A DNA stretch of 64,000 bases. It comes from Akanthomyces muscarius (taxonomy: Eukaryota; Ascomycota; Sordariomycetes; Hypocreales; Cordycipitaceae). Below are positions 1 through 64,000 of the stretch, in pieces; position 1 is the stretch's first letter, and each line of letters opens with the position of its first letter. The stretch lies in contig NC_079241.1 of assembly GCF_028009165.1 (NCBI RefSeq), positions 2,046,001-2,110,000 of the forward strand. Direction: 5' to 3'. The translations under genes were made by a program, and so were the position numbers. The notes under the pieces are model-generated. The model did no database searches and was not told the DNA's origin. It saw nothing but the letters and a program-made list of their open reading frames with translations.

Positions 1-1003
1 GAATAGGTGCGTGCGATGCAGCCAGCCGATGGCGACAATGGAGGGGTTGATGTTGATGTCGAGGGGAACCAGGATGGAGAAAAGGTGGCATGAGGTACAG
101 ACAGGTAAGCTGAGCTCTCGCCAGCCTCGTTCGTCCCAGCTGCCTTGACTGGCAGAAAAGTTCCCCGGAATCTTCGGCTGGCCGCTAGCCCCCAGATGTT
201 TTAGGGGCTCGGCCGGCTGACAATGCCGCTAATAATCACAATATTAGTGGCTGCGACTACCTGTGGATGCATTGGCAGGGTCGCTTTTGGCATGCACTGT
301 CACCACGCTGGTGAATACCTACCTCTGCCTTAAAGTCAGATGCGACCCTGTTGTACCATCGATTTGCTTGCAATTTATTGGTAATGCCAGTCCGACTAGC
401 TAGTTCAAAAGTAGCCTGCGCCATTTGTTCAGATCGGTGCATGCGTACGTATTTGTGTCAGCACAACCGGCGCAATCATGCTCAAACAATTCCGAACCTC
501 GACTCAAAAACACATATTGTGGCGGCGATTACGATCAAGAGAAATAGATTCTTGGATCCCAGCCCCAAATTTTTCCGTAGTCACTGTTTCAAGTTTTCGA
601 CTATCAAGACGTACGTGCCTCGCCAACCGGTGGAAACGGTTTAGGGTAGGTGTTTTATACCCCCCTCCATGATGTTATATCGCCCCTCAATATGATTTGT
701 GCCAAGCTGGTCAGCTGGATATCTCCCATAGCAGTGCTACATAAAATCGTCATATCGAATTGTATGGGACATCTTCTTACCAGCTCGTTTCTATTTGATG
801 CGCTGTGGTCTTTGGCATTTTGTTATGGAAGCGCGTGGGAGTCGTGCTTATTGCTGAAGGGCGGGGCACCAAAGTCAATTGGCAGCTTGGCAGCGCACGC
901 CAGATTTTGGACGCCCCCAACGTCCCCAACGAATCACCATGCAACACTAATTCAGCGCAAACTCGGCATCGTCACCGCCTTACCGCACCATTTCAGAGCA
1001 ACA
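1..1003. other. Intergenic region, no gene supported
   Basis: Only short overlapping open frames without recognisable domains occur here. The frame of the downstream deaminase stays open back to about 650, but the peptide upstream of the ATG at 1004 has no family similarity. I treat this as promoter and spacer DNA, possibly including the edge of a gene lying left of the window. Confidence 0.6.
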
Positions 1004-2223
1004 ATGAGCATTCTCCCTGGACAGCTCACGCAGGCGGCCCGTCTGGCCCTGCGCGACGAGCTGGGGGCAAATCAGAGCGCCCTCATGCATAAAATTCCCA
1101 AGGTCGAGCTGCACGTTCATATAGAAGGCACCCTGACGCCCGAACTGAGGTGGCGGCTCGCTCAGAGACGTGGCGTCAAGGCGCGGTTCGGACACGACGA
1201 TATCAAGATCGATACGCTTCAGGATTTGCGGACAGCCTATGACAATATCATTTCCAGCGCGCAGCTCTGTGCGGGGCTGCCGTCAGAGCACCTCGTCACC
1301 TTTTTCCAGGCCTACTACAGCGGCTTCGAGTTTCTCACAACGCGCCAGGACTTTTACGATCTTGCCATGGACTGGTTCCGCCGGGCCGCGGCCATGAATG
1401 TGCGCTACTGTGAGCCGTTCTTTGACCCTCAGGGCCACACGAGCCGAGGGGTGACCTGGGAGGATATGATGGGGGGCTTTCGAGATGCCCAACGCACTGC
1501 AGCGTCAGAACTCAATGTAAGATAAAAGGCCCTGCTACGAAGGCACTTAAGTTTGCCATTACTCATGGAAACCGCCTGCCTGGCTAGATCCAATCCAGGT
1601 GGATAATGTGCTTCCTCCGAGATCAGCCTCCAGAAGACGCCATAAAGCACTACAAGGCCGCCCTGGAATACAGGGACATGATTGTCGGCATTGGTCTGGA
1701 CTCTAACGAGCGCGACCGTCCGCCGTGTCTCTTCGAAGAGGTCTTTGCACTCGCGCGCAGGGATGGCTTCAAACTCACCGCCCACTGCGACGTCGGTGTC
1801 AAGGATACGCACACGCATATTCGGCAGGTGGCCTCGACGCTGGCTGGCGGCTGCGGCCTCGATCGCATGGACCACGGATTGAATGTGGCGGACAAGACCG
1901 ATTTGACGGCGCTGGTGGCGCAGCGGGACATGTCGATGACGATTTGTCCGTGGGCGTACCTACGCCGCGAGACGTACGACAGTATTGCCGAACGCATCCG
2001 GGTGCTCGTCGACGCCGGCATTCGTGTATCAATAGCGAGCGACAGTCCAGCTTATACGGACCAGAGCTGGGTCACGCACAACTTGCTTCTGACGCAGCGC
2101 ATGTGCGGCTTCACGGATCGGGACATGGTCAAGCTGGTCAAGAACGGCGTGGACGCCTCCTGGGCAGAGCCTAATGTCAAGGAGGCCATTCTGCTAGAAA
2201 TTGACGCCGTGCAGGATTCCTGA
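1004..2223 (+). CDS. Adenosine/adenine deaminase-like metal-dependent hydrolase
   Basis: Amidohydrolase-fold deaminase, expected to hydrolyse the amino group of adenine, adenosine or a related purine in the cytosol. The model has two exons, 1004-1516 and 1588-2223; the 71-nt intron 1517-1587 (GTAAGA...CTAG) is phase 0 and gives 382 aa. Family marks: KVELHVHIEGTLTPE with the HxH metal ligands (about residues 34-36), DPQGHTSRG, WIMCFLRD just after the junction, the GLDSNE segment, TAHCDV, DHG, and SDSPAY carrying the metal-ligand Asp. It resembles yeast Aah1 and ADA overall. Odd point: the usual HAGE motif with the catalytic Glu reads HCDV here, so substrate or activity may differ from classical enzymes. 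I start at 1004 because homology begins soon after it. The next gene, a regulator, is 1.3 kb away, so membership in the peptide cluster is uncertain. Confidence 0.85.
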
Positions 2224-3531
2224 GTCTTTGCATTAAAGAAACAGGCTACGTACTCGCTGCGATAGCTTTCCAATGCTGTTCTTCTCGCGTGTGCGCCTTT
2301 TGCGTACCATTGAGACTGCTTGCAGTGTCTGGCAACGAACGTGTATGCTGTTTCGCGGCGTACGGCCGCCTTGGACAGTCTTTGCTGGGCCGCGCTCCCA
2401 CGGACGAAGTCGTGGTTCGATTTTTCTCTTTATTGACAAATTACGTTGCCCTTGCGCAGACAATGAAGAATGATGTAGAATTCATCTAGAGAGAGATAGC
2501 GCCGCTGAAGCCAGTCAGCCGTGAACGTCGAGAACACCAACGCACGCGACTTACTAAATTGAACTTCCCAGCTTGCCTGACAACGAGAAACGAGCTGTTG
2601 CTGTTTGGCCGTCATTTGCCGCACGGCCATGTCGGCACTCCTTTTTCGTAAACCAAGTTTGGACCTCAAACCACGCCCTAGAGCATCGACTAGCTGGCAT
2701 ACGGGAGTTGACGAAGATCAAAGGCATACTACCCTCCCCGACTGCGTCTTTTGGGATGAGAGCCGCCTCCGAGACAGTATCAGATATGGTCTCGATTTCT
2801 GCAGACATTGCTCCTGGCGATAAAAGGAGCAACGTCGCTGGGAATCTTGTGTGCTCTACAAAGACGCGTCCCATCCTGGACTTGCGGCATCGGTCGGTTC
2901 TATACTGCGTGCTACCACATGTTTGCTCTCCGCTGGTGTCCCAAACGCACGGTACTTTGGCCTGCGTCACGAACAAGGCTGCAGATGGACTTAGTGTACA
3001 TCAGATAACTGACTGCTGGCGCTGCTGGTGCATGCAATGTAAGTTGACTCCACACCACCACAGGACTATTTCGCAATTAGCTTGGCAAATAGTATAATGA
3101 GACGATAAACGAGTAATGGGACTACCCTTGACATGGTGTGCGTGTATTCAGCGCACCCCTCTTGGTAGGAGGAAGTATGCCGAGAGTTGAGCATCTGGGC
3201 CTGGAAGCTGGAGAACCCTGGGGGAGATTCATGAGCCAATCATGCAGAGCTTGAAACGGAAGTATAATCCGCGTGACGATTGGCGGGCGCTGAAATGAAG
3301 TTACTCCGGCGCTTACTATAAAAGCGTTGTACATGCCGCTACAAGTATAACTAGAAATGAGATGTATGCTACTATCTCGTACCTGTCCAACAGCCTGGCA
3401 CACCTCGACGAATTCTCCATGGACTCCTAGAGACATCCGCAGTCTGTATTTCCTGTCATTCAGCAACGACTTACTTTTCCTACTTTCTTTGCGGCTATAG
3501 AGACCACATCATTCTTTTTTGAACAAAGAGA
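2224..3531. other. Intergenic region, no gene supported
   Basis: About 1.3 kb without convincing coding sequence. Open frames of 174 aa (2573-3097, plus, non-ATG start) and 114 aa (3122-3466, minus) show no domain or family pattern. The last few hundred bases are presumably the promoter of the bZIP-type gene. Confidence 0.6.
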
Positions 3532-4896
3532 ATGGAGGATTTGAACCAGCTGCCAACCGTCATTCCAATTAGCTACGATGCCAAACGCACCAGAAATCGG
3601 CTGGCTCAGAGACGTCGCAGGGGTTTGTCCTACTTTTTACAGACGAAAAATGGCCACGCTAACTTGTCCAACGTTGCTGCAGAAAAGCAAAAGTCCCTGA
3701 GTACTCTCGAGAAAGGGTCGACGTCGTCACATTCTGCAACAAAGGAGGCGGCACAGCTGCACAATCCCACCCCTGATATGTTGGGTTGGGCACAACAAGG
3801 GTACATATCAAATCGTCCACTTGTTTACTGTACCAGCCGAGCTAATCTAGCTCTTCAGCGGAACTGTGCAATGCACAGCGGGTGCTTCCGTCGCTTCTAC
3901 GGGTGGAGGCGATACCCTCGTTCCATCACCCTGGGCAGACTCAATTGTAGGAACTTTAGCGTTGCAAGAGCAACAATCGGACCTGCAGTTTTTGCACGAC
4001 GAGGCTGCGTTCACGTCAAGCGGAAACTTCGTGTTGGAAGCGAGCCTGACACCCCACCCTCTTACACCATCGCCTCGACTGGATCCCGAGTTGGGGCAAA
4101 TGGTGCGCACCAGCAGCTCCACACTCCTCCAGCGGCGAACATTGCCAGCAGCTGGACAGCTTTGCGAAGCAATTCCATCCCCTACCTTGGCCCGCGACGC
4201 TAACAATGGCACGCATATGATAAGCCAACCAGTGGCCAGCCCTCTCATTAGCCCGGCCAAGTCGTCAGCGTCGACAGTCTCAGCCACATCTGCAGCCAAC
4301 CGTCTTGGAGACGCAAATGCCGGAGCCGAACAGTCCATCGCCAAGATTCTAATCTTGGCCGAAGAGATGGGATTTGATAGCTTCGATGACCTGGCGGCTA
4401 CGTACTACACGGCAACGTTCTCAGAGGGTTCGCTTCCCCGGTACGCGCAGTCCACGTCGCGCAGCCGTCGACTCCGCGGCTTGTTGACGGAGCTGCACAC
4501 GAGCTCACGCAGCTGGATGGGCAGAGAAGCACGGGGATATAGTGACGGGCAGATGCGCCTGTTGGAGACGGTGTGCGTCGAGGAACTGAGTGGCATCTCC
4601 GCCGGCGAGCAGCACCAGATCCACCGGACGCAAGCCTTCATCACCAACATGATCAAGCAACTGTTCACGCACGACGGGGCGGAACAGCGTCTAGAAAAGG
4701 ACAAGGACCGCTTGCGAGAACAGGTAAGCTCCGCCGAGCTGAATTTGGAAAAGCAGGGGCCCAGCCCGCTGACGTGCTTCAGATACCGTCACTCTGGGCA
4801 TTGCTGTCGCAGGTGGCGCAGAACATCAATCCGGGGGCGGAAGACTCGTCACTGGCTATCTGTGTGTTTGTCTATCTACTTCAGGTTCCGCTGTAG
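3532..4896 (+). CDS. bZIP-type fungal transcription factor (degenerate zipper)
   Basis: Candidate nuclear regulator of the neighbouring genes. Three exons: 3532-3800, 3859-4723, 4783-4896. Introns are 58 nt (GTACAT, acceptor CTTCAG) and 59 nt (GTAAGC, acceptor TGCTTCAG), phases 2 and 0; the protein is 415 aa. Near the N-terminus RTRNRLAQRRRR matches the bZIP basic region (NxxxQxxxR-like), but no clear heptad of leucines follows. The C-terminal half (from about residue 235: EQSIAKILILAEEMGFDSFDD, then RSRRLRGLLTEL and an IPSLWALL end) is the pattern of a hypocrealean bZIP-like family often found near secondary-metabolite genes. That family assignment is from memory of the pattern. It lies 1.6 kb upstream of the MFS gene and 4.1 kb upstream of the peptidase that opens the RiPP-type cluster, so a cluster-specific role is inferred only. 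Confidence 0.75.
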
Positions 4897-6518
4897 TACA
4901 AAGGGAGCCTCGAGACTGGGACGCCACGGGATAGTGGATGCGATTCTGATCGCCGGCACTGCTTCTGGGGGGTGTATATGGAGCGGACAAGGCTCGGTAC
5001 TTGATTCCTATGTTAGCGCTGTATTGATGTATCTCATACAGGACAGTGGAAGGCTTTTAATCTTGCGAAACTTCTGTATCCAAATGCCCAGCTGCGAGGT
5101 GGTGGAAGTCCTGGCTCGGCAGACTTCCTTGTGACCTCTAACTGGACTTGCCACCGCTGCATCTCATCTCGCGCTCAGAGACGCAACGAGTGTGTTCGGT
5201 GATTCGCAACTCGCAAAGTAGCTGAAACGCTCGACAACCGATCCCTTTCTCCGGAAAGAGGAGCAGCATATTGACCTGCATGTCTCGTCAGCAGCCACAG
5301 CTCGACCGCAAGGGTAGCTACTTGGTGAGCGGGGCCTAGAGACAGGACGTGATAGGATAACAGCGTAGCCTGATTAGCTTGAACTCGCGCAGAGCGACCG
5401 AGGCTCTTGTCACGCAAGCGACTCGAGGAGGGCCGGAGTCTATTGAGGATGAGGGAGCAGTTCGTAGGAGCTGTCACTGGGCAGGGAAACTCCCCTCTTT
5501 TGGTATCAAGATAGTCCATGGCCAGCCAGAAAGTGAACTGTAAAGGCCGGCACGCGCTCGTAGCCTCGACCTCTGGGGGCAGGAATCGGTGCATGCGCGT
5601 GGCTGCCCGACACCTGGCTCGAGCTGGTAAAGCATTCTCGGGCAGCAGCCTTCTTTCCCCCCATGCTACCCTCGGCTCATTCGGCATAACGGTGATGCTG
5701 CGGAGAGGGAGTCCAGAATTGACCAAATCACGGGCGCTTGCTGCAGCCCTTCACCCCAAGGGAACAAGGTGCTGAAAAAGTTACTCCGGAGAGAAACGCC
5801 AAAAGCAAAGCATTGGGGGCGGGAGGCCCATTTCTTATTATTAGTTGGCTTGGCAGGGCTTGTTTAGCACTGGTAGCGTAATCTACTCCAGCCCCTCCCC
5901 CATGCCGGGAGGCGGCCGAATGGATGAGTGGTCTGACTTGGCATCCATGCATCCAGCTCGTCTAACTCATGCGTCGGACCCGGAGGATCTGATAAGGAAC
6001 AAGGGTCCAGAACACCGAGCTGCGGACTCGCCTGTAGTCTGCCAACACGACAATGGACTGCGGAAGGCGGTCGGGGTAGTGCAGGAATGACGGCACAGGA
6101 TAGCCGGACTGTGTGATTGATAACCTGTCACACGCACAGCAGTCATTAGTCATGAAATCCTTCTGTACATGAGTTAAACGAGTGCTTGGTTGAGCAAGGC
6201 TGCGTGTGTATTGCGTGCCGGAATCGCTGGGGACACCCTTGGGCGTGAGCATCTCAGAAGGGCCCCAGGCTGCTTGAACAAAAGTTCACAGGACTCTAGA
6301 CGTCGGGCAGCCCTATCTTGGTGCGCCCGTTGCGTCTCATTCTCCACTGCATGTGGCCGCTCTCGGTTCCCCGAGCCGTTATCAATCAGCTCGTCTCGCC
6401 AGTATCCACCATTTCATCGGAGCAAAAGCCTCGCCCTCGCCCGCCCGTCTTTTTTTAATGCAAACTCACCTCAAGCTCCTTCTACGTGGATTGAACTCAG
6501 TTTGACTGCTCAATCGAC
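4897..6518. other. Intergenic region, no gene supported
   Basis: About 1.6 kb with only low-quality open frames, for example 183 aa on the minus strand at 5175-5726, rich in Arg, Leu and Ser and without a family pattern. Nothing resembling a transposon, tRNA or repeat was seen. The last 300 bp should carry the promoter of the MFS gene. Confidence 0.55.
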
Positions 6519-8134
6519 ATGTCTTCGGAAGAAAAAGTCATCGAAACAGTGGCATCAGCGCCCGCCGACCCCGACGTGGTTCGTGAACAGGCACGTCTTG
6601 ACAAGCTACTGAAAGAGCATGGCGTATGTAATGCGAAATCATCGGAAAATGTGGCGAGACTGACGGCTGTTTTGCTTGCAGGCTACGTGGGACTCTGCGC
6701 AGGATCCCCAGGACCCTTACAACTGGTCGACGTGGCGCAAGGTTTCCATTGCCCTAGTCGTGTCTCTCGGGCAGCTCATTACGCTCATGTCGGCGAGCAT
6801 GATGGCTGCTGCCCTGCCGCAAATTGGACACGACCTACACTTGAGTGACTCTGCCACACAAATCACATTTTCCATCTATATTCTTGGCCTCGCCTTTGCC
6901 CCGTTTCTGATAGCCGCGCTGTCTGAGATGTACGGCCGACGGCCAATATGGATCGCCAGCAATTTATTCTACATTTTCTGGAACGCATTGTGCCCGGTTG
7001 GACCCTCGGCTGGGCTCATGACCGTCAGCCGATTCCTGGCTGGGTCTGGTGCGAGCTGCGGCATCACGGTAAGAGAGAGCGGCTTTGACGATCCTCTCAG
7101 CCCGTCTACAGTTACTGACCTTGTGTTAGCTCACGGGCCCGATCCTGGCAGACATGTTCCGCGCGGAAGAGCGCGGGCGCTCTCTTGCTCTCGCGACGTT
7201 TCTCCCGTACATGGGGCCCGCGCTGGGGCCTATTGTGGGCGGTCTTACGTCGCAGCACTTGCCGTGGGCATGGCTATTCTGGATCCTTTCTATATTTGAC
7301 GCGGCCGTCGTGCTGTTGGGTTTCTTCACCGTCTCGGAGACATACACGCCGGTGCTCCTGGCGAGGAAAGCAGACGCGGCGGCGCGGGCTGGCGACGAGT
7401 CGACTGCTGTCGACAAGTGGACGTTGCAGTATGCTGGCGACTTCTACCGCGATCTACGAAGCAGGCTTGGGGCCAATCTGCTGCGGCCGCTGGCTCTCAT
7501 GGTCCAACGCCCAGCCGTGCAGGTCATTGCCCTCATCATGGCGCTCGATTTTGCCGTCTACTGTCTCCTGCTCTCCACGTACGCCACCCTATGGATTGAG
7601 CGCTACAACCAGTCTGAGACTGTCAGCAGCCTCAACTACATAGCCCTGGCTGTCGGAACTATCACGGCATCGCAAGCAGGTGGCCCGCTGATGGACTGGA
7701 TGTATGCCCGAATGAAGCGCCATGGCGAGCCTGTGCCTGAATTTCGCGTGCCGTTTCTAATTCCCGGCGTCATCATAATGCCTCTCGGTATGTTCCTCTA
7801 TGGGTGGGCAGCAGAGAAATACATGCACTGGATAGTCGTCGACGTGGGCACGGCCATTTTTGTGTGTGGTAGCTTTCTCATTGGCCAAGGCATGCTGGCC
7901 TATATGTTGGACGAGTTTAAGCACGCTGCTTCCGCCAACGCCGCAGCACGTATGCTCTCTAACATTCTCGGTTTTGTCTTTCCTATCTTTGCGCCATCCA
8001 TGTATAAGAGGCTGGGCTACGGGTGGGGGAATACGGTCTTGGGCCTCATCTGGGTAGTCCTGGGCTTCCCAATTCCTGTGCTGCTATGGGTTTATGGCGC
8101 CCGCCTGAGAGCCCTGGGGCGTCGTGATGAATGA
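6519..8134 (+). CDS. MFS transporter, DHA1 (drug:H+ antiporter-like) family
   Basis: Twelve-helix major facilitator, expected in the plasma membrane and exporting a small molecule by proton antiport. Three exons: 6519-6623, 6682-7068, 7130-8134. Both introns are phase 0 (58 and 61 nt; GTATGT and GTAAGA donors) and the protein is 498 aa. A short hydrophilic N-terminus is followed by DPYNWSTWRKVSIALVVSLG, the family entry into helix 1. Motif A appears as LSEMYGRRPIW between helices 2 and 3, and the helix 5 motif C region reads PYMGPALGPIVGG. A central cytosolic loop (about residues 230-275) separates the two six-helix halves. It is transcribed in the same direction as the peptidase at 9028 and could export or give resistance to the cluster product. 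Such transporters are common outside clusters too, so this link is inference. Confidence 0.9.
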
Positions 8135-9027
8135 TCGACCTTTGCCATACGCAACGGGCGGCGCTAGAGCCCTGTCATTACCAAGGTATACATGGGCGGC
8201 ATTGGCTTTGCACGGTTGGGGCAAGTGGTCTGGGTGGGTGGCAGAAAGTGGCTTTCAAGTCGTGTTCGGTTTGAGGCTTTTCCATAAACTAAGTTACATT
8301 GTTTCCACAATAAATCAGTCACATATTCCTTAATCCAAAGGCAGCCACACCCCACAACGGAGTGATAATCATCGTGCCCGATGCCCCACGCCGAGAACTT
8401 TGGTGCGGCTGCTAAATATCAGGCTTTGTGACTGTGCAGACAAGAAAACCGGACCAGCAATCAATAATGTCCACTCAACTGTTGCTCCTACATATCAAAG
8501 CCTCACGAAGATGGGGCAAATATATAGGCTAACCCCGAGTTGTAGCAGCCCTTGATCAATGCTAGTTTTATCGCTTACTTGAGCTTGTATATTCCATCTT
8601 GAGGGTCTGCCAGCTGGCAGCTGCTGCATGTAGTGACCATGCAGCTGCAGCTTCGATTCCTACAAGCATGCCTGGTAATTAACCTATGCCGGCATATACC
8701 GCAATGCGATGCAATGCAACATTCTTCACAGCAGCTCAGCGCATCAGGCTAGGCTAACACTACCCGTCGGCTCCCACAAACTGCAACATTCGCCCGAAAG
8801 TCAGTGATCTATTCACGGCTGGGAAATATAGCAGTTTGGACGGCGGTTGCGCATCACCGGCAAGCCTTACCTCCGTTTTCTCTTGCACGTGCAGCTCTCT
8901 GCGACGACACTCAGCGCGACGATCTAAGGAGACCTCAAGAGCTTAGCAATTACTGCTACTGCTTTCCACTTGCTCGCCAATAGTCAGTAAAGACACTTTC
9001 AGCGATACTGCTGTTGGGTGCTGAAAG
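8135..9027. other. Intergenic region, promoter of the peptidase gene
   Basis: About 0.9 kb between two plus-strand genes. No coding pattern. Several CAGCTG/GCAGCTGC palindromic stretches occur around 8609-8650. I could not establish a motif shared with other cluster promoters by eye. Confidence 0.5.
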
Positions 9028-11707
9028 ATGTATGCCGATGAACAATTTGAGATTGACTCGCGAATTGATTGGCACCGGCATCAACGGCACCTTGCGTCGT
9101 TCTTCAAACCTCTTCGGCTTACCGCTCTTTGCCTTGTTTCGCTAAGTGGCTGGATTGCTGCATTCTGGGGTGTTTTAAGTGGCCACAATGAGATTGTTGG
9201 CTTGAGCGATTTGTTGCGGAGGCCCGGTGTGCCGCAGGTCATCGACAACAGCCCAAGCATTGAGATGGGCCAGCATGGCGCGGAGCCTGCAAATAGCGTG
9301 TTGGTCAAGGGACTGTCAGTGGACGAGATTCTCGACAGCTCTTGGAAACCCGCAAAGCGCTCTTTCCGTTGGGTTGGAAATGGCGAAGAGGCGCTGCTCA
9401 TTGGCCACTCCAAGTCAAGCGCCGGCGAGTCTGAGTTCTCGGCACAGCGCGTTGTGGCAACTAGCGGCGGCGGACTGGAAAAGTTCCGGTTGGAGAATTT
9501 TATATCCAGCCTGAATGGCGCTATATCGTCTTCATGTATCTATGAGGGCCAAGAAGTGACGCCTGAAGATATCTGGGTGGGTGACGATGGACGGCATGCG
9601 CTGATCCTCTCAAACAAGACCCCAGAATGGCGTCGTTCTTACCGCGCTCTCTACTGGCTGCTAGACCTCAACAGCACTTCGCCCACTCTAGAGGCCCTGG
9701 ATCGCGATCATCCGCTAGAAGAAGCTCAGCTTGCCATTTTTTCCCCAACGGGGCAAAATGTGGCTTTTGTTCGTGACGGCAACATCTACCTTCGCCGGAC
9801 GTACAACGCAACAACTGTGCCCGTTACTGCCGACACTGACCCTTCGGTGCACAATGGCATTCCTGGCTGGGGCTACGAAGAGGAGGCTCTCGAGAGCAAC
9901 GTTGCGCTCTGGTGGTCCCCCGATGGCAGGCACTTGGTGTTTCTGCGCACCGACGAGTCCATGGTACAGATATACATGATGCATCTCTACACGGCGGCGG
10001 AACAAAATAGGCTATATACTCAGACTCGCCCGGTGCGGTATCCGAAACCGGGTTCTCCCAACCCCGTTGTGAATCTCCAGATCTACGACGTAGAGCGCGG
10101 TCGTCTTCTCAACATTGACTTGCCGGGTCAGCTCCCAGACGATGAGCGCATCATCTTCAGCGTCGTCTGGCTCACTGAACATCTGCTGCTCGTCAAGCAA
10201 ACTGACCGCGAGAGCTCTGTTTTGATGGTCTTCCTCATTGACCTGCAGCGTGCGGGAATGGCCACTGTGGAGGCCGAGTTGATTCGCACCGAGTCTGACT
10301 TGAAGGATTGCTGGGTCGAACCCATCCGCAAGGCTCTCCATTTTGTCCCAGCGGATCCGGCACGCGGTATCCCCGGCGACGGCTACATTGACATGGTTGT
10401 GCACGACGGCTATAATCACCTAGCTTACTTTACACCATTACGGGCATCAACGCCGTCCAAAATTCTTACCTCAGGCCAGTGGGAAGTCGTCGATGCCCCC
10501 ACGATGCTGGACGGAGACCATGGCTGGGTGTATTTTCTCGCGACGGTACCACAGCACCCGGATCAGCGCCATTTGTACCGTGCCAGTCTAGATGGCCGTT
10601 CCGTGATAGCGGTCACAGACGATACGCAGCCTGCCTACTACGATGTGTTATTTGCCAGCGGCGGCCGATATGCCGTGCTAGAATACAGGGGACCGGGCGT
10701 ACCACGCACATCCATCATTGTTTTGACGCAGAATGCCCCAGATATTGTAGCTGACACGGATCTAAATACCGCACTCGTGGTCAAGGTTCATGAGGCGGCA
10801 TCAATGCTGCCCGAGCGCCGATTTCATTACATGGATCTAGGTAGTGGCAGTCTAGCGCCCATCATGGAACTGCTCCCACCCAACTTTGATCCAGGGCGAA
10901 AATATCCGGTTATTTTCAGCCCGTATGGAGGGCCGGGGTCGCAAAGTGTAACGCAGCAATTTGCCGTCAACTTCGAGACGCTACTCGCTTCACGTGGCTA
11001 TGTCGTTGTCATTGTTGACGGGCGCGGCACAGGATTTAACGGCCGCGACACCCGCTGCGTTGTGCACGGCCGTCTTGGTCACTTTGAGGCACTCGATCAG
11101 ATCGCAGCCGGACGCCATTGGAAGACTAAGGACTATGTGGATTCAAACCGTATGGCAATCTGGGGCTGGAGCTTTGGCGGATTCCTGACTCTTAAGACAC
11201 TGGACATGGACGGCGGGCGCACCTTTGGCCTTGGCATTGCGGTCGCGCCTGTGACTGATTGGCGGCTCTATGGTGAGCGCTCCAACAAAAACTTGGCTGG
11301 GAACTGTCTCACAATTACTGACGAATTTCTAGATTCGCTCTTTACAGAGCGGCATATGCGCACTCCGAATCACAATGGGCCAGGGTACGATGAAACAGTC
11401 ATTGCCAACATGACAGCGCTTCGAGGCGTGCGACGTATACTCCTCGCGCACGGCACCGCCGACGACAACGTTCACGTTCAGAATACCCTGATGCTGGTTG
11501 ACAGACTAGTAGACGTCGGGGCAGTCAATTATGACATGATGTTGTTTCCGGATGCTGACCACGCCATTCGCTTCCACGGGGCGCGGAAAGTATTGTACCA
11601 GCGTAAGTAATGGACTCTGCCAATTGAGCATTCAGGAAGTATACGAAAGCTAATAATGCGTAGGAATTCTAGACTGGCTAGAAAAGAATATGCTATGGAA
11701 TTCATGA
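9028..11707 (+). CDS. Membrane dipeptidyl aminopeptidase (Ste13/Dap2/DPPIV-like, S9B)
   Basis: Type II membrane serine peptidase that removes N-terminal dipeptides (X-Ala or X-Pro in characterised relatives) in the Golgi or vacuole. Exons are 9028-11602 and 11664-11707; the 61-nt intron (GTAAGT...GCGTAG) is phase 1, and splicing converts a dead-end into the expected family C-terminus RILDWLEKN. Total 872 aa. A short basic cytosolic N-terminus precedes one transmembrane helix (about residues 30-48), then the beta-propeller with the YEEEALE double-Glu motif that anchors the substrate N-terminus (about 290), then the hydrolase domain: WGWSFGGF (nucleophile Ser), HGTADDNVH (Asp) and FPDADHAIRFH (His). 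All catalytic residues are intact. It sits directly upstream of a UstYa gene and 4 kb from the KR-repeat precursor. The Ste13 role in alpha-factor maturation makes it a natural trimming enzyme here, but vacuolar housekeeping DPAP cannot be excluded. Confidence 0.93.
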
Positions 11708-12453
11708 CGCCTGGGCGTGGACGGGGCGTTTCTCATATGCAGTCTCCCCAGAGAGCTAATTTCGCGACTACCGGCGTGTCCTCGAATAAAGTAGACAACA
11801 CTGCAACTCCTAGCGGCCTTGGAACCTTGTCCGCAATTACTCCCGTAAGAAGTGGTGAATCTGTTTTTCGTTTTAATTATTACAGCACGCCGTTGTCTTT
11901 GCTAGTGCCTACGTAAGTGGCATCCCGATGGGCTTGTCGTTTCTCGTGGCATCCTTTTGCACGCCCTCAGGCGCTAGTACCTGCTTCCAGACCATGATCT
12001 GTGGATTGATGAATATCCGCTTCAAATTTTCCAAGTACAGACTGGCTCTGTTTACTCTGCTCACTTCCGGATAATATGAAACTTGCTCACGCCGATTATT
12101 TGTAATTGCAGTCGGGTTCTGAGCCTAGTCTGTGATGGAGCAGACACTCTACTGCAGTGTCACATTGGTGCATATACTCTGCAGCTTTAGGGCGCTTCTG
12201 TGCATAGTTGCATTCTTAGCTTTGTATTCGCAAGGAACAGCTTTTGTACCAAAAACTACCTGGCCATAGCTGGAGGGGTTGACAGCGCTTAGCAGCCAGT
12301 AATGCACGGAAGCCAGCTTATTGAGTCCCATGGACATCAATTTTATGAAGGATTCGCTGTTGATCTTCGGCCGCGACCGTTGTATTGCTACACGGTCGCG
12401 CCCTCCTTTGCCGAATCAAACCACAAATCAAATTTCCAACATCATCGTTTGTC
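11708..12453. other. Intergenic region, promoter of first UstYa gene
   Basis: About 0.75 kb without a supported gene. The frame in front of the UstYa ATG is open from 12385 but only through a non-ATG codon. Nothing else recognisable. Confidence 0.5.
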
Positions 12454-13649
12454 ATGCCTACATTCCAAGAGAACGTCAAAGGCTGGTACTCTCGACTTTT
12501 CGACCACCAGCCAGTTCAATACGCCACCATGTACATGCCTAGCGGCAACTCATCGTCGCGCGACTCACTTGACGCAGCGAGTGATGATGTTGGCAAAGGA
12601 CTGATTGAAAAGGACAGATACTCTCACTTGCCGCTGTCAGCTCACCATGAGCCGTGGTGGAAGCGAACGACTGTTCTTGTCATCAGCCATATGGTTCTAC
12701 TCACTGTGTATGCTGCAGTTTTGTTTGTTGTAGTCAATAGCAGGACGAAAAGTGCAAGAATGGAGGGAATGCCAGTTTGTGAGTTAAATTCTTTTCCTCC
12801 ACATGGCAATGCTGACGTGTCTGAAGCACCTGCAATTTCTGCACTCAAATGGGAGAAGCACAAATTTTCGCTTGAGGATCGCATACAAGAAAAAGGCTCC
12901 TATTCAGGCAAGCCCAATGCCGAGCTGGATAAAGCCTGGCACGATCTTCTCAACTGTGAGCCTAGATGCAACGATAAATCAGAGCTTCTCAGCACACTAA
13001 TCATTCCACAGACGAAAACATCATCATTGAGCCAGAAATTATGGCGCACTACGACAGACTAGATGTTGGTGTCGCTGTTCCTGAAGGTGGTGGCTACCTT
13101 GGGACGCTCAATGTCTACCATGAGCTGCACTGCCTCAAACGACTACATCAATACATGTATCCCGACTATTACTTTGGCGACTTGACCAAGGAGCAGCATG
13201 AAATGAACCGACTCCACAATGGTAAGTCGATGCGTCCAATATTGATCGAGACGGGGGAAATGGATTGACAAGCTGGCAGAACACTGCATCGACTTCCTTC
13301 GCCAATCCTCCATGTGCCATGGCGACATCGGTTTGATTACATTTGAGTGGCACAATGACAGTCGGATTCCTGTTGCCAACGCCACTATGCACCAGTGTGT
13401 CAACTGGCAGGTACTGGATGACTGGACGCGCGCCCGCTCTGTCGACATGATGAAGCCGGGTTGGCTCGTACATCCACTTTTTGGTAAGTACAGCAGAAGA
13501 ATTTCCACTCCCAAGGAGAAAAGTTTTGAGCTTTAGGCTAGTTACTGATATCCACAACAGGTCTTGCGTATCCCGATGGCGAAGGAGACAAAATCGGCGC
13601 AGTTGATCCTCATGGACATCTAGCGCAAAGTCACGGCCATAGCAAATAA
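12454..13649 (+). CDS. UstYa-like (DUF3328) oxidase, copy 1
   Basis: Member of the fungal UstYa family, which catalyses oxidative cyclisation or side-chain chemistry on RiPP core peptides (known for ustiloxin, asperipin and phomopsin pathways). Four exons: 12454-12955, 13012-13221, 13280-13483, 13561-13649. All introns are phase 1 (56, 58, 58 and 77 nt range) and the protein is 334 aa. One N-terminal transmembrane helix (VLVISHMVLLTVYAAVLFVV, about residues 73-92) places the rest in the secretory lumen. The two family signatures are present: YHELHCLKRLH (HxxHC motif 1, start of exon 2 to its middle) and EHCIDFLRQSSMCHGD (motif 2, exon 3), then WHNDSRIP and a WLVHPLFG end. It runs toward a second UstYa gene and lies next to the repeat precursor. 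Function is well supported; the exact reaction is unknown. Confidence 0.93.
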
Positions 13650-14054
13650 AGGGAGCCAATTTTTTTGTGATTATTTAAATTACTTCTGAGAGTTTTCTGC
13701 ATTCAACGACCTTCTTTGCTTTTTAAACTGCAGTACCTGTCGGGCAGACTAACCGTCTATGACGGCAGCAAGGTGGCCATGACGTCTCGGTAGTGTTGCC
13801 ATTTCCATTTGCCAATTTGATAAAGCAGGCCACTTAAACTTTAATTTAATACTTACATGAGTGACTTTGAATGATGTTGCCATAAAGGTGGTTGTCGTGG
13901 AGTGTTTTCGGGTGGCCACATTGGCATGAGCAGTACACATTCAAGTACAGCATGAGATGAGTACTAGGGTTACAAAATAGAAAAACAAGGAAAGGCCACT
14001 TCGTTGCTCTCAAATATATACAAGATTCTTATTCATTATCAGAACAACGTCTAA
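13650..14054. other. Convergent 3' intergenic region between the two UstYa genes
   Basis: About 400 bp, A+T-richer than its surroundings, holding the 3' ends of both UstYa transcripts. No gene seen. Confidence 0.6.
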
Positions 14055-15222
14055 TCACGGGTCTAGCGGATACACCTTCGGACCGTGGGGCTCTGATATT
14101 CGCTTTCCGCCTGGGTACGCCGGGCCTATCGCCTCTATCAGCTGACGAAGCTCGTAGAAGACATGCAACATACCATATTTGGGATGAACCAAAAGATTCG
14201 GGGTGTAAATATCGATACGACGACTCTCTAGCCACTCTTCCAAAGACTCCCAGTCGCGGCATTGGTGCATCTGCATCCATGTGGGATTCGGGAGACGTGT
14301 CGCGTCATTCCAGTGATACGTGAAAATGGCTGTATCGGCGCGACACATTGCAGCCGATCGAAGAATGTCGATGCAATGTTCTCAAACTCATGTCAGAAAA
14401 CTGGCATACGGCACGGATTCTCGCACACGCACCTGTGTGGCCCGCCAATGACGTCCTCTCGGCTGAACTTTTCGCAGCGTGGTAGTGATCGGCAAAAACA
14501 GCCTCACGCACGAGTTTCTAGATCATGGGTTAATAGTTCTCTGAAGATGTTACAAAAACAAAATGCTGGCGGCGCACCAGACAATGGAGCTCGTGAAAAA
14601 CTGCCATCATACCCATGGATCCACCTCCTGAACTGAGAGGAATGGAAGTCGAATTCAATGCATGGAGTTCATCGTCCGTTATACGAATATTATGGTCTAT
14701 TTTTGGGAATAAGAGAAAATGTGAGTACGAGAGGCAGGGCGCTGGCTGTAGGGATTCACTCACGGCGTAGTAGTCGATACCAAGCCGCATCAACCTCGGG
14801 GGTTGTACTACCCACGTAAGGACTAGCCTTAATATCACTGGGTCTGTCATGAATGATCGTGATCTTATCTTTGACATGCTTCGCTATCGGGGCTAGGTGT
14901 GTCACAGTTAGATGTCATTCTTTGGTGACCGGGCGCCAGTCGACTCACTGTAAAGCACCGCCGAACCCTCACAGCCGTGTTGATGCAATATGAAGTAATT
15001 CCAGCAAAATATTCCGATACCAGTGTAAATCAGAAAAATTATAGTATGAATAAAGAGCGCACCTAGGTGTCTTAGTGCCCATGTTTTGCGGCGGTATGGA
15101 GGCTGCGCCGGGATAGGTCCATCGCAGCTGGGCGACTCTTCATCGCGGTACTCGCTGCAGAAGAATGCCTCAGATAATCTAGGGTCAGACTCAGACTCTG
15201 TAGTTGAGTTCTCCATGTTCAT
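14055..15222 (-). CDS. UstYa-like (DUF3328) oxidase, copy 2
   Basis: Second UstYa-family protein, expected to act with copy 1 on the precursor peptide in the secretory lumen. Six exons, read from high to low coordinate: 15222-14949, 14892-14764, 14696-14578, 14517-14433, 14380-14174, 14125-14055; 294 aa. The phases close at every junction and rebuild the family pattern across exon borders: TPIAKHVK after the first intron, PEVDAAWYRLLR, FHELHCLKLVREAV over the third intron (motif 1), EHCIDILRSAAMCRADTAIF (motif 2), YHWND and LLVHPKYG. A single transmembrane helix lies at about residues 56-80 (GALFIHTIIFLIYTGIGIF). Start chosen at the first of two nearby in-frame ATGs (15222; second at 15216). 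The last intron (48 nt) is a multiple of three and open, so retention is possible. Head of the gene faces the precursor gene across a shared 650-bp promoter region. Confidence 0.9.
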
Positions 15223-15870
15223 CTTAGTAGGAATCACGTAGACTGAAGAGCGAATTGCCAGTGGACGGTGGATGTCAGCGATGAAAGCAAGCTCGCGAGG
15301 AAGAAGTGCGACGTGACTGTGTGGAAAGAGAAAAGGGAATATTGTAATATCCGACACTTTTGCAAGCTTTCAAAGCCTTGAACAAAGAATGCCGGGCAGA
15401 CGAGCGTGGAGATGGTCGAGCAGCAAAATTCGAGGTATGGAGTGGGCACAGCCATGCACTGAAGCCATCGGCATGCAAAGTCACATTGTGCTAATACACA
15501 TATATGCAGAGAGACTGTGGTCTAATTTGATTGTCTAACTATGCATATGCGCTTCTTTGCAGTCTATTTCTGGCCTAGTGGTGGCCCGTTCCATGAAGCA
15601 GCAAGAACGGCCCTCGCACCTTGGCCGGTGGGTAATGATGTGCATACCACCTCGAACAGCCATGAGTTTGACTTAGCTCTAGATGTTATTGTGCACTGAA
15701 TCTGGCGATCGGTACTGAATCTGGTAGAATGTAGCTGGAATTCTGGATTGGCGGTTTATATAAATGCCGTATTGTCCACATAGAGCACATACCAGTCCTT
15801 TCCGAGCGGTAAATTACATTCACAAATTGCAACCAAATCTTTCCAAACTTGCCGAACTCAGATATTCAAT
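15223..15870. promoter_or_regulatory. Bidirectional promoter between UstYa copy 2 and the precursor gene
   Basis: The 648-bp space separates two divergent genes of the candidate cluster. On the plus side a good TATA element (TATATAAA, 15757-15764) sits 107 nt before the precursor ATG. Just upstream is an 11-bp direct repeat, ACTGAATCTGG, at 15695-15705 and 15714-15724, 19 bp apart, or nearly two helical turns. That spacing would suit a dimeric or doubled activator site. The TATA call is firm by sequence; the repeat as an operator is inference. Confidence 0.6.
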
Positions 15871-16350
15871 ATGCAGTTGTCTAACCTCGTCAATATTCTG
15901 GCCTTTGTCGCCGTCGTTGGAGCCTCTCCCGTCGCTTTGATTGCTCGTGGCGATGCTGATGCCGCCACTGCCTACAAAGCCGACAAGCGCTCTGATGCCG
16001 ACGCTGCCACTGCGTACAAAGCCGATAAGCGTTCTGACGCTGATACCGCCACTGCTTATAAGGCTGATAAGCGCTCCGATGCTGATGCCGCTACTGCTTA
16101 TAAAGCCGACAAGCGTTTTGATGCCGACGCTGCCACTGCGTACAAAGCCGATAAGCGTTCTGACGCTGATGCCGCCACTGCTTATAAGGCTGATAAGCGC
16201 TCCGATGCTGATGCCGCTACTGCGTACAAAGCCGATAAGCGTTCTGATGCTGATGCTGCTACTGCCTACAAAGCCGACAAACGTTCTGAGGCGGAGCCCG
16301 TTTACCGTCGCTCAGATGCGGATGCCGCTACCGCCTACCGGGCCGACTAA
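15871..16350 (+). CDS. Repeat precursor peptide of a KEX2-processed RiPP (dikaritin-type)
   Basis: Secreted 159-aa precursor, intronless in its coding part. Residues 1-19 form a signal peptide (MQLSNLVNILAFVAVVGA, cleavage likely before SPV), then a short leader to residue 26. Residues 27-138 are eight exact-length 14-residue units of the form SDADAATAYKADKR; unit 1 begins with G, unit 5 with F, unit 3 has Thr for Ala at position 5. Then comes a degenerate nine-residue unit, SEAEPVYRR, and a terminal unit SDADAATAYRAD ending at the stop. Lys-Arg (once Arg-Arg) follows each unit, as in Kex2 substrates, and every unit has exactly one Tyr, the residue usually modified in UstYa pathways. There is no Cys or Trp, which argues against an alpha-pheromone precursor. 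Flanked by two UstYa genes, an oligopeptide transporter and peptidases. Product structure is unknown. Confidence 0.88.
   Translation: MQLSNLVNILAFVAVVGASPVALIARGDADAATAYKADKRSDADAATAYKADKRSDADTATAYKADKRSDADAATAYKADKRFDADAATAYKADKRSDADAATAYKADKRSDADAATAYKADKRSDADAATAYKADKRSEAEPVYRRSDADAATAYRAD
15949..16284 (+). repeat. Eight in-frame 42-bp tandem repeats in the precursor gene
   Basis: Units begin at 15949, 15991, 16033, 16075, 16117, 16159, 16201 and 16243, each 42 bp with no indel. Differences between units are mostly synonymous third-position changes, so the amino-acid unit is conserved beyond what recent DNA duplication alone would give. Confidence 0.95.
15991..16242 (+). repeat. 126-bp higher-order duplication (three repeat units copied as a block)
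   Basis: Units 2-3-4 (15991-16116) and 5-6-7 (16117-16242) match as whole blocks with 5 differences in 126 bp by my count. Two are replacement changes (Ser to Phe at the start of unit 5; Thr versus Ala in unit 3) and three are silent. This shows array growth by a three-unit step. Confidence 0.85.
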
Positions 16351-16946
16351 GCATTCCAATGGTAAGCAGTCACTGTTTCTCATTCTCATATAGATTGGCC
16401 AGTTGCTGACATATTTCTATAGCTACGGGGCTACGTCTTGAGCGTTGTGGCTGAGAGGCTTCTCGTTGGGCCTATGGACTTCGCGCAGCCCCATGGACGT
16501 TGTGGAAGGTCGATCGGTGAAAGGCACCGGGACCGCAGACGAACTATGGCAATGTGTACTCTTACAGTAAATGGTTGCCTATGGTGACTTCAATGTGCGT
16601 ATCCGGCACGTGTGGATATCCTTTCAACAAGGATAGCCGTGGGCTATAGACGGTGACAATGCAGTTGATTACATCAGCCTTGACTCTGTGCATGAAGCTA
16701 ATGCAGTGTAATTCGAATAAGTGTTACTATTTGCGTAGCGTTACGAGTGCGTTACATTGCTTAATTGATGGCCTGCAGTTGTGAGGCCAGGGAGCGCGTG
16801 TGGTGGTCCTTTTTGACATTGGCCACTTGTCTTTGCTTAGGTGGAGATGATAGTTTGCGGTCCTGGCCTGGAACATTTATGAATGTAATTTGCAAGTAGT
16901 ACGCGGTATTTAAATTGATACCAGAGTATGTGTGCACGAATAAAAC
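16351..16946. other. 3' region of the precursor gene, with a possible 3'-UTR intron
   Basis: No coding gene. A GTAAGC donor at 16362 and a TCTATAG acceptor ending at 16422, with a GCTGAC branch-like site at 16404-16409, would make a 61-nt intron 11 nt after the stop codon. The rest lies between convergent genes. Confidence 0.4.
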
Positions 16947-19499
16947 TTAGCATTGATCACCCGGGCATCCTACCCGTGTACCCCAGCCTTCGCCTCCCCA
17001 CCCGACCGCAATCATCAGTGCTCCATTGATTATTCCCCCAATTCCTTCACCGGCTATCAATCCCGCGGCTACTGAGGAGAGGTAGTTTTCATATGAAACC
17101 CTTTGCCTGTGCCTCCAAATGCGCCCCGCCAGCGCCCCGCCCAGCATCGCCAGGCCATATGGGGGTGATGGCATCGTAAAGGCCAGTCCCATGATCATCA
17201 TGTTGGGGAAATAAGGCTTGAGAGAGCTCTTTATAATATTTCGAACCAGAGCCACTGCAGCTCCGAGGACTGTGAACCACACGGCGAATGAAATACTGGT
17301 GCCGGGGACGGCGCTCTCGGTGCCGACCGAGGTGGCCACAGCTACCGCTCGCCAAGTCGAGATTGACGGTCCACCAAATTCGCAGCGGTGAACGGAGACA
17401 GTCTGGTTACTGCCAGAGCGACTTTGATTGACGTCGTTGTGTTGAATAATACATGGGTATGCGGCGATGAAAAGATTAAAAAGCATCGGAGCTGCAAGAG
17501 AGGCGAATAGCGTCCCAATTGCTTGACCTAGAAATTGAGTTGCGGCAGGGGTTCGAAGAAGATATCCGACGCGAAAGTCGCCCATCAAGTCTGCCAGTGA
17601 GTTTGTTAGCCCAATGCCAGGAGATGAGACCTCTGTGTGGAAAACTGGCGTACCGCAAGCTTGGCTTGCACTCATGTTGGCCAAGGCGCCGCCGAGGAGA
17701 TTGAGTCGCTGCTGCAGGGTTAGATCGAGTCCTGAATTGCCGTGGCTGATACTCAAAATAATTTGCGACACTGTCGATACTGCCGTCAAGGGTGTGGTAT
17801 CTACACTCAGGTAATGGGTCAGAAGATGATAAAACCCTGGTACCAAACGGAGCAGTACCTGTTGCGCCAGTCGCCTGTATTGCGACGAGCGAAAGGGGAA
17901 ACGTTAAAGCTAGTGCAAGCAGAGTCTTGAGTACCGAAATACCAAAGGCAAACTTCATGCCAATGATAGCGAATATTCCCGCAAGGAAGAGTCCCGGGGC
18001 CCAGGAAAAAGCAGAAATACTGTGGCGGCTCGAATATCGTTCGCCATTGTCACCATTTGGTAGAGCAGCATAACTACTCGACCGTATTGCTGTTTCGGTG
18101 CGGGTAAATAGACCACTTGAATAAAGCATTGAAATCAACTGGTACAACATATCTATGGTGATTCCTTGGTTAGATAATGGCTCTTTAGAGAGCAGGTAAC
18201 ATTCATACCAGTCAAAGAGACTGCAAGCATACACGCCACGCCTGGCCATAGCAGCCAGTATCTCGGGCTGGGAGAATTAGCGTTGGCGTACTCTGCCGAC
18301 ATTGACGTATACGAATATAATCCCTCCCAGTACGGCTCCGCCGATACTGGTAAACCGAACGCGATTCGCTGCGAGACAACATAAGGCCCAACAACCGCCC
18401 TGTTGAGAATGAGTGCGGGCTAGACGGTCGGCGGTTCTGGAGACTCACCATGCCAAGACTGAGCCAGCAAAAAAGGAGGCTGCTATATTTATGTCGACTA
18501 GCATTCCCGATCCTATCATAGCCGGCGTCCATTCTATGAACCAGCCCCAGCTCTCTGCCGCCATGGCGACGTCTGGAAAGAGGTTCGCTGCACGAGCCCA
18601 CGTAAAAATATGCCACTCCTACTCAGTGCGTTAGTCCAATGCATACGTGCTGCAAGTGCAACAAACGATTACTTACCCAAAGAACTCCAGTGGCTAATGG
18701 TGATAGTATTCGTAGCGTGCCGGCGGCAGCAAAGGCCCAAATTGTGACGCGCAGCTGCTTTACTGCCGTGGACGCTGAACTAGCCGCCGAGTGCAAGGCC
18801 CGAATGGTAAGTGCCGTCACAGTGGATGATGGGAAAACGAGATTCAGGTCCCGGGCCGACTTTTTCTCGATGAAGAATTTTCTCACTGTAAAACAAACGT
18901 CAGCTACGGGTCGGTTTATCAAACGATGGGATATCCCGCTCACAAGGCACAACCGAAAGCAGGCCGAAATACCCCCCCGCGACCGTCAGCAGCAGGATAT
19001 GCAAAAGATCTTTGGAGGGAGTATCAAGTAGCCCAAGTTGGTATGTAGCCGGTATGGCGGAGATGAAAGTGCTGGACAAGCCAGCTGACGCGGTCGCAAT
19101 GGTCTGTACAATGTTATTCTGGTGTGGGCCAAATGTGGCAGGAGAGCGATTTTTGAAAATAGCGAATCCAACAACAGACTGCAGCGTGAAACAGTTAGCG
19201 ACATACTAGTGACTCATTTTCTCATATAAAGTGAAATGTACCCCCAGAAGGTTTGCAGATGATGTCCAGCCTGTCTTCAGTCCAAGATAGATGTTGGACC
19301 CATTGACCATTATGCCACAGATGACGCCAACCAAAATAGAGGGAAGCGTCACGAGCGTCCCGCTTGATTCTGGAAACGTCGTTTCAGGGAATGGCGTAAA
19401 CTTGTCAGTCCAAGGTTCCATTTCTTTATCCATGTCGCCAGCGATAGAATTGCTACTTTCTGATGCAGGATATTGCACTTCATTGTTGTCGTGGGCCAT
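16947..19499 (-). CDS. OPT-family oligopeptide (or metal-chelate) transporter
   Basis: Polytopic proton-coupled transporter of the oligopeptide transporter superfamily, closer to the group with the LxTGW entry helix. Seven exons, high to low: 19499-19242, 19178-18944, 18885-18677, 18618-18449, 18399-18209, 18152-17859, 17800-16947; introns 49-63 nt; 736 aa, with phases closing throughout. Diagnostic stretches: NGSNIYLGLKTGW (about residue 65), VVPLRKFFIEK built across intron 2, LVFPSSTVTAL, FFAGSVLAWGVVGP across intron 4, IQATGATD across intron 6, and the C-terminal AAGLIAGEGIGGIINGAL. About 14-16 hydrophobic segments. Some OPT proteins take up small peptides; others take up siderophore-like chelates. 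Its place between the precursor and a protease suggests peptide movement in this cluster, which is inference. Confidence 0.9.
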
Positions 19500-20096
19500 T
19501 GTTGCAAAGCCAGTTCAATCTCGACACAGCCTTGCCCGCAGAATAGAGGAATAATACCAGCTCCCCTGGCTCCTGGTTTGGGGAATATTGGAAGCTATAG
19601 AGATCTTTTCCCATTCTTCGCGGTCTTGTCGGCGGCTTGCCCGTTGTGGTCAGGGCTACGATGACCTCGCATACGCCATGCAGATCCGCAATGGCGGGTT
19701 GACAGCACAGAAGCTCTGGATGCCAATCCACATTAAAATACTCAATTTACAACGCATACTGCTACACAGTAGTTCTGATGCCCAATTTTCTGTCAACACT
19801 CCGCTCAACTGGCGTATTCTAGACGTGAGCGATGTTCCCGTAGTGTATTGAAGAAAGAGACCGTTATTAGTAGTTCCAGTGGGGAATTGCACCAGGCTTT
19901 ATAGAAGCAGTCATTGATCGTATGGCGCAGTGTACTCAAGGGCATGCAAGGTTCTAGTAATAGCGCATGGAGTACACATATCATGAGAGAGAAATTGCTA
20001 TTGACTGTACACCGCAGCGCTTTAATTGAACATTTCCAAAGGATTCCAATGAACAATACGCAACTACTGCAAAAATCCCATTTGACCAAGTACCCA
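19500..20096. other. Intergenic region, promoter of the OPT gene and 3' end of the protease gene
   Basis: About 600 bp between two minus-strand genes. An open minus-strand frame runs through it from the protease gene only because the true splice to the short last exon is ignored. No independent gene supported. Confidence 0.6.
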
Positions 20097-22163
20097 TCAT
20101 ATACCTGGCAAATAATACCAAGGTCGAGTAGCTCGAAACCGCGATGCCAGCGCCGCTTCCTTGAGTTTCGGGAACCACTACCGTGAAGAGTGTTAGTTTC
20201 AGCACAAATGTAGATAAAAAGGCCGTGTCTGCTCACGGGTGTTCCAAGTCCCGTAGCTGGATCCCAACCCTCAGTCGCCGGAAAGCCGGAGGTATTGCAG
20301 CCCATGTTGGAACCGACTTTGACGTCCCGAAAAGCCGATGCACCAGCTGAATACAGCCATGGGTTGAGAAAGCCAAGCGGGGGCCGGCCGGCGTCTATCA
20401 GCGCATCATTGACAAGAGCGACGATGGCGGCAACAGTTGGCGTCGACGCGCTCGTCCCATCCTGAAGGTGCGCCACCGCGCCCCAAAGCACCGAGAAGTG
20501 ATACCCCATGGCTGCAATGTCTGGGTAAGCGCGCCCTGCATGGTTAAACAGGCCGCTGTAATCTTCCTGCTCCGGGTCTTCCTCTACTCTGCGATCGAAC
20601 TCGGCAAGATACGACTCGACGGCCGCGCGCTGGTACGCCGGCCGCGCAAAGACATCGCTGAAGCCCCCGCCAGACGCATAACTACTACGGGCGTCAAAGG
20701 CCACCATCTCGGGCTCGATGAAGCGCGTGGCCCCTACAGCGGTGACATAGGGGCAGCTGGCGGGAAAGCTGGGCATGAACCGGCGGCGCTTCTCGTCCAG
20801 CGTCACGCACTGCTTGGTGCGGCCGACGCCGTAGTCACCGCTCGCCACGAGGACGGACACGCCTCGGGCCGCAAGCTGCGCGAACTCGGCGCACACGCGG
20901 CGCGCGTACTCGGGCGGCACGAGCTTTTCGTCTTCCGCGTAGGAGATCGATATCACAGACGGCGGGTTCTCGACGCTCTGCATGTGCCTCAGCCACGCCA
21001 GGTACGGCTCGTTGGTGTTCTTGGTGTGCATACTGAGCGGACGGAAGGGCGGCTTGCCACCCACGTTGTACATGACCAGCGGCGTAGGCCAGCTGATGCC
21101 GAGCATCGTCTGCGCGTCGAGCGCGCCCTCGTATCCTTTTTGGTCCTTATTCTGCTGCGGTGTGTTGGGCGTCTGCTGGTCGTCGCCGCCGCTCACCAGC
21201 TCCACGGAAAAGGCAGCCTCGGCATGCGCCGCCGCCGCGTCTGGCCGGTACCGCGCAAGATACAGTGCCACATCGGAGCGGTTTGCTACCTGGCCCAGGA
21301 AGTTGACCATGCCCATCGAGTTCTTGCTGCTGGCGGCGGAGATTTGCGGCGAGTAGCCCCAGGTGCCGTAGAGCACCCGCAGGCACAGGGGGGAGATGGC
21401 AAGACGGTTGCAGGCTTCGGCTGGCGTGGGGTTCGCGGACAGCGCATCCTCGGCCGGGATGTCCAGATGTCCGCGGTCGAGCCAGTCTTCCTCGACCAGC
21501 TCTTCGTGTGTCGGCACCCGACCCTCAGTCTCCCAGAGCGGTGCCGGAGCGCCGTATTTGAGCTGCGCAGTCGGAAGGATGAATACGTTGGTAGGCGCGA
21601 TGACTTCAACGACGTCTAATAGATGTGTCGGCAGCGACCATTCCAGAGTACGGATAGCAATAGTACCGGATGGGATGTGCTCAAATGTCCAGTACTCTGT
21701 CTGGAGTAGATGCTCAAGGCATTTTATTGGCATGCAAATCTCCAGCCAGTCACCCGTCGGAGATTTTGACACGTTGTGGGCCTTCAGGCCTCCCGACTCA
21801 GACAGCCATTCCAGAACGCAGCGGACATGGTCTGGTTCAGGTCGCAGCAGCTTCTGGATTTGCCTAGTTGAGAGGTGCTTGCCGTATTCTGGGTGTGTAG
21901 GAGTAGAAACTATGACCTGTGAGCTCCTGTGTAGATTTGGAATTAGGTGGTGGTCACCTACCCTGAAGCAGCCTTTGTTCAAAGGACGCGAAACCGTGCT
22001 GCACGAGGCCAATAGACACATCGACTAGATCATTCGGGTACGCTCGCCGAATCCGTTTCCATTCAGAAGGCTCTTGTATCAAACTCTTCCGCTGGTAGTT
22101 TGGCAGGCCAGTGACACCTGCGACGGCAAGCAGCGGCACGAATATGCCCGTTACCAATTTCAT
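20097..22163 (-). CDS. Secreted sedolisin-type serine peptidase (S53; tripeptidyl-peptidase-like)
   Basis: Secreted acid-acting serine-carboxyl peptidase. Exons, high to low: 22163-21962, 21909-20237, 20177-20097; introns of 52 and 59 nt, phases 1 and 0; 651 aa. Signal peptide MKLVTGIFVPLLAVAGVTG, then an activation prodomain (STPTHPEYGKHLS, the usual pro-kumamolisin mark, appears exactly when intron 1 is removed). Catalytic pieces: EGALDAQTML (Glu and Asp of the triad), ASGDYGVG (oxyanion Asp) and DGTSASTP (nucleophile Ser). The calcium loop near the end reads FRDVKVGSN and EGWDPATGLGTP, continued by WFPKLKEAA in exon 3 as expected. No key residue is missing. Divergent from the heme oxidoreductase gene and tandem with the OPT gene. 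It could process the repeat peptide outside the cell or simply provide nutrition; location favours the first idea weakly. Confidence 0.92.
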
Positions 22164-22609
22164 TGTACATTCGGCGTAATTGCAAAAACATGTCGAATGC
22201 TTCCGGGGGCTCTGAATAGAAGACAAAATGTTGAGCCTCTATTCCCATTCCCGGGGTATTGGCGTACGGCGATTGACTGCTGAGGCGGGACTGAGTGTAT
22301 CGTCACCCTGTAAGCTCATGCGCAGTCACCCAAAGCGTCTGTGCATACTAAGTTGACCGTGCTTTTGCAGGGGGACTGACTGTGCAGGGCAACTACGCAG
22401 CCTTCTTTGCAACGACTAGGATTTTCTTCTTCGCGTAAGACGACATGAGCTACGTAACAATCTTGGCGCTTTCTGAAAACTAATGTTCTGACTATGCCGT
22501 CTTTCAGTGTCCCTGTTAAGCCCACCTCTGGTTCGACTTTGAATGGCGATGGATTGGTGTTCCCCTTAACCTTGCTTCCTTAAATACCAATTTTTGCGAA
22601 AAATGCACA
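22164..22609. promoter_or_regulatory. Divergent promoter between the sedolisin and the DOMON-b561 gene
   Basis: The 446-bp shared upstream region of two divergent genes. No clear TATA box was seen on either side apart from an A+T-rich stretch (TTAAATACCAA) about 30 bp before the plus-strand ATG. Shared regulation is inferred from geometry only. Confidence 0.4.
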
Positions 22610-24034
22610 ATGTCGACTAGATCATCAACTCGTTTGCATCACTTATTCACTGCGATACTCGCAAGTTCTTCAGTTCAGGCCACCCCCGCTCAATATTGCC
22701 GATTTGGCCATGGAGCAGGTGAAGTGGACTTTTGCCTCGGCGTTTCGACGCACCGCAACTCTTCCACAAATTACCACGACGTTTATCTCAGCCTATCCGT
22801 TACGCGCGATTCCGACACTGGCTGGACGGCAGTTGGGGCGGGCTCCTTGATGGTCGGCGCGCTCATGTTCATCGTGTACGGAGATCCAGACGGGGAGGCA
22901 TCGCCGGTGCTGAGCGTTCGGACTGTCCAAGGCCATCAGCAGCCTCGTCTGGTCAGCAAAGCGGGCATGGGCGGAGCAGACCTGCGTGTATTGCAGGCGC
23001 GCTGGATGCAGACGACGCCATCTGCACAATACGAACAGTATGCCCTGTCAGCCAGCTACCGTCCACAGTCCGCACGCTTCTCGATTGTGTGCTACTCCTG
23101 TGAGCGCTGGCCGGGCACACCCTTCACCCCCGATGCAGCCTCCCAGCCATGGATCTGGGCGTGGAACAGCCAGCAGCAGTTCGAGGTGTATAGTTTCGAC
23201 GCTGACTTGGATATGCATGCGCACGGCGCCGGACAGGGCGGCTGGGGTTGCTTTTACATGAACATGGCGCAAGCCCTCACTCAACATGGGGACTATCTAC
23301 CTTCATTCCCGCCGTTGCGACCCGCGGTATTGCATGTAGGCGCCTCTGACACCCCGATAGGATTCAAAGGCGTCACGGCCGCAGTCGACAGATTCTGGCG
23401 CAAGATCCTGACCACATCACCACATCAACGTGCTCATGGGGTTCTGATGGCAAGCAGCATCTTGGCTCTCTTCCCTGCCGGCATCTTGGCGCTGAGGAGC
23501 GGTTCGCCACACGCATTCATGTACCACTGGCTGTTGCAGAGCCTGGCAACAATGTGTATGCTGTTCGGGGTAGGCCTGGGTGTCTTGCTGGTCCGCACGC
23601 ATGGCCACAATGCTGCTGACCATCATATAATCAAATCGAAGCTTGCAAGCAGTCTCTTTGGGAACTACGGCCATAGCAAGCGGCACGACGAGAGCTCGGC
23701 GGCTGCTGCTGCCATGTTTGCCGCACATCAGTGGCTAGGTGGAATTTTTGTGAGCTTTGTCATGTTGCAAATCCTCTTGGGCTGGTGGCATCACGTCATC
23801 TTTGTGCGTATTCGAGCAAGGACTTGGGTATCCCACGTTCACATTTGGCTTGGGAGGACCAGTATGCTTGAAGGTTCCATGAATCTGCTGCTCGGTATGG
23901 CTCTGGCAAGCTACAGCATGGCTAGTATCAGCGTCGCAGCAGTGTTTATTGTTTTGGAGACACTGGCAATTGCGTTCTGGATAAGGCGTAAGCGCGCCAT
24001 GCTTCATAGCGCGGCAGGCGACTACGGAGACTAA
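22610..24034 (+). CDS. DOMON/CDH-type cytochrome fused to cytochrome b561 (transmembrane electron carrier)
   Basis: Intronless 474-aa membrane oxidoreductase. A signal peptide (to about residue 25) precedes a cellobiose-dehydrogenase-like cytochrome/DOMON domain (about 26-225). Probable axial heme ligands are the Met in SLMVGALMF and the His in LDMHAHGAG. Then come five to six transmembrane helices of a cytochrome b561 core, with conserved His in RAHGVLMA, MYHWLLQS, AAHQWLGG and HVHIWLGR, the usual four-His set for two hemes. Such proteins move electrons across a membrane to reduce ferric iron, ascorbate-type radicals or lumenal enzymes. Next to the putative RiPP genes it might feed or drain electrons for the UstYa oxidation, but members of this family are common outside clusters, so this is only a suggestion. 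Confidence 0.88.
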   Translation: MSTRSSTRLHHLFTAILASSSVQATPAQYCRFGHGAGEVDFCLGVSTHRNSSTNYHDVYLSLSVTRDSDTGWTAVGAGSLMVGALMFIVYGDPDGEASPVLSVRTVQGHQQPRLVSKAGMGGADLRVLQARWMQTTPSAQYEQYALSASYRPQSARFSIVCYSCERWPGTPFTPDAASQPWIWAWNSQQQFEVYSFDADLDMHAHGAGQGGWGCFYMNMAQALTQHGDYLPSFPPLRPAVLHVGASDTPIGFKGVTAAVDRFWRKILTTSPHQRAHGVLMASSILALFPAGILALRSGSPHAFMYHWLLQSLATMCMLFGVGLGVLLVRTHGHNAADHHIIKSKLASSLFGNYGHSKRHDESSAAAAAMFAAHQWLGGIFVSFVMLQILLGWWHHVIFVRIRARTWVSHVHIWLGRTSMLEGSMNLLLGMALASYSMASISVAAVFIVLETLAIAFWIRRKRAMLHSAAGDYGD

Positions 24035-24217
24035 TCAATGCAAGCCAACACTTTTTATTCTATGATACAAGCTGCCTGTCACCGCGTGCTCCGACGCAAA
24101 TCTCAGGCGCAGCCGTTTTACTTGACAACGGCGCTGGTAGCGTACTTGTAATACAGGCCGCAACGTTATTCGTTGAATTCCGGAGGCAGGACTAACACCC
24201 AGAGATCAAATCTTTAG

Positions 24218-27200
24218 CTATCGCTTTAAATTGTTCTTCATCTTCTGCTCATATTCCTCATTTGTAGCTCGCGTCGTCTCAGACTTGATATTGTCGTTGA
24301 TGTCCCGATCTGCTGACTCGACATCTAAGTCTGTCACCTCGTCACTGCCATCATCCCCTTTGAGCCCAGGATCCCTTTCTTCGCCAAATCTGTGTGCAAG
24401 CATATCCGCCACCCATTGCTCAAACTTTTTGGGTTCCGCGATCCTCTCCAGCACGGCCGTCGGCATGTCCTCTACTTTGTACTTGGCTCCAGCCCTAACC
24501 AGCTCGCCTACCACATGGGCCATCTTCCACGCCTCCTTCTCCATTGTCGACGTCATGTAAATCGGCGTCGTCGGCCCATCATCAAGATTGTACACCTCGT
24601 TGACGTCCGCGCCGTGATTGACCAGCACCTTGACAACGCTTGCATTCGCGTGCTGAATCGCCCCCACCAACGGCGACTGGCCATGCTTGTTTTTCGTGTC
24701 CAGACGGGCGCCCGCCTCCAAGAGCCGCTGCAAAATCTTGCTTCTGCTGGACTCGGCTGCGAACCACACCGGCGTGTTCAGGTCGGTATCGGTGGCGTTC
24801 ACATTTGCTCCCAGGCTCAGCAACATCTCGAGTGGTTCGCTAATCGTCTCCTCATTTTCAATTCGTCCGGCAATCAAGTGAATCAGGGGTGTCGAGCGCG
24901 ACCTCTTACCCGCTGATCGTTGGTCCACATCCATGCCCTGTCTCGAAAGCCACTCGATAGCCTCTGTATTTCCATGTTCCGCGGCAACATGCATACTATC
25001 GGCGGCGGCGAGGTCCACCCCATGCTTGCTCACGAGCTCGAGAACTTCCACACTAGCTTTTTCAGTAATGGCATCTCTCCAAGCAGAGAGAATAGCGTTT
25101 TTAGTAGACCATTCAGGCGCAGAGTTGTCCGAGCCAGAGATAGCCTTGAGGAGCATGGCCAGGACTTCGCATTGTGTCTTCTCCGCCGCTATCCCCAGTG
25201 CCTTGGACTCCGTAATGTCGGCGCCCGAATTCAGAAGTGCCCTAGTTATCTTTAGATTGCCCCTGGAAGCGGCTATTGCGAGCGGATAGCCCTGCAATTC
25301 TTTTTCTGATTGCCATGCGGGAGGCAGATTTGGGTCCGCGTGGTGATCCAGAAGCAGTTGCACAATGTCCAATCTCTCTGCCATCACCGCGGCCTGCAAA
25401 GGCCTCGTATAGTTGTGTCCCATCACATTCGGGTCTGCTCCATGTTTCAGAAGAGCCTCAATGACAGCCACATGGCGGCCTGCGGTGGCAAGAAGCAGCA
25501 GGCTTTCGCCCATAAGGTTGGTGGCGTTAGCGTCAGCCCGTCCGTCTGCCAGCCACTCATTCAGCGAGTCACCGAGGCCGAGCAAAGCGGCACCAATTAC
25601 AGGGTCGCCGCTAGGGCGAAGTTTGGTGCGAGGAAATTGGCTTTTCAGACCACCGGCACTTTCCGGATCAGCCATTGTGAGATTGAGACCACCCAGACCA
25701 AAGGCTGTCCACGCTCGGTAGGCAATGCTGGATGACCCTGGCTCACCCAAGAATTCCTTCAAGAGGGAATCCATCAAGCCAAGAAGACTTTCGTGTCGCT
25801 CCGCTCTTCTGATATGAAGTGACCAGGCTTCTGATGCGTATTGTGTCCAGCGTTCCAACGCGCTGTAGCGGAAAATGTCGAGGTACGCATCTAACTCAAC
25901 GCTTGTGCACGCGGATTCATACTCGTGGTAATGGATATCCTTCAGAGACACAAAGCATCTGAAAGGAGGTGTCGCAAAATTATCCAGGGCTGAATCACCG
26001 TGGCTATAGGCTGCGTCATATTCTCCAGCATTGACACTCTCAAGCTCATCGTCCGAATCGTGCCAAACTACTCGACGGTAGAAATCCTTGTCGATGACCT
26101 TTACGTTGAGAACCGGACATTCTTCAAAGTCCCTCTCTTCATTGTAGTCTCCCTTTTCTTCGTCACTGTAGTCTTCGCCCTCATCATCTTTGCTCTTTAA
26201 TTCACCTTGCACCAGCTCATCCCGGCTAAGGCGAAGGATCGTCCGTAGACATATACACGCCACGAATGCATTTGCCTCCGCAATAGACCAGTGATGTAGT
26301 TCCAGATATTCTCGAACTGACAAGTGAGAGAAGCGACATATTGCATTCGAGTAGGATGGCTTTGAGGCCGTTTCATCCACAACTCTCATTCGGTATTTGC
26401 TGGATGGGACGTCGGAATACTGAACTTTTGGCTTCTTGGCCTCTTTGTCGTCTTCTATCTCTTGCTGCTCTGCAGCTGCGGAAGCTTCGGGCAGTCCATC
26501 GGCAACGACCATAAAATTGTGGCAGGCGTCACGAAGGTAGGCAATGTCAACGTCCGGGTCCAGGCAGAATGTCTCGCTAGGAAACTGCGTCGCAGCAATC
26601 ACCATCTCCTCTGGGCTGAGAGGTCTCCATGAACACATGAGAATCTTGAAAACAGCGAGAGCCACATCCCGCTTGCTCCCGGCTTGCGCGTTGATGTCGC
26701 TGAATATCTTGTGATAGGCAGCCTCGAGGCCCCGTGGGAGCTTGTCCAAGTAAGCAGAAATATCCTTGTTTCTGTTGAGCTTCAAGAGCTCGTCGATGTG
26801 CAAGGCAGCCCACTGGAACATCCCTTGGCTTTTCTCTTGGAAGGTACGCAGAACATCTTGTCGAACTTTCTTCGTCAACTTCGTCCGGCAAAATTCGCTC
26901 TGTTCCATTTTCTTCAGGACAAACTTCTCAATGTCGGACTGGTTGTCGTTGGCAGTAACTTCAAGATGGCCACGAGTCTGGTAACGATCTCTCAAGTCCT
27001 GATCCTGCCGACTTGCGATGTAGATCTTGACGGTTTGCGTCGACTTGGCCACAATGTCGTCCAGAGTGTCCATCAGCACATATCGTGTGTCGCGGTCGCA
27101 CTCATCCAGACCATCGATGGCAATGGTGGTCTGGGAGTGATCCCTTGTTAGCTGTAGAAGGAGGCTATGGCATTCCTCGGTGGTGAGCCGGTCCCTGGAA

Positions 27201-28739
27201 AATCCAGACCTTTTGCGATCTGTGTATTTGGCCTCGATGTAAGGGATAATGGATGACTCGTCTTTTGGTGACGATAGCTGCCTCACCAGGCTCCGAAGCA
27301 CAACAACCGGGTCGCGATGGTCAGTGCGGTTTCGGTCACAGTAAAAGTACGCAAAGGCGTTGTTGCTAAATTCCGGACCGTCGGATTGGCCAAGGATGTC
27401 GTCGATTACTTTGGAGGACAGCTTTGTCTTACCGGCTCCAGCTTGGGTTGGTTCAGCGACTGACGGCAACGGCGTGGGGAAGCGAGGTCAACTTACGAAT
27501 TCCATTGAGCCAGAGTACAGTAGAGGACTTCGCATTTCGCCAACTGTGGTACTTTCCGTTGTCCAGCAACCACTGACCGGTCCCCTCGACGCGCCCTTTG
27601 GTTGCGTTGTAGTGGTCTGTCTCATAGGGCACGTCGGACAACCACAAAAAGACTTTGCACCTATCCTCGTCATCCAGCTTCTTCCAGAACCTGGACATCT
27701 GAGCGGTGTTTCGTTCCATATGTTCCTTCAACATCTCGCGTAGCTTCCGGAAGTTGGCATCCTGGAGATTGCGGCTGTTGGAGCTGGCGTGCCGCTCGCA
27801 GTTGTTGGCTGCCATCTCACAGCGATCCTCGAGCTTACCCAGGTCGGACATCATGCCGGAGAAGTGGCTCGGGTCAAGGGCAGCCTTGAAGGCCCTTGCT
27901 ACAGTACCCGTCTCTATCATCTTCACGTAGGAAATCATGATGGAGAGGGTTTGAGAGTACATGCGAGTAATGCCTTTTTGCAGATCTCTGAGCGCCTCGA
28001 CGGCATACTCGGGGCCATTGGACATGTGTCCCGGCGACAAGTACAGGCCCTCATAGATTTTTCCCCGATTCATAATGCTGGTCGCGAGCTCGACTGCCAC
28101 GAGGATCTGCCCGTTTTGCTCTACATCTGCCGTGGCAACCTGTAGCACGACCCTGATAACAGCCCATGGTATCCCCGCGTGTATGGGATCAGCGGAGGAG
28201 GCAATATCGCCCAGACTCTTGAATACGTTGATCCAGCTGACGATCTTCTCGACAACATCGCGGAGAACGATACGCCGACCGCCGAATTCAAACTTCCAGG
28301 CCTTTTCTTCCGCCAGCTGCTGCTTCTGCCGGACGACCTCTTGCAGGACATCCTGGAGATTTCTCTCCTGGCCTGGGTTGCCAATAGCCGTTTCGAGAAG
28401 ATCCCGATCTGCCTGGCCTAATGCATTCCTCGCCTCCTCCCAAAGGTCCAGCTCTGGTGTAGCTTGATTGTACGGCGGCGGGTTAGTATCTCCCTCCTTC
28501 TCAGCTTCCGCACCCGTGGATGCCCCCTTTAAGTCCACATCCGCCTTTGCGGCGACTTGCGTGGGTTCGGAGTGTGACTTGGTGATCTCCTGTTTTGGTG
28601 CAGCCTTATCCTCAGCCTTGGGCCCGTTACCCTGGCTTTGGCTCTTCGTCAGCGGCTCGGGCTGAGGCGACTTGGAGCGCGAGCGGAAGAGCCAGTCCTT
28701 GACTTTACTGCTCTTGCGTTGATGCTGGCGTTCCATCAT
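24218..28739 (-). CDS. NACHT-ankyrin NLR-like signalling NTPase
   Basis: Large fungal NLR-type protein of 1488 aa, a class linked to heterokaryon incompatibility and non-self recognition. Exons 28739-27497 and 27441-24218; the 55-nt intron (GTAAGT...CCCAAG) is phase 1, and its removal creates the Walker A motif GIPGAGKT (about residues 412-419) from two frames. Order: low-complexity charged N-terminus (1-115), a NACHT-associated N-terminal helical domain (about 120-380; WEEARNALGQADRD, GIPWAVIRVVLQ), NACHT NTPase with Walker B TIAIDGLDECD (about 515-525) and SRQDQD sensor-like segment, a winged-helix-type linker, an acidic insert, then ankyrin repeats (about 1050-1370, with HGADPN/HGADVN ends). 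No N-terminal amyloid motif or lipase domain was seen, so the effector side is unclear. A second ATG lies at 28736. Gene head faces the small gene at 29329. Confidence 0.9.
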
Positions 28740-29328
28740 GCCTCGTGCGCAGCGTCGGTACCTCTGCCGCGTTGGATCAAATGGCGAGGGTGGCCAGGAA
28801 TCCGGTGTGTCGGATTACGCTGTGAGGGAGCGGGCGCCATGGTAAAGACGAGTCGGTGACATATTGTGATGTATGATCGTCCGACACTGGCGGGCGGGGG
28901 CGTCGGCGCCTGCATTGGATAGCGCTGACCTGGCCCGCCACAATGCATGGCTGGCTGCGACGATGGCGAATCAACCCTTCTAACTAGATGCCAATGAAAG
29001 CTCAGTACTGTGTAGCGCTGCCGCCCGCCTGCATCCTGAGATTACTGAGGGTGCTGCATTGTTTTTACTTCCAGCACTTGGCGCACCTTTCCCGCGACCC
29101 GCCTGCATTTGCGTGACACATAACGTCTTAACCACTTTAATCTCGTCGACCACTTATTCAAAACTTTATTGCTTCAATAATGAACTATTGCTTTCGAGTT
29201 TTGGCAGTGAGCTTCGTATTCTAAGGTCACAGCTTAGCACACATACAGAGTACGTACTCAGCCTCTCCTTTACGTTGTCCCTTTCTGTTCACACGACAGA
29301 ACCTGTGGTCTACGGCTCAGAGAAACAA
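28740..29328. other. Divergent promoter region between the NLR-like gene and a small unknown gene
   Basis: About 590 bp. The frame of the small gene stays open upstream to 29059, but the extra peptide is Leu/Thr/Ser-rich with no family pattern, so I keep this as promoter and 5' leader. Confidence 0.5.
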
Positions 29329-29910
29329 ATGTCACGAGACAAGGCAACAGATTGGTCAGCCGCATGGACAGACTCTCTCAAAGCCCCGGACGATGCTGCC
29401 GGCAGCGGTGATGATGTCCGGCCTCTTGCGACCCAGACGCCCAACGATCATGACCGCCTGGCCAGCGCCACCGGAGACCAAGGCGGTATCGCTGGTGCCC
29501 CGAAGCTGCACACGGAACCAAGACTACCCGCTCGCGACGCTACAGTCAATCAAGTCCGCGAATGGATTGTTGCGACTTTAGTGACGAACCACAAACAGAG
29601 CCCAGAATTCGCCCGCCAGATCTCACTCAAGTGGGAGCTCCGCCGAGGATGGTGTCTGCGGGAGCTGCGGCCTGCGGAGTTTCTGGAGATGTTCGGATCG
29701 ATCGGACCGCACTTGGAGTGGGACGTCAAATATGGCATGGAAGAAGAACTTGCCGCGAGCAATGCCAAGATGAAGCACGCATCGGACGCTGCATCTCGCA
29801 AAGTCATTGGTGAGAAGTTGCACGAGTACGTCTGTTGTCACATGTCATACTAAGCCACACGCCATAGCGTTAATGGTTACGGGACTCTTCCTGACCTTGG
29901 CCGTGTATGA
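29329..29910 (+). CDS. Conserved-looking hypothetical protein
   Basis: Not recognised. Proposed exons 29329-29825 and 29868-29910 with a 42-nt intron (GTACGT, branch CATACTAAG, acceptor CCATAG), phase 2; 179 aa ending LPDLGRV. Without splicing the frame ends soon after, in YVCCHMSY. The first 65 residues are hydrophilic and disordered-looking. Residues about 66-150 look like a compact helical domain: VREWIVATLVTNH, FARQISLKWELRRGW, LRPAEFLEMFGSIG. No signal peptide or membrane segment is seen. It is divergently paired with the NLR-like gene, a position that in fungi sometimes holds the NLR partner effector, but nothing in this sequence proves that. Confidence 0.55.
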
Positions 29911-30708
29911 TATCACCGAGTCAGGTACGTTCTCGCAGAAAGTGGCTATCAGGCTATAGTAAAGCGCTCGCTAACCTGCCAGTCAGTTCACTACGCAACG
30001 GTTGTCCTGCTAGCATTTCATGTCTGCATTATTCTTCACCTATCTCATACGGAGCTAATTTTCATCGGGTGCTTCCTGCTAATCCCTACAGTGACCATCA
30101 CTTTCGCATCTGGGGGAGCAAATGCCTCGGGAAAAAGTCCACTGGACCTGTGCCTTTTAACAGCAAGGTCAACGTATCCTAGTAAGGGGAGCATTGCTTG
30201 CTGGGCGTGCTGGGCTACTGCAAGGATGGAAGAGAAAGTGCCAGAACATCATGAAGCTGGGCAATTGGGTGATAAAAAAGACACCACTCATAGTAATAGA
30301 AGTGCTGGCTTTTTTTTTTCTTTTAACCGAGTATTATTCTCTAGTTTTCTTAATTATCGTGTACTCTTCCTGCTTTCTCTCATGTTTCCTTCTTTCTTTC
30401 TTTTCATAGTAGCTAACAGCCGGCGACCTTTTTTTTTTTTTTCGATTCCTAAAGGGTAGTATTGGCTCTTCTCGAGTGATGGGGATTGCAGGGAGCCATT
30501 CTATCGTCACTGGTAGAATTCTCATCGGGAGGGCTTATTAAAATGCTCTTATTACTTCAGCTATAAACTCTTCCCTTGCTCGCTATTTGTGCACCAATGT
30601 ATACACGCTACATGTACAACGCTATTTTTTTGTACAAAAAACAACGAAACAAAAAGAACACCATCCCACAAATATAGTCCAACCTCTTCCCCTGCTTCCC
30701 TGTTCTCA
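29911..30708. other. Intergenic region with T-rich low-complexity tracts
   Basis: About 800 bp between convergent genes. T-runs of 9-14 bases occur near 30312 and 30428, with CTTT/TTTC-rich sequence between them. No gene supported. Confidence 0.6.
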
Positions 30709-33700
30709 TCACGACTTGTAGGAGTCTTTGATCTTGAAATATAGTTCCGTGTCATAGAAGTTGTAGCTCTGATCCAACTCGCAAAATGGATGCTGCGCTA
30801 ACAGTATCTCTGCTGTCGGTCGTTCGCCAGGGTTACTGCATTTCGTCGATTAGTTCTTGCCATCCATCCCATCAACAACGCACACAATGCATCGGGTCAA
30901 AACTTACACCTGGAAACAATCCGCCATAAATGCCACCGCCAGCGGCGGAACAAGCTCTTCCACATCCTCTGGAATTGGTGGCCTCTCTCCATTCGCAATT
31001 TTGTAAATGGCGCCCACGGCCTCTTCCTTGCTCCATGGTCGACGACCCGCAAACATTTCCAGCACCACGCATCCAAGGCTCCAGATGTCCACCTTGGCGC
31101 TGTATCCTTCGCCCTGCGACCGAATCACCTCAGGTGCCATCCAAAACACTGAGCCCTGCATATTATTGGTCTTGTCGTTGCCATAAATGTTGTCCGTCTT
31201 CTTCGAGATGCCAAAATCGCTAATCTTGCAGGTGCCATCCAAGTCCAGCAGAATATTGTCCGCCTTGAGATCACGGTGGAGAATACCTTCGCGATGCAGG
31301 TACGCGAGGCCTGACAGCGTCTGCCGTGTCAGCGAGGACACCACCGACTCCTCGAATCGTCCATGCTTTCGTAGGCACGAGCCGATGCTGCCACCGGAAA
31401 TGTACTCGAGAAAGATGCTGATGCTCGTTTCCTTGCGCTCGCATCCCAAGTATTGCACAATATTGATGTGGTCCAAGTGCTGCATCGTGTCAATCTCTTG
31501 ATCCAGTGCCGCAACCATCTCTCTCATCTTGTTCTTGTCCCCGCCAGCCGCCTTTGCATTCACTTCAACCTCCTTGACAGCCAAGAACTCTCCAGTCGTG
31601 GCATTCATACCCAGATACACGCGACCATAGGTACCCTTGCCAATCAGCTGACCCTTGAACCAACGGAATGTCGTCTGCCGCTTGAGCCCCGTTTCTTGTC
31701 CGCTGTCTGGCATCGCCACACTACCGCGCTGATCCGGCCGGATCTGCACAATATTGGCATTGAACATCTTGGTACTCTTTCGTCGCATCAAGTTCGAGTT
31801 GGTGTTATTGCCTCCGCTCTGTGACATCGAAGTGAATCGTTTGTTAGCTTCGTGTGCACCGCGTGCTACTTCTCGGATGGATTTCATTCTGCCCAGGCCA
31901 CCCGATCGCTTCAGGCTTCTGGAGCCTCCGCCGTGAGAAGACATAGGTCTATCCGATGCCTTCAGGGTCGATTCATCCGATCCGAGAGTGTCCGCTTCAC
32001 CGTATAGTGATGGCTGTCTGGAAGGTGGGATTGCTGCAGGCATATTCGAAGCTTCACCACCGCCGGAATTATTCGACAAGCTGCGTTGATGCCCTGTTGC
32101 TTCGCTCTCGTTGACTGTAGGTGAAGCAGTTAGGGGGTTGCCGGCGCTATCTTCTAGCACAGGCTCATCAAGATCCAGGTTCGGGAAGAAGTCATCGAGG
32201 TTGTTCAGCAGTGCATCGGTGGGAGGACGGTTGGCCCACACATCTTTTTCGATGAACGATTTCCGCCGGGAAACTTTGTCGTCGGCATCGAAGTTGCTCG
32301 ATCCAGGCGTCGTAGGTGTGCGTCTTGAGCTTGCACCGCTTCTGCCATCGTCTAGGCTCTCCGTAGCTGTGCTTGTCTGAGGGGACTGGAACGATACGGA
32401 TACGACCTTGCTCTTGGGCCGCTGCGTGTTTACAATAATACTCGGTCGCTTGCTGCTAGCCCCAGGCTTACCCTTACCCTTCCCTTTATCACGCCCAGCG
32501 AGGGGAATCTGGAACAGACCGTCATCGGAGTCGTCACTGTCGTCATTGGCCGGAGTAGGGCGCTTTGTCGTAGCCGGTGTCGCAAAGCTGACTTCTGAAC
32601 TCTTGCGAGAATTGTTATTGCTGCGTAGTTGAGCATTTTCAGGTGCAGTGTCAAAGTCAAAGCGTTTCGGCAAGAGAGTGCTTGGACTCAGTTCCGAAGA
32701 CGAAGGTGGTGGCATGCCTACAGCTTGTGGTTTATGATCAGCTTGGGCGGATTTCGGCACTGCGACGGGGCTTCCGTCGGGTGAGTAGTCGGGCACGGCA
32801 AATGACATGTTGCCAGGACTCCACGTCACTTTACGAGAGCCGCCAGTGGCCTGAGCCATCTCTGACCCCGATTCCTTCACCTGAGTATTTGGCGAACCCT
32901 TCTTACCTGAGCGTTGAAGACCACCAGCAGAGGTACCAGACCGCAAGCTTGCCATGCTGGAGACGGAGCGTGGGGCATTGGCACCCGACTGCCCGACAGC
33001 GCCCATGCGGCGGCCGATTCCTGCCAAAGCGCCGCCAATACCTTCGGATGCGTCCAATGGTTGTCCGCTAGCCTGGCGGCTCTTGAATCCATCCAGACCA
33101 TCGGTATTTGCGTGAACCAGGCGCCTGGGGCTGGGGAATCCGTCTGAGCCTACAGCAGAACTACGCTTGCCGTGTCCAGGCTTCTTAAGGGAGTTGGCCT
33201 TGAGAAGTGTCGCTGAGGGGTCACTCGGTGGTGCCGGTGGCTTCCTCTGGGGAAAGAGGTGCTCAGATGGTTTCCTATCCTCAAATGGGGAGTCGCGGGG
33301 TTGATCAAAGTCAACATTCCGTCCAATGATACCGAATCCAGTGCCAAGTTCCGGGGTATTTGGGGTGCTGCCCTTTTTGTTGGCCTGCTTTCGTTTCTCC
33401 AGATACTCGCGCTGTTTTCGCTCCATTTCGGCCCGGTACTCGCTAGCCTCTTGCGCAAGCGTCTTTTCGTCCATTCGGTTCTCTGATATGGTATTCGATC
33501 TGGATGTCGGTGGCGATGAGATGGATCGTTGGCGAGAACCGTTAAGTTTCGCGTACGCTTCCTCGTCCATGCCAGGCGGCAAGTGATTCGGTGACAGCAG
33601 ACCACCTCCAGTACCTGTAGTATTATTGTTACTTCCGTTAAGGTCCACGAAGAATTTCATCGTCGTGGCTTGTTTTGGCTGCGATTCCTTGTAAGAGACA

Positions 33701-35710
33701 ATCTGCTCATCTCGTAATTCTTCCTTATGCTCAAAGTGTCCAAGTTCTGTCGCGAATAGTCGGGCGTTGCCAGAATCATTAATTCCCAGGCTCAGACAGA
33801 TTGCTCGCTTGATGTCTGACGCTGACTCGGCGGGGGTAATATCGCACATTCGAAAGTTCCATGAGTCAAAAGTTGCCAGCACAAAAACTCGCGCGGGCTT
33901 GGTAGTGCTGCCGTGATCGAGTTTCATATCGCTGGTGTGCGATTCGCGAATGCCCAGCGACGTAGGCTTGGCAGCACCATTGGGCGAGTGCGGATAATCG
34001 CCCTCATCTGGAGATGGTATCGCACTCTCGTCGCGCTGCTTCTTTTTGCGATGCATGAAACTAAGAAAGCTCTTCGAATCCTTTGCCGTGCCAGATTCTG
34101 TGCCTGCAGAGCGATCTCCAGACTCATTAGGGGACTGGCTGGAGCGGCCGTCCAACGTACGGCTACCGACAATGTCTCCAATATTCATCCCGCGACTAAA
34201 CATGTTTGCCGCATCAGCAGGAATGCCGGATCCGTAAATAGCAGCATTGGAAGAGACGGAATCTGTACTGTGCCTCGAACGGTGACCAAACTTGCCAGAG
34301 TTCGGAGATGCGGTCATGGGGGCGGATGTAAACATTTTCTGTGCAACGGGACTTGCACCTGCAGTTGGACTGTCTGAGCGTTGCGCTGTGCCACGATAAA
34401 GGGCCCCTTCGCTAATAGTGTTCTTCATAACCGAATTTCCGGGCCGTCCCGTGTCGCTCTCCGACATTTTGAGCGCAAGGCGGTGGCCGCTCTCGGAGCT
34501 AGACATTGTCCCGGTATTCAGGGTTGGCATCGTCGTCGCTCTTGTTTGCGAAAATCGCCTGGCAGCAAAGCCTGGCCCGGCTGGATTGAGAGGGGTCTGC
34601 AGAAGATGGTCAGTATCATGGAATTGATTTTCGCGCTGTAGAGACAATGCATACGTTTGGGGAATCAGACGGGTCAGTGCCAGCGCTTGCGATCGTAGCG
34701 CTTTGCCCACTGTTAGTAGAATCTTGTCTACCATGCGATTTGGATGGCTCCACAGGTTTGCCTGTCACAATACTTCGAATTAAGCGTCTCATTCGCTTTC
34801 CCTCTTCGCGCTCTGCTGGTTGATTCCAAGGCACGCCGTTGTGTGTGCACTCTCGGGCAAGCTGGGGATAGACTTGTTGATGCATCATGCTATGGTTTCC
34901 GCGCAGCCCATGTGGGTTACCAAGCTCGAGAAACTGTTGTCCACACAGATGCAGCGCTCGAAAGGTCTCCTGCCATTCTCTAGAAAACATGTTTTGGGCT
35001 AGCCAGATGAGCACAGTGTCCAATGGCCACTGCTCGGCCATTTCTGGGGAAATGATTCCTGCGCCGGCCTGACCAGGTCCACTGGAAAGTCCTCTAGCTT
35101 GTGCAGATGAAAACATATATTGTTGTCCTCTTATGGAAGGATCCTCGAGTCCCGTTGCGGTGCCATTGTCTAGCATTGTCAACCCCTGGGACGAGTCTGA
35201 CGGCAAGTGATCTTCGCCGCCAAATCCGGGAATACCGACTCCCTCACCGTACGAGTTGGCACTGGGTATATATGTCGCGCTCATGGCATCGCTCGGGGGT
35301 GGCGGCGGAGGCATTGCCATGGCCTGTTGTCGAGCGGCCATCTGGGCGTGAATCTTCGGGTTGTACGGCTGGTGCTGACCTGGCGTGGGCGGCGGCGGAG
35401 GCAAGTTGAAGCCAACTCGGCCGTCATACATTCGACCATAATTGCCATGCCATGTCGGCTGCTGCTGCTGCTGTTGCTGAGCAAGAGCACTACCTGGTGG
35501 AGGACCTGGCGGCGGGGGTATCATGACGCCAGACGCGGTCCCGGGCGGCGCAGGGTATCGCGGCGGCGGCGGAGGCACGTTCATGATGCTGCCCATCTGC
35601 GGTCCGTTCATGGGAGGCGATGATATTGGCGGCGGCGGGGGTACCTGGAAAGGCCGCGCCGGATCGTTATTCGAGACATGTCTTTGGCCGCCTGGATACA
35701 TGATGGGCAA
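30709..35710 (-). CDS. bck1: MAP kinase kinase kinase Bck1 (cell-wall integrity pathway)
   Basis: Ser/Thr kinase that acts below protein kinase C and activates the Mkk-type MAPKK in the cell-wall integrity cascade. Three exons, high to low: 35710-34655, 34596-30908, 30835-30709; introns 58 and 72 nt, phases 0 and 2; 1623 aa. The N-terminus is proline-rich (PPPPP runs, residues 20-150). A SAM-like domain follows at about 228-300 (WPLDTVLIWLAQNMF), then a Ras-binding-like region at about 570-620 and a long disordered, Ser-rich middle. The kinase domain is C-terminal (about 1325-1605): GKGTYGRVYLG, AVKEVEV (catalytic Lys), HRDLKADN, DFGISKK and GSVFWMAPE. The last exon supplies NPGERPTAEILLAQHPFC, the subdomain XI Arg, and the family end DTELYFKI. 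Domain content and order match Bck1/Slk1 rather than Ste11. Confidence 0.95.
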
Positions 35711-36455
35711 CTTTGAGGCCTAGCTTCGGGGAACAGGCAGCTTAGGGCGATAGCGCCAGCGCAAGCTGAAACGATTGTCGATGGCGAAGGCAACGTCCGA
35801 TAAGAATCGACATGGGTAGCCACAAGCAACCACACAGTAACGGACCTCGATCGATGTCGGAAAATGGCGATGCCTGGGCGAAGCTGTTGGAGTGCGACCG
35901 GGTTGGATTTGTTCGAGCGGCTACAGGCCCGCTTGGCTGGGCTGCTGCAGGTCGGTGGCTTTTGGCGGTGACTAGGAGCGGGGATAAGCGCCTTCAGTAT
36001 CTCGACAACTGCAGCTCGTGGACAGTCGGCGTCGTCATTCGAGGAACCAGGCAAGGGCCCTTTGCGATGGGAGAAGAGAATCAAATAAAATCACCAGACA
36101 GGAAGGAGGGACAGCCAAAAGGTCCGTGGTGCTTTCGGCGCTACGATAACTAGAGTAGTGGAGAGCTGCCCACTGGCCGGGGATTTTGCTAGGCCCGGGG
36201 TGACGCTGGCGCAATTGTCGCTCCACCTGAGCTGAGCTGGGGGACGCCGAAAGCGTGCTTGTGAATGTGACGATGCGATACAGCCAGCTTAGTCACGGCC
36301 ACGCGAGCCAGCAGTTCAACAATGAATTTTTTTAACACACTACTGCAAATTAGAATGCCAATGCTATCATAATAAACTGAAACAACATATTCCCTTAGAG
36401 GAAGCTATCATATATCCTGCCTCGTACAGTGTGGGTGGTCCAGCCAATCCCCGCC
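35711..36455. other. Intergenic region, promoter of bck1 and 3' end of the glucosidase gene
   Basis: About 745 bp between two minus-strand genes. No gene or repeat seen. The A+T-rich part at 36320-36400 is probably the glucosidase 3' UTR. Confidence 0.6.
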
Positions 36456-38714
36456 TTACATCACGCTGCAGCTGTTGAGATAGCCTTGTTGGCACTGCTG
36501 CATGTATGAATCTTCCTCGGCCGTACCAGCAAGAACATTGTGCTTACGGACCAGTCCAGTCACTGTGATGCTCTGCTCCCCCTCGGGATGCCACCATTTC
36601 AGTCTCTGCAGCGGGACGCCCTCGTCTTCGTCAACGCTAATCTCCCACTTGCCCGAGCTCACGGCAATTTCGCATTCGTCTCGGGGGAAATGAAACTCGG
36701 GCAGATACACCACCGTTGGGAACTTCTCGTCGGTAACCTTGGGCGCTCTGAGCTTCAGATCATACGCGCATCGGCGCATGTCAAAGCCGGCCGAAATGAC
36801 TTGTCCTGCCACCACAGTCGCAGTGGGTCGGATAAAGGCTTCAGCAGCACGATAACCAGGCGCATTCGTGAGTTCAGGGTTGTTGAGAGACGGTGTCGAG
36901 CTGATAGACGGGCTTGTAATCGACCGGCGGAGATTCGCAGGGTTCACGCTATTCTCTTCCGGTAGGCTGACATTCGAGTCGGAATACCTGGGCAAGGCAG
37001 ATGTCGGAGGAACAAGGTCGTCGTGCGAATAAATTGACAGATCTTCGCCGTTCCAGTTCTCACCCCACTGATGCACGTTATTGGCGCTATACACCCATAG
37101 ACAGTGGCCCTCCATGCCTGAGCCCTCGGCAGCAAAGTAGTTTGCATCTAGTGCCGCAGCTTGGCTGCTATAGTCGCCCGTCTTATAGGCCTTTTTATCA
37201 TCCATATCGTAAGGAATGCCAAACTCGGTCAGTAAACAAGGATGATTTCCAGTGCGATCGATTCCTTCTTTTCGAAGGGTGGCGAGTTGGTCCTTTAAGC
37301 AATTGCGAATGGCAGTCTCTCCGATTTTAATGGCAAATGCCGGATGCAGGTACTTGCCACGCAAGACACCAACCACATCAACGTTCCAGGTACTATTCCA
37401 GTGCTTGGTCATCAGTGTGATGCCATCGTAGTAATGCGGTGTGAAAACGAGCAGTTTGTCGTCGTCCGGGGTCCCTTTAATCTCAGGCGGGAGCTCCAGG
37501 GTCGGGAACTGCATCAGCATAATGCAGTCTTTGTGGATAGCTCTGCAGGCGGTCTTGTATCTGCGCCAAAACTCCATAAAATATGTATTTGTGAATTCTG
37601 GGTAGTCGATCGTCTTGCCCGTCTCTGGGCTATTGGCAAAGTAATCCTTTCGCAGCAATGTATCGGTAGCGGGTTCCCAAACACCATGCTGCGCCCAGAC
37701 GCATTCTCCAAGTTTCCAACCAGGGTCTCGCTTCCAGCCATATCTCGAGTCATCGTAGCCAGCAGGCAGCCAAGCAATTTCGCCCTCGGGGTCGACCAGT
37801 TCCGTGCCGGTCTTGTAAGGTCCCATACCACCCATTTCCCAGGTGTCAACCTCACAAGCACGGCCCATGCCCGTCAGGAAAGTTTGCCACATCGTTGGAG
37901 AAGTGCCCTTCTTCAAATGCTGAGACTTAGGAATGACAGTGAGGTCCTGGTAACCAATCATGCATTTGTTTGGCTCATTAAGACTCTCCCAGCCCATGAC
38001 AACCTCGTTTTCGAGGTCGCCAGCCTCATGTATGCGTTTGGCAAGGTGTGCGCACGCATTGACGAAGTGGTTTTGAAGATAGTCCTGGATGTTGACCCCA
38101 TCGATGATGCACTTGGGAGCAAACGCTTTGCCAGCAAAGAACATGGTAAATATGGTCCCTGTAGCGAGTCTGAAGTAGTTGGTAGACCAAATCATCTTGG
38201 GGAACTGGCTTGGGTCAGGCCATGTGTTATGCACAATGGCGGCCTGGGTTGCAGCGAAGGTTTCTGGGTTCAAGCCGCAAGCATAAATCGTCCACATCGG
38301 TGCGCCTGAGCCTCCTGTAAACCTCGACCACACGTCTTGGTGCGGATCCATGAAGATGTAGAAGCCAAACGATTTGGCGACGCGCAGCACATCGATCGTG
38401 TGCTGGATGAAGTCTTCGTCATAATTTCCAGGTCCCGCGGCCTCGATGGCTTCCCAAGTAAATATGTATCGAATTGTATTGAAGCCGTATCTTTTCAGAC
38501 GAGCAAAGTGTGCCACCGCTTCGTCTTTGGGAAATGGTCGGTTATGGAATGCTACATTGTCGCCGTCAAAGAAGCGCTCGCTGACGTGGGAGGGCTGGTC
38601 GGGTTCGCTGGGCAGCTTGCTGTCGCCAGCCACATTAATTCCGCGAAGAACGACCTCGCGGCCTTGTTTATCTCGAAACTGTCCGTCCTCGATCGTCAAC
38701 CGGAACGCTGTCAT
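36456..38714 (-). CDS. GH5 steryl-beta-glucosidase / EGCrP2-Egh1-like glucosylhydrolase
   Basis: Intronless 752-aa glycoside hydrolase family 5 enzyme like Cryptococcus EGCrP2 and yeast Egh1, which remove glucose from ergosteryl-glucoside. It has no signal peptide, consistent with an intracellular, membrane-associated enzyme. Order: LRGINVAGDSKLP at the N-terminus; barrel strands with FNTIRYIFTWEAIE; DPHQDVWSRF; the acid/base Glu in GWESLNEPNK (about residue 244); a His-Tyr pair in FTPHYYDG; nucleophile Glu in LLTEFGIPYD (about residue 498); then CLWVYSANN, and a C-terminal beta domain (about 640-735). The protein ends in Cys-Ser-Val-Met, a good CaaX prenylation box, with another Cys ten residues before it. 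That would anchor the enzyme to a membrane. Both catalytic Glu residues are present. Confidence 0.92.
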   Translation of the reverse strand: MTAFRLTIEDGQFRDKQGREVVLRGINVAGDSKLPSEPDQPSHVSERFFDGDNVAFHNRPFPKDEAVAHFARLKRYGFNTIRYIFTWEAIEAAGPGNYDEDFIQHTIDVLRVAKSFGFYIFMDPHQDVWSRFTGGSGAPMWTIYACGLNPETFAATQAAIVHNTWPDPSQFPKMIWSTNYFRLATGTIFTMFFAGKAFAPKCIIDGVNIQDYLQNHFVNACAHLAKRIHEAGDLENEVVMGWESLNEPNKCMIGYQDLTVIPKSQHLKKGTSPTMWQTFLTGMGRACEVDTWEMGGMGPYKTGTELVDPEGEIAWLPAGYDDSRYGWKRDPGWKLGECVWAQHGVWEPATDTLLRKDYFANSPETGKTIDYPEFTNTYFMEFWRRYKTACRAIHKDCIMLMQFPTLELPPEIKGTPDDDKLLVFTPHYYDGITLMTKHWNSTWNVDVVGVLRGKYLHPAFAIKIGETAIRNCLKDQLATLRKEGIDRTGNHPCLLTEFGIPYDMDDKKAYKTGDYSSQAAALDANYFAAEGSGMEGHCLWVYSANNVHQWGENWNGEDLSIYSHDDLVPPTSALPRYSDSNVSLPEENSVNPANLRRSITSPSISSTPSLNNPELTNAPGYRAAEAFIRPTATVVAGQVISAGFDMRRCAYDLKLRAPKVTDEKFPTVVYLPEFHFPRDECEIAVSSGKWEISVDEDEGVPLQRLKWWHPEGEQSITVTGLVRKHNVLAGTAEEDSYMQQCQQGYLNSCSVM

Positions 38715-39868
38715 GGTCGGGGTTCAGCGAGCGTTGCAGACGCTCGCCGTACTGGCTCTAGTCGTTGGTGGAGCGACAACGGACGGAGCAGCGGTGCCGG
38801 TTTGCCAAGTTTGCGTTTCGCTTCGAAGGTTTCGATACTTTGTGGATTCCGTACGGAGATTTGAAATGAAAAGAAGAGAGATCCAGCGTTAAATGAAAAG
38901 GCCACGAGGAAAGAGAAGAAGGATGGGATCGATAGATAGGTAGGCAAATACTTGGTGGTCGCGGAATAGCAGACACCCGACCAAGCGTCCAGTCGGCGCT
39001 CCAGCGTGACGTGACCGCCTGAAGCACGCCGCGAGGCTCTCCACTCGGAGTGGCGGGGTGTCCGAAGTAGCGCTGGGCCGACGAGCCAAGGATGGCCACA
39101 GCGCACCTCTTCGCTACCCGATCGGTTTTTTCAGTGGCGTATTTGGATTCTGCGACGAGTGTGGCACTGTGGCTCCACCGAGGCGACAGCGCTAACTTTT
39201 AGTTGGTACTATGAGCGTGGGGGAGGCAGAACACGACCAGAATCCGATATACACGCAAGCCACTTTGCGAGCACGCCAATCGCATAATGTTGAAGAACGA
39301 TGGAGCAGATACTCAGTAGTTCCACGGATATATGCACCTATGTCAAAGAGTTTCCGAGCCGCGGTTTTGTACAGGCCCAGCTGTGCCACATATGCTAGGA
39401 GTTGTAGCCGGCAGGAGAGATTTTTTTCTCTAAATACAACTTGCTGGGAAAAACTAAAACTTTCAAAGCTGATGTAAAGTATCACATTCGCACCTTGGAG
39501 TAATGACATAGAATACATTTGCCACACCATCTACCTACATATTCACCAGCCAGCGCCACCATCACACAGCCAGACTACCTATCCTAGCGGGGAATCTCCG
39601 GGTGACCCCACTGGAGCTCCCCAAACCTCCACGGCGAGAGCCAAAACTTCACATTACCTCATCATTCTTTGCTCGCTGTGCGTGCTCTTGTATCCGGCCA
39701 TTTCAAAAACTACTGGGCTTAATACCCGGGTCGAACGATTGCGCCTGGAAGAACAGACAGCGAAATGCCCGCTGCTCTCGCGTAGAATCCACCCCGCGTC
39801 ACACCCCGCCATCCAGCCTCTGGCAAACAGGCGCCCAGGCTGCCCTACAAAACGCACCACACTACACT
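38715..39868. other. Divergent promoter region between the glucosidase gene and ski3
   Basis: About 1.15 kb. The ski3 frame is open from 39602, but similarity starts only at the ATG at 39869. No independent gene supported. Confidence 0.55.
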
Positions 39869-42800
39869 ATGTCAGGTTTTAAAGCAGCCTTGAAGGGCAT
39901 CAATGATGCCGTCAGATCTCATAACTTTGATGACGCCATTACAAAGTCCCAAGACTTGCTGAAGAAGGACCCCCAGAGTTACCAGGCGTGAGTGCGGCCA
40001 CCAGCGGAACTCTGTACGGTGCCAAGATCACTAATGGTCTCTTTCAGAAACATTTTCTTAGCTTTTGCTTTGGACAAAAAGGGCAGAACAGAAGACGCAG
40101 AAAAGGTCTACAAGACAGCGGCAAGCCTGCGCCCCGAAGACGGTCAGGCCTGGCAAGGTCTGGTCAAGCTCTACGAAAAGCTCGGCCCCCAAAAGCTTGG
40201 AGATTACCAGCATGCCGTCGTCAATCTATCTCACATCTTTCACAGAGCGGACGATGCGTACAAGTCGCAGGATGTTGTAGACAAATTTGTGGATTTTGCA
40301 AGAGTCAGGGGAGATCGTCTACAGTACGCCGACGCTCTCTGGATCCGGCTTCCCGAGAGCCCTCTCTATTCTTTTCTTGAAGGCCGATTCCCTGCACCAG
40401 CCAAGACCTACGAAACCATTGCCGTGATTCTCGAGGATTTCGAAAAGAAGCGCATAAACACACTCGTCGGAGAACGAAGAACTCGACTCGGTGCGAGACT
40501 GAACGAGGTTACTCTAGAGGTGAAGCGTGAAGTCTATGCGCAAAGTAGATTGGAACATATTTACCAGCAGCTCATCAACTGGACCACCGACGATGAATTG
40601 AGACGCACATACGAAGAGAAGCTTATTCAGTATTGTCATGATCGTCTTCTGGCCCTTCCGGCAGGCGAGCAAAAGAGTGCGGAGCTTGCAAAGGTAATTG
40701 GCCTCGCCAATGACATGGTTGTTATCAAGCATCCTTTTCGACTCGCGTGGGATATCGCCATCAACTGGCAAGATCACAAGGAGATCAAAGACTGGAGCCC
40801 CGAATTGATACACGGCTACTGCATTCATTTCCCTGAAAGCGATTTGTACAAAGTCATCACTGCTTTCCTCACCTCGCCCGTATCGCCATTTCCAGCTGCT
40901 GCGGCTGCACCGAAGCCATCTGCCGACGAGTTGACCGACGACAGCGACGATGATGACGACGGTGGTGTGCCCACTTCGGTCATCCCTCTCAGTGACGAAG
41001 ACCGCATCATTATGATTACAGAAGGTATTGCTGGCACGGAGTCATCGTTTGCGTATCGGCTCGTCGGCGAGTTCTTTCTTCATTATGGAGAATATGAGAG
41101 TACAGTCGAGTACATGCGAAAAGCGCTACCGTTCATTACCAAAGAGCAGGCGTTGAGCACGCTTGACTTCACAAAAACGGCGGATGCCTACTGTCTGTGT
41201 CTGGGTACTTCGCTCGTTTACTACCAGTCACCGCGACACCACGCTGAGGCAAAGAGCCTATTCGAGAAGGTCTTGAGCCACGATGCCTCGACTACTCGTG
41301 CTATGATCGGTGTGGGTCTAATATACGAGGAGGAGGAAGAATACGATCAAGCTATCGACTTTCTTGAGCGAGCTTTGCAAAAGGATGCCAAGAACATCAG
41401 GGTCAAATCAGAAGCCGCGTGGGTCAAAGCACTGAAAGGCGACTACCGGCCTGCCGCTGATGAGTTGCGCGAATGTCTCAAGGCTCTGAATGTCAAAGAA
41501 CCAAACAAGGAACTCCTTGCAGACGCGCAGTATCGTCTGGGCTCCTGCCTGTGGAATCTCGACACATCTCGCCAGGCCAGAAAGCAGCGCAAAGGAGAGT
41601 GCGCTTATGCATACTGGCTCGCAGCTTTGAACAATAACCTCGACCACGCGCCCTGCTACACGATGTTGGGTATATTCTATAACGATTATGTCAAGGACAA
41701 AAAGCGTGCTCGTCGCTGTTTCCAAAAGGCTCTGGAGCTATCTTCCTCGGAAGTGATATCTGCTGAGCGGCTCTCACGCTCTTTCGCTGATGATGGCGAC
41801 TGGGATAGAGTTGAGCTGGTTGCCCAACGTGTTGTGAACTCTGGCAAGGTTAAGCCACCTCCTGGGTCCAAGCGAAAGGGCATCAGCTGGCCATTCGCTG
41901 CTCTCGGAGTTGCGGAGCTGAACAAGCACGAGTATCACAAAGCCATTGTCTCCTTCCAGTCAGCAATTCGACTCGCGCCAGAGGACTACCACTGCTGGGT
42001 TGGCCTCGGTGAGAGCTACCACAATTCTGGAAGATACGTCGCAGCTACCAAGGCAATCATGAACGCCCGAAAGCTGGAGGAGCAGTCGGACAAGGACATG
42101 TCGGCCGATGCTTGGTTCACCAAATTCATGCTTGGTAATATCAAGCGTGAGTTGGGGGAGTATGACGAAGCCATTGGACTCTATCAGTCTGTCATCAAGA
42201 CTCATCCGGGCGAAGAAGGTGTCATTATCGCATTGATGCAAACTATGGTGGACAATGCCCTGATTAGTGTCGAGAAGGGGCAGTTCGGCAAGGCTATTGA
42301 GTTTGCTACGGAAACAGTCAAATTCGCGACGACGGCGGAAGAGAATGTTCTCGCAACTTTCAACTTTTGGAAGACTATGGGTGATGCTTGTTCAATATTT
42401 TCCTCGGTTCAGAGTCGTACCTCCGGATTTCCGTTGGGTGATATCCGAGCGATTCTTGCCAAAGCTCCCAAAGAATCGTTCGAAATCAGCGCCGATGTTG
42501 ATAAAGTCAGCACGGATATCGTCTCCGCTGAAGGAATATATCCCGAAGACGAGCAGCCTGGTGTCGAGCTGACAAGATGCATTCAAGCTACCATTTTGTG
42601 CCACAAGGTTGCCGTTCATGCCGTATCCAAGGATATACACGCCCAAGCTGTTGCCATGTTCAATCTCGGCTGGGCTGAATTTAGGGCGCACACGTGCTTA
42701 CCAGCTCACATGCGCAAGAAATCTAGCAACTACCTCAAGGCAGCCGTCAGATGCTTCAAACGTGCTATTGAGCTCGAGGCTGGTAATGCCGATTTTTGGA

Positions 42801-44185
42801 ATGCGCTGGGTGTAGTGACGAGCGAAGTCAACGGCTCCGTCTCACAGCATTCATTTGTGCGAAGCATACACATAGATGAGCGCAGTCCTGTGGGGTGGAC
42901 AAATCTTGGTGCACTCGCCCTCTTGTCTGGCGACTTCAAGGTGGCCAATGAAGCCTTCACCAGAGCACAGTCCACCGATCCCGACTATGCACACGCCTGG
43001 CTTGGTCAAGCATTTGTCGCTCTTCTGTACGGCGACGCCAAAGAAGCGCGCGGTCTCTTTACCCACGCGATGGACATCTCTGAAGCATCGTCACTGTCAG
43101 TTCGTCAGCAATACTCTTCGTCCATGTTTGATCATATCCTCGTGGGGCCGACGAATGTTAGCGTTGCTTCCCTCTTGCAACCCGTCTTTGCGCTCAATCA
43201 AGTGCAGAGCATGCGGCCGCAAGACTTTGCTTTTGGTCACCTTGCCAGCTTGTTTTTGGAGCGTACCCACGACCATACGCGCGCAGTGGAGATTCTACAG
43301 AAGATTTGTTCCAGCATTGAAGCGGACTATGAGCAGACGGAGTCTCCGCTGAGCCTTGCACGATTTACACTAGCAAGAATCGATCTTGCTCGCGCGTATC
43401 TTGCGTCCAAGTCGTACGAGAATGCCATTGAATGCGGCGAGATGGCCCTTGGACTAAGCAGTGATGAGCAAGATAGCGAACTTACTAGCGAGCAACGCAA
43501 AAAGGCGCGACTCTCGGCGCACTTAACGGTCGGTCTTGCTCAATTTTACGAAAAAGACTTTGATGAGGCGGAGAAGTGTTTCGAGGCTGCTCTGCAAGAG
43601 TCTGACAACAATCCGGACGCAACCTGCCTATTGTCTCAAGTTTTATGGGCTCAAGGTACAGAAGAATCCAAAGAGAAGGCGCGCTCCTCGCTATTTGAGG
43701 TAATTGAAGCGCATCCCGGTCACATCCAGAGCGTGCTGCTGCTTGGGGTGATTGGCCTGCTTGACGAGGATGAGGGCAGCCTGGAAGCTGTCACCGAGGA
43801 GCTGCAGGGCCTACGCACAAACGACAATGTCACTAGCAAGGAGCAGGCGCAAATCGGTGAGGTGTTGCGTGCCATTGCCGCGCTCGCCGAGGGCAAGACG
43901 GCCGACGAGGCCACGGCGCAGATGCAGACGGATATAATGCTGCACCCACACCTGCCGCACGGCTGGTCGGCGCTGGCGGCGTCGGCAGGCGACAAGTACG
44001 CCGCGCAGGTGTCGCTAAAGGTGGCTCAGAGAGGTATACCACCTCGCGGGCAGCTGGACGCGAGTGATTTGGTGGGTTCGTACGCAGGGACCGGCGCGGT
44101 TGGCGACTCGCAAAGAGCGGCGTTCCTCGCGCCATGGGAGACGGTGGGGTGGTCGTCGCTGAAGATGACGACGGAGGGAATCTAG
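39869..44185 (+). CDS. ski3: Superkiller protein 3 (Ski complex TPR scaffold)
   Basis: Scaffold of the Ski2-Ski3-Ski8 complex, which feeds mRNA into the cytoplasmic exosome for 3'-5' decay. Exons 39869-39987 and 40048-44185; the 60-nt intron (GTGAGT...CTTTCAG) is phase 2; 1418 aa, the usual size for fungal Ski3. The N-terminus MSGFKAALKGINDAVRSHNF leads directly into TPR helices (ALDKKGRTEDAEKVYKTAASLRPEDGQAWQGL), and TPR-like units recur over the whole length, for example GVGLIYEEEEEYDQAIDFLERAL (about 455) and FWNALGVVTSEV (about 950). An acidic linker (DDSDDDDDGG) lies near residue 330. The C-terminal WSALAASAGDK segment is typical of the family. Intact. Confidence 0.93.
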
Positions 44186-44862
44186 AAGCACATGCATATG
44201 TACGGGCGTCGGCATAAAGGAGTAGTTTTATAAGGCTATAGAAAGTATGAATATACGATCAATGAGATTATAGATACGAGCGTCTTGTTCTGTTTAATAG
44301 TCGCAAGAGCCAATTTGCCGGATTTTTTTCCCATTTCACTCCTCCTTCTCTTCCATTTAATCCTTGATTTTCTTGAGTCTTTTTCTTTCTGCAGCCTCTT
44401 TTCACTCTCAGTGATTGGCCTCTTTAGGCCGCCTGCCAAGTATCAGGTAACTATGGTAGTGGCTGTGGCAGTAGGTAGTAAGCTGCAAGAGGTTCGCGAA
44501 GCAAAGAAAGCCCGACGTTTTTTTTATTCTATGTGCTTCAGTGAAAATAAGAAATTGACTTTTCTTCTTTTTTTCTCTTTTCTTTTTCAAAAACGCATGT
44601 ATTTTCAATTTTGTTGTTGGCTGTAGCGGTCGCCATTTCGCAGTCGCTGTCCCGCCCCTGGAGTGACCAGAAGCGACCATGGTCCGTGCACGGGAATGCG
44701 AAAAGGCGGCAACAATTTTTTGGAGCTCCAAAGCAAAGAGCTTCGACGGCCCCGCGGTGACGACCCCCCGACAATCGCCTCTCCTGGATCCTCGAGAAAA
44801 CCGCATCAACACGTCCATTTTCGGCATCTAGGACACGGCGTCTTTCACACAATACCGCCATC
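44186..44862. other. Intergenic region, T-rich, promoter of cct7
   Basis: About 680 bp. C/T-rich and T-run sequence at 44320-44400 and 44515-44600. No gene supported. Confidence 0.6.
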
Positions 44863-46785
44863 ATGTCTTTCGGAGGCCAGACTCCCACCATTATCGTCCT
44901 CAAGGAGGGTGAGTCGCTACCCCACCGCCCGCTTCCACACACAAAACCACACACAATCTAGGCAGCGCGTGCCGTCGATGATATTCCCATGTGCCGTCGC
45001 CCGACCGTCTTTTTGGCTAACTCTTGATTTTTTACCCCAGGCACCGACACTTCCCAGGGCAAGGGACAGGTCGTCTCCAACATCAATGCCTGTCTCGCAG
45101 TCCAGGCCACGATAAAGTCGACCCTCGGTCCTTACGGCGGTGATCTGCTCATGGTCGATGAGAATGGCAAGCAGACCATTACCAACGATGGCGCCACTGT
45201 CATGAAGGTTGGTGACAAAATTCCATCACTCGAACGCATAATTACGGCTTAGAAGCGCGTCTCTAACCCCTGGCAGCTCCTCGATATTGTTCACCCCGCC
45301 GCCCGCATCCTCGTCGACATTGCACGATCGCAAGACGCCGAAGTTGGCGACGGTACGACCTCGGTCGTCGTCTTTGCCGGCGAGATCCTTAAAGAGGTCA
45401 AGGAACACGTGGAACAGGGTGTCAGCTCACAGATCATCATCAAGGGTCTGCGGAGAGCCTCTAAGCTGGCCGTCAACAAGATCAAGGAGATTGCTATCGC
45501 CACCGACGATACCAACCAGCGCGATACCCTCAACAAGCTGGCCGGCACCGCCATGACCAGCAAGCTCATCAAGCGCAACACTGAGTTCTTCACAAAGAGT
45601 AGGCCATACGAAGTCAACCCCCGCTTTCATTTCTGCTAACATGCCATAGTGGTGGTCGACGCCGTCCTCTCTCTCGACCAAGACGATCTGAACCACAAGT
45701 TGATTGGCATCAAGAAGATTCCCGGCGGCTCACTCACCGAGTCTCGCTTCGTCAACGGTGTCGCCTTCAAAAAGACCTTCTCGTACGCCGGTTTCGAGCA
45801 GCAGCCCAAGGCTTTCAAGAAGCCCAAGATTGTCTGCCTGAACGTTGAGCTGGAGCTCAAGGCCGAAAAGGACAATGCCGAAGTCCGCGTTGAGCAGGTC
45901 TCCGACTACCAGGCTATTGTCGACGCCGAATGGCAAATCATCTACAAGAAGCTCGAGGCGATTGCCGCCACCGGCGCCAAGGTTGTCCTCTCCAAACTTC
46001 CCATTGGCGATCTCGCCACCCAGTACTTTGCCGACCGCGACATCTTCTGCGCTGGCCGTGTTACCTCTGAGGATATGGAGCGCGTCGTCCAGGCCACCGG
46101 TGCTGTCATTCAGTCCACCTGCTCCGATATCCTGCACGAGCACCTCGGCACCTGCGGCATCTTTGAGGAGCGCCAGATTGGTGGCGAGCGATTCAACTTT
46201 TTCGAGGAGTGCCCCGAGGCCAAGACCTGCACGCTGGTGCTGCGCGGTGGCGCTGAGCAGTTTATCGCCGAGGTTGAGCGTTCGCTGCACGACGCCATCA
46301 TGATTGTCAAGCGTGCCATCAAGAACCGCATGGTGGTTGGCGGTGGCGGTGCCGTCGAGATGGAGGTCTCTGCCTATCTGCATCAGTACGCCGACAAGAA
46401 CATCCAGCACAAGGAGCAGGCCATCATCAAGGCCTTTGCCAAGGCTCTCGAGGTGATTCCCCGCCAGCTGTGCGACAATGCTGGCTTCGACGCCACCGAC
46501 ATCCTCAACAAGCTGCGCGTGGAGCACCGCAAGGGCGCAACATGGGCCGGTGTTGATTTCCAGAATGAGGGCATCACCGACATGGTTGAGCGCTTCGTCT
46601 GGGAGCCTGCTCTGGTCAAGATCAACGCCCTCCAGGCCGCCACCGAGGCCAGCTGCCTGATCCTCGGCGTTGACGAGACCATCAGAAACGAGGAGAGCGC
46701 GCAGCCACAGGCCCCCGGTCAGCTGCCTCCCGGTACGGCTCAGCGCGCTTTGAGAGGACGTGGACGCGGCATGCCCCGCAGGTAA
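44863..46785 (+). CDS. cct7: T-complex chaperonin subunit eta (CCT7)
   Basis: Subunit of the cytosolic group II chaperonin TRiC/CCT that folds actin, tubulin and WD proteins. Four exons: 44863-44908, 45041-45207, 45277-45598, 45650-46785; introns 132, 69, 51 nt; 556 aa. The second intron uses a less common donor GTTGGT and the third AGTAGG (GT at 45599). ATP-site motifs: [20 protein letters not shown] and [13 protein letters not shown]. The eta-specific stretches are [19 protein letters not shown] and [15 protein letters not shown]. The end is glycine/arginine-rich (GRGRGMPRR). Another CCT subunit gene, cct6, lies 10 kb downstream on the same strand. Confidence 0.96.
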
Positions 46786-46973
46786 ATGCACAAAATCTAA
46801 AAAGAAAAATGGAAATATGAGGACGGACATTTAAAAAACAAAACGGTTCATAAAAAGCATTGTGAGACGTCTGGATCTATGAGATACCTAGAATAAAGAG
46901 AGCTCTGTAGATTTCTTTTATGGAGAACTGGCTTCCGTGAGGAAGATGTTGAAAACTATACGGATGCTGTCTT

Positions 46974-47035
46974 TGTGCTGACAATATGTGCTGATACTAT
47001 GTGCTGATAATATATGTGCTGATGATATGTGCTGG
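46974..47035 (+). repeat. Five spaced copies of TGTGCTGA
   Basis: TGTGCTGA occurs at 46974, 46987, 47000 and 47015, with a fifth imperfect copy at 47028, spaced 13-15 bp with A/T-rich spacers. It lies in the convergent 3' region between cct7 and the Spt10-like gene (46786-47143), which otherwise holds nothing recognisable. Confidence 0.7.
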
Positions 47036-47143
47036 ACATTCATCTATGTGCGGCTTGTAGCGACACTACCAAACTCCAAAAGGGTATCATGTAGAAAATA
47101 TGCAAATCAAGAAAAAGACCAAACAACTCCGCACCATGTCATC

Positions 47144-49138
47144 TTACGTCCAATCCCTCGGATCCTGCAATACAGAATCATCCAAATCGTCCATGTCCGC
47201 ATCCGCCTGCCCGCCGCCGCCAGCAGCAGCACCCTCAGCAGTGCCACCGCTACCTTCATTCTCTGCACTACTACCACTTCTGCTCTTTTTCTCCGTTTTC
47301 GCCGCCAGTACCGCCGCCTCGTCGTCATCGTCATCGTCGTCGTCGTCGTGATGCTCAATCAGCATCTCCAGGTCGCGATCCACGGCGGCCCGACGCTCCC
47401 TCTCCGCCACGCCGCCGTCGTCGTCTTCCGTCGCGTGCAGGAGCGCCTGAAAGTCCGAGTGCGCGTGGTAGCCGTCAAACGCGTGAATGCCGTCGTCGTG
47501 GTTCATGATTTGCGGGTCGATCGGCTGGTACACGTCGTCATCCTGGTCCGGACTGCTGCTGCCGCCGCCGCCGCCGCCGTTGTGCGCGTGGCTGCTGTGC
47601 TGCTGCAGGAAGCCTGCTGTCGCTGCGGCGAGGGTGGTCTGCGAGGGCCGCACGACGGAGATGTCGCTTGGGTTGGCGTACGGGCCGGGGCTCACGTTGC
47701 TGCTGTGAAGGAGGGGGTGGACGGCGGTCGATAGCGAGGACGACGAGGAGAGCGCGCCGGGGAGCAGCGTGCTGTTGGTGTGGTGGGTGCGCAGACCCAA
47801 TACCCGGTCGTTGTCGACATGCGTGATTGTGTCCGCCGAAAGGGGCCGGTGGTGGGGTGCTTCGGGCGGCGCGCTTCGTGGTGGTGAGAGCGGGCGCGGC
47901 ATCGTTGACGGACTGGTGCCGTTCTTCTCGGGCGAAGGAGAGCGGGAGCGTTTCACGCCGGCCACGGGCGTTGTTGGCTTAGAGGCCGTTGCCCGCCCTA
48001 CCGCCGTCTGCCCTGCCGCAGCGGTCGTCGCCGCTGCCGCGGCTCCGTTGCCGTTGGTGTTTGGCGCCTTGGCGAGCTCCTTGCACTCCTTGCACAGGCG
48101 AATCACGTCGCTGACCGTCTCTTTGATGCGGCTCCAGTGGTACTTTTCCGCAATAATCGCCGTCGTCTTGTTGATGCCGCCGTGGTGCGAGCTGTGCGTC
48201 TCGCGCGCAATCTCGTACTGCCGCGCGGGGTCCGACACGACCAGCTTGTCCTTGAGCATCAGCGTGTCGCCGTCCTCGAGCAGCTTGTAGTGCGTGGCCG
48301 CGGAGCGCAGGCGGCTCTTCTCGGCGCGATCCGCGCCGTTGGGGTAGCGCCCAAACTTGAGGTAGTAGCGGATCTTGTCGAAGCGCTCCTCGCTGACGAC
48401 GAGCAGGTCGTCGCCGCCGTCGTCGTCGCCGTCGCCGGAGACGCGCGGCGGCGGCAGATCCCGCCCGTAGATGATGGCGTCGACGAGCCGATCCGGGTGG
48501 CTCTTGAGGTTGCCGCAGCCCTTGACGCGGCCGATGCGCTTGAAGCCGAGCGCGTCCCAGATCTTGCACGAGGCGACGTTTGTCTCGTAGACGAGATTGA
48601 ACACGCTGTACGTGTACCCGAGCCGCGGCGCCCAGTCAATGTACGACTCACCCATCAGCCGGCCCACGCCGCGGTTCCTCGAGGCGTCCGTGACGAGCAG
48701 CCCGCCGTTGCAGACGTGACTGCTGCGGCCCGGGTAGTTGGGCTTGATGTAGAAGCTGCCGAGGCAGTCGCGCGCCCAGTCGTGGCTGTCGGGCACGTCG
48801 TCGGCGCTGGCAAAGTCGCCGAGCAGCATGACGGCGCCAAAGTTCTGGAACCAGTAGGCCGCGAAGCCGGCGGGCGTGAACGGCTCCATCATCGGATATG
48901 TGTCGCCGCCGTCAATCTCGCGGTTGATCTGCCCACAGAGGTACGTAATGAGCGAGGAGGGCACCTGGTGCCGCGCCGACACGATGGGCAGGATCGTGGC
49001 CACCGTCTGCCGGTCCCGCAGCGTCACCCTGCGCGGGACAATGGTCTCGGGCAGCGGCGCCCCCGGGTCGGGGAACGGAGCCTGCCCGGAGACGCGGTAG
49101 ATGGTGGGGCTGGCCGGGTCGTCGACGACAGCGGGCAT
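47144..49138 (-). CDS. Spt10-like protein: GNAT acetyltransferase plus HHCC integrase-type zinc finger
   Basis: Probable chromatin/transcription regulator resembling yeast Spt10, which binds histone-gene upstream elements. Intronless, 664 aa from the ATG at 49138; upstream in-frame sequence shows no similarity. GNAT fold at about 25-230: acetyl-CoA motif DASRNRGVGRLMGESY (about 145-160) and NVASCKIWDALGFKRIG. Then a HHCC zinc-binding module at about 312-350 (HSSHHGGINKT ... YHW ... CKECK), the retroviral-integrase-like finger that serves as the Spt10 DNA-binding domain. The C-terminal half is disordered: a Ser/Pro-rich part, a glycine run, and a nine-Asp run coded by a GTC/ATC trinucleotide tract at 47325-47350. 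Assigned by the GNAT-HHCC order; not tested by search. Confidence 0.82.
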   Translation of the reverse strand: MPAVVDDPASPTIYRVSGQAPFPDPGAPLPETIVPRRVTLRDRQTVATILPIVSARHQVPSSLITYLCGQINREIDGGDTYPMMEPFTPAGFAAYWFQNFGAVMLLGDFASADDVPDSHDWARDCLGSFYIKPNYPGRSSHVCNGGLLVTDASRNRGVGRLMGESYIDWAPRLGYTYSVFNLVYETNVASCKIWDALGFKRIGRVKGCGNLKSHPDRLVDAIIYGRDLPPPRVSGDGDDDGGDDLLVVSEERFDKIRYYLKFGRYPNGADRAEKSRLRSAATHYKLLEDGDTLMLKDKLVVSDPARQYEIARETHSSHHGGINKTTAIIAEKYHWSRIKETVSDVIRLCKECKELAKAPNTNGNGAAAAATTAAAGQTAVGRATASKPTTPVAGVKRSRSPSPEKNGTSPSTMPRPLSPPRSAPPEAPHHRPLSADTITHVDNDRVLGLRTHHTNSTLLPGALSSSSSLSTAVHPLLHSSNVSPGPYANPSDISVVRPSQTTLAAATAGFLQQHSSHAHNGGGGGGSSSPDQDDDVYQPIDPQIMNHDDGIHAFDGYHAHSDFQALLHATEDDDGGVAERERRAAVDRDLEMLIEHHDDDDDDDDDEAAVLAAKTEKKSRSGSSAENEGSGGTAEGAAAGGGGQADADMDDLDDSVLQDPRDWT

Positions 49139-50042
49139 GGCTGCGGCATGAGCTTGGACAGACTGTGTTCTTTTCTTTATGTAATGCTGCTTTGGCGTAT
49201 ACAATTTTTTATGCCAATCTGCATTGATAGTCAATACGTGAATCTCGTTGTTAATTTTCTGCCTTTCGATCGTGTGGTGTAAGTGACTTACACCAGTACA
49301 CCGGGCTGGCTCACGACAGAGAGAGGCTTGCTGGGCGGCAGCTGCGGGCAAGCAGTCCACTGTACCAGTACCTAGGAAAATGCCCACTGGCGCAGGCTAC
49401 TGCAGGTCGGTTGGCAGTCTGCTGCAGTGCAACCAGTCGACTACTTCCTGCAGTGCACCTTGCTTCCGACGGCACTAGCAAGGGGACCCTAGAGGTACCC
49501 TGGTTGCCCTGGTTTGAGAGCTGCGGTGGTGTTCTGAAATGTGCTGCTTTTTTTTCCTGTCCTTGCGGCCTGGCCTGTTGGTAGGGGAACTTCGCAGGAC
49601 CAGATTTTACGCAGGTGTGCTGGCGTTTTCTGTGCAACCACGGAGAAGGAATATATATTGTTCCGATAGCCGCAGCTGAGCAGTTGGCAGTGGGCGACGA
49701 AATGCCCATAACGTTATGAGCCAGAAATGGGAAAGTTATCAGCAATAACAATAATAGGCAAAAAGCATATTTTCATACGATTACAAAACCAAATTCCTCT
49801 TTCTTTTTCGCCCTTTCAAATGCTCACAATTCCGAGCTATGCCTCCTCAGCAACGTGCCACTGTAAGGGCGCGCAGACTCAGCACTAACAATTACAGCGG
49901 TCATCGATACGAGCTGCGACACGCAGTCTTAGTATACACCATTCAACTATACAGGCTTTACTTGCTCAAGATTCTAATTGTACATGTTTTTTCTGCTTTC
50001 ATCCCGACTCCCTTGCTGTTTTGTATACCACGGTTCCAAGCC
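49139..50042. other. Intergenic region, promoter of the Spt10-like gene
   Basis: About 900 bp between two minus-strand genes. The frame continues open for 83 codons upstream of the chosen ATG but without family pattern. CAGTGCA/CTGCAGT motifs recur around 49390-49450. No gene supported. Confidence 0.5.
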
Positions 50043-51564
50043 TTACTTCCGAATATCTGCAATATCCGACTGGAGCGTAGAGGCGTGGGTTTTGGCTGTG
50101 TCCAGGCTGGCCGCAATCTCGCCGGCCTTGGCCGCCAGGTCCACGACTGGGGCATGTGCCTCGGCCGCCTCCTCGACAGACGTCTCAGCCATCATATTGA
50201 CCATGTCCGCCTCGCTGACCGACTTGGCGGCGCCGTCGTACTCAGTCTGCAGGATCTGGAGCTCCTCCTCGTTGAAGCCGACCAGGTTGGCCTGCATGCG
50301 GCCCATGACCTCCTTGCGTTGTTGCACGGCTGTTTTGATGTCCCTTTGCATCTGGGTCTCCAGCGGCGGCGGTGTCTGCCATGTGACGTTGCCGTTCTTG
50401 GCCTCGGCAAGACGACGCTCCTGGCCGCGCTGGCCGGCACGGCCCAGGACACCGCCGATGACGGCGGTCGATCGTAGACTGCGAAGGTGTTAGCTCATTA
50501 CTTCTTTTTATGTGTCCTGAGAGCAGCAAGCGGCATACCTGTCGTCGTTGGCGGGAATTGTATAAGACACCCAGGTAGGGTTGGCATTGGTATCAATGAC
50601 ACCAATGGTAGGCACGCTGGCCAGGCCGCATTCGTAAAGTAGCGTATAGTTTTCCATGGGGTTCAGGCACACAACCAGATCCGGCACCAGCGGGCGCGCG
50701 GTATTCTTGAACCCGTCAAAATCATCGAGCTCCTTGTCCTTGCCGTCGACAACCTTCATGCCCTTGTTCCTGAGAATCACATCACGGTTGGTGATGCTGC
50801 CCGGGATCCATTTCGTATATAGGTGGCACGCACCCGCCAGCTCGGCCGCGCGCGTCACAATCTCCATCTGGCCGGGCCGGTTACCCACAAACAGGACGAG
50901 ACCGCCGCGGTACGACACATCCTCGACTACACGGGCCGCGCGGCGCAGGTGCGCCGCCGTTGCCTCGAGCGAGATGATGTGAATGCCCTGGCGGGCGCCG
51001 TAGATGTAGCGCGCGTTGGCCGGGTTCCACAGCGACGTGTTGTGGCCCATGTGCGTCTGTGAGGCCATCAGAAGCTCCAGCGACACGTCCTCGGGCGTCG
51101 GCGGGTTCGCAATCAGCTCCGACGGCACGTACCGCCGCTCGACCCGCGTGCCTACCGACCGCGTCGACCTCTGCACCCGCTCAAACTCGGCGTATTGCTT
51201 CTTGGGCGAGAGCTCCCGGCCGCCGATCTCGTGCGATCTCGTCCACTTGGTGCCGTAGTGCTCGTGGCCGGTGTTGGTGCTCAGGCTGATGGAGGCATTG
51301 TCGCGACGCTGCTTTTTCTTGGACGCTGAGAAGAGCTTGGGCGGCGCCGGCTGCTCGGCCTGCGCCTCGGGCCAGGCGTGTGTCGTTGGTGTGGCGGTCG
51401 GAGTCGAGGCTGTCGTGAGATGGCGCAGGAGCACGGAGCGTGCGACAGGGGCAGCCAATTGGCGGCGGCCTACGCAGAGGGAGTCAGTATGCCGGTGTCG
51501 ATTTCGCTTCAATCGCTGCTTTCAACCACTCACCATGCCGCACCGCAGCGTTGCGTATTATCAT
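50043..51564 (-). CDS. Mitochondrial small-subunit ribosomal protein uS2m (MRP4-like)
   Basis: Component of the mitochondrial 37S ribosomal subunit. Exons, high to low: 51564-51534, 51469-50539, 50478-50043; introns of 64 and 60 nt, phases 1 and 2; 465 aa. The short first exon (MIIRNAAVRHG) splices to RRQLAAPVARSVLLRHL, giving a basic, Arg-rich mitochondrial presequence. The S2 core runs from about 150 to 345: ASQTHMGHNTSLWNP, GIHIISLEAT, VLFVGNRPGQ, WIPGSITN, PDLVVCLNP, and VPTIGVIDTNANP followed by the ITYPIPANDD-type motif (here VSYTIPANDD). The C-terminal extension (about 345-465) is helical and Ala/Glu-rich, as in fungal homologues. Confidence 0.93.
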
Positions 51565-53826
51565 TTTGAATTGCTGTGCTGGGAGATGGCCTCCTAATTG
51601 CGCATGACCAGCTTGTCGACAGCCAAATTTTAGGATTGCCCAGCACACACGACCAGCCGGACCCAGAATTTTCCGCCCCGCTTCACTGTTGGTATCGAGC
51701 CAGGTCCAGACGATAAATGGGATCAGTGACTCTGAACAGTGAGGAGCCGTAGCACGCAATTGAATGATATTTAATCCGTAACTTAGCTAATACATCATTT
51801 TTTTATACTAGCCTCGCGATATCCATTCAGGCACCGAGACTTCACACAAAGTAGCACATGGACCACAAGCGAGCCGGACCAGACAGGCTCCCTTTGACTG
51901 TAACGAAGATGGAATAAAAATAGAAATCAGATTAAAGTCGACTTGGCAAGAGTTCGTACTAACAAGTCGAGCCACTTCTTTCATAGACATGTGGCGTTGA
52001 TGGGCATTTGAAAGGCCGATGGTGAAGGAAGGCGACAAGTCTGCAGCGGCGCGACCGTGTAGACGGACGCTTCCAAATCCATTGTTCCCAGCCAAATCCT
52101 AACTCATCCAAATTGGCATCTGGCGGTTATGTCGGAGTCACAATGAAATATTTTTCTATGCTTTTCCAGAATCTTGATACTGCTCATGCTTATGCAGATG
52201 GTTAACCGCGACCTTCGCGCTGTCCCTCGCGTCGTCGAGTCGACTACCCTGTATTAGCTGCATTTTGTTGTCATGCACTACGCTTCTGTTTATACCGTCC
52301 CCTTGGTAGTATGAACGGTGGTTTTATTAGCAAATACTCCTTGCTTGCTTAGTGCTTCTCTATCCTATTTGGATATATCTGTTTATTGCGCTATACCTGG
52401 GCGGCTAGGTTTCTTCGTGGCGTCTCAGTTAGGACCAGCGGCTGACTATGGTTCTCTGTACGACCACCGGCCAAAGACAAACTAACCCACATTGCGCCCA
52501 GCTCCGAAATCTATTCTCCGGGCACGGAAAATAACCTGTTCTGCCTCGTGAGGTCTCTGGCTCTCAGTGTCCTTAGGCTTCCTTTCACAGTGGTGATGAC
52601 GCATACACCTGTGCTGTTGGCCAGGCCCATGGCTTTAGTTACTTTTCGGGCGCGCTGAATTGGAAGACGCCGCTCTACCCCGTTCACTGTTGACTGAGAT
52701 GGTTTCATGCAATACATGACGTCGACTGACACTCTAAACTCAATCAATCACTACTTGACTTTACCTGCCCTTGACGGCCCAGTCTAGATGGTCGCTTCGC
52801 ATCCTCGTGAACCCAATCAAGCAAGTAAACAGTCTAGGAAGCGCCCACTCTCCCCGTCGAAACCCATCGTCCAATCGTTCTCCAATGCATTCGGCTGCAT
52901 CTCGCCGTTGTGTGGAGTCCCATTATCTCATGTGTCTCTGATCATTGGGCGAGGGATGCAACTACGTAGCGAGCGTAGTGGCAGATCCACCTCGATTCTG
53001 ACGCCAACATGAGGGCCAAGAGAATGGGCGAGAGAATTGCCTTGGGCGCAGATTATTCGTAAAGAGTATCACTCTGGAAATCGATTCATTATAAAAAAGC
53101 TTTATTTTATCGATTGCACGACTGTATGCCATCTCGTAACAAGGCAAGAGGCACGAAGTTGCTGTAGTGTCCCACCGGTGCAACACTGGTGATGGCTGCA
53201 GCGCCCTCATGGCAACGACGCCCCGATCTTTTGGGCCAAGCTCAAGCAAACCAAGACTCCGAGCCGTCTAAAACATATTTTTTGCCCTGTTTCACGCTGT
53301 CTCCCTCGGCGCTCGGGTCATGGGGCGGTGGTGCGACGGCGCACTTGCATCATGGCAAGGGCCGTTGCCATGGCGACAAAGTCAACAAGCGCAAGGAACA
53401 AGACCCCCAGCCGGATGCGACTGCAAGGTCCCTCCGTGTATTCTATATCCACCATCAACCTCTACCTCTCCCATACAACTATCTGACTTCATTCTATCTG
53501 CTAAGAAAGAACACTTCATTTCTGCTGTATACCCTACTGCAGAGTTACAACAAGAAGCACTTGACAGGCTTACCACTCCCCGCCTGAATAAGGCCCATAC
53601 CACTTATACACATATTCTTGCAAGTCGACACCGACTGAGCAGGAACAAAACAATCATTTAGCCCGGCGCTCTGTGCTTGCGCTGCGTGAGGTAAGGCGGC
53701 ACTGACGACATTGTGCTCATATAGCGATGAGAAGCTAACCGCGCTCGCAGTTTCGGACCTACAGGTTCCAATCAACGACAATTATCGACCGACGACAATT
53801 TATTCCGGACTCCCCTTGCGACCAAT
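51565..53826. other. Long intergenic/leader region upstream of the C2H2 regulator
   Basis: About 2.26 kb, the longest non-coding stretch of the window. Short minus-strand frames of 95 aa (51808-52095) and 78 aa (52511-52747) show no family pattern. CT-rich sequence at 53440-53490 suggests a long 5' leader for the downstream gene, with several short upstream ATG frames. I see no transposon or RNA gene. Confidence 0.5.
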
Positions 53827-56203
53827 ATGCTGTCCAATCCAACGACAAACCTTCACTCGAGGCAGAGGCAACACCGCCGCCAAAATTCGACACCCTCTGC
53901 CTTTGAGGGAGTGAAGGCCCAGAACCTGCCCGCCAACATCAACCGACGACAAGCCGCGGCTCATCGCCGCGGTCTCAGCCTGGACACCCGACGCTTCCAG
54001 CAGATGACATCACCAACGACAGCAAGGCAGGACAACATGGTAAGTATGAGTACTAACAACACAGGATTAGCCAATACATCGCAGCATCGAGTACTGCGAG
54101 AAGCGCAGCAGCAACGCACACAAGCACGCCCGGGCCAGCACCCCAGGCAGAACCCCTACCTCGCTATGAGGCATGGGGATACTGAAAACTTTATGATCTC
54201 CCCCAACCATACCCCTCACAGCCAAAGGTTCGATGCCTCATGTTTTGAGTCAAGTTCCGCTCCCTTTGATGCCTATGGCGAGCAACTCAACATGATGATG
54301 CAGAGAAACCAAGGGAACTATGGTAACAACCTGTCAAGCGCCAAGGACTTTGACCTCTTTGCCGTCGAAAATGGTCAGCCCATGGCCTCTTATGCCGACG
54401 TCCCAGAGAGCCCTAGCCAGGCCTGGATGACCGAGGGTGGAAACGCAACTATCCGCCGCTCAGCTCGCCGAATTAGCGACGGCATCATGGGTCGTGTTGC
54501 CATTTTTGAGAACATGAATGGCCAAGAGGCTCAAGCTCCTTCAACGCCCCCCAACCAAAACGAAAATGGTAAGTCAATTTGCGACGACCGAGTTTGCGTG
54601 TATAATTCTAACTTGAATAGCTTATTTCCCTCCCACACCTATGGACACTCCTCATGACCGGGCTGCCAAGCAGGAAGCTCGCCCGGCCAGATTCTCCGAG
54701 GATTACGATGATAGTATGGAGGAAACTCTTAAGCCTGCACGCACTCGTGGTCAGCCCCGTGCCCAGGACGTATTCCAAGAAATGCGCCAGCAAGCCCAGA
54801 TGACCAGTGCTGTGCCCAGCCCTCCCCGATCCACCCAACTCCCCAACTCCAAGACCTTCAACGGCGCGCCAATGCAGACTCCCGACTTCATGGGCATGAA
54901 CTCGTTCAAGAATGAGTTTATGAAGATGGAGGCATTCGACACACTCTCACGCGATGGCGACTTCCTCTCCGCGGATGAGCTTTCTCAGCACCCCACCCCA
55001 GAGACTCAGCACATGGGCAGCTTTGCCAACGGATACGACAGCCAGTCTGAATATCAAAACTATGAGGACGCAGTTGACGCGCATCACCAAAAGCGATCCA
55101 TGCATCGCCGCACAGAATCCGTTGCGAGCATCGCAAGTGCCGCCAGCATTGCCAGCATCATCATTGAAGAGACCAAGACCGAGACTGGAGTTACGACCGA
55201 AGAGATTGCCCAGTTCATTCAGAGCCCTGATACCAGCGATGGTAAGTGGGTATGTCTGTTTGAGGAGTGCGGCAAGGAATTTGGTCGCAAGGAGAACATC
55301 AAGTCGCATGTCCAGACCCATCTCAACGACCGTCAGTACCAGTGCCCGACATGCAACAAGTGCTTTGTCCGCCAGCACGACCTCAAACGCCATGCCAAAA
55401 TTCACACCGGAATCAAGCCTTATCCCTGTGAGTGCGGCAACAGCTTTGCCCGCCACGATGCTCTGACCAGACATCGCCAGCGCGGCATGTGCATCGGTGC
55501 TTTTGATGGTGTGGTACGAAAAGTTGTCAAGCGTGGTCGCCCCAAGAAAAACCGACCCGACATGGAGACGCGCATGGAGAAATCGGCTAGAACCCGGAGA
55601 AAGAACAACATGTCTGTCAGCTCCATGTCTTCCTTTTCTGGCTACTCGGACAGCTCGGTCGCCAACTCTCCCGAGCCCGACTTCAACATGAACGATGAGG
55701 TTATGGACATGGGCCCCATCAACTCTTCTATGCACGGCATGGCTGCCCTCTCATCTGCTCCTATGCCCACAATGGTCAGCCGCCGCGCCGTAGACATGGC
55801 TTCCTCTCCGTCTGCGGTTAGCGTGCATTCTTACGTCTCCCCCGAGGCCATCATGGACAAGGAGGCCATGTCTCCTGCCAACAGCGCTGGCGGTCATTAT
55901 AGCGCCCCTCCCTCGCTGACGCAGTCATCCTCGCCGCCGCCAGCCGCTCTCTTCGGCGTGGACCGCAACGCCGATGACCTGTCTGGTATGCTTCCTGGAA
56001 GCGGCATGGTTAACTCGGCAGCAGCCAACAGCACCCTGCCAATGAACATTGGCCAGCAAGAAGAAGACATTATGCTGCAATTTACCAATGACGACGGCCT
56101 CGTTCAACTCGAGCGTGACCCCAGTATGTTGATGATGAGCAAGTTCGATGAGGAGTTCAACATGTTTACGAACAATGACGAGCTCTTCTTTGGCAGCTCA
56201 TGA
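53827..56203 (+). CDS. Ace2/Swi5-type C2H2 zinc-finger transcription factor
   Basis: Nuclear activator of the Ace2/Swi5 family, which in fungi drives late-cell-cycle and cell-wall genes. Exons 53827-54568 and 54621-56203; the 52-nt intron (GTAAGT...AATAG) is phase 1; 774 aa. Three C2H2-type fingers at about 455-545: CLFEECGKEFGRKENIKSHV, YQCPTCNKCFVRQHDLKRH and the variant third finger YPCECGNSFARHDALTRHR with C-x-C spacing, as in the family, followed by a basic patch (KRGRPKKNR) that may be a nuclear signal. Both flanks are disordered and rich in Ser, Met, Asn and Gln. Start placed at the first ATG in the open frame; the N-terminal MLSNPTTNL is less certain than the rest. A 25-nt intron-like string at 54040-54064 is treated as coding. 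Confidence 0.9.
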
Positions 56204-57006
56204 GTCAACGTGGTGACAAGCGTCGCTTTTGTGTTTATTGTATGATTACATTCTCGTGTCACATATGTCTTTCTGTCTTTATACTTCTCCCGTGTCCTCT
56301 ACCCTTTTTACGAAGTCACGTCAATAATTTGGGAGCAGAGTTTCGGCCAACTGTATAGTGAAGCTTCTCACGGCGCGACTTGGTTACCTTTGCGGTATGC
56401 TTTTTATTATGCGCACGGGAAAATGTGTTTGAAAATATGACTCTTGCTGAATCTGGAAGCGAGGGCGGTGTCTGGGTTTGGGTTTGATTTACTTTTTGTA
56501 TAATTAGAGGGATGGAATGAGTTTAATGAGTCTTTTTTGTTGCTAATGTTTGATGAAGGACGAACGGGTTTATGTTTTGGAAGAGGAGGCGCTGCAATTG
56601 CTGTAGCGTTTTTTCCCTTTTCCACCTTGGGTATTAGAAAATATGAATCGACCTTTATCGAGACGAGATTTGATGCCGCAGTGATTAATACACAGTGATT
56701 TGTTTAACACGTTGACATGTGCCTGCTGGAGTGATTCCTGACAAAGCAAGACCCCGTAGAAAAGGAAGGAGCGGCGGGCTGAGCTTCCTTCCCTCTTGCT
56801 TGCCCCTTGGGCCTTTGCGCGTCGAAATTCGTGGCCCCACACCGCCCTCTGCGCTCCAGGCAGAAAAAAAGTGTACCTCCACCTTTTGCTTGCCAGTGGC
56901 TTCCATCGACTTGTGTGCCCGCGGTTCTCTCTACGAAACCTCATCTACTCGCTGCGGCCCCCGTCAATTTCTATCTTTCGCGAGCCCAGCACCGAATTCG
57001 ATCAAA
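56204..57006. other. Intergenic region, promoter of cct6
   Basis: About 800 bp between plus-strand genes: 3' UTR of the zinc-finger gene and the cct6 promoter. No gene or strong repeat seen. Confidence 0.6.
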
Positions 57007-58969
57007 ATGTCTGCTGCGCAGCTTCTCAACCCCAAGGCCGAGTCCCGCGTGCGTATTATGTCCCATACACCGACCCCGGCCGACACATCCCACATTTCAG
57101 GTGGCTAACTGGCAGCAGAGGAGGGGCGAAGCTCTAAAGGTCAACATCAGTGCGGGCGAGGGTCTTCAGGATGTCCTCAAGTCCAACCTGGGCCCTCTGG
57201 GCACAATCAAGATGTACGTAGCGCCGTCCGAGAATTTTTAATTGCCAATGTACTGACCGACTCTGCTACAGGCTTGTCGACGGCGCCGGCCAGGTATGCA
57301 CAACTCGCGATCCCGCTCCTTTCCCGAGCTGCGACGCTCGAGAACGCCACTCTCTAACGAATCCTGAACACTACAGATCAAGCTCACAAAGGATGGCAAC
57401 ATTCTTCTCCGCGAAATGCAAATACAGAACCCGACCGCCGTCATGATTGCCCGAGCTGCCACTGCGCAGGACGATATTTGCGGTGACGGTACTACGTCTG
57501 TCGTGTTGCTGGTTGGCGAGCTGCTGAAGCAGGCCGACCGCTTCATCTCAGAGGGTCTGCACCCCCGTGTCATAACCGACGGCTTCGAGATTGCCAAGGT
57601 CGAGGCTCTCAAGGTAGCTAGAGCCGCAAACGTGTGTTTAACGGAGCTACCCTGCTAACCTGTCCTGATAGTTCCTCGACCAGTTCAAGCTCCCCAAAGA
57701 TATCGACAGAGAACTCCTGCTCAACGTCGCCCGCACATCGCTCTCCACGAAGCTCAACGCGACTCTGGGTTCGAAGCTCACCCCCGACATTGTCGACGCT
57801 GTTCTCGCCATCTACGAGGAGGGTGTCAAGCCTGACCTGCACATGGTTGAGATTATGAAGATGCAGCACCGCATGGCTGCTGATACCCAGCTAATCAAGG
57901 GTCTCGCCCTCGACCACGGTGCTCGCCACCCCGACATGCCCAAGCGCCTGGAAAACTGCTTCATCTTGACGCTCAACGTCAGCCTTGAATACGAAAAGAC
58001 CGAAATCAACTCTAGCTTCTTCTACTCGAGCGCCGAGCAGCGTGACAAGCTCGTCGAGAGCGAGAGACGCTTTGTTGATGCCAAGCTCAAGAAGATTGTC
58101 GAGCTCAAGAAGGAGGTTTGTGGAAACGACGGCAAGAAGAACTTTGTCATCATCAACCAAAAGGGCATCGACCCCTTGTCGCTCGATGTTCTGGCCAAGA
58201 ACGGCATCCTAGCCCTGCGTCGTGCCAAGCGTCGCAACATGGAGCGCCTGCAGCTTGTCTGTGGCGGTATTGCCCAAAACAGTGTCGAAGATATGACGGA
58301 GGAGTGTCTGGGATGGGCTGGTCTTGTCCATGAGCAGACTCTCGGAGAGGAAAAATACACCTTTGTCGAGGAAGTCAAGGACCCCAAGTCCGTTACCCTA
58401 CTCATCAAGGGCCCCAACCAGCACACCATTGCCCAGGTCAACGATGCTGTCCGTGATGGTCTGCGCAGTGTCTACAACACCATTGTCGACAAGAGCGTTG
58501 TTCCTGGTGCTGGTGCCTTCCAGGTCGCCTGCGCTACCCACCTGCGCAGTGACGCTTTCTCGAAGACGATCAAGGGCAAGGCCAAGTTTGGTATTGAGGC
58601 CTTTGCCAACGCTCTTCTCATTATCCCCAAGACCCTTGCTGCCAATGCCGGCCACGACGTGCAAGATGCCAGTAAGTTACAATGATACGACCCACTATAG
58701 AGATGAGACGCTAATGCTACATAGTTGCTGCCTTGCAAGATGGTGTCCTTGACGGTGACGTCGTCGGTCTGAACTTGGAGACCGGTGAGCCTATGGACCC
58801 TGAGCTCGAGGGTGTCTTTGACTCGTTCCGTGTTCTTCGCAACTGCATTGCTTCCAGTGCAGGCATTGCCTCAAATCTGCTGCTCTGCGATGAGCTGCTC
58901 AAGGCCCGACAGATGGGCAGAGCAAAGGGTCCTGGCCCTGGCATGGACGGCCCTGATGATCACATGTAA
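57007..58969 (+). CDS. cct6: T-complex chaperonin subunit zeta (CCT6)
   Basis: Subunit of the cytosolic chaperonin TRiC/CCT. Six exons: 57007-57048, 57119-57213, 57272-57293, 57377-57613, 57672-58671, 58725-58969; 546 aa. Exon 3 is only 22 nt (LVDGAGQ). For exon 2 several AG acceptors are possible; the one at 57117-57118 restores [17 protein letters not shown], matching the yeast zeta N-terminus. ATP-site motifs: [18 protein letters not shown] and [21 protein letters not shown]. Zeta-type segments: [35 protein letters not shown] and [12 protein letters not shown]. The early exons are crowded, as is common in highly expressed fungal chaperonin genes. Confidence 0.95.
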
Positions 58970-59240
58970 GAAAATAAAAGAAAAGGAAAAGGGGTTAGAT
59001 CTGCTTTAGAATAAAAGCTCTCTTTACATAGTGGATATACCAAAATCATTTTTTCAATCATGATAGACCTCGCCTCGTGCTGCAAAAGATGCGGCGGCTT
59101 GGTCCAAGTTGGCTGTACTAAGTAACGTTAGTTGAGCTGCCCCGCGGTGGCGCTGCCCGAGATCAACGTCGACTAGAAAAAAAAATCTTGACCCCACCAT
59201 CACCTAAACGTACGGTTTGCAGCATACACAACAACACAAT

Positions 59241-60586
59241 ATGGCAGATTACGACTCCGACTCCTCGGACGGCGAATTCGCTGAGACGAATGTTCTTTTG
59301 GGCTATGCCTCGAAAGACGCCGACGAAGATACCATAAGCCGCATCGGTGGCCGTCCGGTAAGCTATCTGCTCCCCCATCTGTACCCCTCCATCCTACCAT
59401 ATTGACGTTGTTGGCTTGCTTTCAGGAATGGCTCGACGCAGACAAGTCCCCCTCAGCGGCGCTCGCCCGATGCAAGATTTGCAAGAACCTCATGGTCATG
59501 CTGCTGCAGCTCAACGGCGAACTACCCGAGCGATTCCCCAACCACGACCGCCGCATATACGTCTTTGCCTGCAGGCGCTCGAGCTGCAGCAGGCGCGAGG
59601 GCAGCATACGCGCGATCCGAGGCGTGCGAGTGTGGGCGGACGACGGCTCAGCGGCGGCAGCAGCTGAGGAGAAGAAGAGACAAAAGGAAGAGGAGGCAAA
59701 AAAGCAGGAAAAGGCCAAGGAAGCAGAGAAAGCCAAGCCGCGACTGGGCGATGCTCTCTTTGGAGGTGGACCATCGGCTGCTGGGGCAGGCGGTGCGAAG
59801 AACCCATTCTCGTCGAATGCCAACCCGTTTAGCAGCTCTTCGTCTGGCAGCAATCCATTTGGCGCAAACCCGTTTTCTTCCCAGCCGGCGTCTTCTACCG
59901 CTACGCCTGCCTCGACTACTACTACTACAACGACTACGACAAAGGAAACAGAAAAAGACCTGCCAAAGACCTTTGCAGAGACGCTCTCCATAAACGCCCC
60001 CAAGACAGCGGCCGTCCGCCCGCCGGCTCCCGAGCCCTGGCCTGCCACGGACCAGCAGCCTACGCCATACCCGACATTGTACCTCGCCGATGCCGACTAC
60101 GAGACGCTGGAGCCCGAGCCGGCCGACATGCCGCTCCCGGCCAACGCGCGGATCGAAGAGGCCGACGCGCCCGATACGACGTCGGCCGCCGACAAGGAAG
60201 CCTTTGAGAGCACCATGGACACGACGTTTCAAAAGTTCGCGGACCGGCTGGCGCAGAACCCGGAGCAGGTGATTCGGTACGAGTTTGGCGGCGCGCCGCT
60301 GCTGTGCTCCAAGACGGACGACATCGGCCGAGCAGCAGCGGGAGGAGCGATGATGCCGCGGTGCGCGAGCTGCGGCGGCAAGAGGACGTTTGAGGTGCAG
60401 CTGACGCCGCACGCGATTGCGGAGCTCGAGGCCGAGGACCTGAGCCTGGAGGGCATGGAATGGGGCACGATTATCGTGGGCGTGTGCGAGAGGGACTGTG
60501 TGCCGGCGTATCTGGAGGAGGAGGAGGCTGGGTATCTGGAGGAGTGGGCGGGTGTGCAGTGGGAGGAGGAGGGTGGGAAGAAGTGA
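59241..60586 (+). CDS. PDCD2-like protein, Tsr4 family (chaperone of ribosomal protein uS5)
   Basis: Cytosolic PDCD2-family protein; yeast Tsr4 escorts Rps2/uS5 into 40S assembly. Exons 59241-59357 and 59426-60586; the 68-nt intron (GTAAGC...CTTTCAG) is phase 0; 425 aa. The N-terminal half starts MADYDSDSSDGEF and holds LGYASKDADEDTISRIGG, then the metal-binding-like CKICKNLMVMLLQLNGELPE and VFACRRSSCSRREGSIRAIRG (about 55-110). A low-complexity middle (charged helix 125-155, then Ser/Asn/Pro- and Thr-rich) precedes the C-terminal PDCD2_C domain (about 275-420): TFQKFADRLAQNPEQVIRY, CASCGGKRTFEVQ, MEWGTIIVGVCERDC. All paired Cys are present. Confidence 0.92.
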
Positions 60587-60598
60587 AGAAAAGGAGCT

Positions 60599-60637
60599 GG
60601 GGAGTAAAGATGGGGAGTAAAGATGGGGAGTAAAGAT
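60599..60637 (+). repeat. Three perfect 13-bp tandem repeats (GGGGAGTAAAGAT)
   Basis: Copies at 60599-60611, 60612-60624 and 60625-60637, directly after the tsr4-like stop codon, so in its 3' UTR. The rest of the 60587-61053 convergent region shows only A+T-rich sequence and no gene. Confidence 0.9.
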
Positions 60638-61053
60638 GCATATAGCCACTTTTGATATACACATGAATCACGATAGAGGGGAACGAAAACAATACATAGA
60701 CATATATCATGATAAAAGAAGATGCTGAAAAGTCATACAAACACACACATATGCATCATAATCAGAGGATACTGAGACGTCATACACTCACATATACGAC
60801 GTGATTAGAGACTTGAAGCGATATGGCTTGCAAATTTCAACTTTTTTTTCTTAAATCGAATGGCTGCTCTCGGCAGCGACTGGAGATCTAGATTTATTCG
60901 CTTTCACTTCTTTAAACCATGAAATGTCCTGTTTAAACGCCATAGCTTGGACCCTTCCCCACCCCATGAAATACGTTACTTCCTTTATGTCATCAGATAT
61001 GTAAATGGCCCTCGTTTTTAATATTCCCAAAGCAAGACTTCACGCCGTGCTCT

Positions 61054-61987
61054 TTATACAGTCTCCTCCCAAGTGCGTCGAATGACTCTGGAGAACTGCT
61101 CAATGTTGACATCCTCTCTGATCTCGGCCTTCTTGGCCTCGTTGTCCGGGTTGGCGGGGACCTTGATGTTGCCCTCGCCGTCAACGGACCAGCCGACAAC
61201 CTCGGTGACAAACTTGTGCGTCTTGTCCTTGTTGAGGCCGAGCCAGGCCTCGAGGTGCGAGACGTTGATCTCGCGGAAGGCCTGGGAGACGAGCACGGTG
61301 ATGTGTTGGCGGAGCACGTCCTCGAAGCCGGCAATGTCGGCGATGAGGTCGGCGCACAGGTCGTCGCCGTCGAGGTCCGCCCAGAAGTCGGCATACTGGG
61401 CGCCCTCGAGCTGCGCGTTGAGCGAGCGCAGCTTGGTCAGCGCCTCGCTGAGCTCGCCCGTGGCGGCGGCCGAGGGGTTGATGAGATGCAGGGCGAGGGA
61501 GAACTGAGGCGAGGGGAATTGCGTCATGGCCTTGACGAGGATGTTTGTGACGACCTCATCCTTCATGCGGTCGGGGTTGAGCTGGTACCTGGCATTGCGG
61601 AACAAACAAAAGCATTAGCGAGAACTGGTTCATAGAAATGCGGAGTCATTTGGCAAGCAGAAAGAAAAGAAAGCGTGTAGATTTTCAGACAACACTAAAG
61701 ATCACGTCATCCGCGACTGGGCTGATGACCCGTCACGATCAGGATAATAGGAAACGTTTACAGTAGTCATCATTAAACGCAAGGAGGGGGGGAAAGACTC
61801 GTGGAGCGGGAAAATGCACTCACAGTTTCAGCAATGTGCGGTTGGCGTTGCAGTCGGTATATTTCTGGTCGCACTGCTCCTGGAGGTAGTTCTCCAGGGT
61901 GCCGACAGCCTCGGGGTTGTAGCGCTCGAGGCCGCTGATGATGTTGGAGACATACTCCGGTCTCTCGGGCGGATCTTCGCCGTTCAT
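61054..61987 (-). CDS. Eukaryotic translation initiation factor 3 subunit K
   Basis: Small subunit of the eIF3 complex that binds the 40S ribosome. Exons, high to low: 61987-61824 and 61588-61054; phase 2 intron of 235 nt (GTGAGT...ATGCCAG), the longest in the window; 232 aa. N-terminus: RPEYVSNIISGLERYNPEAV, then LENYLQEQCDQKYTDCNANRTLLKLYQLNP, which forms only across the splice. The PCI/winged-helix region covers about 110-215 (ITVLVSQAFREINVSHLEAWLGL, VNIEQFSRVIRRTWEE at the C-terminus). Length and end match the family. Head-to-head with DNA ligase I, 363 bp apart. Confidence 0.94.
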
Positions 61988-62350
61988 GTTGGGCTGCTTC
62001 GGGGACAGAAAAGGAGGGATGTCGACGAGAGAATCCAGATGGTGGGGCGCGAAGAAGAATTATGATTGTGGTGTGCGCGGCCCGGATAGGCTTAGTGTGA
62101 AGTCCCGGGGCTGAAGCTAGCTCTCGAAAGAGGTCACGTGCCTTGGTGTCTGTCGATGTCATCGCTGGCGACCGTGTAATTGATCCTGACCGTGAATCGT
62201 GACTGAACCGTGACATGGTCGCAACAACTGAATTTGAACAAGTGGTGGCCGTATAATGCTGGAAAACATGTGAATTGCATCATAACTACTCACAATTTCT
62301 CAGAACGCGTCCAAGTTTGCCTGTGCTGGTGAGCTTGGCAGGCCGTTGAC
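61988..62350. promoter_or_regulatory. Divergent promoter between eIF3k and DNA ligase I
   Basis: The 363-bp shared upstream region. GTGAATCGTGACTGAACCGTGA-like half repeats (TGACCGTGAATCGTGAC...) occur near 62185-62215; no MCB element (ACGCGT) was seen, though AACGCGT is present at 62303-62309, close to the ligase start. Confidence 0.45.
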
Positions 62351-64000
62351 ATGTCCAGCCCTGCCAAGAAGAGGAAGCTGAACAATGCCGCGAAAAATGA
62401 GAAACCGCAGTCCAAAGGGCTAGAGTATTTCTTTTCCAAGCAACAGCAGAATGGCGGTAGCTCCGCAGATGCCCCAGAGAGTTCCTCGGCTGATTCGGGC
62501 AGCGCTCCGTTGACGGACGAGGAGCTGGCTCGGAAACTGCAGGCCGAATGGGACAAGGAGGCAGCTCAAATGGACAGCCAGGAACCCAACGGCGGGGAGG
62601 AGCCGACAATGGCCGAAGTCGTTCAATCTGAGGAGCTAGCAGACGTGGAGCAGAAGCAGCCAGATGCACCCGCGCAACCACCCCCTGCGACCATCTTTGG
62701 TGGAAAGAAGACGCTTGCACTTCAATCCGCAGGAATGGATGAAGACAGGATTACGATATCCATACCACTGGATGAGCCGCCACTTACTTTTGAGCCATCG
62801 AAGTATGTCGATCAGCTCAAACAGCATTGGTCCCGAGATGGAGGCAATGCATCCTATGCCCTTCTTACCAGGTGCTTTGTGCTTGTCAGCGGAACTGCTA
62901 GTCGCATCAAGATTGTGGATACGCTTGTCAATTGCTTGCGATTGCTGATTGAAGGTGATCCCGAGAGCCTCCTGCCGGCAGTATGTACCATGCACTACAA
63001 TGTTTCCCGCATTCTCTAATTGTATCAGGTTTGGCTGGCAACAAATTCCATCTCGCCAGCATACATATCAATGGAACTGGGTCTGGGTGGGTCGGCCATC
63101 TCCAAAGCTTTGAAGCAAGTGTGCGGTCTGGATAGTCGTTCACTCAAAACTCTATACGACAAGTATGGCGACGCAGGTGACGTGGCCTTTGAGGCAAAGA
63201 AGAAACAGAGTTTCACGCTGAGAAAGCCCAAGCCGCTGTCCATCAAAGGCGTGTATCAGTCTCTCGTCAAGATTGCTACTACGCAAGGGCAAGGTAGCAA
63301 CGAAGTGAAGCAGCGTATTGTCGATCGCCTGTTGCAGGATGCGCGCGGAGGTGAAGAGAGTCGATTTATTGTGCGGACGCTTTGCCAGCATCTTCGAATT
63401 GGCGCAGTTAAAACGACTATGCTTATTGCTCTATCCAGAGCATTCCTTCTCTCAAAACCAGCGAACGCTGAATATGAGACACGAAACATAGCCGCGCTGG
63501 CAAAGCTGAAGAAGGAAGAGCTCGCCGAGGTGTGGGCAAAGGCCGAGGAAATTGTCAAAGCTTGTTTTGCCAAGCGCCCAAACTACAATGATCTGATTCC
63601 CAGCCTGTTGGAGATTGGCGTATGCGAAGAGCTTCTCATCCGATGTGGCTTGGCGCTTCACATTCCGCTTCGACCAATGCTGGGAAGTATCACCAGAGAC
63701 TTGTCAGAAATGCTCACAAAGCTGCAAGGTCGTGACTTCACCTGCGAGTATAAATATGACGGGCAGCGCGCACAAGTGCACTGTGATGAAAATGGCAAGG
63801 TCTCCATCTTCTCTCGTCATCTGGAACTGATGACGGACAAGTATCCAGATCTGGTGGAGCTCGTACCAAAGATACGTGGAGATGGCGTTTCGAGCTTCAT
63901 AATGGAGGGAGAGGTTGTTGCTGTGGATAGTGCCAGCGGCGAACTCAAAAATTTCCAGGCGCTTACGAACAGAGCCCGCAAAGATGTCGAAATCGGGAGC
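62351..64000 (+). CDS. DNA ligase I (ATP-dependent, Cdc9-like), 3' end outside window
   Basis: Replicative ligase that seals Okazaki fragments. Exons 62351-62980 and 63029 to beyond the window end; the 48-nt intron (GTATGT...GTATCAG) is phase 0. The 534 residues visible are N-terminal. Residues 1-130 are hydrophilic, with KKRKL as a likely nuclear signal and KGLEYFFSKQ as a PIP-box-like PCNA contact. The DNA-binding domain covers about 150-400 (YVDQLKQHW, SRIKIVDTLVNCLR, QSFTLRKPKPLSIKGVYQSL, RFIVRTLCQHLRIGAVKTTML). The adenylation domain then starts with the active-site Lys in EYKYDGQR (about residue 452), and SRHLELMTDKYPD and IMEGEVVAVD follow. The sequence is still open at 64000; the rest of the adenylation domain and the OB fold lie to the right. 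Confidence 0.95.

Follow-up and report, generated by a model that had tools for sequence, protein, structure and literature searches.

Kex2-repeat precursors fall into at least 838 types, with 22% of their genes lying beside UstYa homologues, but the dikaritin products reported by 2022 numbered only five (PMC10512285). The ustiloxin and phomopsin clusters encode a repeat precursor with Kex2 sites and a Tyr-containing core (EDYXI; PMC6339444), together with UstYa proteins. Both also contain a tyrosinase, S41 peptidases are conserved in dikaritin clusters, and ustiloxin further involves an FMO, a PLP enzyme and a methyltransferase, its trimming peptidases being called unknown in the 2019 review that describes these genes (PMC6514808). 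The asperipin-2a cluster (aprA, aprY, aprT and aprR) has no tyrosinase and comprises four genes only, with a single UstYa, an isoflavone-reductase-like gene and the core FYYTGY (PMC6514808), and the epichloecyclin cluster consists of the repeat precursor gene gigA, kexB, a DUF3328 gene and one gene of unknown function (PMC7317419). In addition, orphan motif 3 of Le Marquer 2019, DADAATXYV[A/V]D (PMC6339444), is probably the same family as type G-6 (#13) of Umemura 2020, judging from the genera and the Tyr/Asp content; for the latter, a DUF3328 gene was found within 15 genes in 46 of 49 cases (PMC7329392, Table 2). The passages concerned in these two papers give neither a product nor the remaining gene set. 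No product of such clusters was found among the literature matches listed, which lay mostly outside the subscription literature, and we know of none for the DADAATxY peptide family.

We analyzed the left part, up to 27.5 kb, of a 64,000-nucleotide stretch (the window) of the genome of Akanthomyces muscarius, an insect-killing biocontrol fungus, in which an uncharacterized dikaritin-type cluster had been proposed. Positions 9028-24034 contain genes for a dipeptidyl aminopeptidase (DPAP), two UstYa proteins, a Kex2-type repeat precursor, an OPT transporter, a sedolisin and a DOMON-b561 protein, separated by gaps of at most ~1.4 kb. ORF, domain and splicing evidence placed each of them where the original prediction had it, and the proposal held, with the repeat precursor and UstYa genes side by side. 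The locus shares the repeat precursor, Kex2 sites, Tyr core and UstYa proteins with ustiloxin and phomopsin, the combination of precursor, UstYa and transporter without a tyrosinase with asperipin-2a, and the repeat precursor and DUF3328 protein with epichloecyclin. The predicted lack of a tyrosinase was confirmed by a genome-wide PF00264 search, which gave 13 exon hits, the nearest on C1 at 1,217 kb, more than 800 kb from the window cluster; a ustiloxin/phomopsin-type cluster was therefore rejected. No P450, FMO or methyltransferase gene was found among the window ORFs scanned, and none of these ORFs matched an S41 peptidase in the general domain scan.

The precursor gene (15871-16350, + strand) encodes 159 residues, of which residues 3-27 are hydrophobic and were judged to be a signal peptide by hydropathy only. 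The repeat array (15949-16347, + strand) holds nine 12-residue xDAD[AT]ATAY[KR]AD units, with KR after eight of them, followed by one SEAEPVY-RR segment and the ninth unit. The unit reads SDADAATAYKAD-KR, with AYKAD as the core. TRF reported 8.0 copies of 42 bp, and the nine units vary at 12/12 third codon positions, 3/12 first positions and 2/12 second positions. Therefore, the repeat is not due to chance, and selection appears to act on the units. A leader followed by similar repeats separated by KR or RR is the arrangement of Kex2-processed repeat proteins (KEPs). Within the repeats, the publicly available model of this gene (P0001) no longer follows the ORF.

A search of fungal proteins for relatives of the precursor, suggested with the original prediction, was performed twice, with only the ~8,000 candidates sharing the most words being scored. 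Of the 17 relatives obtained, counting P0001 from the species itself, 11 contain DADAATxY and six do not; the P0017 match was at E 0.1 only. The family was also found in Onygenales, Beauveria, Colletotrichum and Xylariales, and the residues flanking the motif varied (AYKAD, AYVVD, MYVVD, RYVVD, SYHSD, AYTAD, AYPVG and others). The window precursor belongs to this orphan KEP family: it shares the DADAAT-x-Y unit, the KR separators and the signal peptide with motif 3, and the DUF3328 neighbors and overlapping genera with type #13. The printed motif has V[A/V] after the Tyr, whereas the window core has KA. The suggestion of a possibly new product class was thus correct only in part: the peptide family is already catalogued and not new, and what is distinct here is AYKAD, a variant of that family's core. 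In a Beauveria asiatica database protein (P0006), UstYa and DADAAT-precursor sequences are joined in one predicted gene, so the two genes are probably adjacent in this species as well. For Beauveria bassiana, higher expression in insects has been reported for three ustYa genes and one dipeptidyl aminopeptidase gene (PMC12142624); neither these data nor PMC10334655, as far as these sources were covered, could be tied to the window cluster.

Both UstYa genes were spliced by hand: UstYa1 (12454-13649, + strand) has five exons, and UstYa2 (14055-15222, - strand), which is divergent from the precursor gene, has six. The proteins matched PF11807 (DUF3328) with 193.8 and 166.7 bits, respectively, against a cut-off of 25, and each carries HxxHC twice (HELHC and HNEHC in UstYa1, HELHC and HTEHC in UstYa2). 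A DUF3328 gene with both motifs intact beside a precursor gene is the genetic hallmark of dikaritin/UstYa RiPPs. Both proteins share HxxHC(x)nHxxHC with the copper DUF3328 enzymes CctR, ApnU and AprY, as well as the single membrane helix described for CctR (PMC12435403). CctR depends on copper and dioxygen and needs electrons, the donor being a hypothesis only in this 2025 paper (PMC12435403).

We found a second, diverged cluster in the same genome, on C11 at 832.9-856.3 kb, with the core AYVVD, in which VV fits the printed motif. It contains a precursor, three UstYa genes, an OPT transporter, two sedolisins, a DOMON-b561 gene, an MFS gene and a bZIP-like gene, and the nearest tyrosinase (PF00264) is more than 440 kb away. 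Seven window proteins were queried against the genome (precursor, OPT piece, sedolisin, MFS piece, DOMON-b561, UstYa1 and DPAP), and for the first five the best other match lay inside the C11 cluster. The two best other matches of the sedolisin were both there, and the margin was narrow for the C-terminal OPT piece (47%, 135 bits vs 122 bits for the next match). UstYa1 had its best other match in C11 only when its exons were summed, the strongest single exon match being at C5:2844962 (120 bits). In both clusters, a UstYa(-) gene diverges from the precursor(+) gene and a sedolisin(-) gene from the DOMON-b561(+) gene. No DPAP copy was found in the C11 cluster, showing that this peptidase is not essential to the gene set and cannot be counted as a fixed member.

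The C11 cluster also bears on the limits of the window cluster, for which the inclusion of two genes to the left had been doubtful. The MFS gene (6519-8134, + strand; PF07690 on the 7130-8131 piece; start by eye, intron positions approximate) has, for this piece, its best other match at C11:855323-856303 (47%), and the bZIP-like gene (3532-5134, + strand; exon structure approximate) shares its basic region, NRLAQRRRR, with a C11 gene (tblastn 24% over 197 aa, 7e-15), although neither bZIP-like gene had a Pfam match in the pieces scanned. These counterparts support counting both as cluster genes. The C11 cluster as a paralogue with its gene set is, on the sequence comparison, new here. A widely spread orphan repeat family thereby gains a defined gene set backed by an internal duplicate, and one insect-biocontrol fungus carries two natural core variants, AYKAD and AYVVD.

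The DOMON-b561 gene (22610-24034, + strand) is divergent from the sedolisin gene, and structure modeling of its product gives a CDH-type cytochrome joined to a b561. The cytochrome fold together with a b561 part with four conserved His is characteristic of CYBDOM proteins; across 34 sequences H277, H374 and H412 are invariant and H307 is conserved in at least 90%, and the structural match of the b561 part lies close to the margin for helical bundles. Copper polysaccharide monooxygenases receive electrons from CDH, and dopamine beta-hydroxylase receives them from b561; in the window protein CDH-type cytochrome and b561 are one polypeptide, inside a RiPP-type cluster. Since the DUF3328 copper enzymes need electrons, DOMON-b561 is a concrete candidate donor, on the basis of co-location, fold and expected topology. 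No link of b561 or DOMON to DUF3328 or UstYa was found among the literature matches listed, in which subscription journals were sparsely represented.

The chances are about even that DOMON-b561 instead reduces iron or copper in metal uptake and has no part in UstYa catalysis. Some of its relatives carry the name "iron reductase domain protein", plant CYBDOM proteins have been tied to ferric reduction in the literature matched, and none of the four asperipin-2a genes described is a DOMON-b561 gene (PMC6514808). Against this, all four window-type DOMON-b561 genes lie within 13 kb of a UstYa match vs 0/4 of the other CDH-cyt genes within 100 kb, a division that we made by match strength and in which the others carry the b561-like part in a separate frame. 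As a baseline, stretches within 15 kb of a UstYa match make up 1.95% of the genome; the statistics are soft, since the query was the window gene itself, the C11 gene belongs to a paralogous cluster, and another of the genes, to the left of the window, is in the same region. The sole clean independent case is a gene on C2, located 329 bp from a UstYa match. A simple repeat script found no repeat precursor near this pair (C2:2855 kb) or left of the window, and PF11807 was listed for none of the 102 DOMON-b561 relatives of 0.55 to 1.75 times the query length, leaving no fused UstYa-DOMON protein among them. Also weighing against metal uptake, both domains are modeled to fold like proteins that feed copper enzymes. 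We tentatively suggest that DOMON-b561 might be a dedicated UstYa/DUF3328 reductase, in which the b561 half would take cytosolic electrons and the CDH-type half would pass them to lumenal copper. The loci with this gene, of which two are the RiPP clusters and one is a UstYa locus where no repeat gene was found, might then form a fungal UstYa branch with its own redox partner.

For the locus as a whole, we favor, with a probability of roughly 0.8, a secreted-pathway RiPP cluster in which the repeat precursor is processed and its Tyr peptides are oxidized by UstYa proteins, trimmed and transported, with C11 as the AYVVD counterpart. This reading draws on the hydrophobic leader, the near-identical KR-separated xDADAAT-xYxxD units, the intact UstYa copper-type motifs, the exopeptidases and the transporters. 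In the Golgi, Kex2 would cleave after the KR pairs, and these would be removed by a Kex1-type carboxypeptidase. The UstYa pair, possibly with electrons delivered to its lumenal copper by DOMON-b561, may oxidize the conserved Tyr and/or its neighbors by cross-linking, hydroxylation or desaturation, with DADAAT as the putative part for recognition and spacing. Trimming of the N-terminus (SDA, DAA) would fall to the tripeptidyl-peptidase-like sedolisin, and in the window cluster only, the membrane DPP4-type peptidase might trim further, leaving a short core, for example (T)AYKAD. The calculated [M+H]+ values are 668.3250 for TAYKAD (666.3093 at -2 H), 567.2773 for AYKAD (565.2616), 739.3621 for ATAYKAD (737.3464) and 1198.5222 for SDADAATAYKAD, and those of the C11 peptides TAYVVD and AYVVD are 667.3297 and 566.2820. 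OPT (about 16947-19499, - strand; PF03169, several introns) and MFS would transport the peptide, bZIP would regulate the genes, and the C11 cluster would yield the AYVVD counterpart.

The repeat gene might alternatively encode an unmodified, pheromone-like signaling peptide trimmed by Ste13, with the UstYa genes serving another purpose. Alpha-pheromone precursors have this Kex2/Ste13 architecture (PMC6339444), and a Ste13-like peptidase adjoins the precursor neighborhood. However, the precursor adjoins UstYa in both clusters, and probably in Beauveria asiatica; repeat proteins that are mating factors or pheromones almost all, with three exceptions, have no DUF3328 neighbors (PMC7329392). The C11 cluster also lacks the DPAP. 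This option is improbable. The alpha-pheromone core contains Trp/Cys, and both residues are absent from the precursor and its units, so identity with an alpha-pheromone precursor was rejected.

In the favored RiPP cluster, the sedolisin and the DPAP are candidate trimming peptidases. The sedolisin (about 20200-22163, - strand; 3' end approximate) has a pro-domain and aligned catalytic E/D, D and S residues, with tripeptidyl-peptidase 1 (TPP1) as its nearest solved structure, placing it among the TPP1-like S53 enzymes; its tripeptidyl-peptidase-like specificity is predicted. The DPAP gene (9028-11707, + strand) comprises an ORF at 9028-11610 and, by eye, an intron at 11603-11663 and a small last exon at 11664-11707. 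Its product is of the DPP4/Ste13 type, with DPPIV_N and Peptidase_S9 domains, the Ser/Asp/His residues (GWSFGGF, TADDNVH, DADH), the EE motif, one hydrophobic helix near the N-terminus and DPP4 as its best solved relatives. The SD at the N-terminus of the precursor unit is not an X-Ala/X-Pro site, so the DPAP alone cannot begin the trimming. S53, DPP4 and OPT proteins also serve fungal extracellular protein digestion and peptide uptake, and S53 genes are numerous elsewhere in the genome (22 Pro-kuma matches counted by exon), but two adjoining functions, in which a secreted sedolisin, DPP4 and an OPT importer would scavenge peptides beside a small RiPP set (precursor, UstYa), are unlikely, given that the sedolisin and, narrowly, the OPT recur with the precursor in C11 as best matches, and that the DPAP, with its helix near the N-terminus, resembles a paralogue encoded in a 912-aa frame (42%) more than one in a 797-aa frame (37%).

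All gene types named in the original prediction were found in the window. The UstYa (DUF3328) proteins, hand-spliced at GT-AG sites, scored 193.8 bits (UstYa1) and 166.7 bits (UstYa2) on PF11807, and each has two HxxHC motifs, the second spanning an intron. The dipeptidyl aminopeptidase (DPAP) is a DPP4/Ste13-type enzyme with its catalytic motifs kept, the sedolisin has tripeptidyl-peptidase 1 as its nearest solved structure, with aligned catalytic residues, and a piece of the OPT transporter matched PF03169. A minus-strand gene with a NACHT-like domain (NPHP3_N) and ankyrin repeats (24218-27487), 183 bp from the DOMON-b561 gene, is likely the right border of the cluster. Since a second DOMON-b561 gene of the window type (C1:2044663-2045835) sits ~0.2 kb outside the left edge, the window may not contain the whole cluster or all of its redox genes.

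The precursor ORF (15871-16350) is open from end to end without an intron and encodes a hydrophobic N-terminus and nine xDAD[AT]ATAY[KR]AD units. Units 1-8 are each followed by KR; the ninth forms the protein end and is preceded by an unlike segment, SEAEPVY-RR (16285-16311). Among the nine units, 12 of 12 third codon positions are variable, compared with 3 first and 2 second positions. This is silent drift with the peptide kept, as in a real gene. The public model LMH87_005652 (P0001), 100% identical over the aligned 57% of the precursor, omits part of the repeats and finishes in another frame.

We then compared the window (C1:2046001-2110000) with the whole Akanthomyces muscarius genome (36.19 Mb in 12 contigs), the single genome on which the paralogue and gene-set comparisons rest; the species is a biocontrol fungus that kills insects (PMC10323777). 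Searched with a degenerate DNA pattern encoding DADAATxY, the genome yielded 16 matches, eight in the window precursor and eight at C11:851162-851521, and a control pattern gave none. A genome protein search with the precursor likewise found these two loci and nowhere else. The C11 precursor has nine units with the core AYVVD, and its surroundings (C11:832.9-856.3 kb) read OPT(-), UstYa(-), sedolisin(-), UstYa(+), sedolisin(-), DOMON-b561(+), bZIP-like(-), UstYa(-), precursor(+), Zn2Cys6 regulator(+), MFS(+), where the bZIP-like gene was assigned by its basic-region letters and has no Pfam match. When seven window proteins or pieces were searched against the whole genome, the best match outside the window lay in this stretch for five: the precursor, DOMON-b561 (46%, 268 bits; next 155), the OPT piece (47%, 135 bits; next 122), the sedolisin (53% and 45%, 465 and 462 bits; next 261) and the MFS piece (47%, 327 bits; next 253). 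The top single exon match of UstYa1 was elsewhere (C5:2844962, 120 bits), but three of its exons matched the C11:836 kb gene (112, 89 and 46 bits). For DPAP, the whole-genome search found no copy in the C11 stretch and two close paralogues on C4 and C6; the comparison of UstYa2 and the bZIP covered C11 only. The divergent pairs UstYa/precursor and sedolisin/DOMON-b561 are present in both clusters. Judged from sequence, the strongest evidence from this analysis for a joint role of these genes is that the set has stayed together in both clusters, which have diverged from each other. The bZIP and MFS genes, whose membership the original prediction had inferred, recur in the C11 set, which supports including them.

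The precursor architecture suggests that Kex2 would cleave the units, with removal of the C-terminal KR, and the UstYa family suggests oxidation of the Tyr region. The units begin S-D-A-D-A-A-T. DPP4-type enzymes favour Ala or Pro at the second position, so DPAP should not take SD first; a tripeptidyl peptidase could remove SDA and then DAA, leaving TAYKAD. Sedolisin as the main trimmer fits, because it, unlike DPAP, is common to both clusters. In this hypothetical scheme, for which peptide masses were computed, DPAP would be a refinement in the AYKAD cluster.

Relatives came from two protein searches with the precursor, 6 at E ≤ 0.01 and 16 at E ≤ 1, making 17 distinct proteins with P0001 among them. 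DADAATxY is present in 11 of the 17, P0001 included, with cores such as MYVVD (Blastomyces), RYVVD (Histoplasma and Emmonsia), SYHSD (Beauveria asiatica), SYVRD (Beauveria mimosiformis, matched only at E 0.1), AYTAD (Colletotrichum) and AYPVG (Nemania); the other six deviate, such as Penicillium DSATNYVVD and Ustulina DADTAYTKEVSD. The Beauveria copies P0006 and P0017 look decayed or mis-predicted (KP replacing KR, NDNAATA), hinting at pathway loss in that genus. Counterparts of SEAEPVY-RR ending in EPVYRR occur in 3 of the 17 relatives, from B. asiatica (P0006), Colletotrichum tabaci (P0013) and Nemania serpens (P0008), which makes the segment a second conserved Kex2-type fragment and perhaps a second peptide; the C11 precursor lacks it. 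Le Marquer 2019 (PMC6339444) presents DADAATXYV[A/V]D as a newly recognised conserved core of Kex2 repeats. The unit had been judged unlike the cores considered in the original prediction; it belongs to an orphan family that is already described. We infer that this family is also type G-6/#13 of Umemura 2020, comprising 49 proteins from 43 strains; its 19 genera include Cordyceps, Torrubiella, Beauveria, Histoplasma, Blastomyces and Emmonsia, and 46 of the proteins have DUF3328 genes no more than 15 genes away (PMC7329392, Table 2 for the counts). The available parts of PMC6339444 and PMC7329392 name no product.

The genome holds ~32 UstYa genes in 22 loci, approximate numbers from exon-wise matches. 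Three more Kex2-repeat precursors adjoin UstYa genes, at loci L002, L004 and L007, with the units IEYTHPAGGVTDKR, EGWNDTHDRAGDKR and APKGDILYNNQAGWGKR. At C2:2855344-2857433, a DOMON-b561 gene of the window type lies 329 bp from a UstYa match; no repeat precursor was found near this pair, a UstYa locus distinct from the window cluster but sharing its type of cytochrome. At C1:1215416-1217898, a tyrosinase lies ~1.6 kb from a UstYa match, the pairing that would be expected for a ustiloxin- or phomopsin-type cluster.
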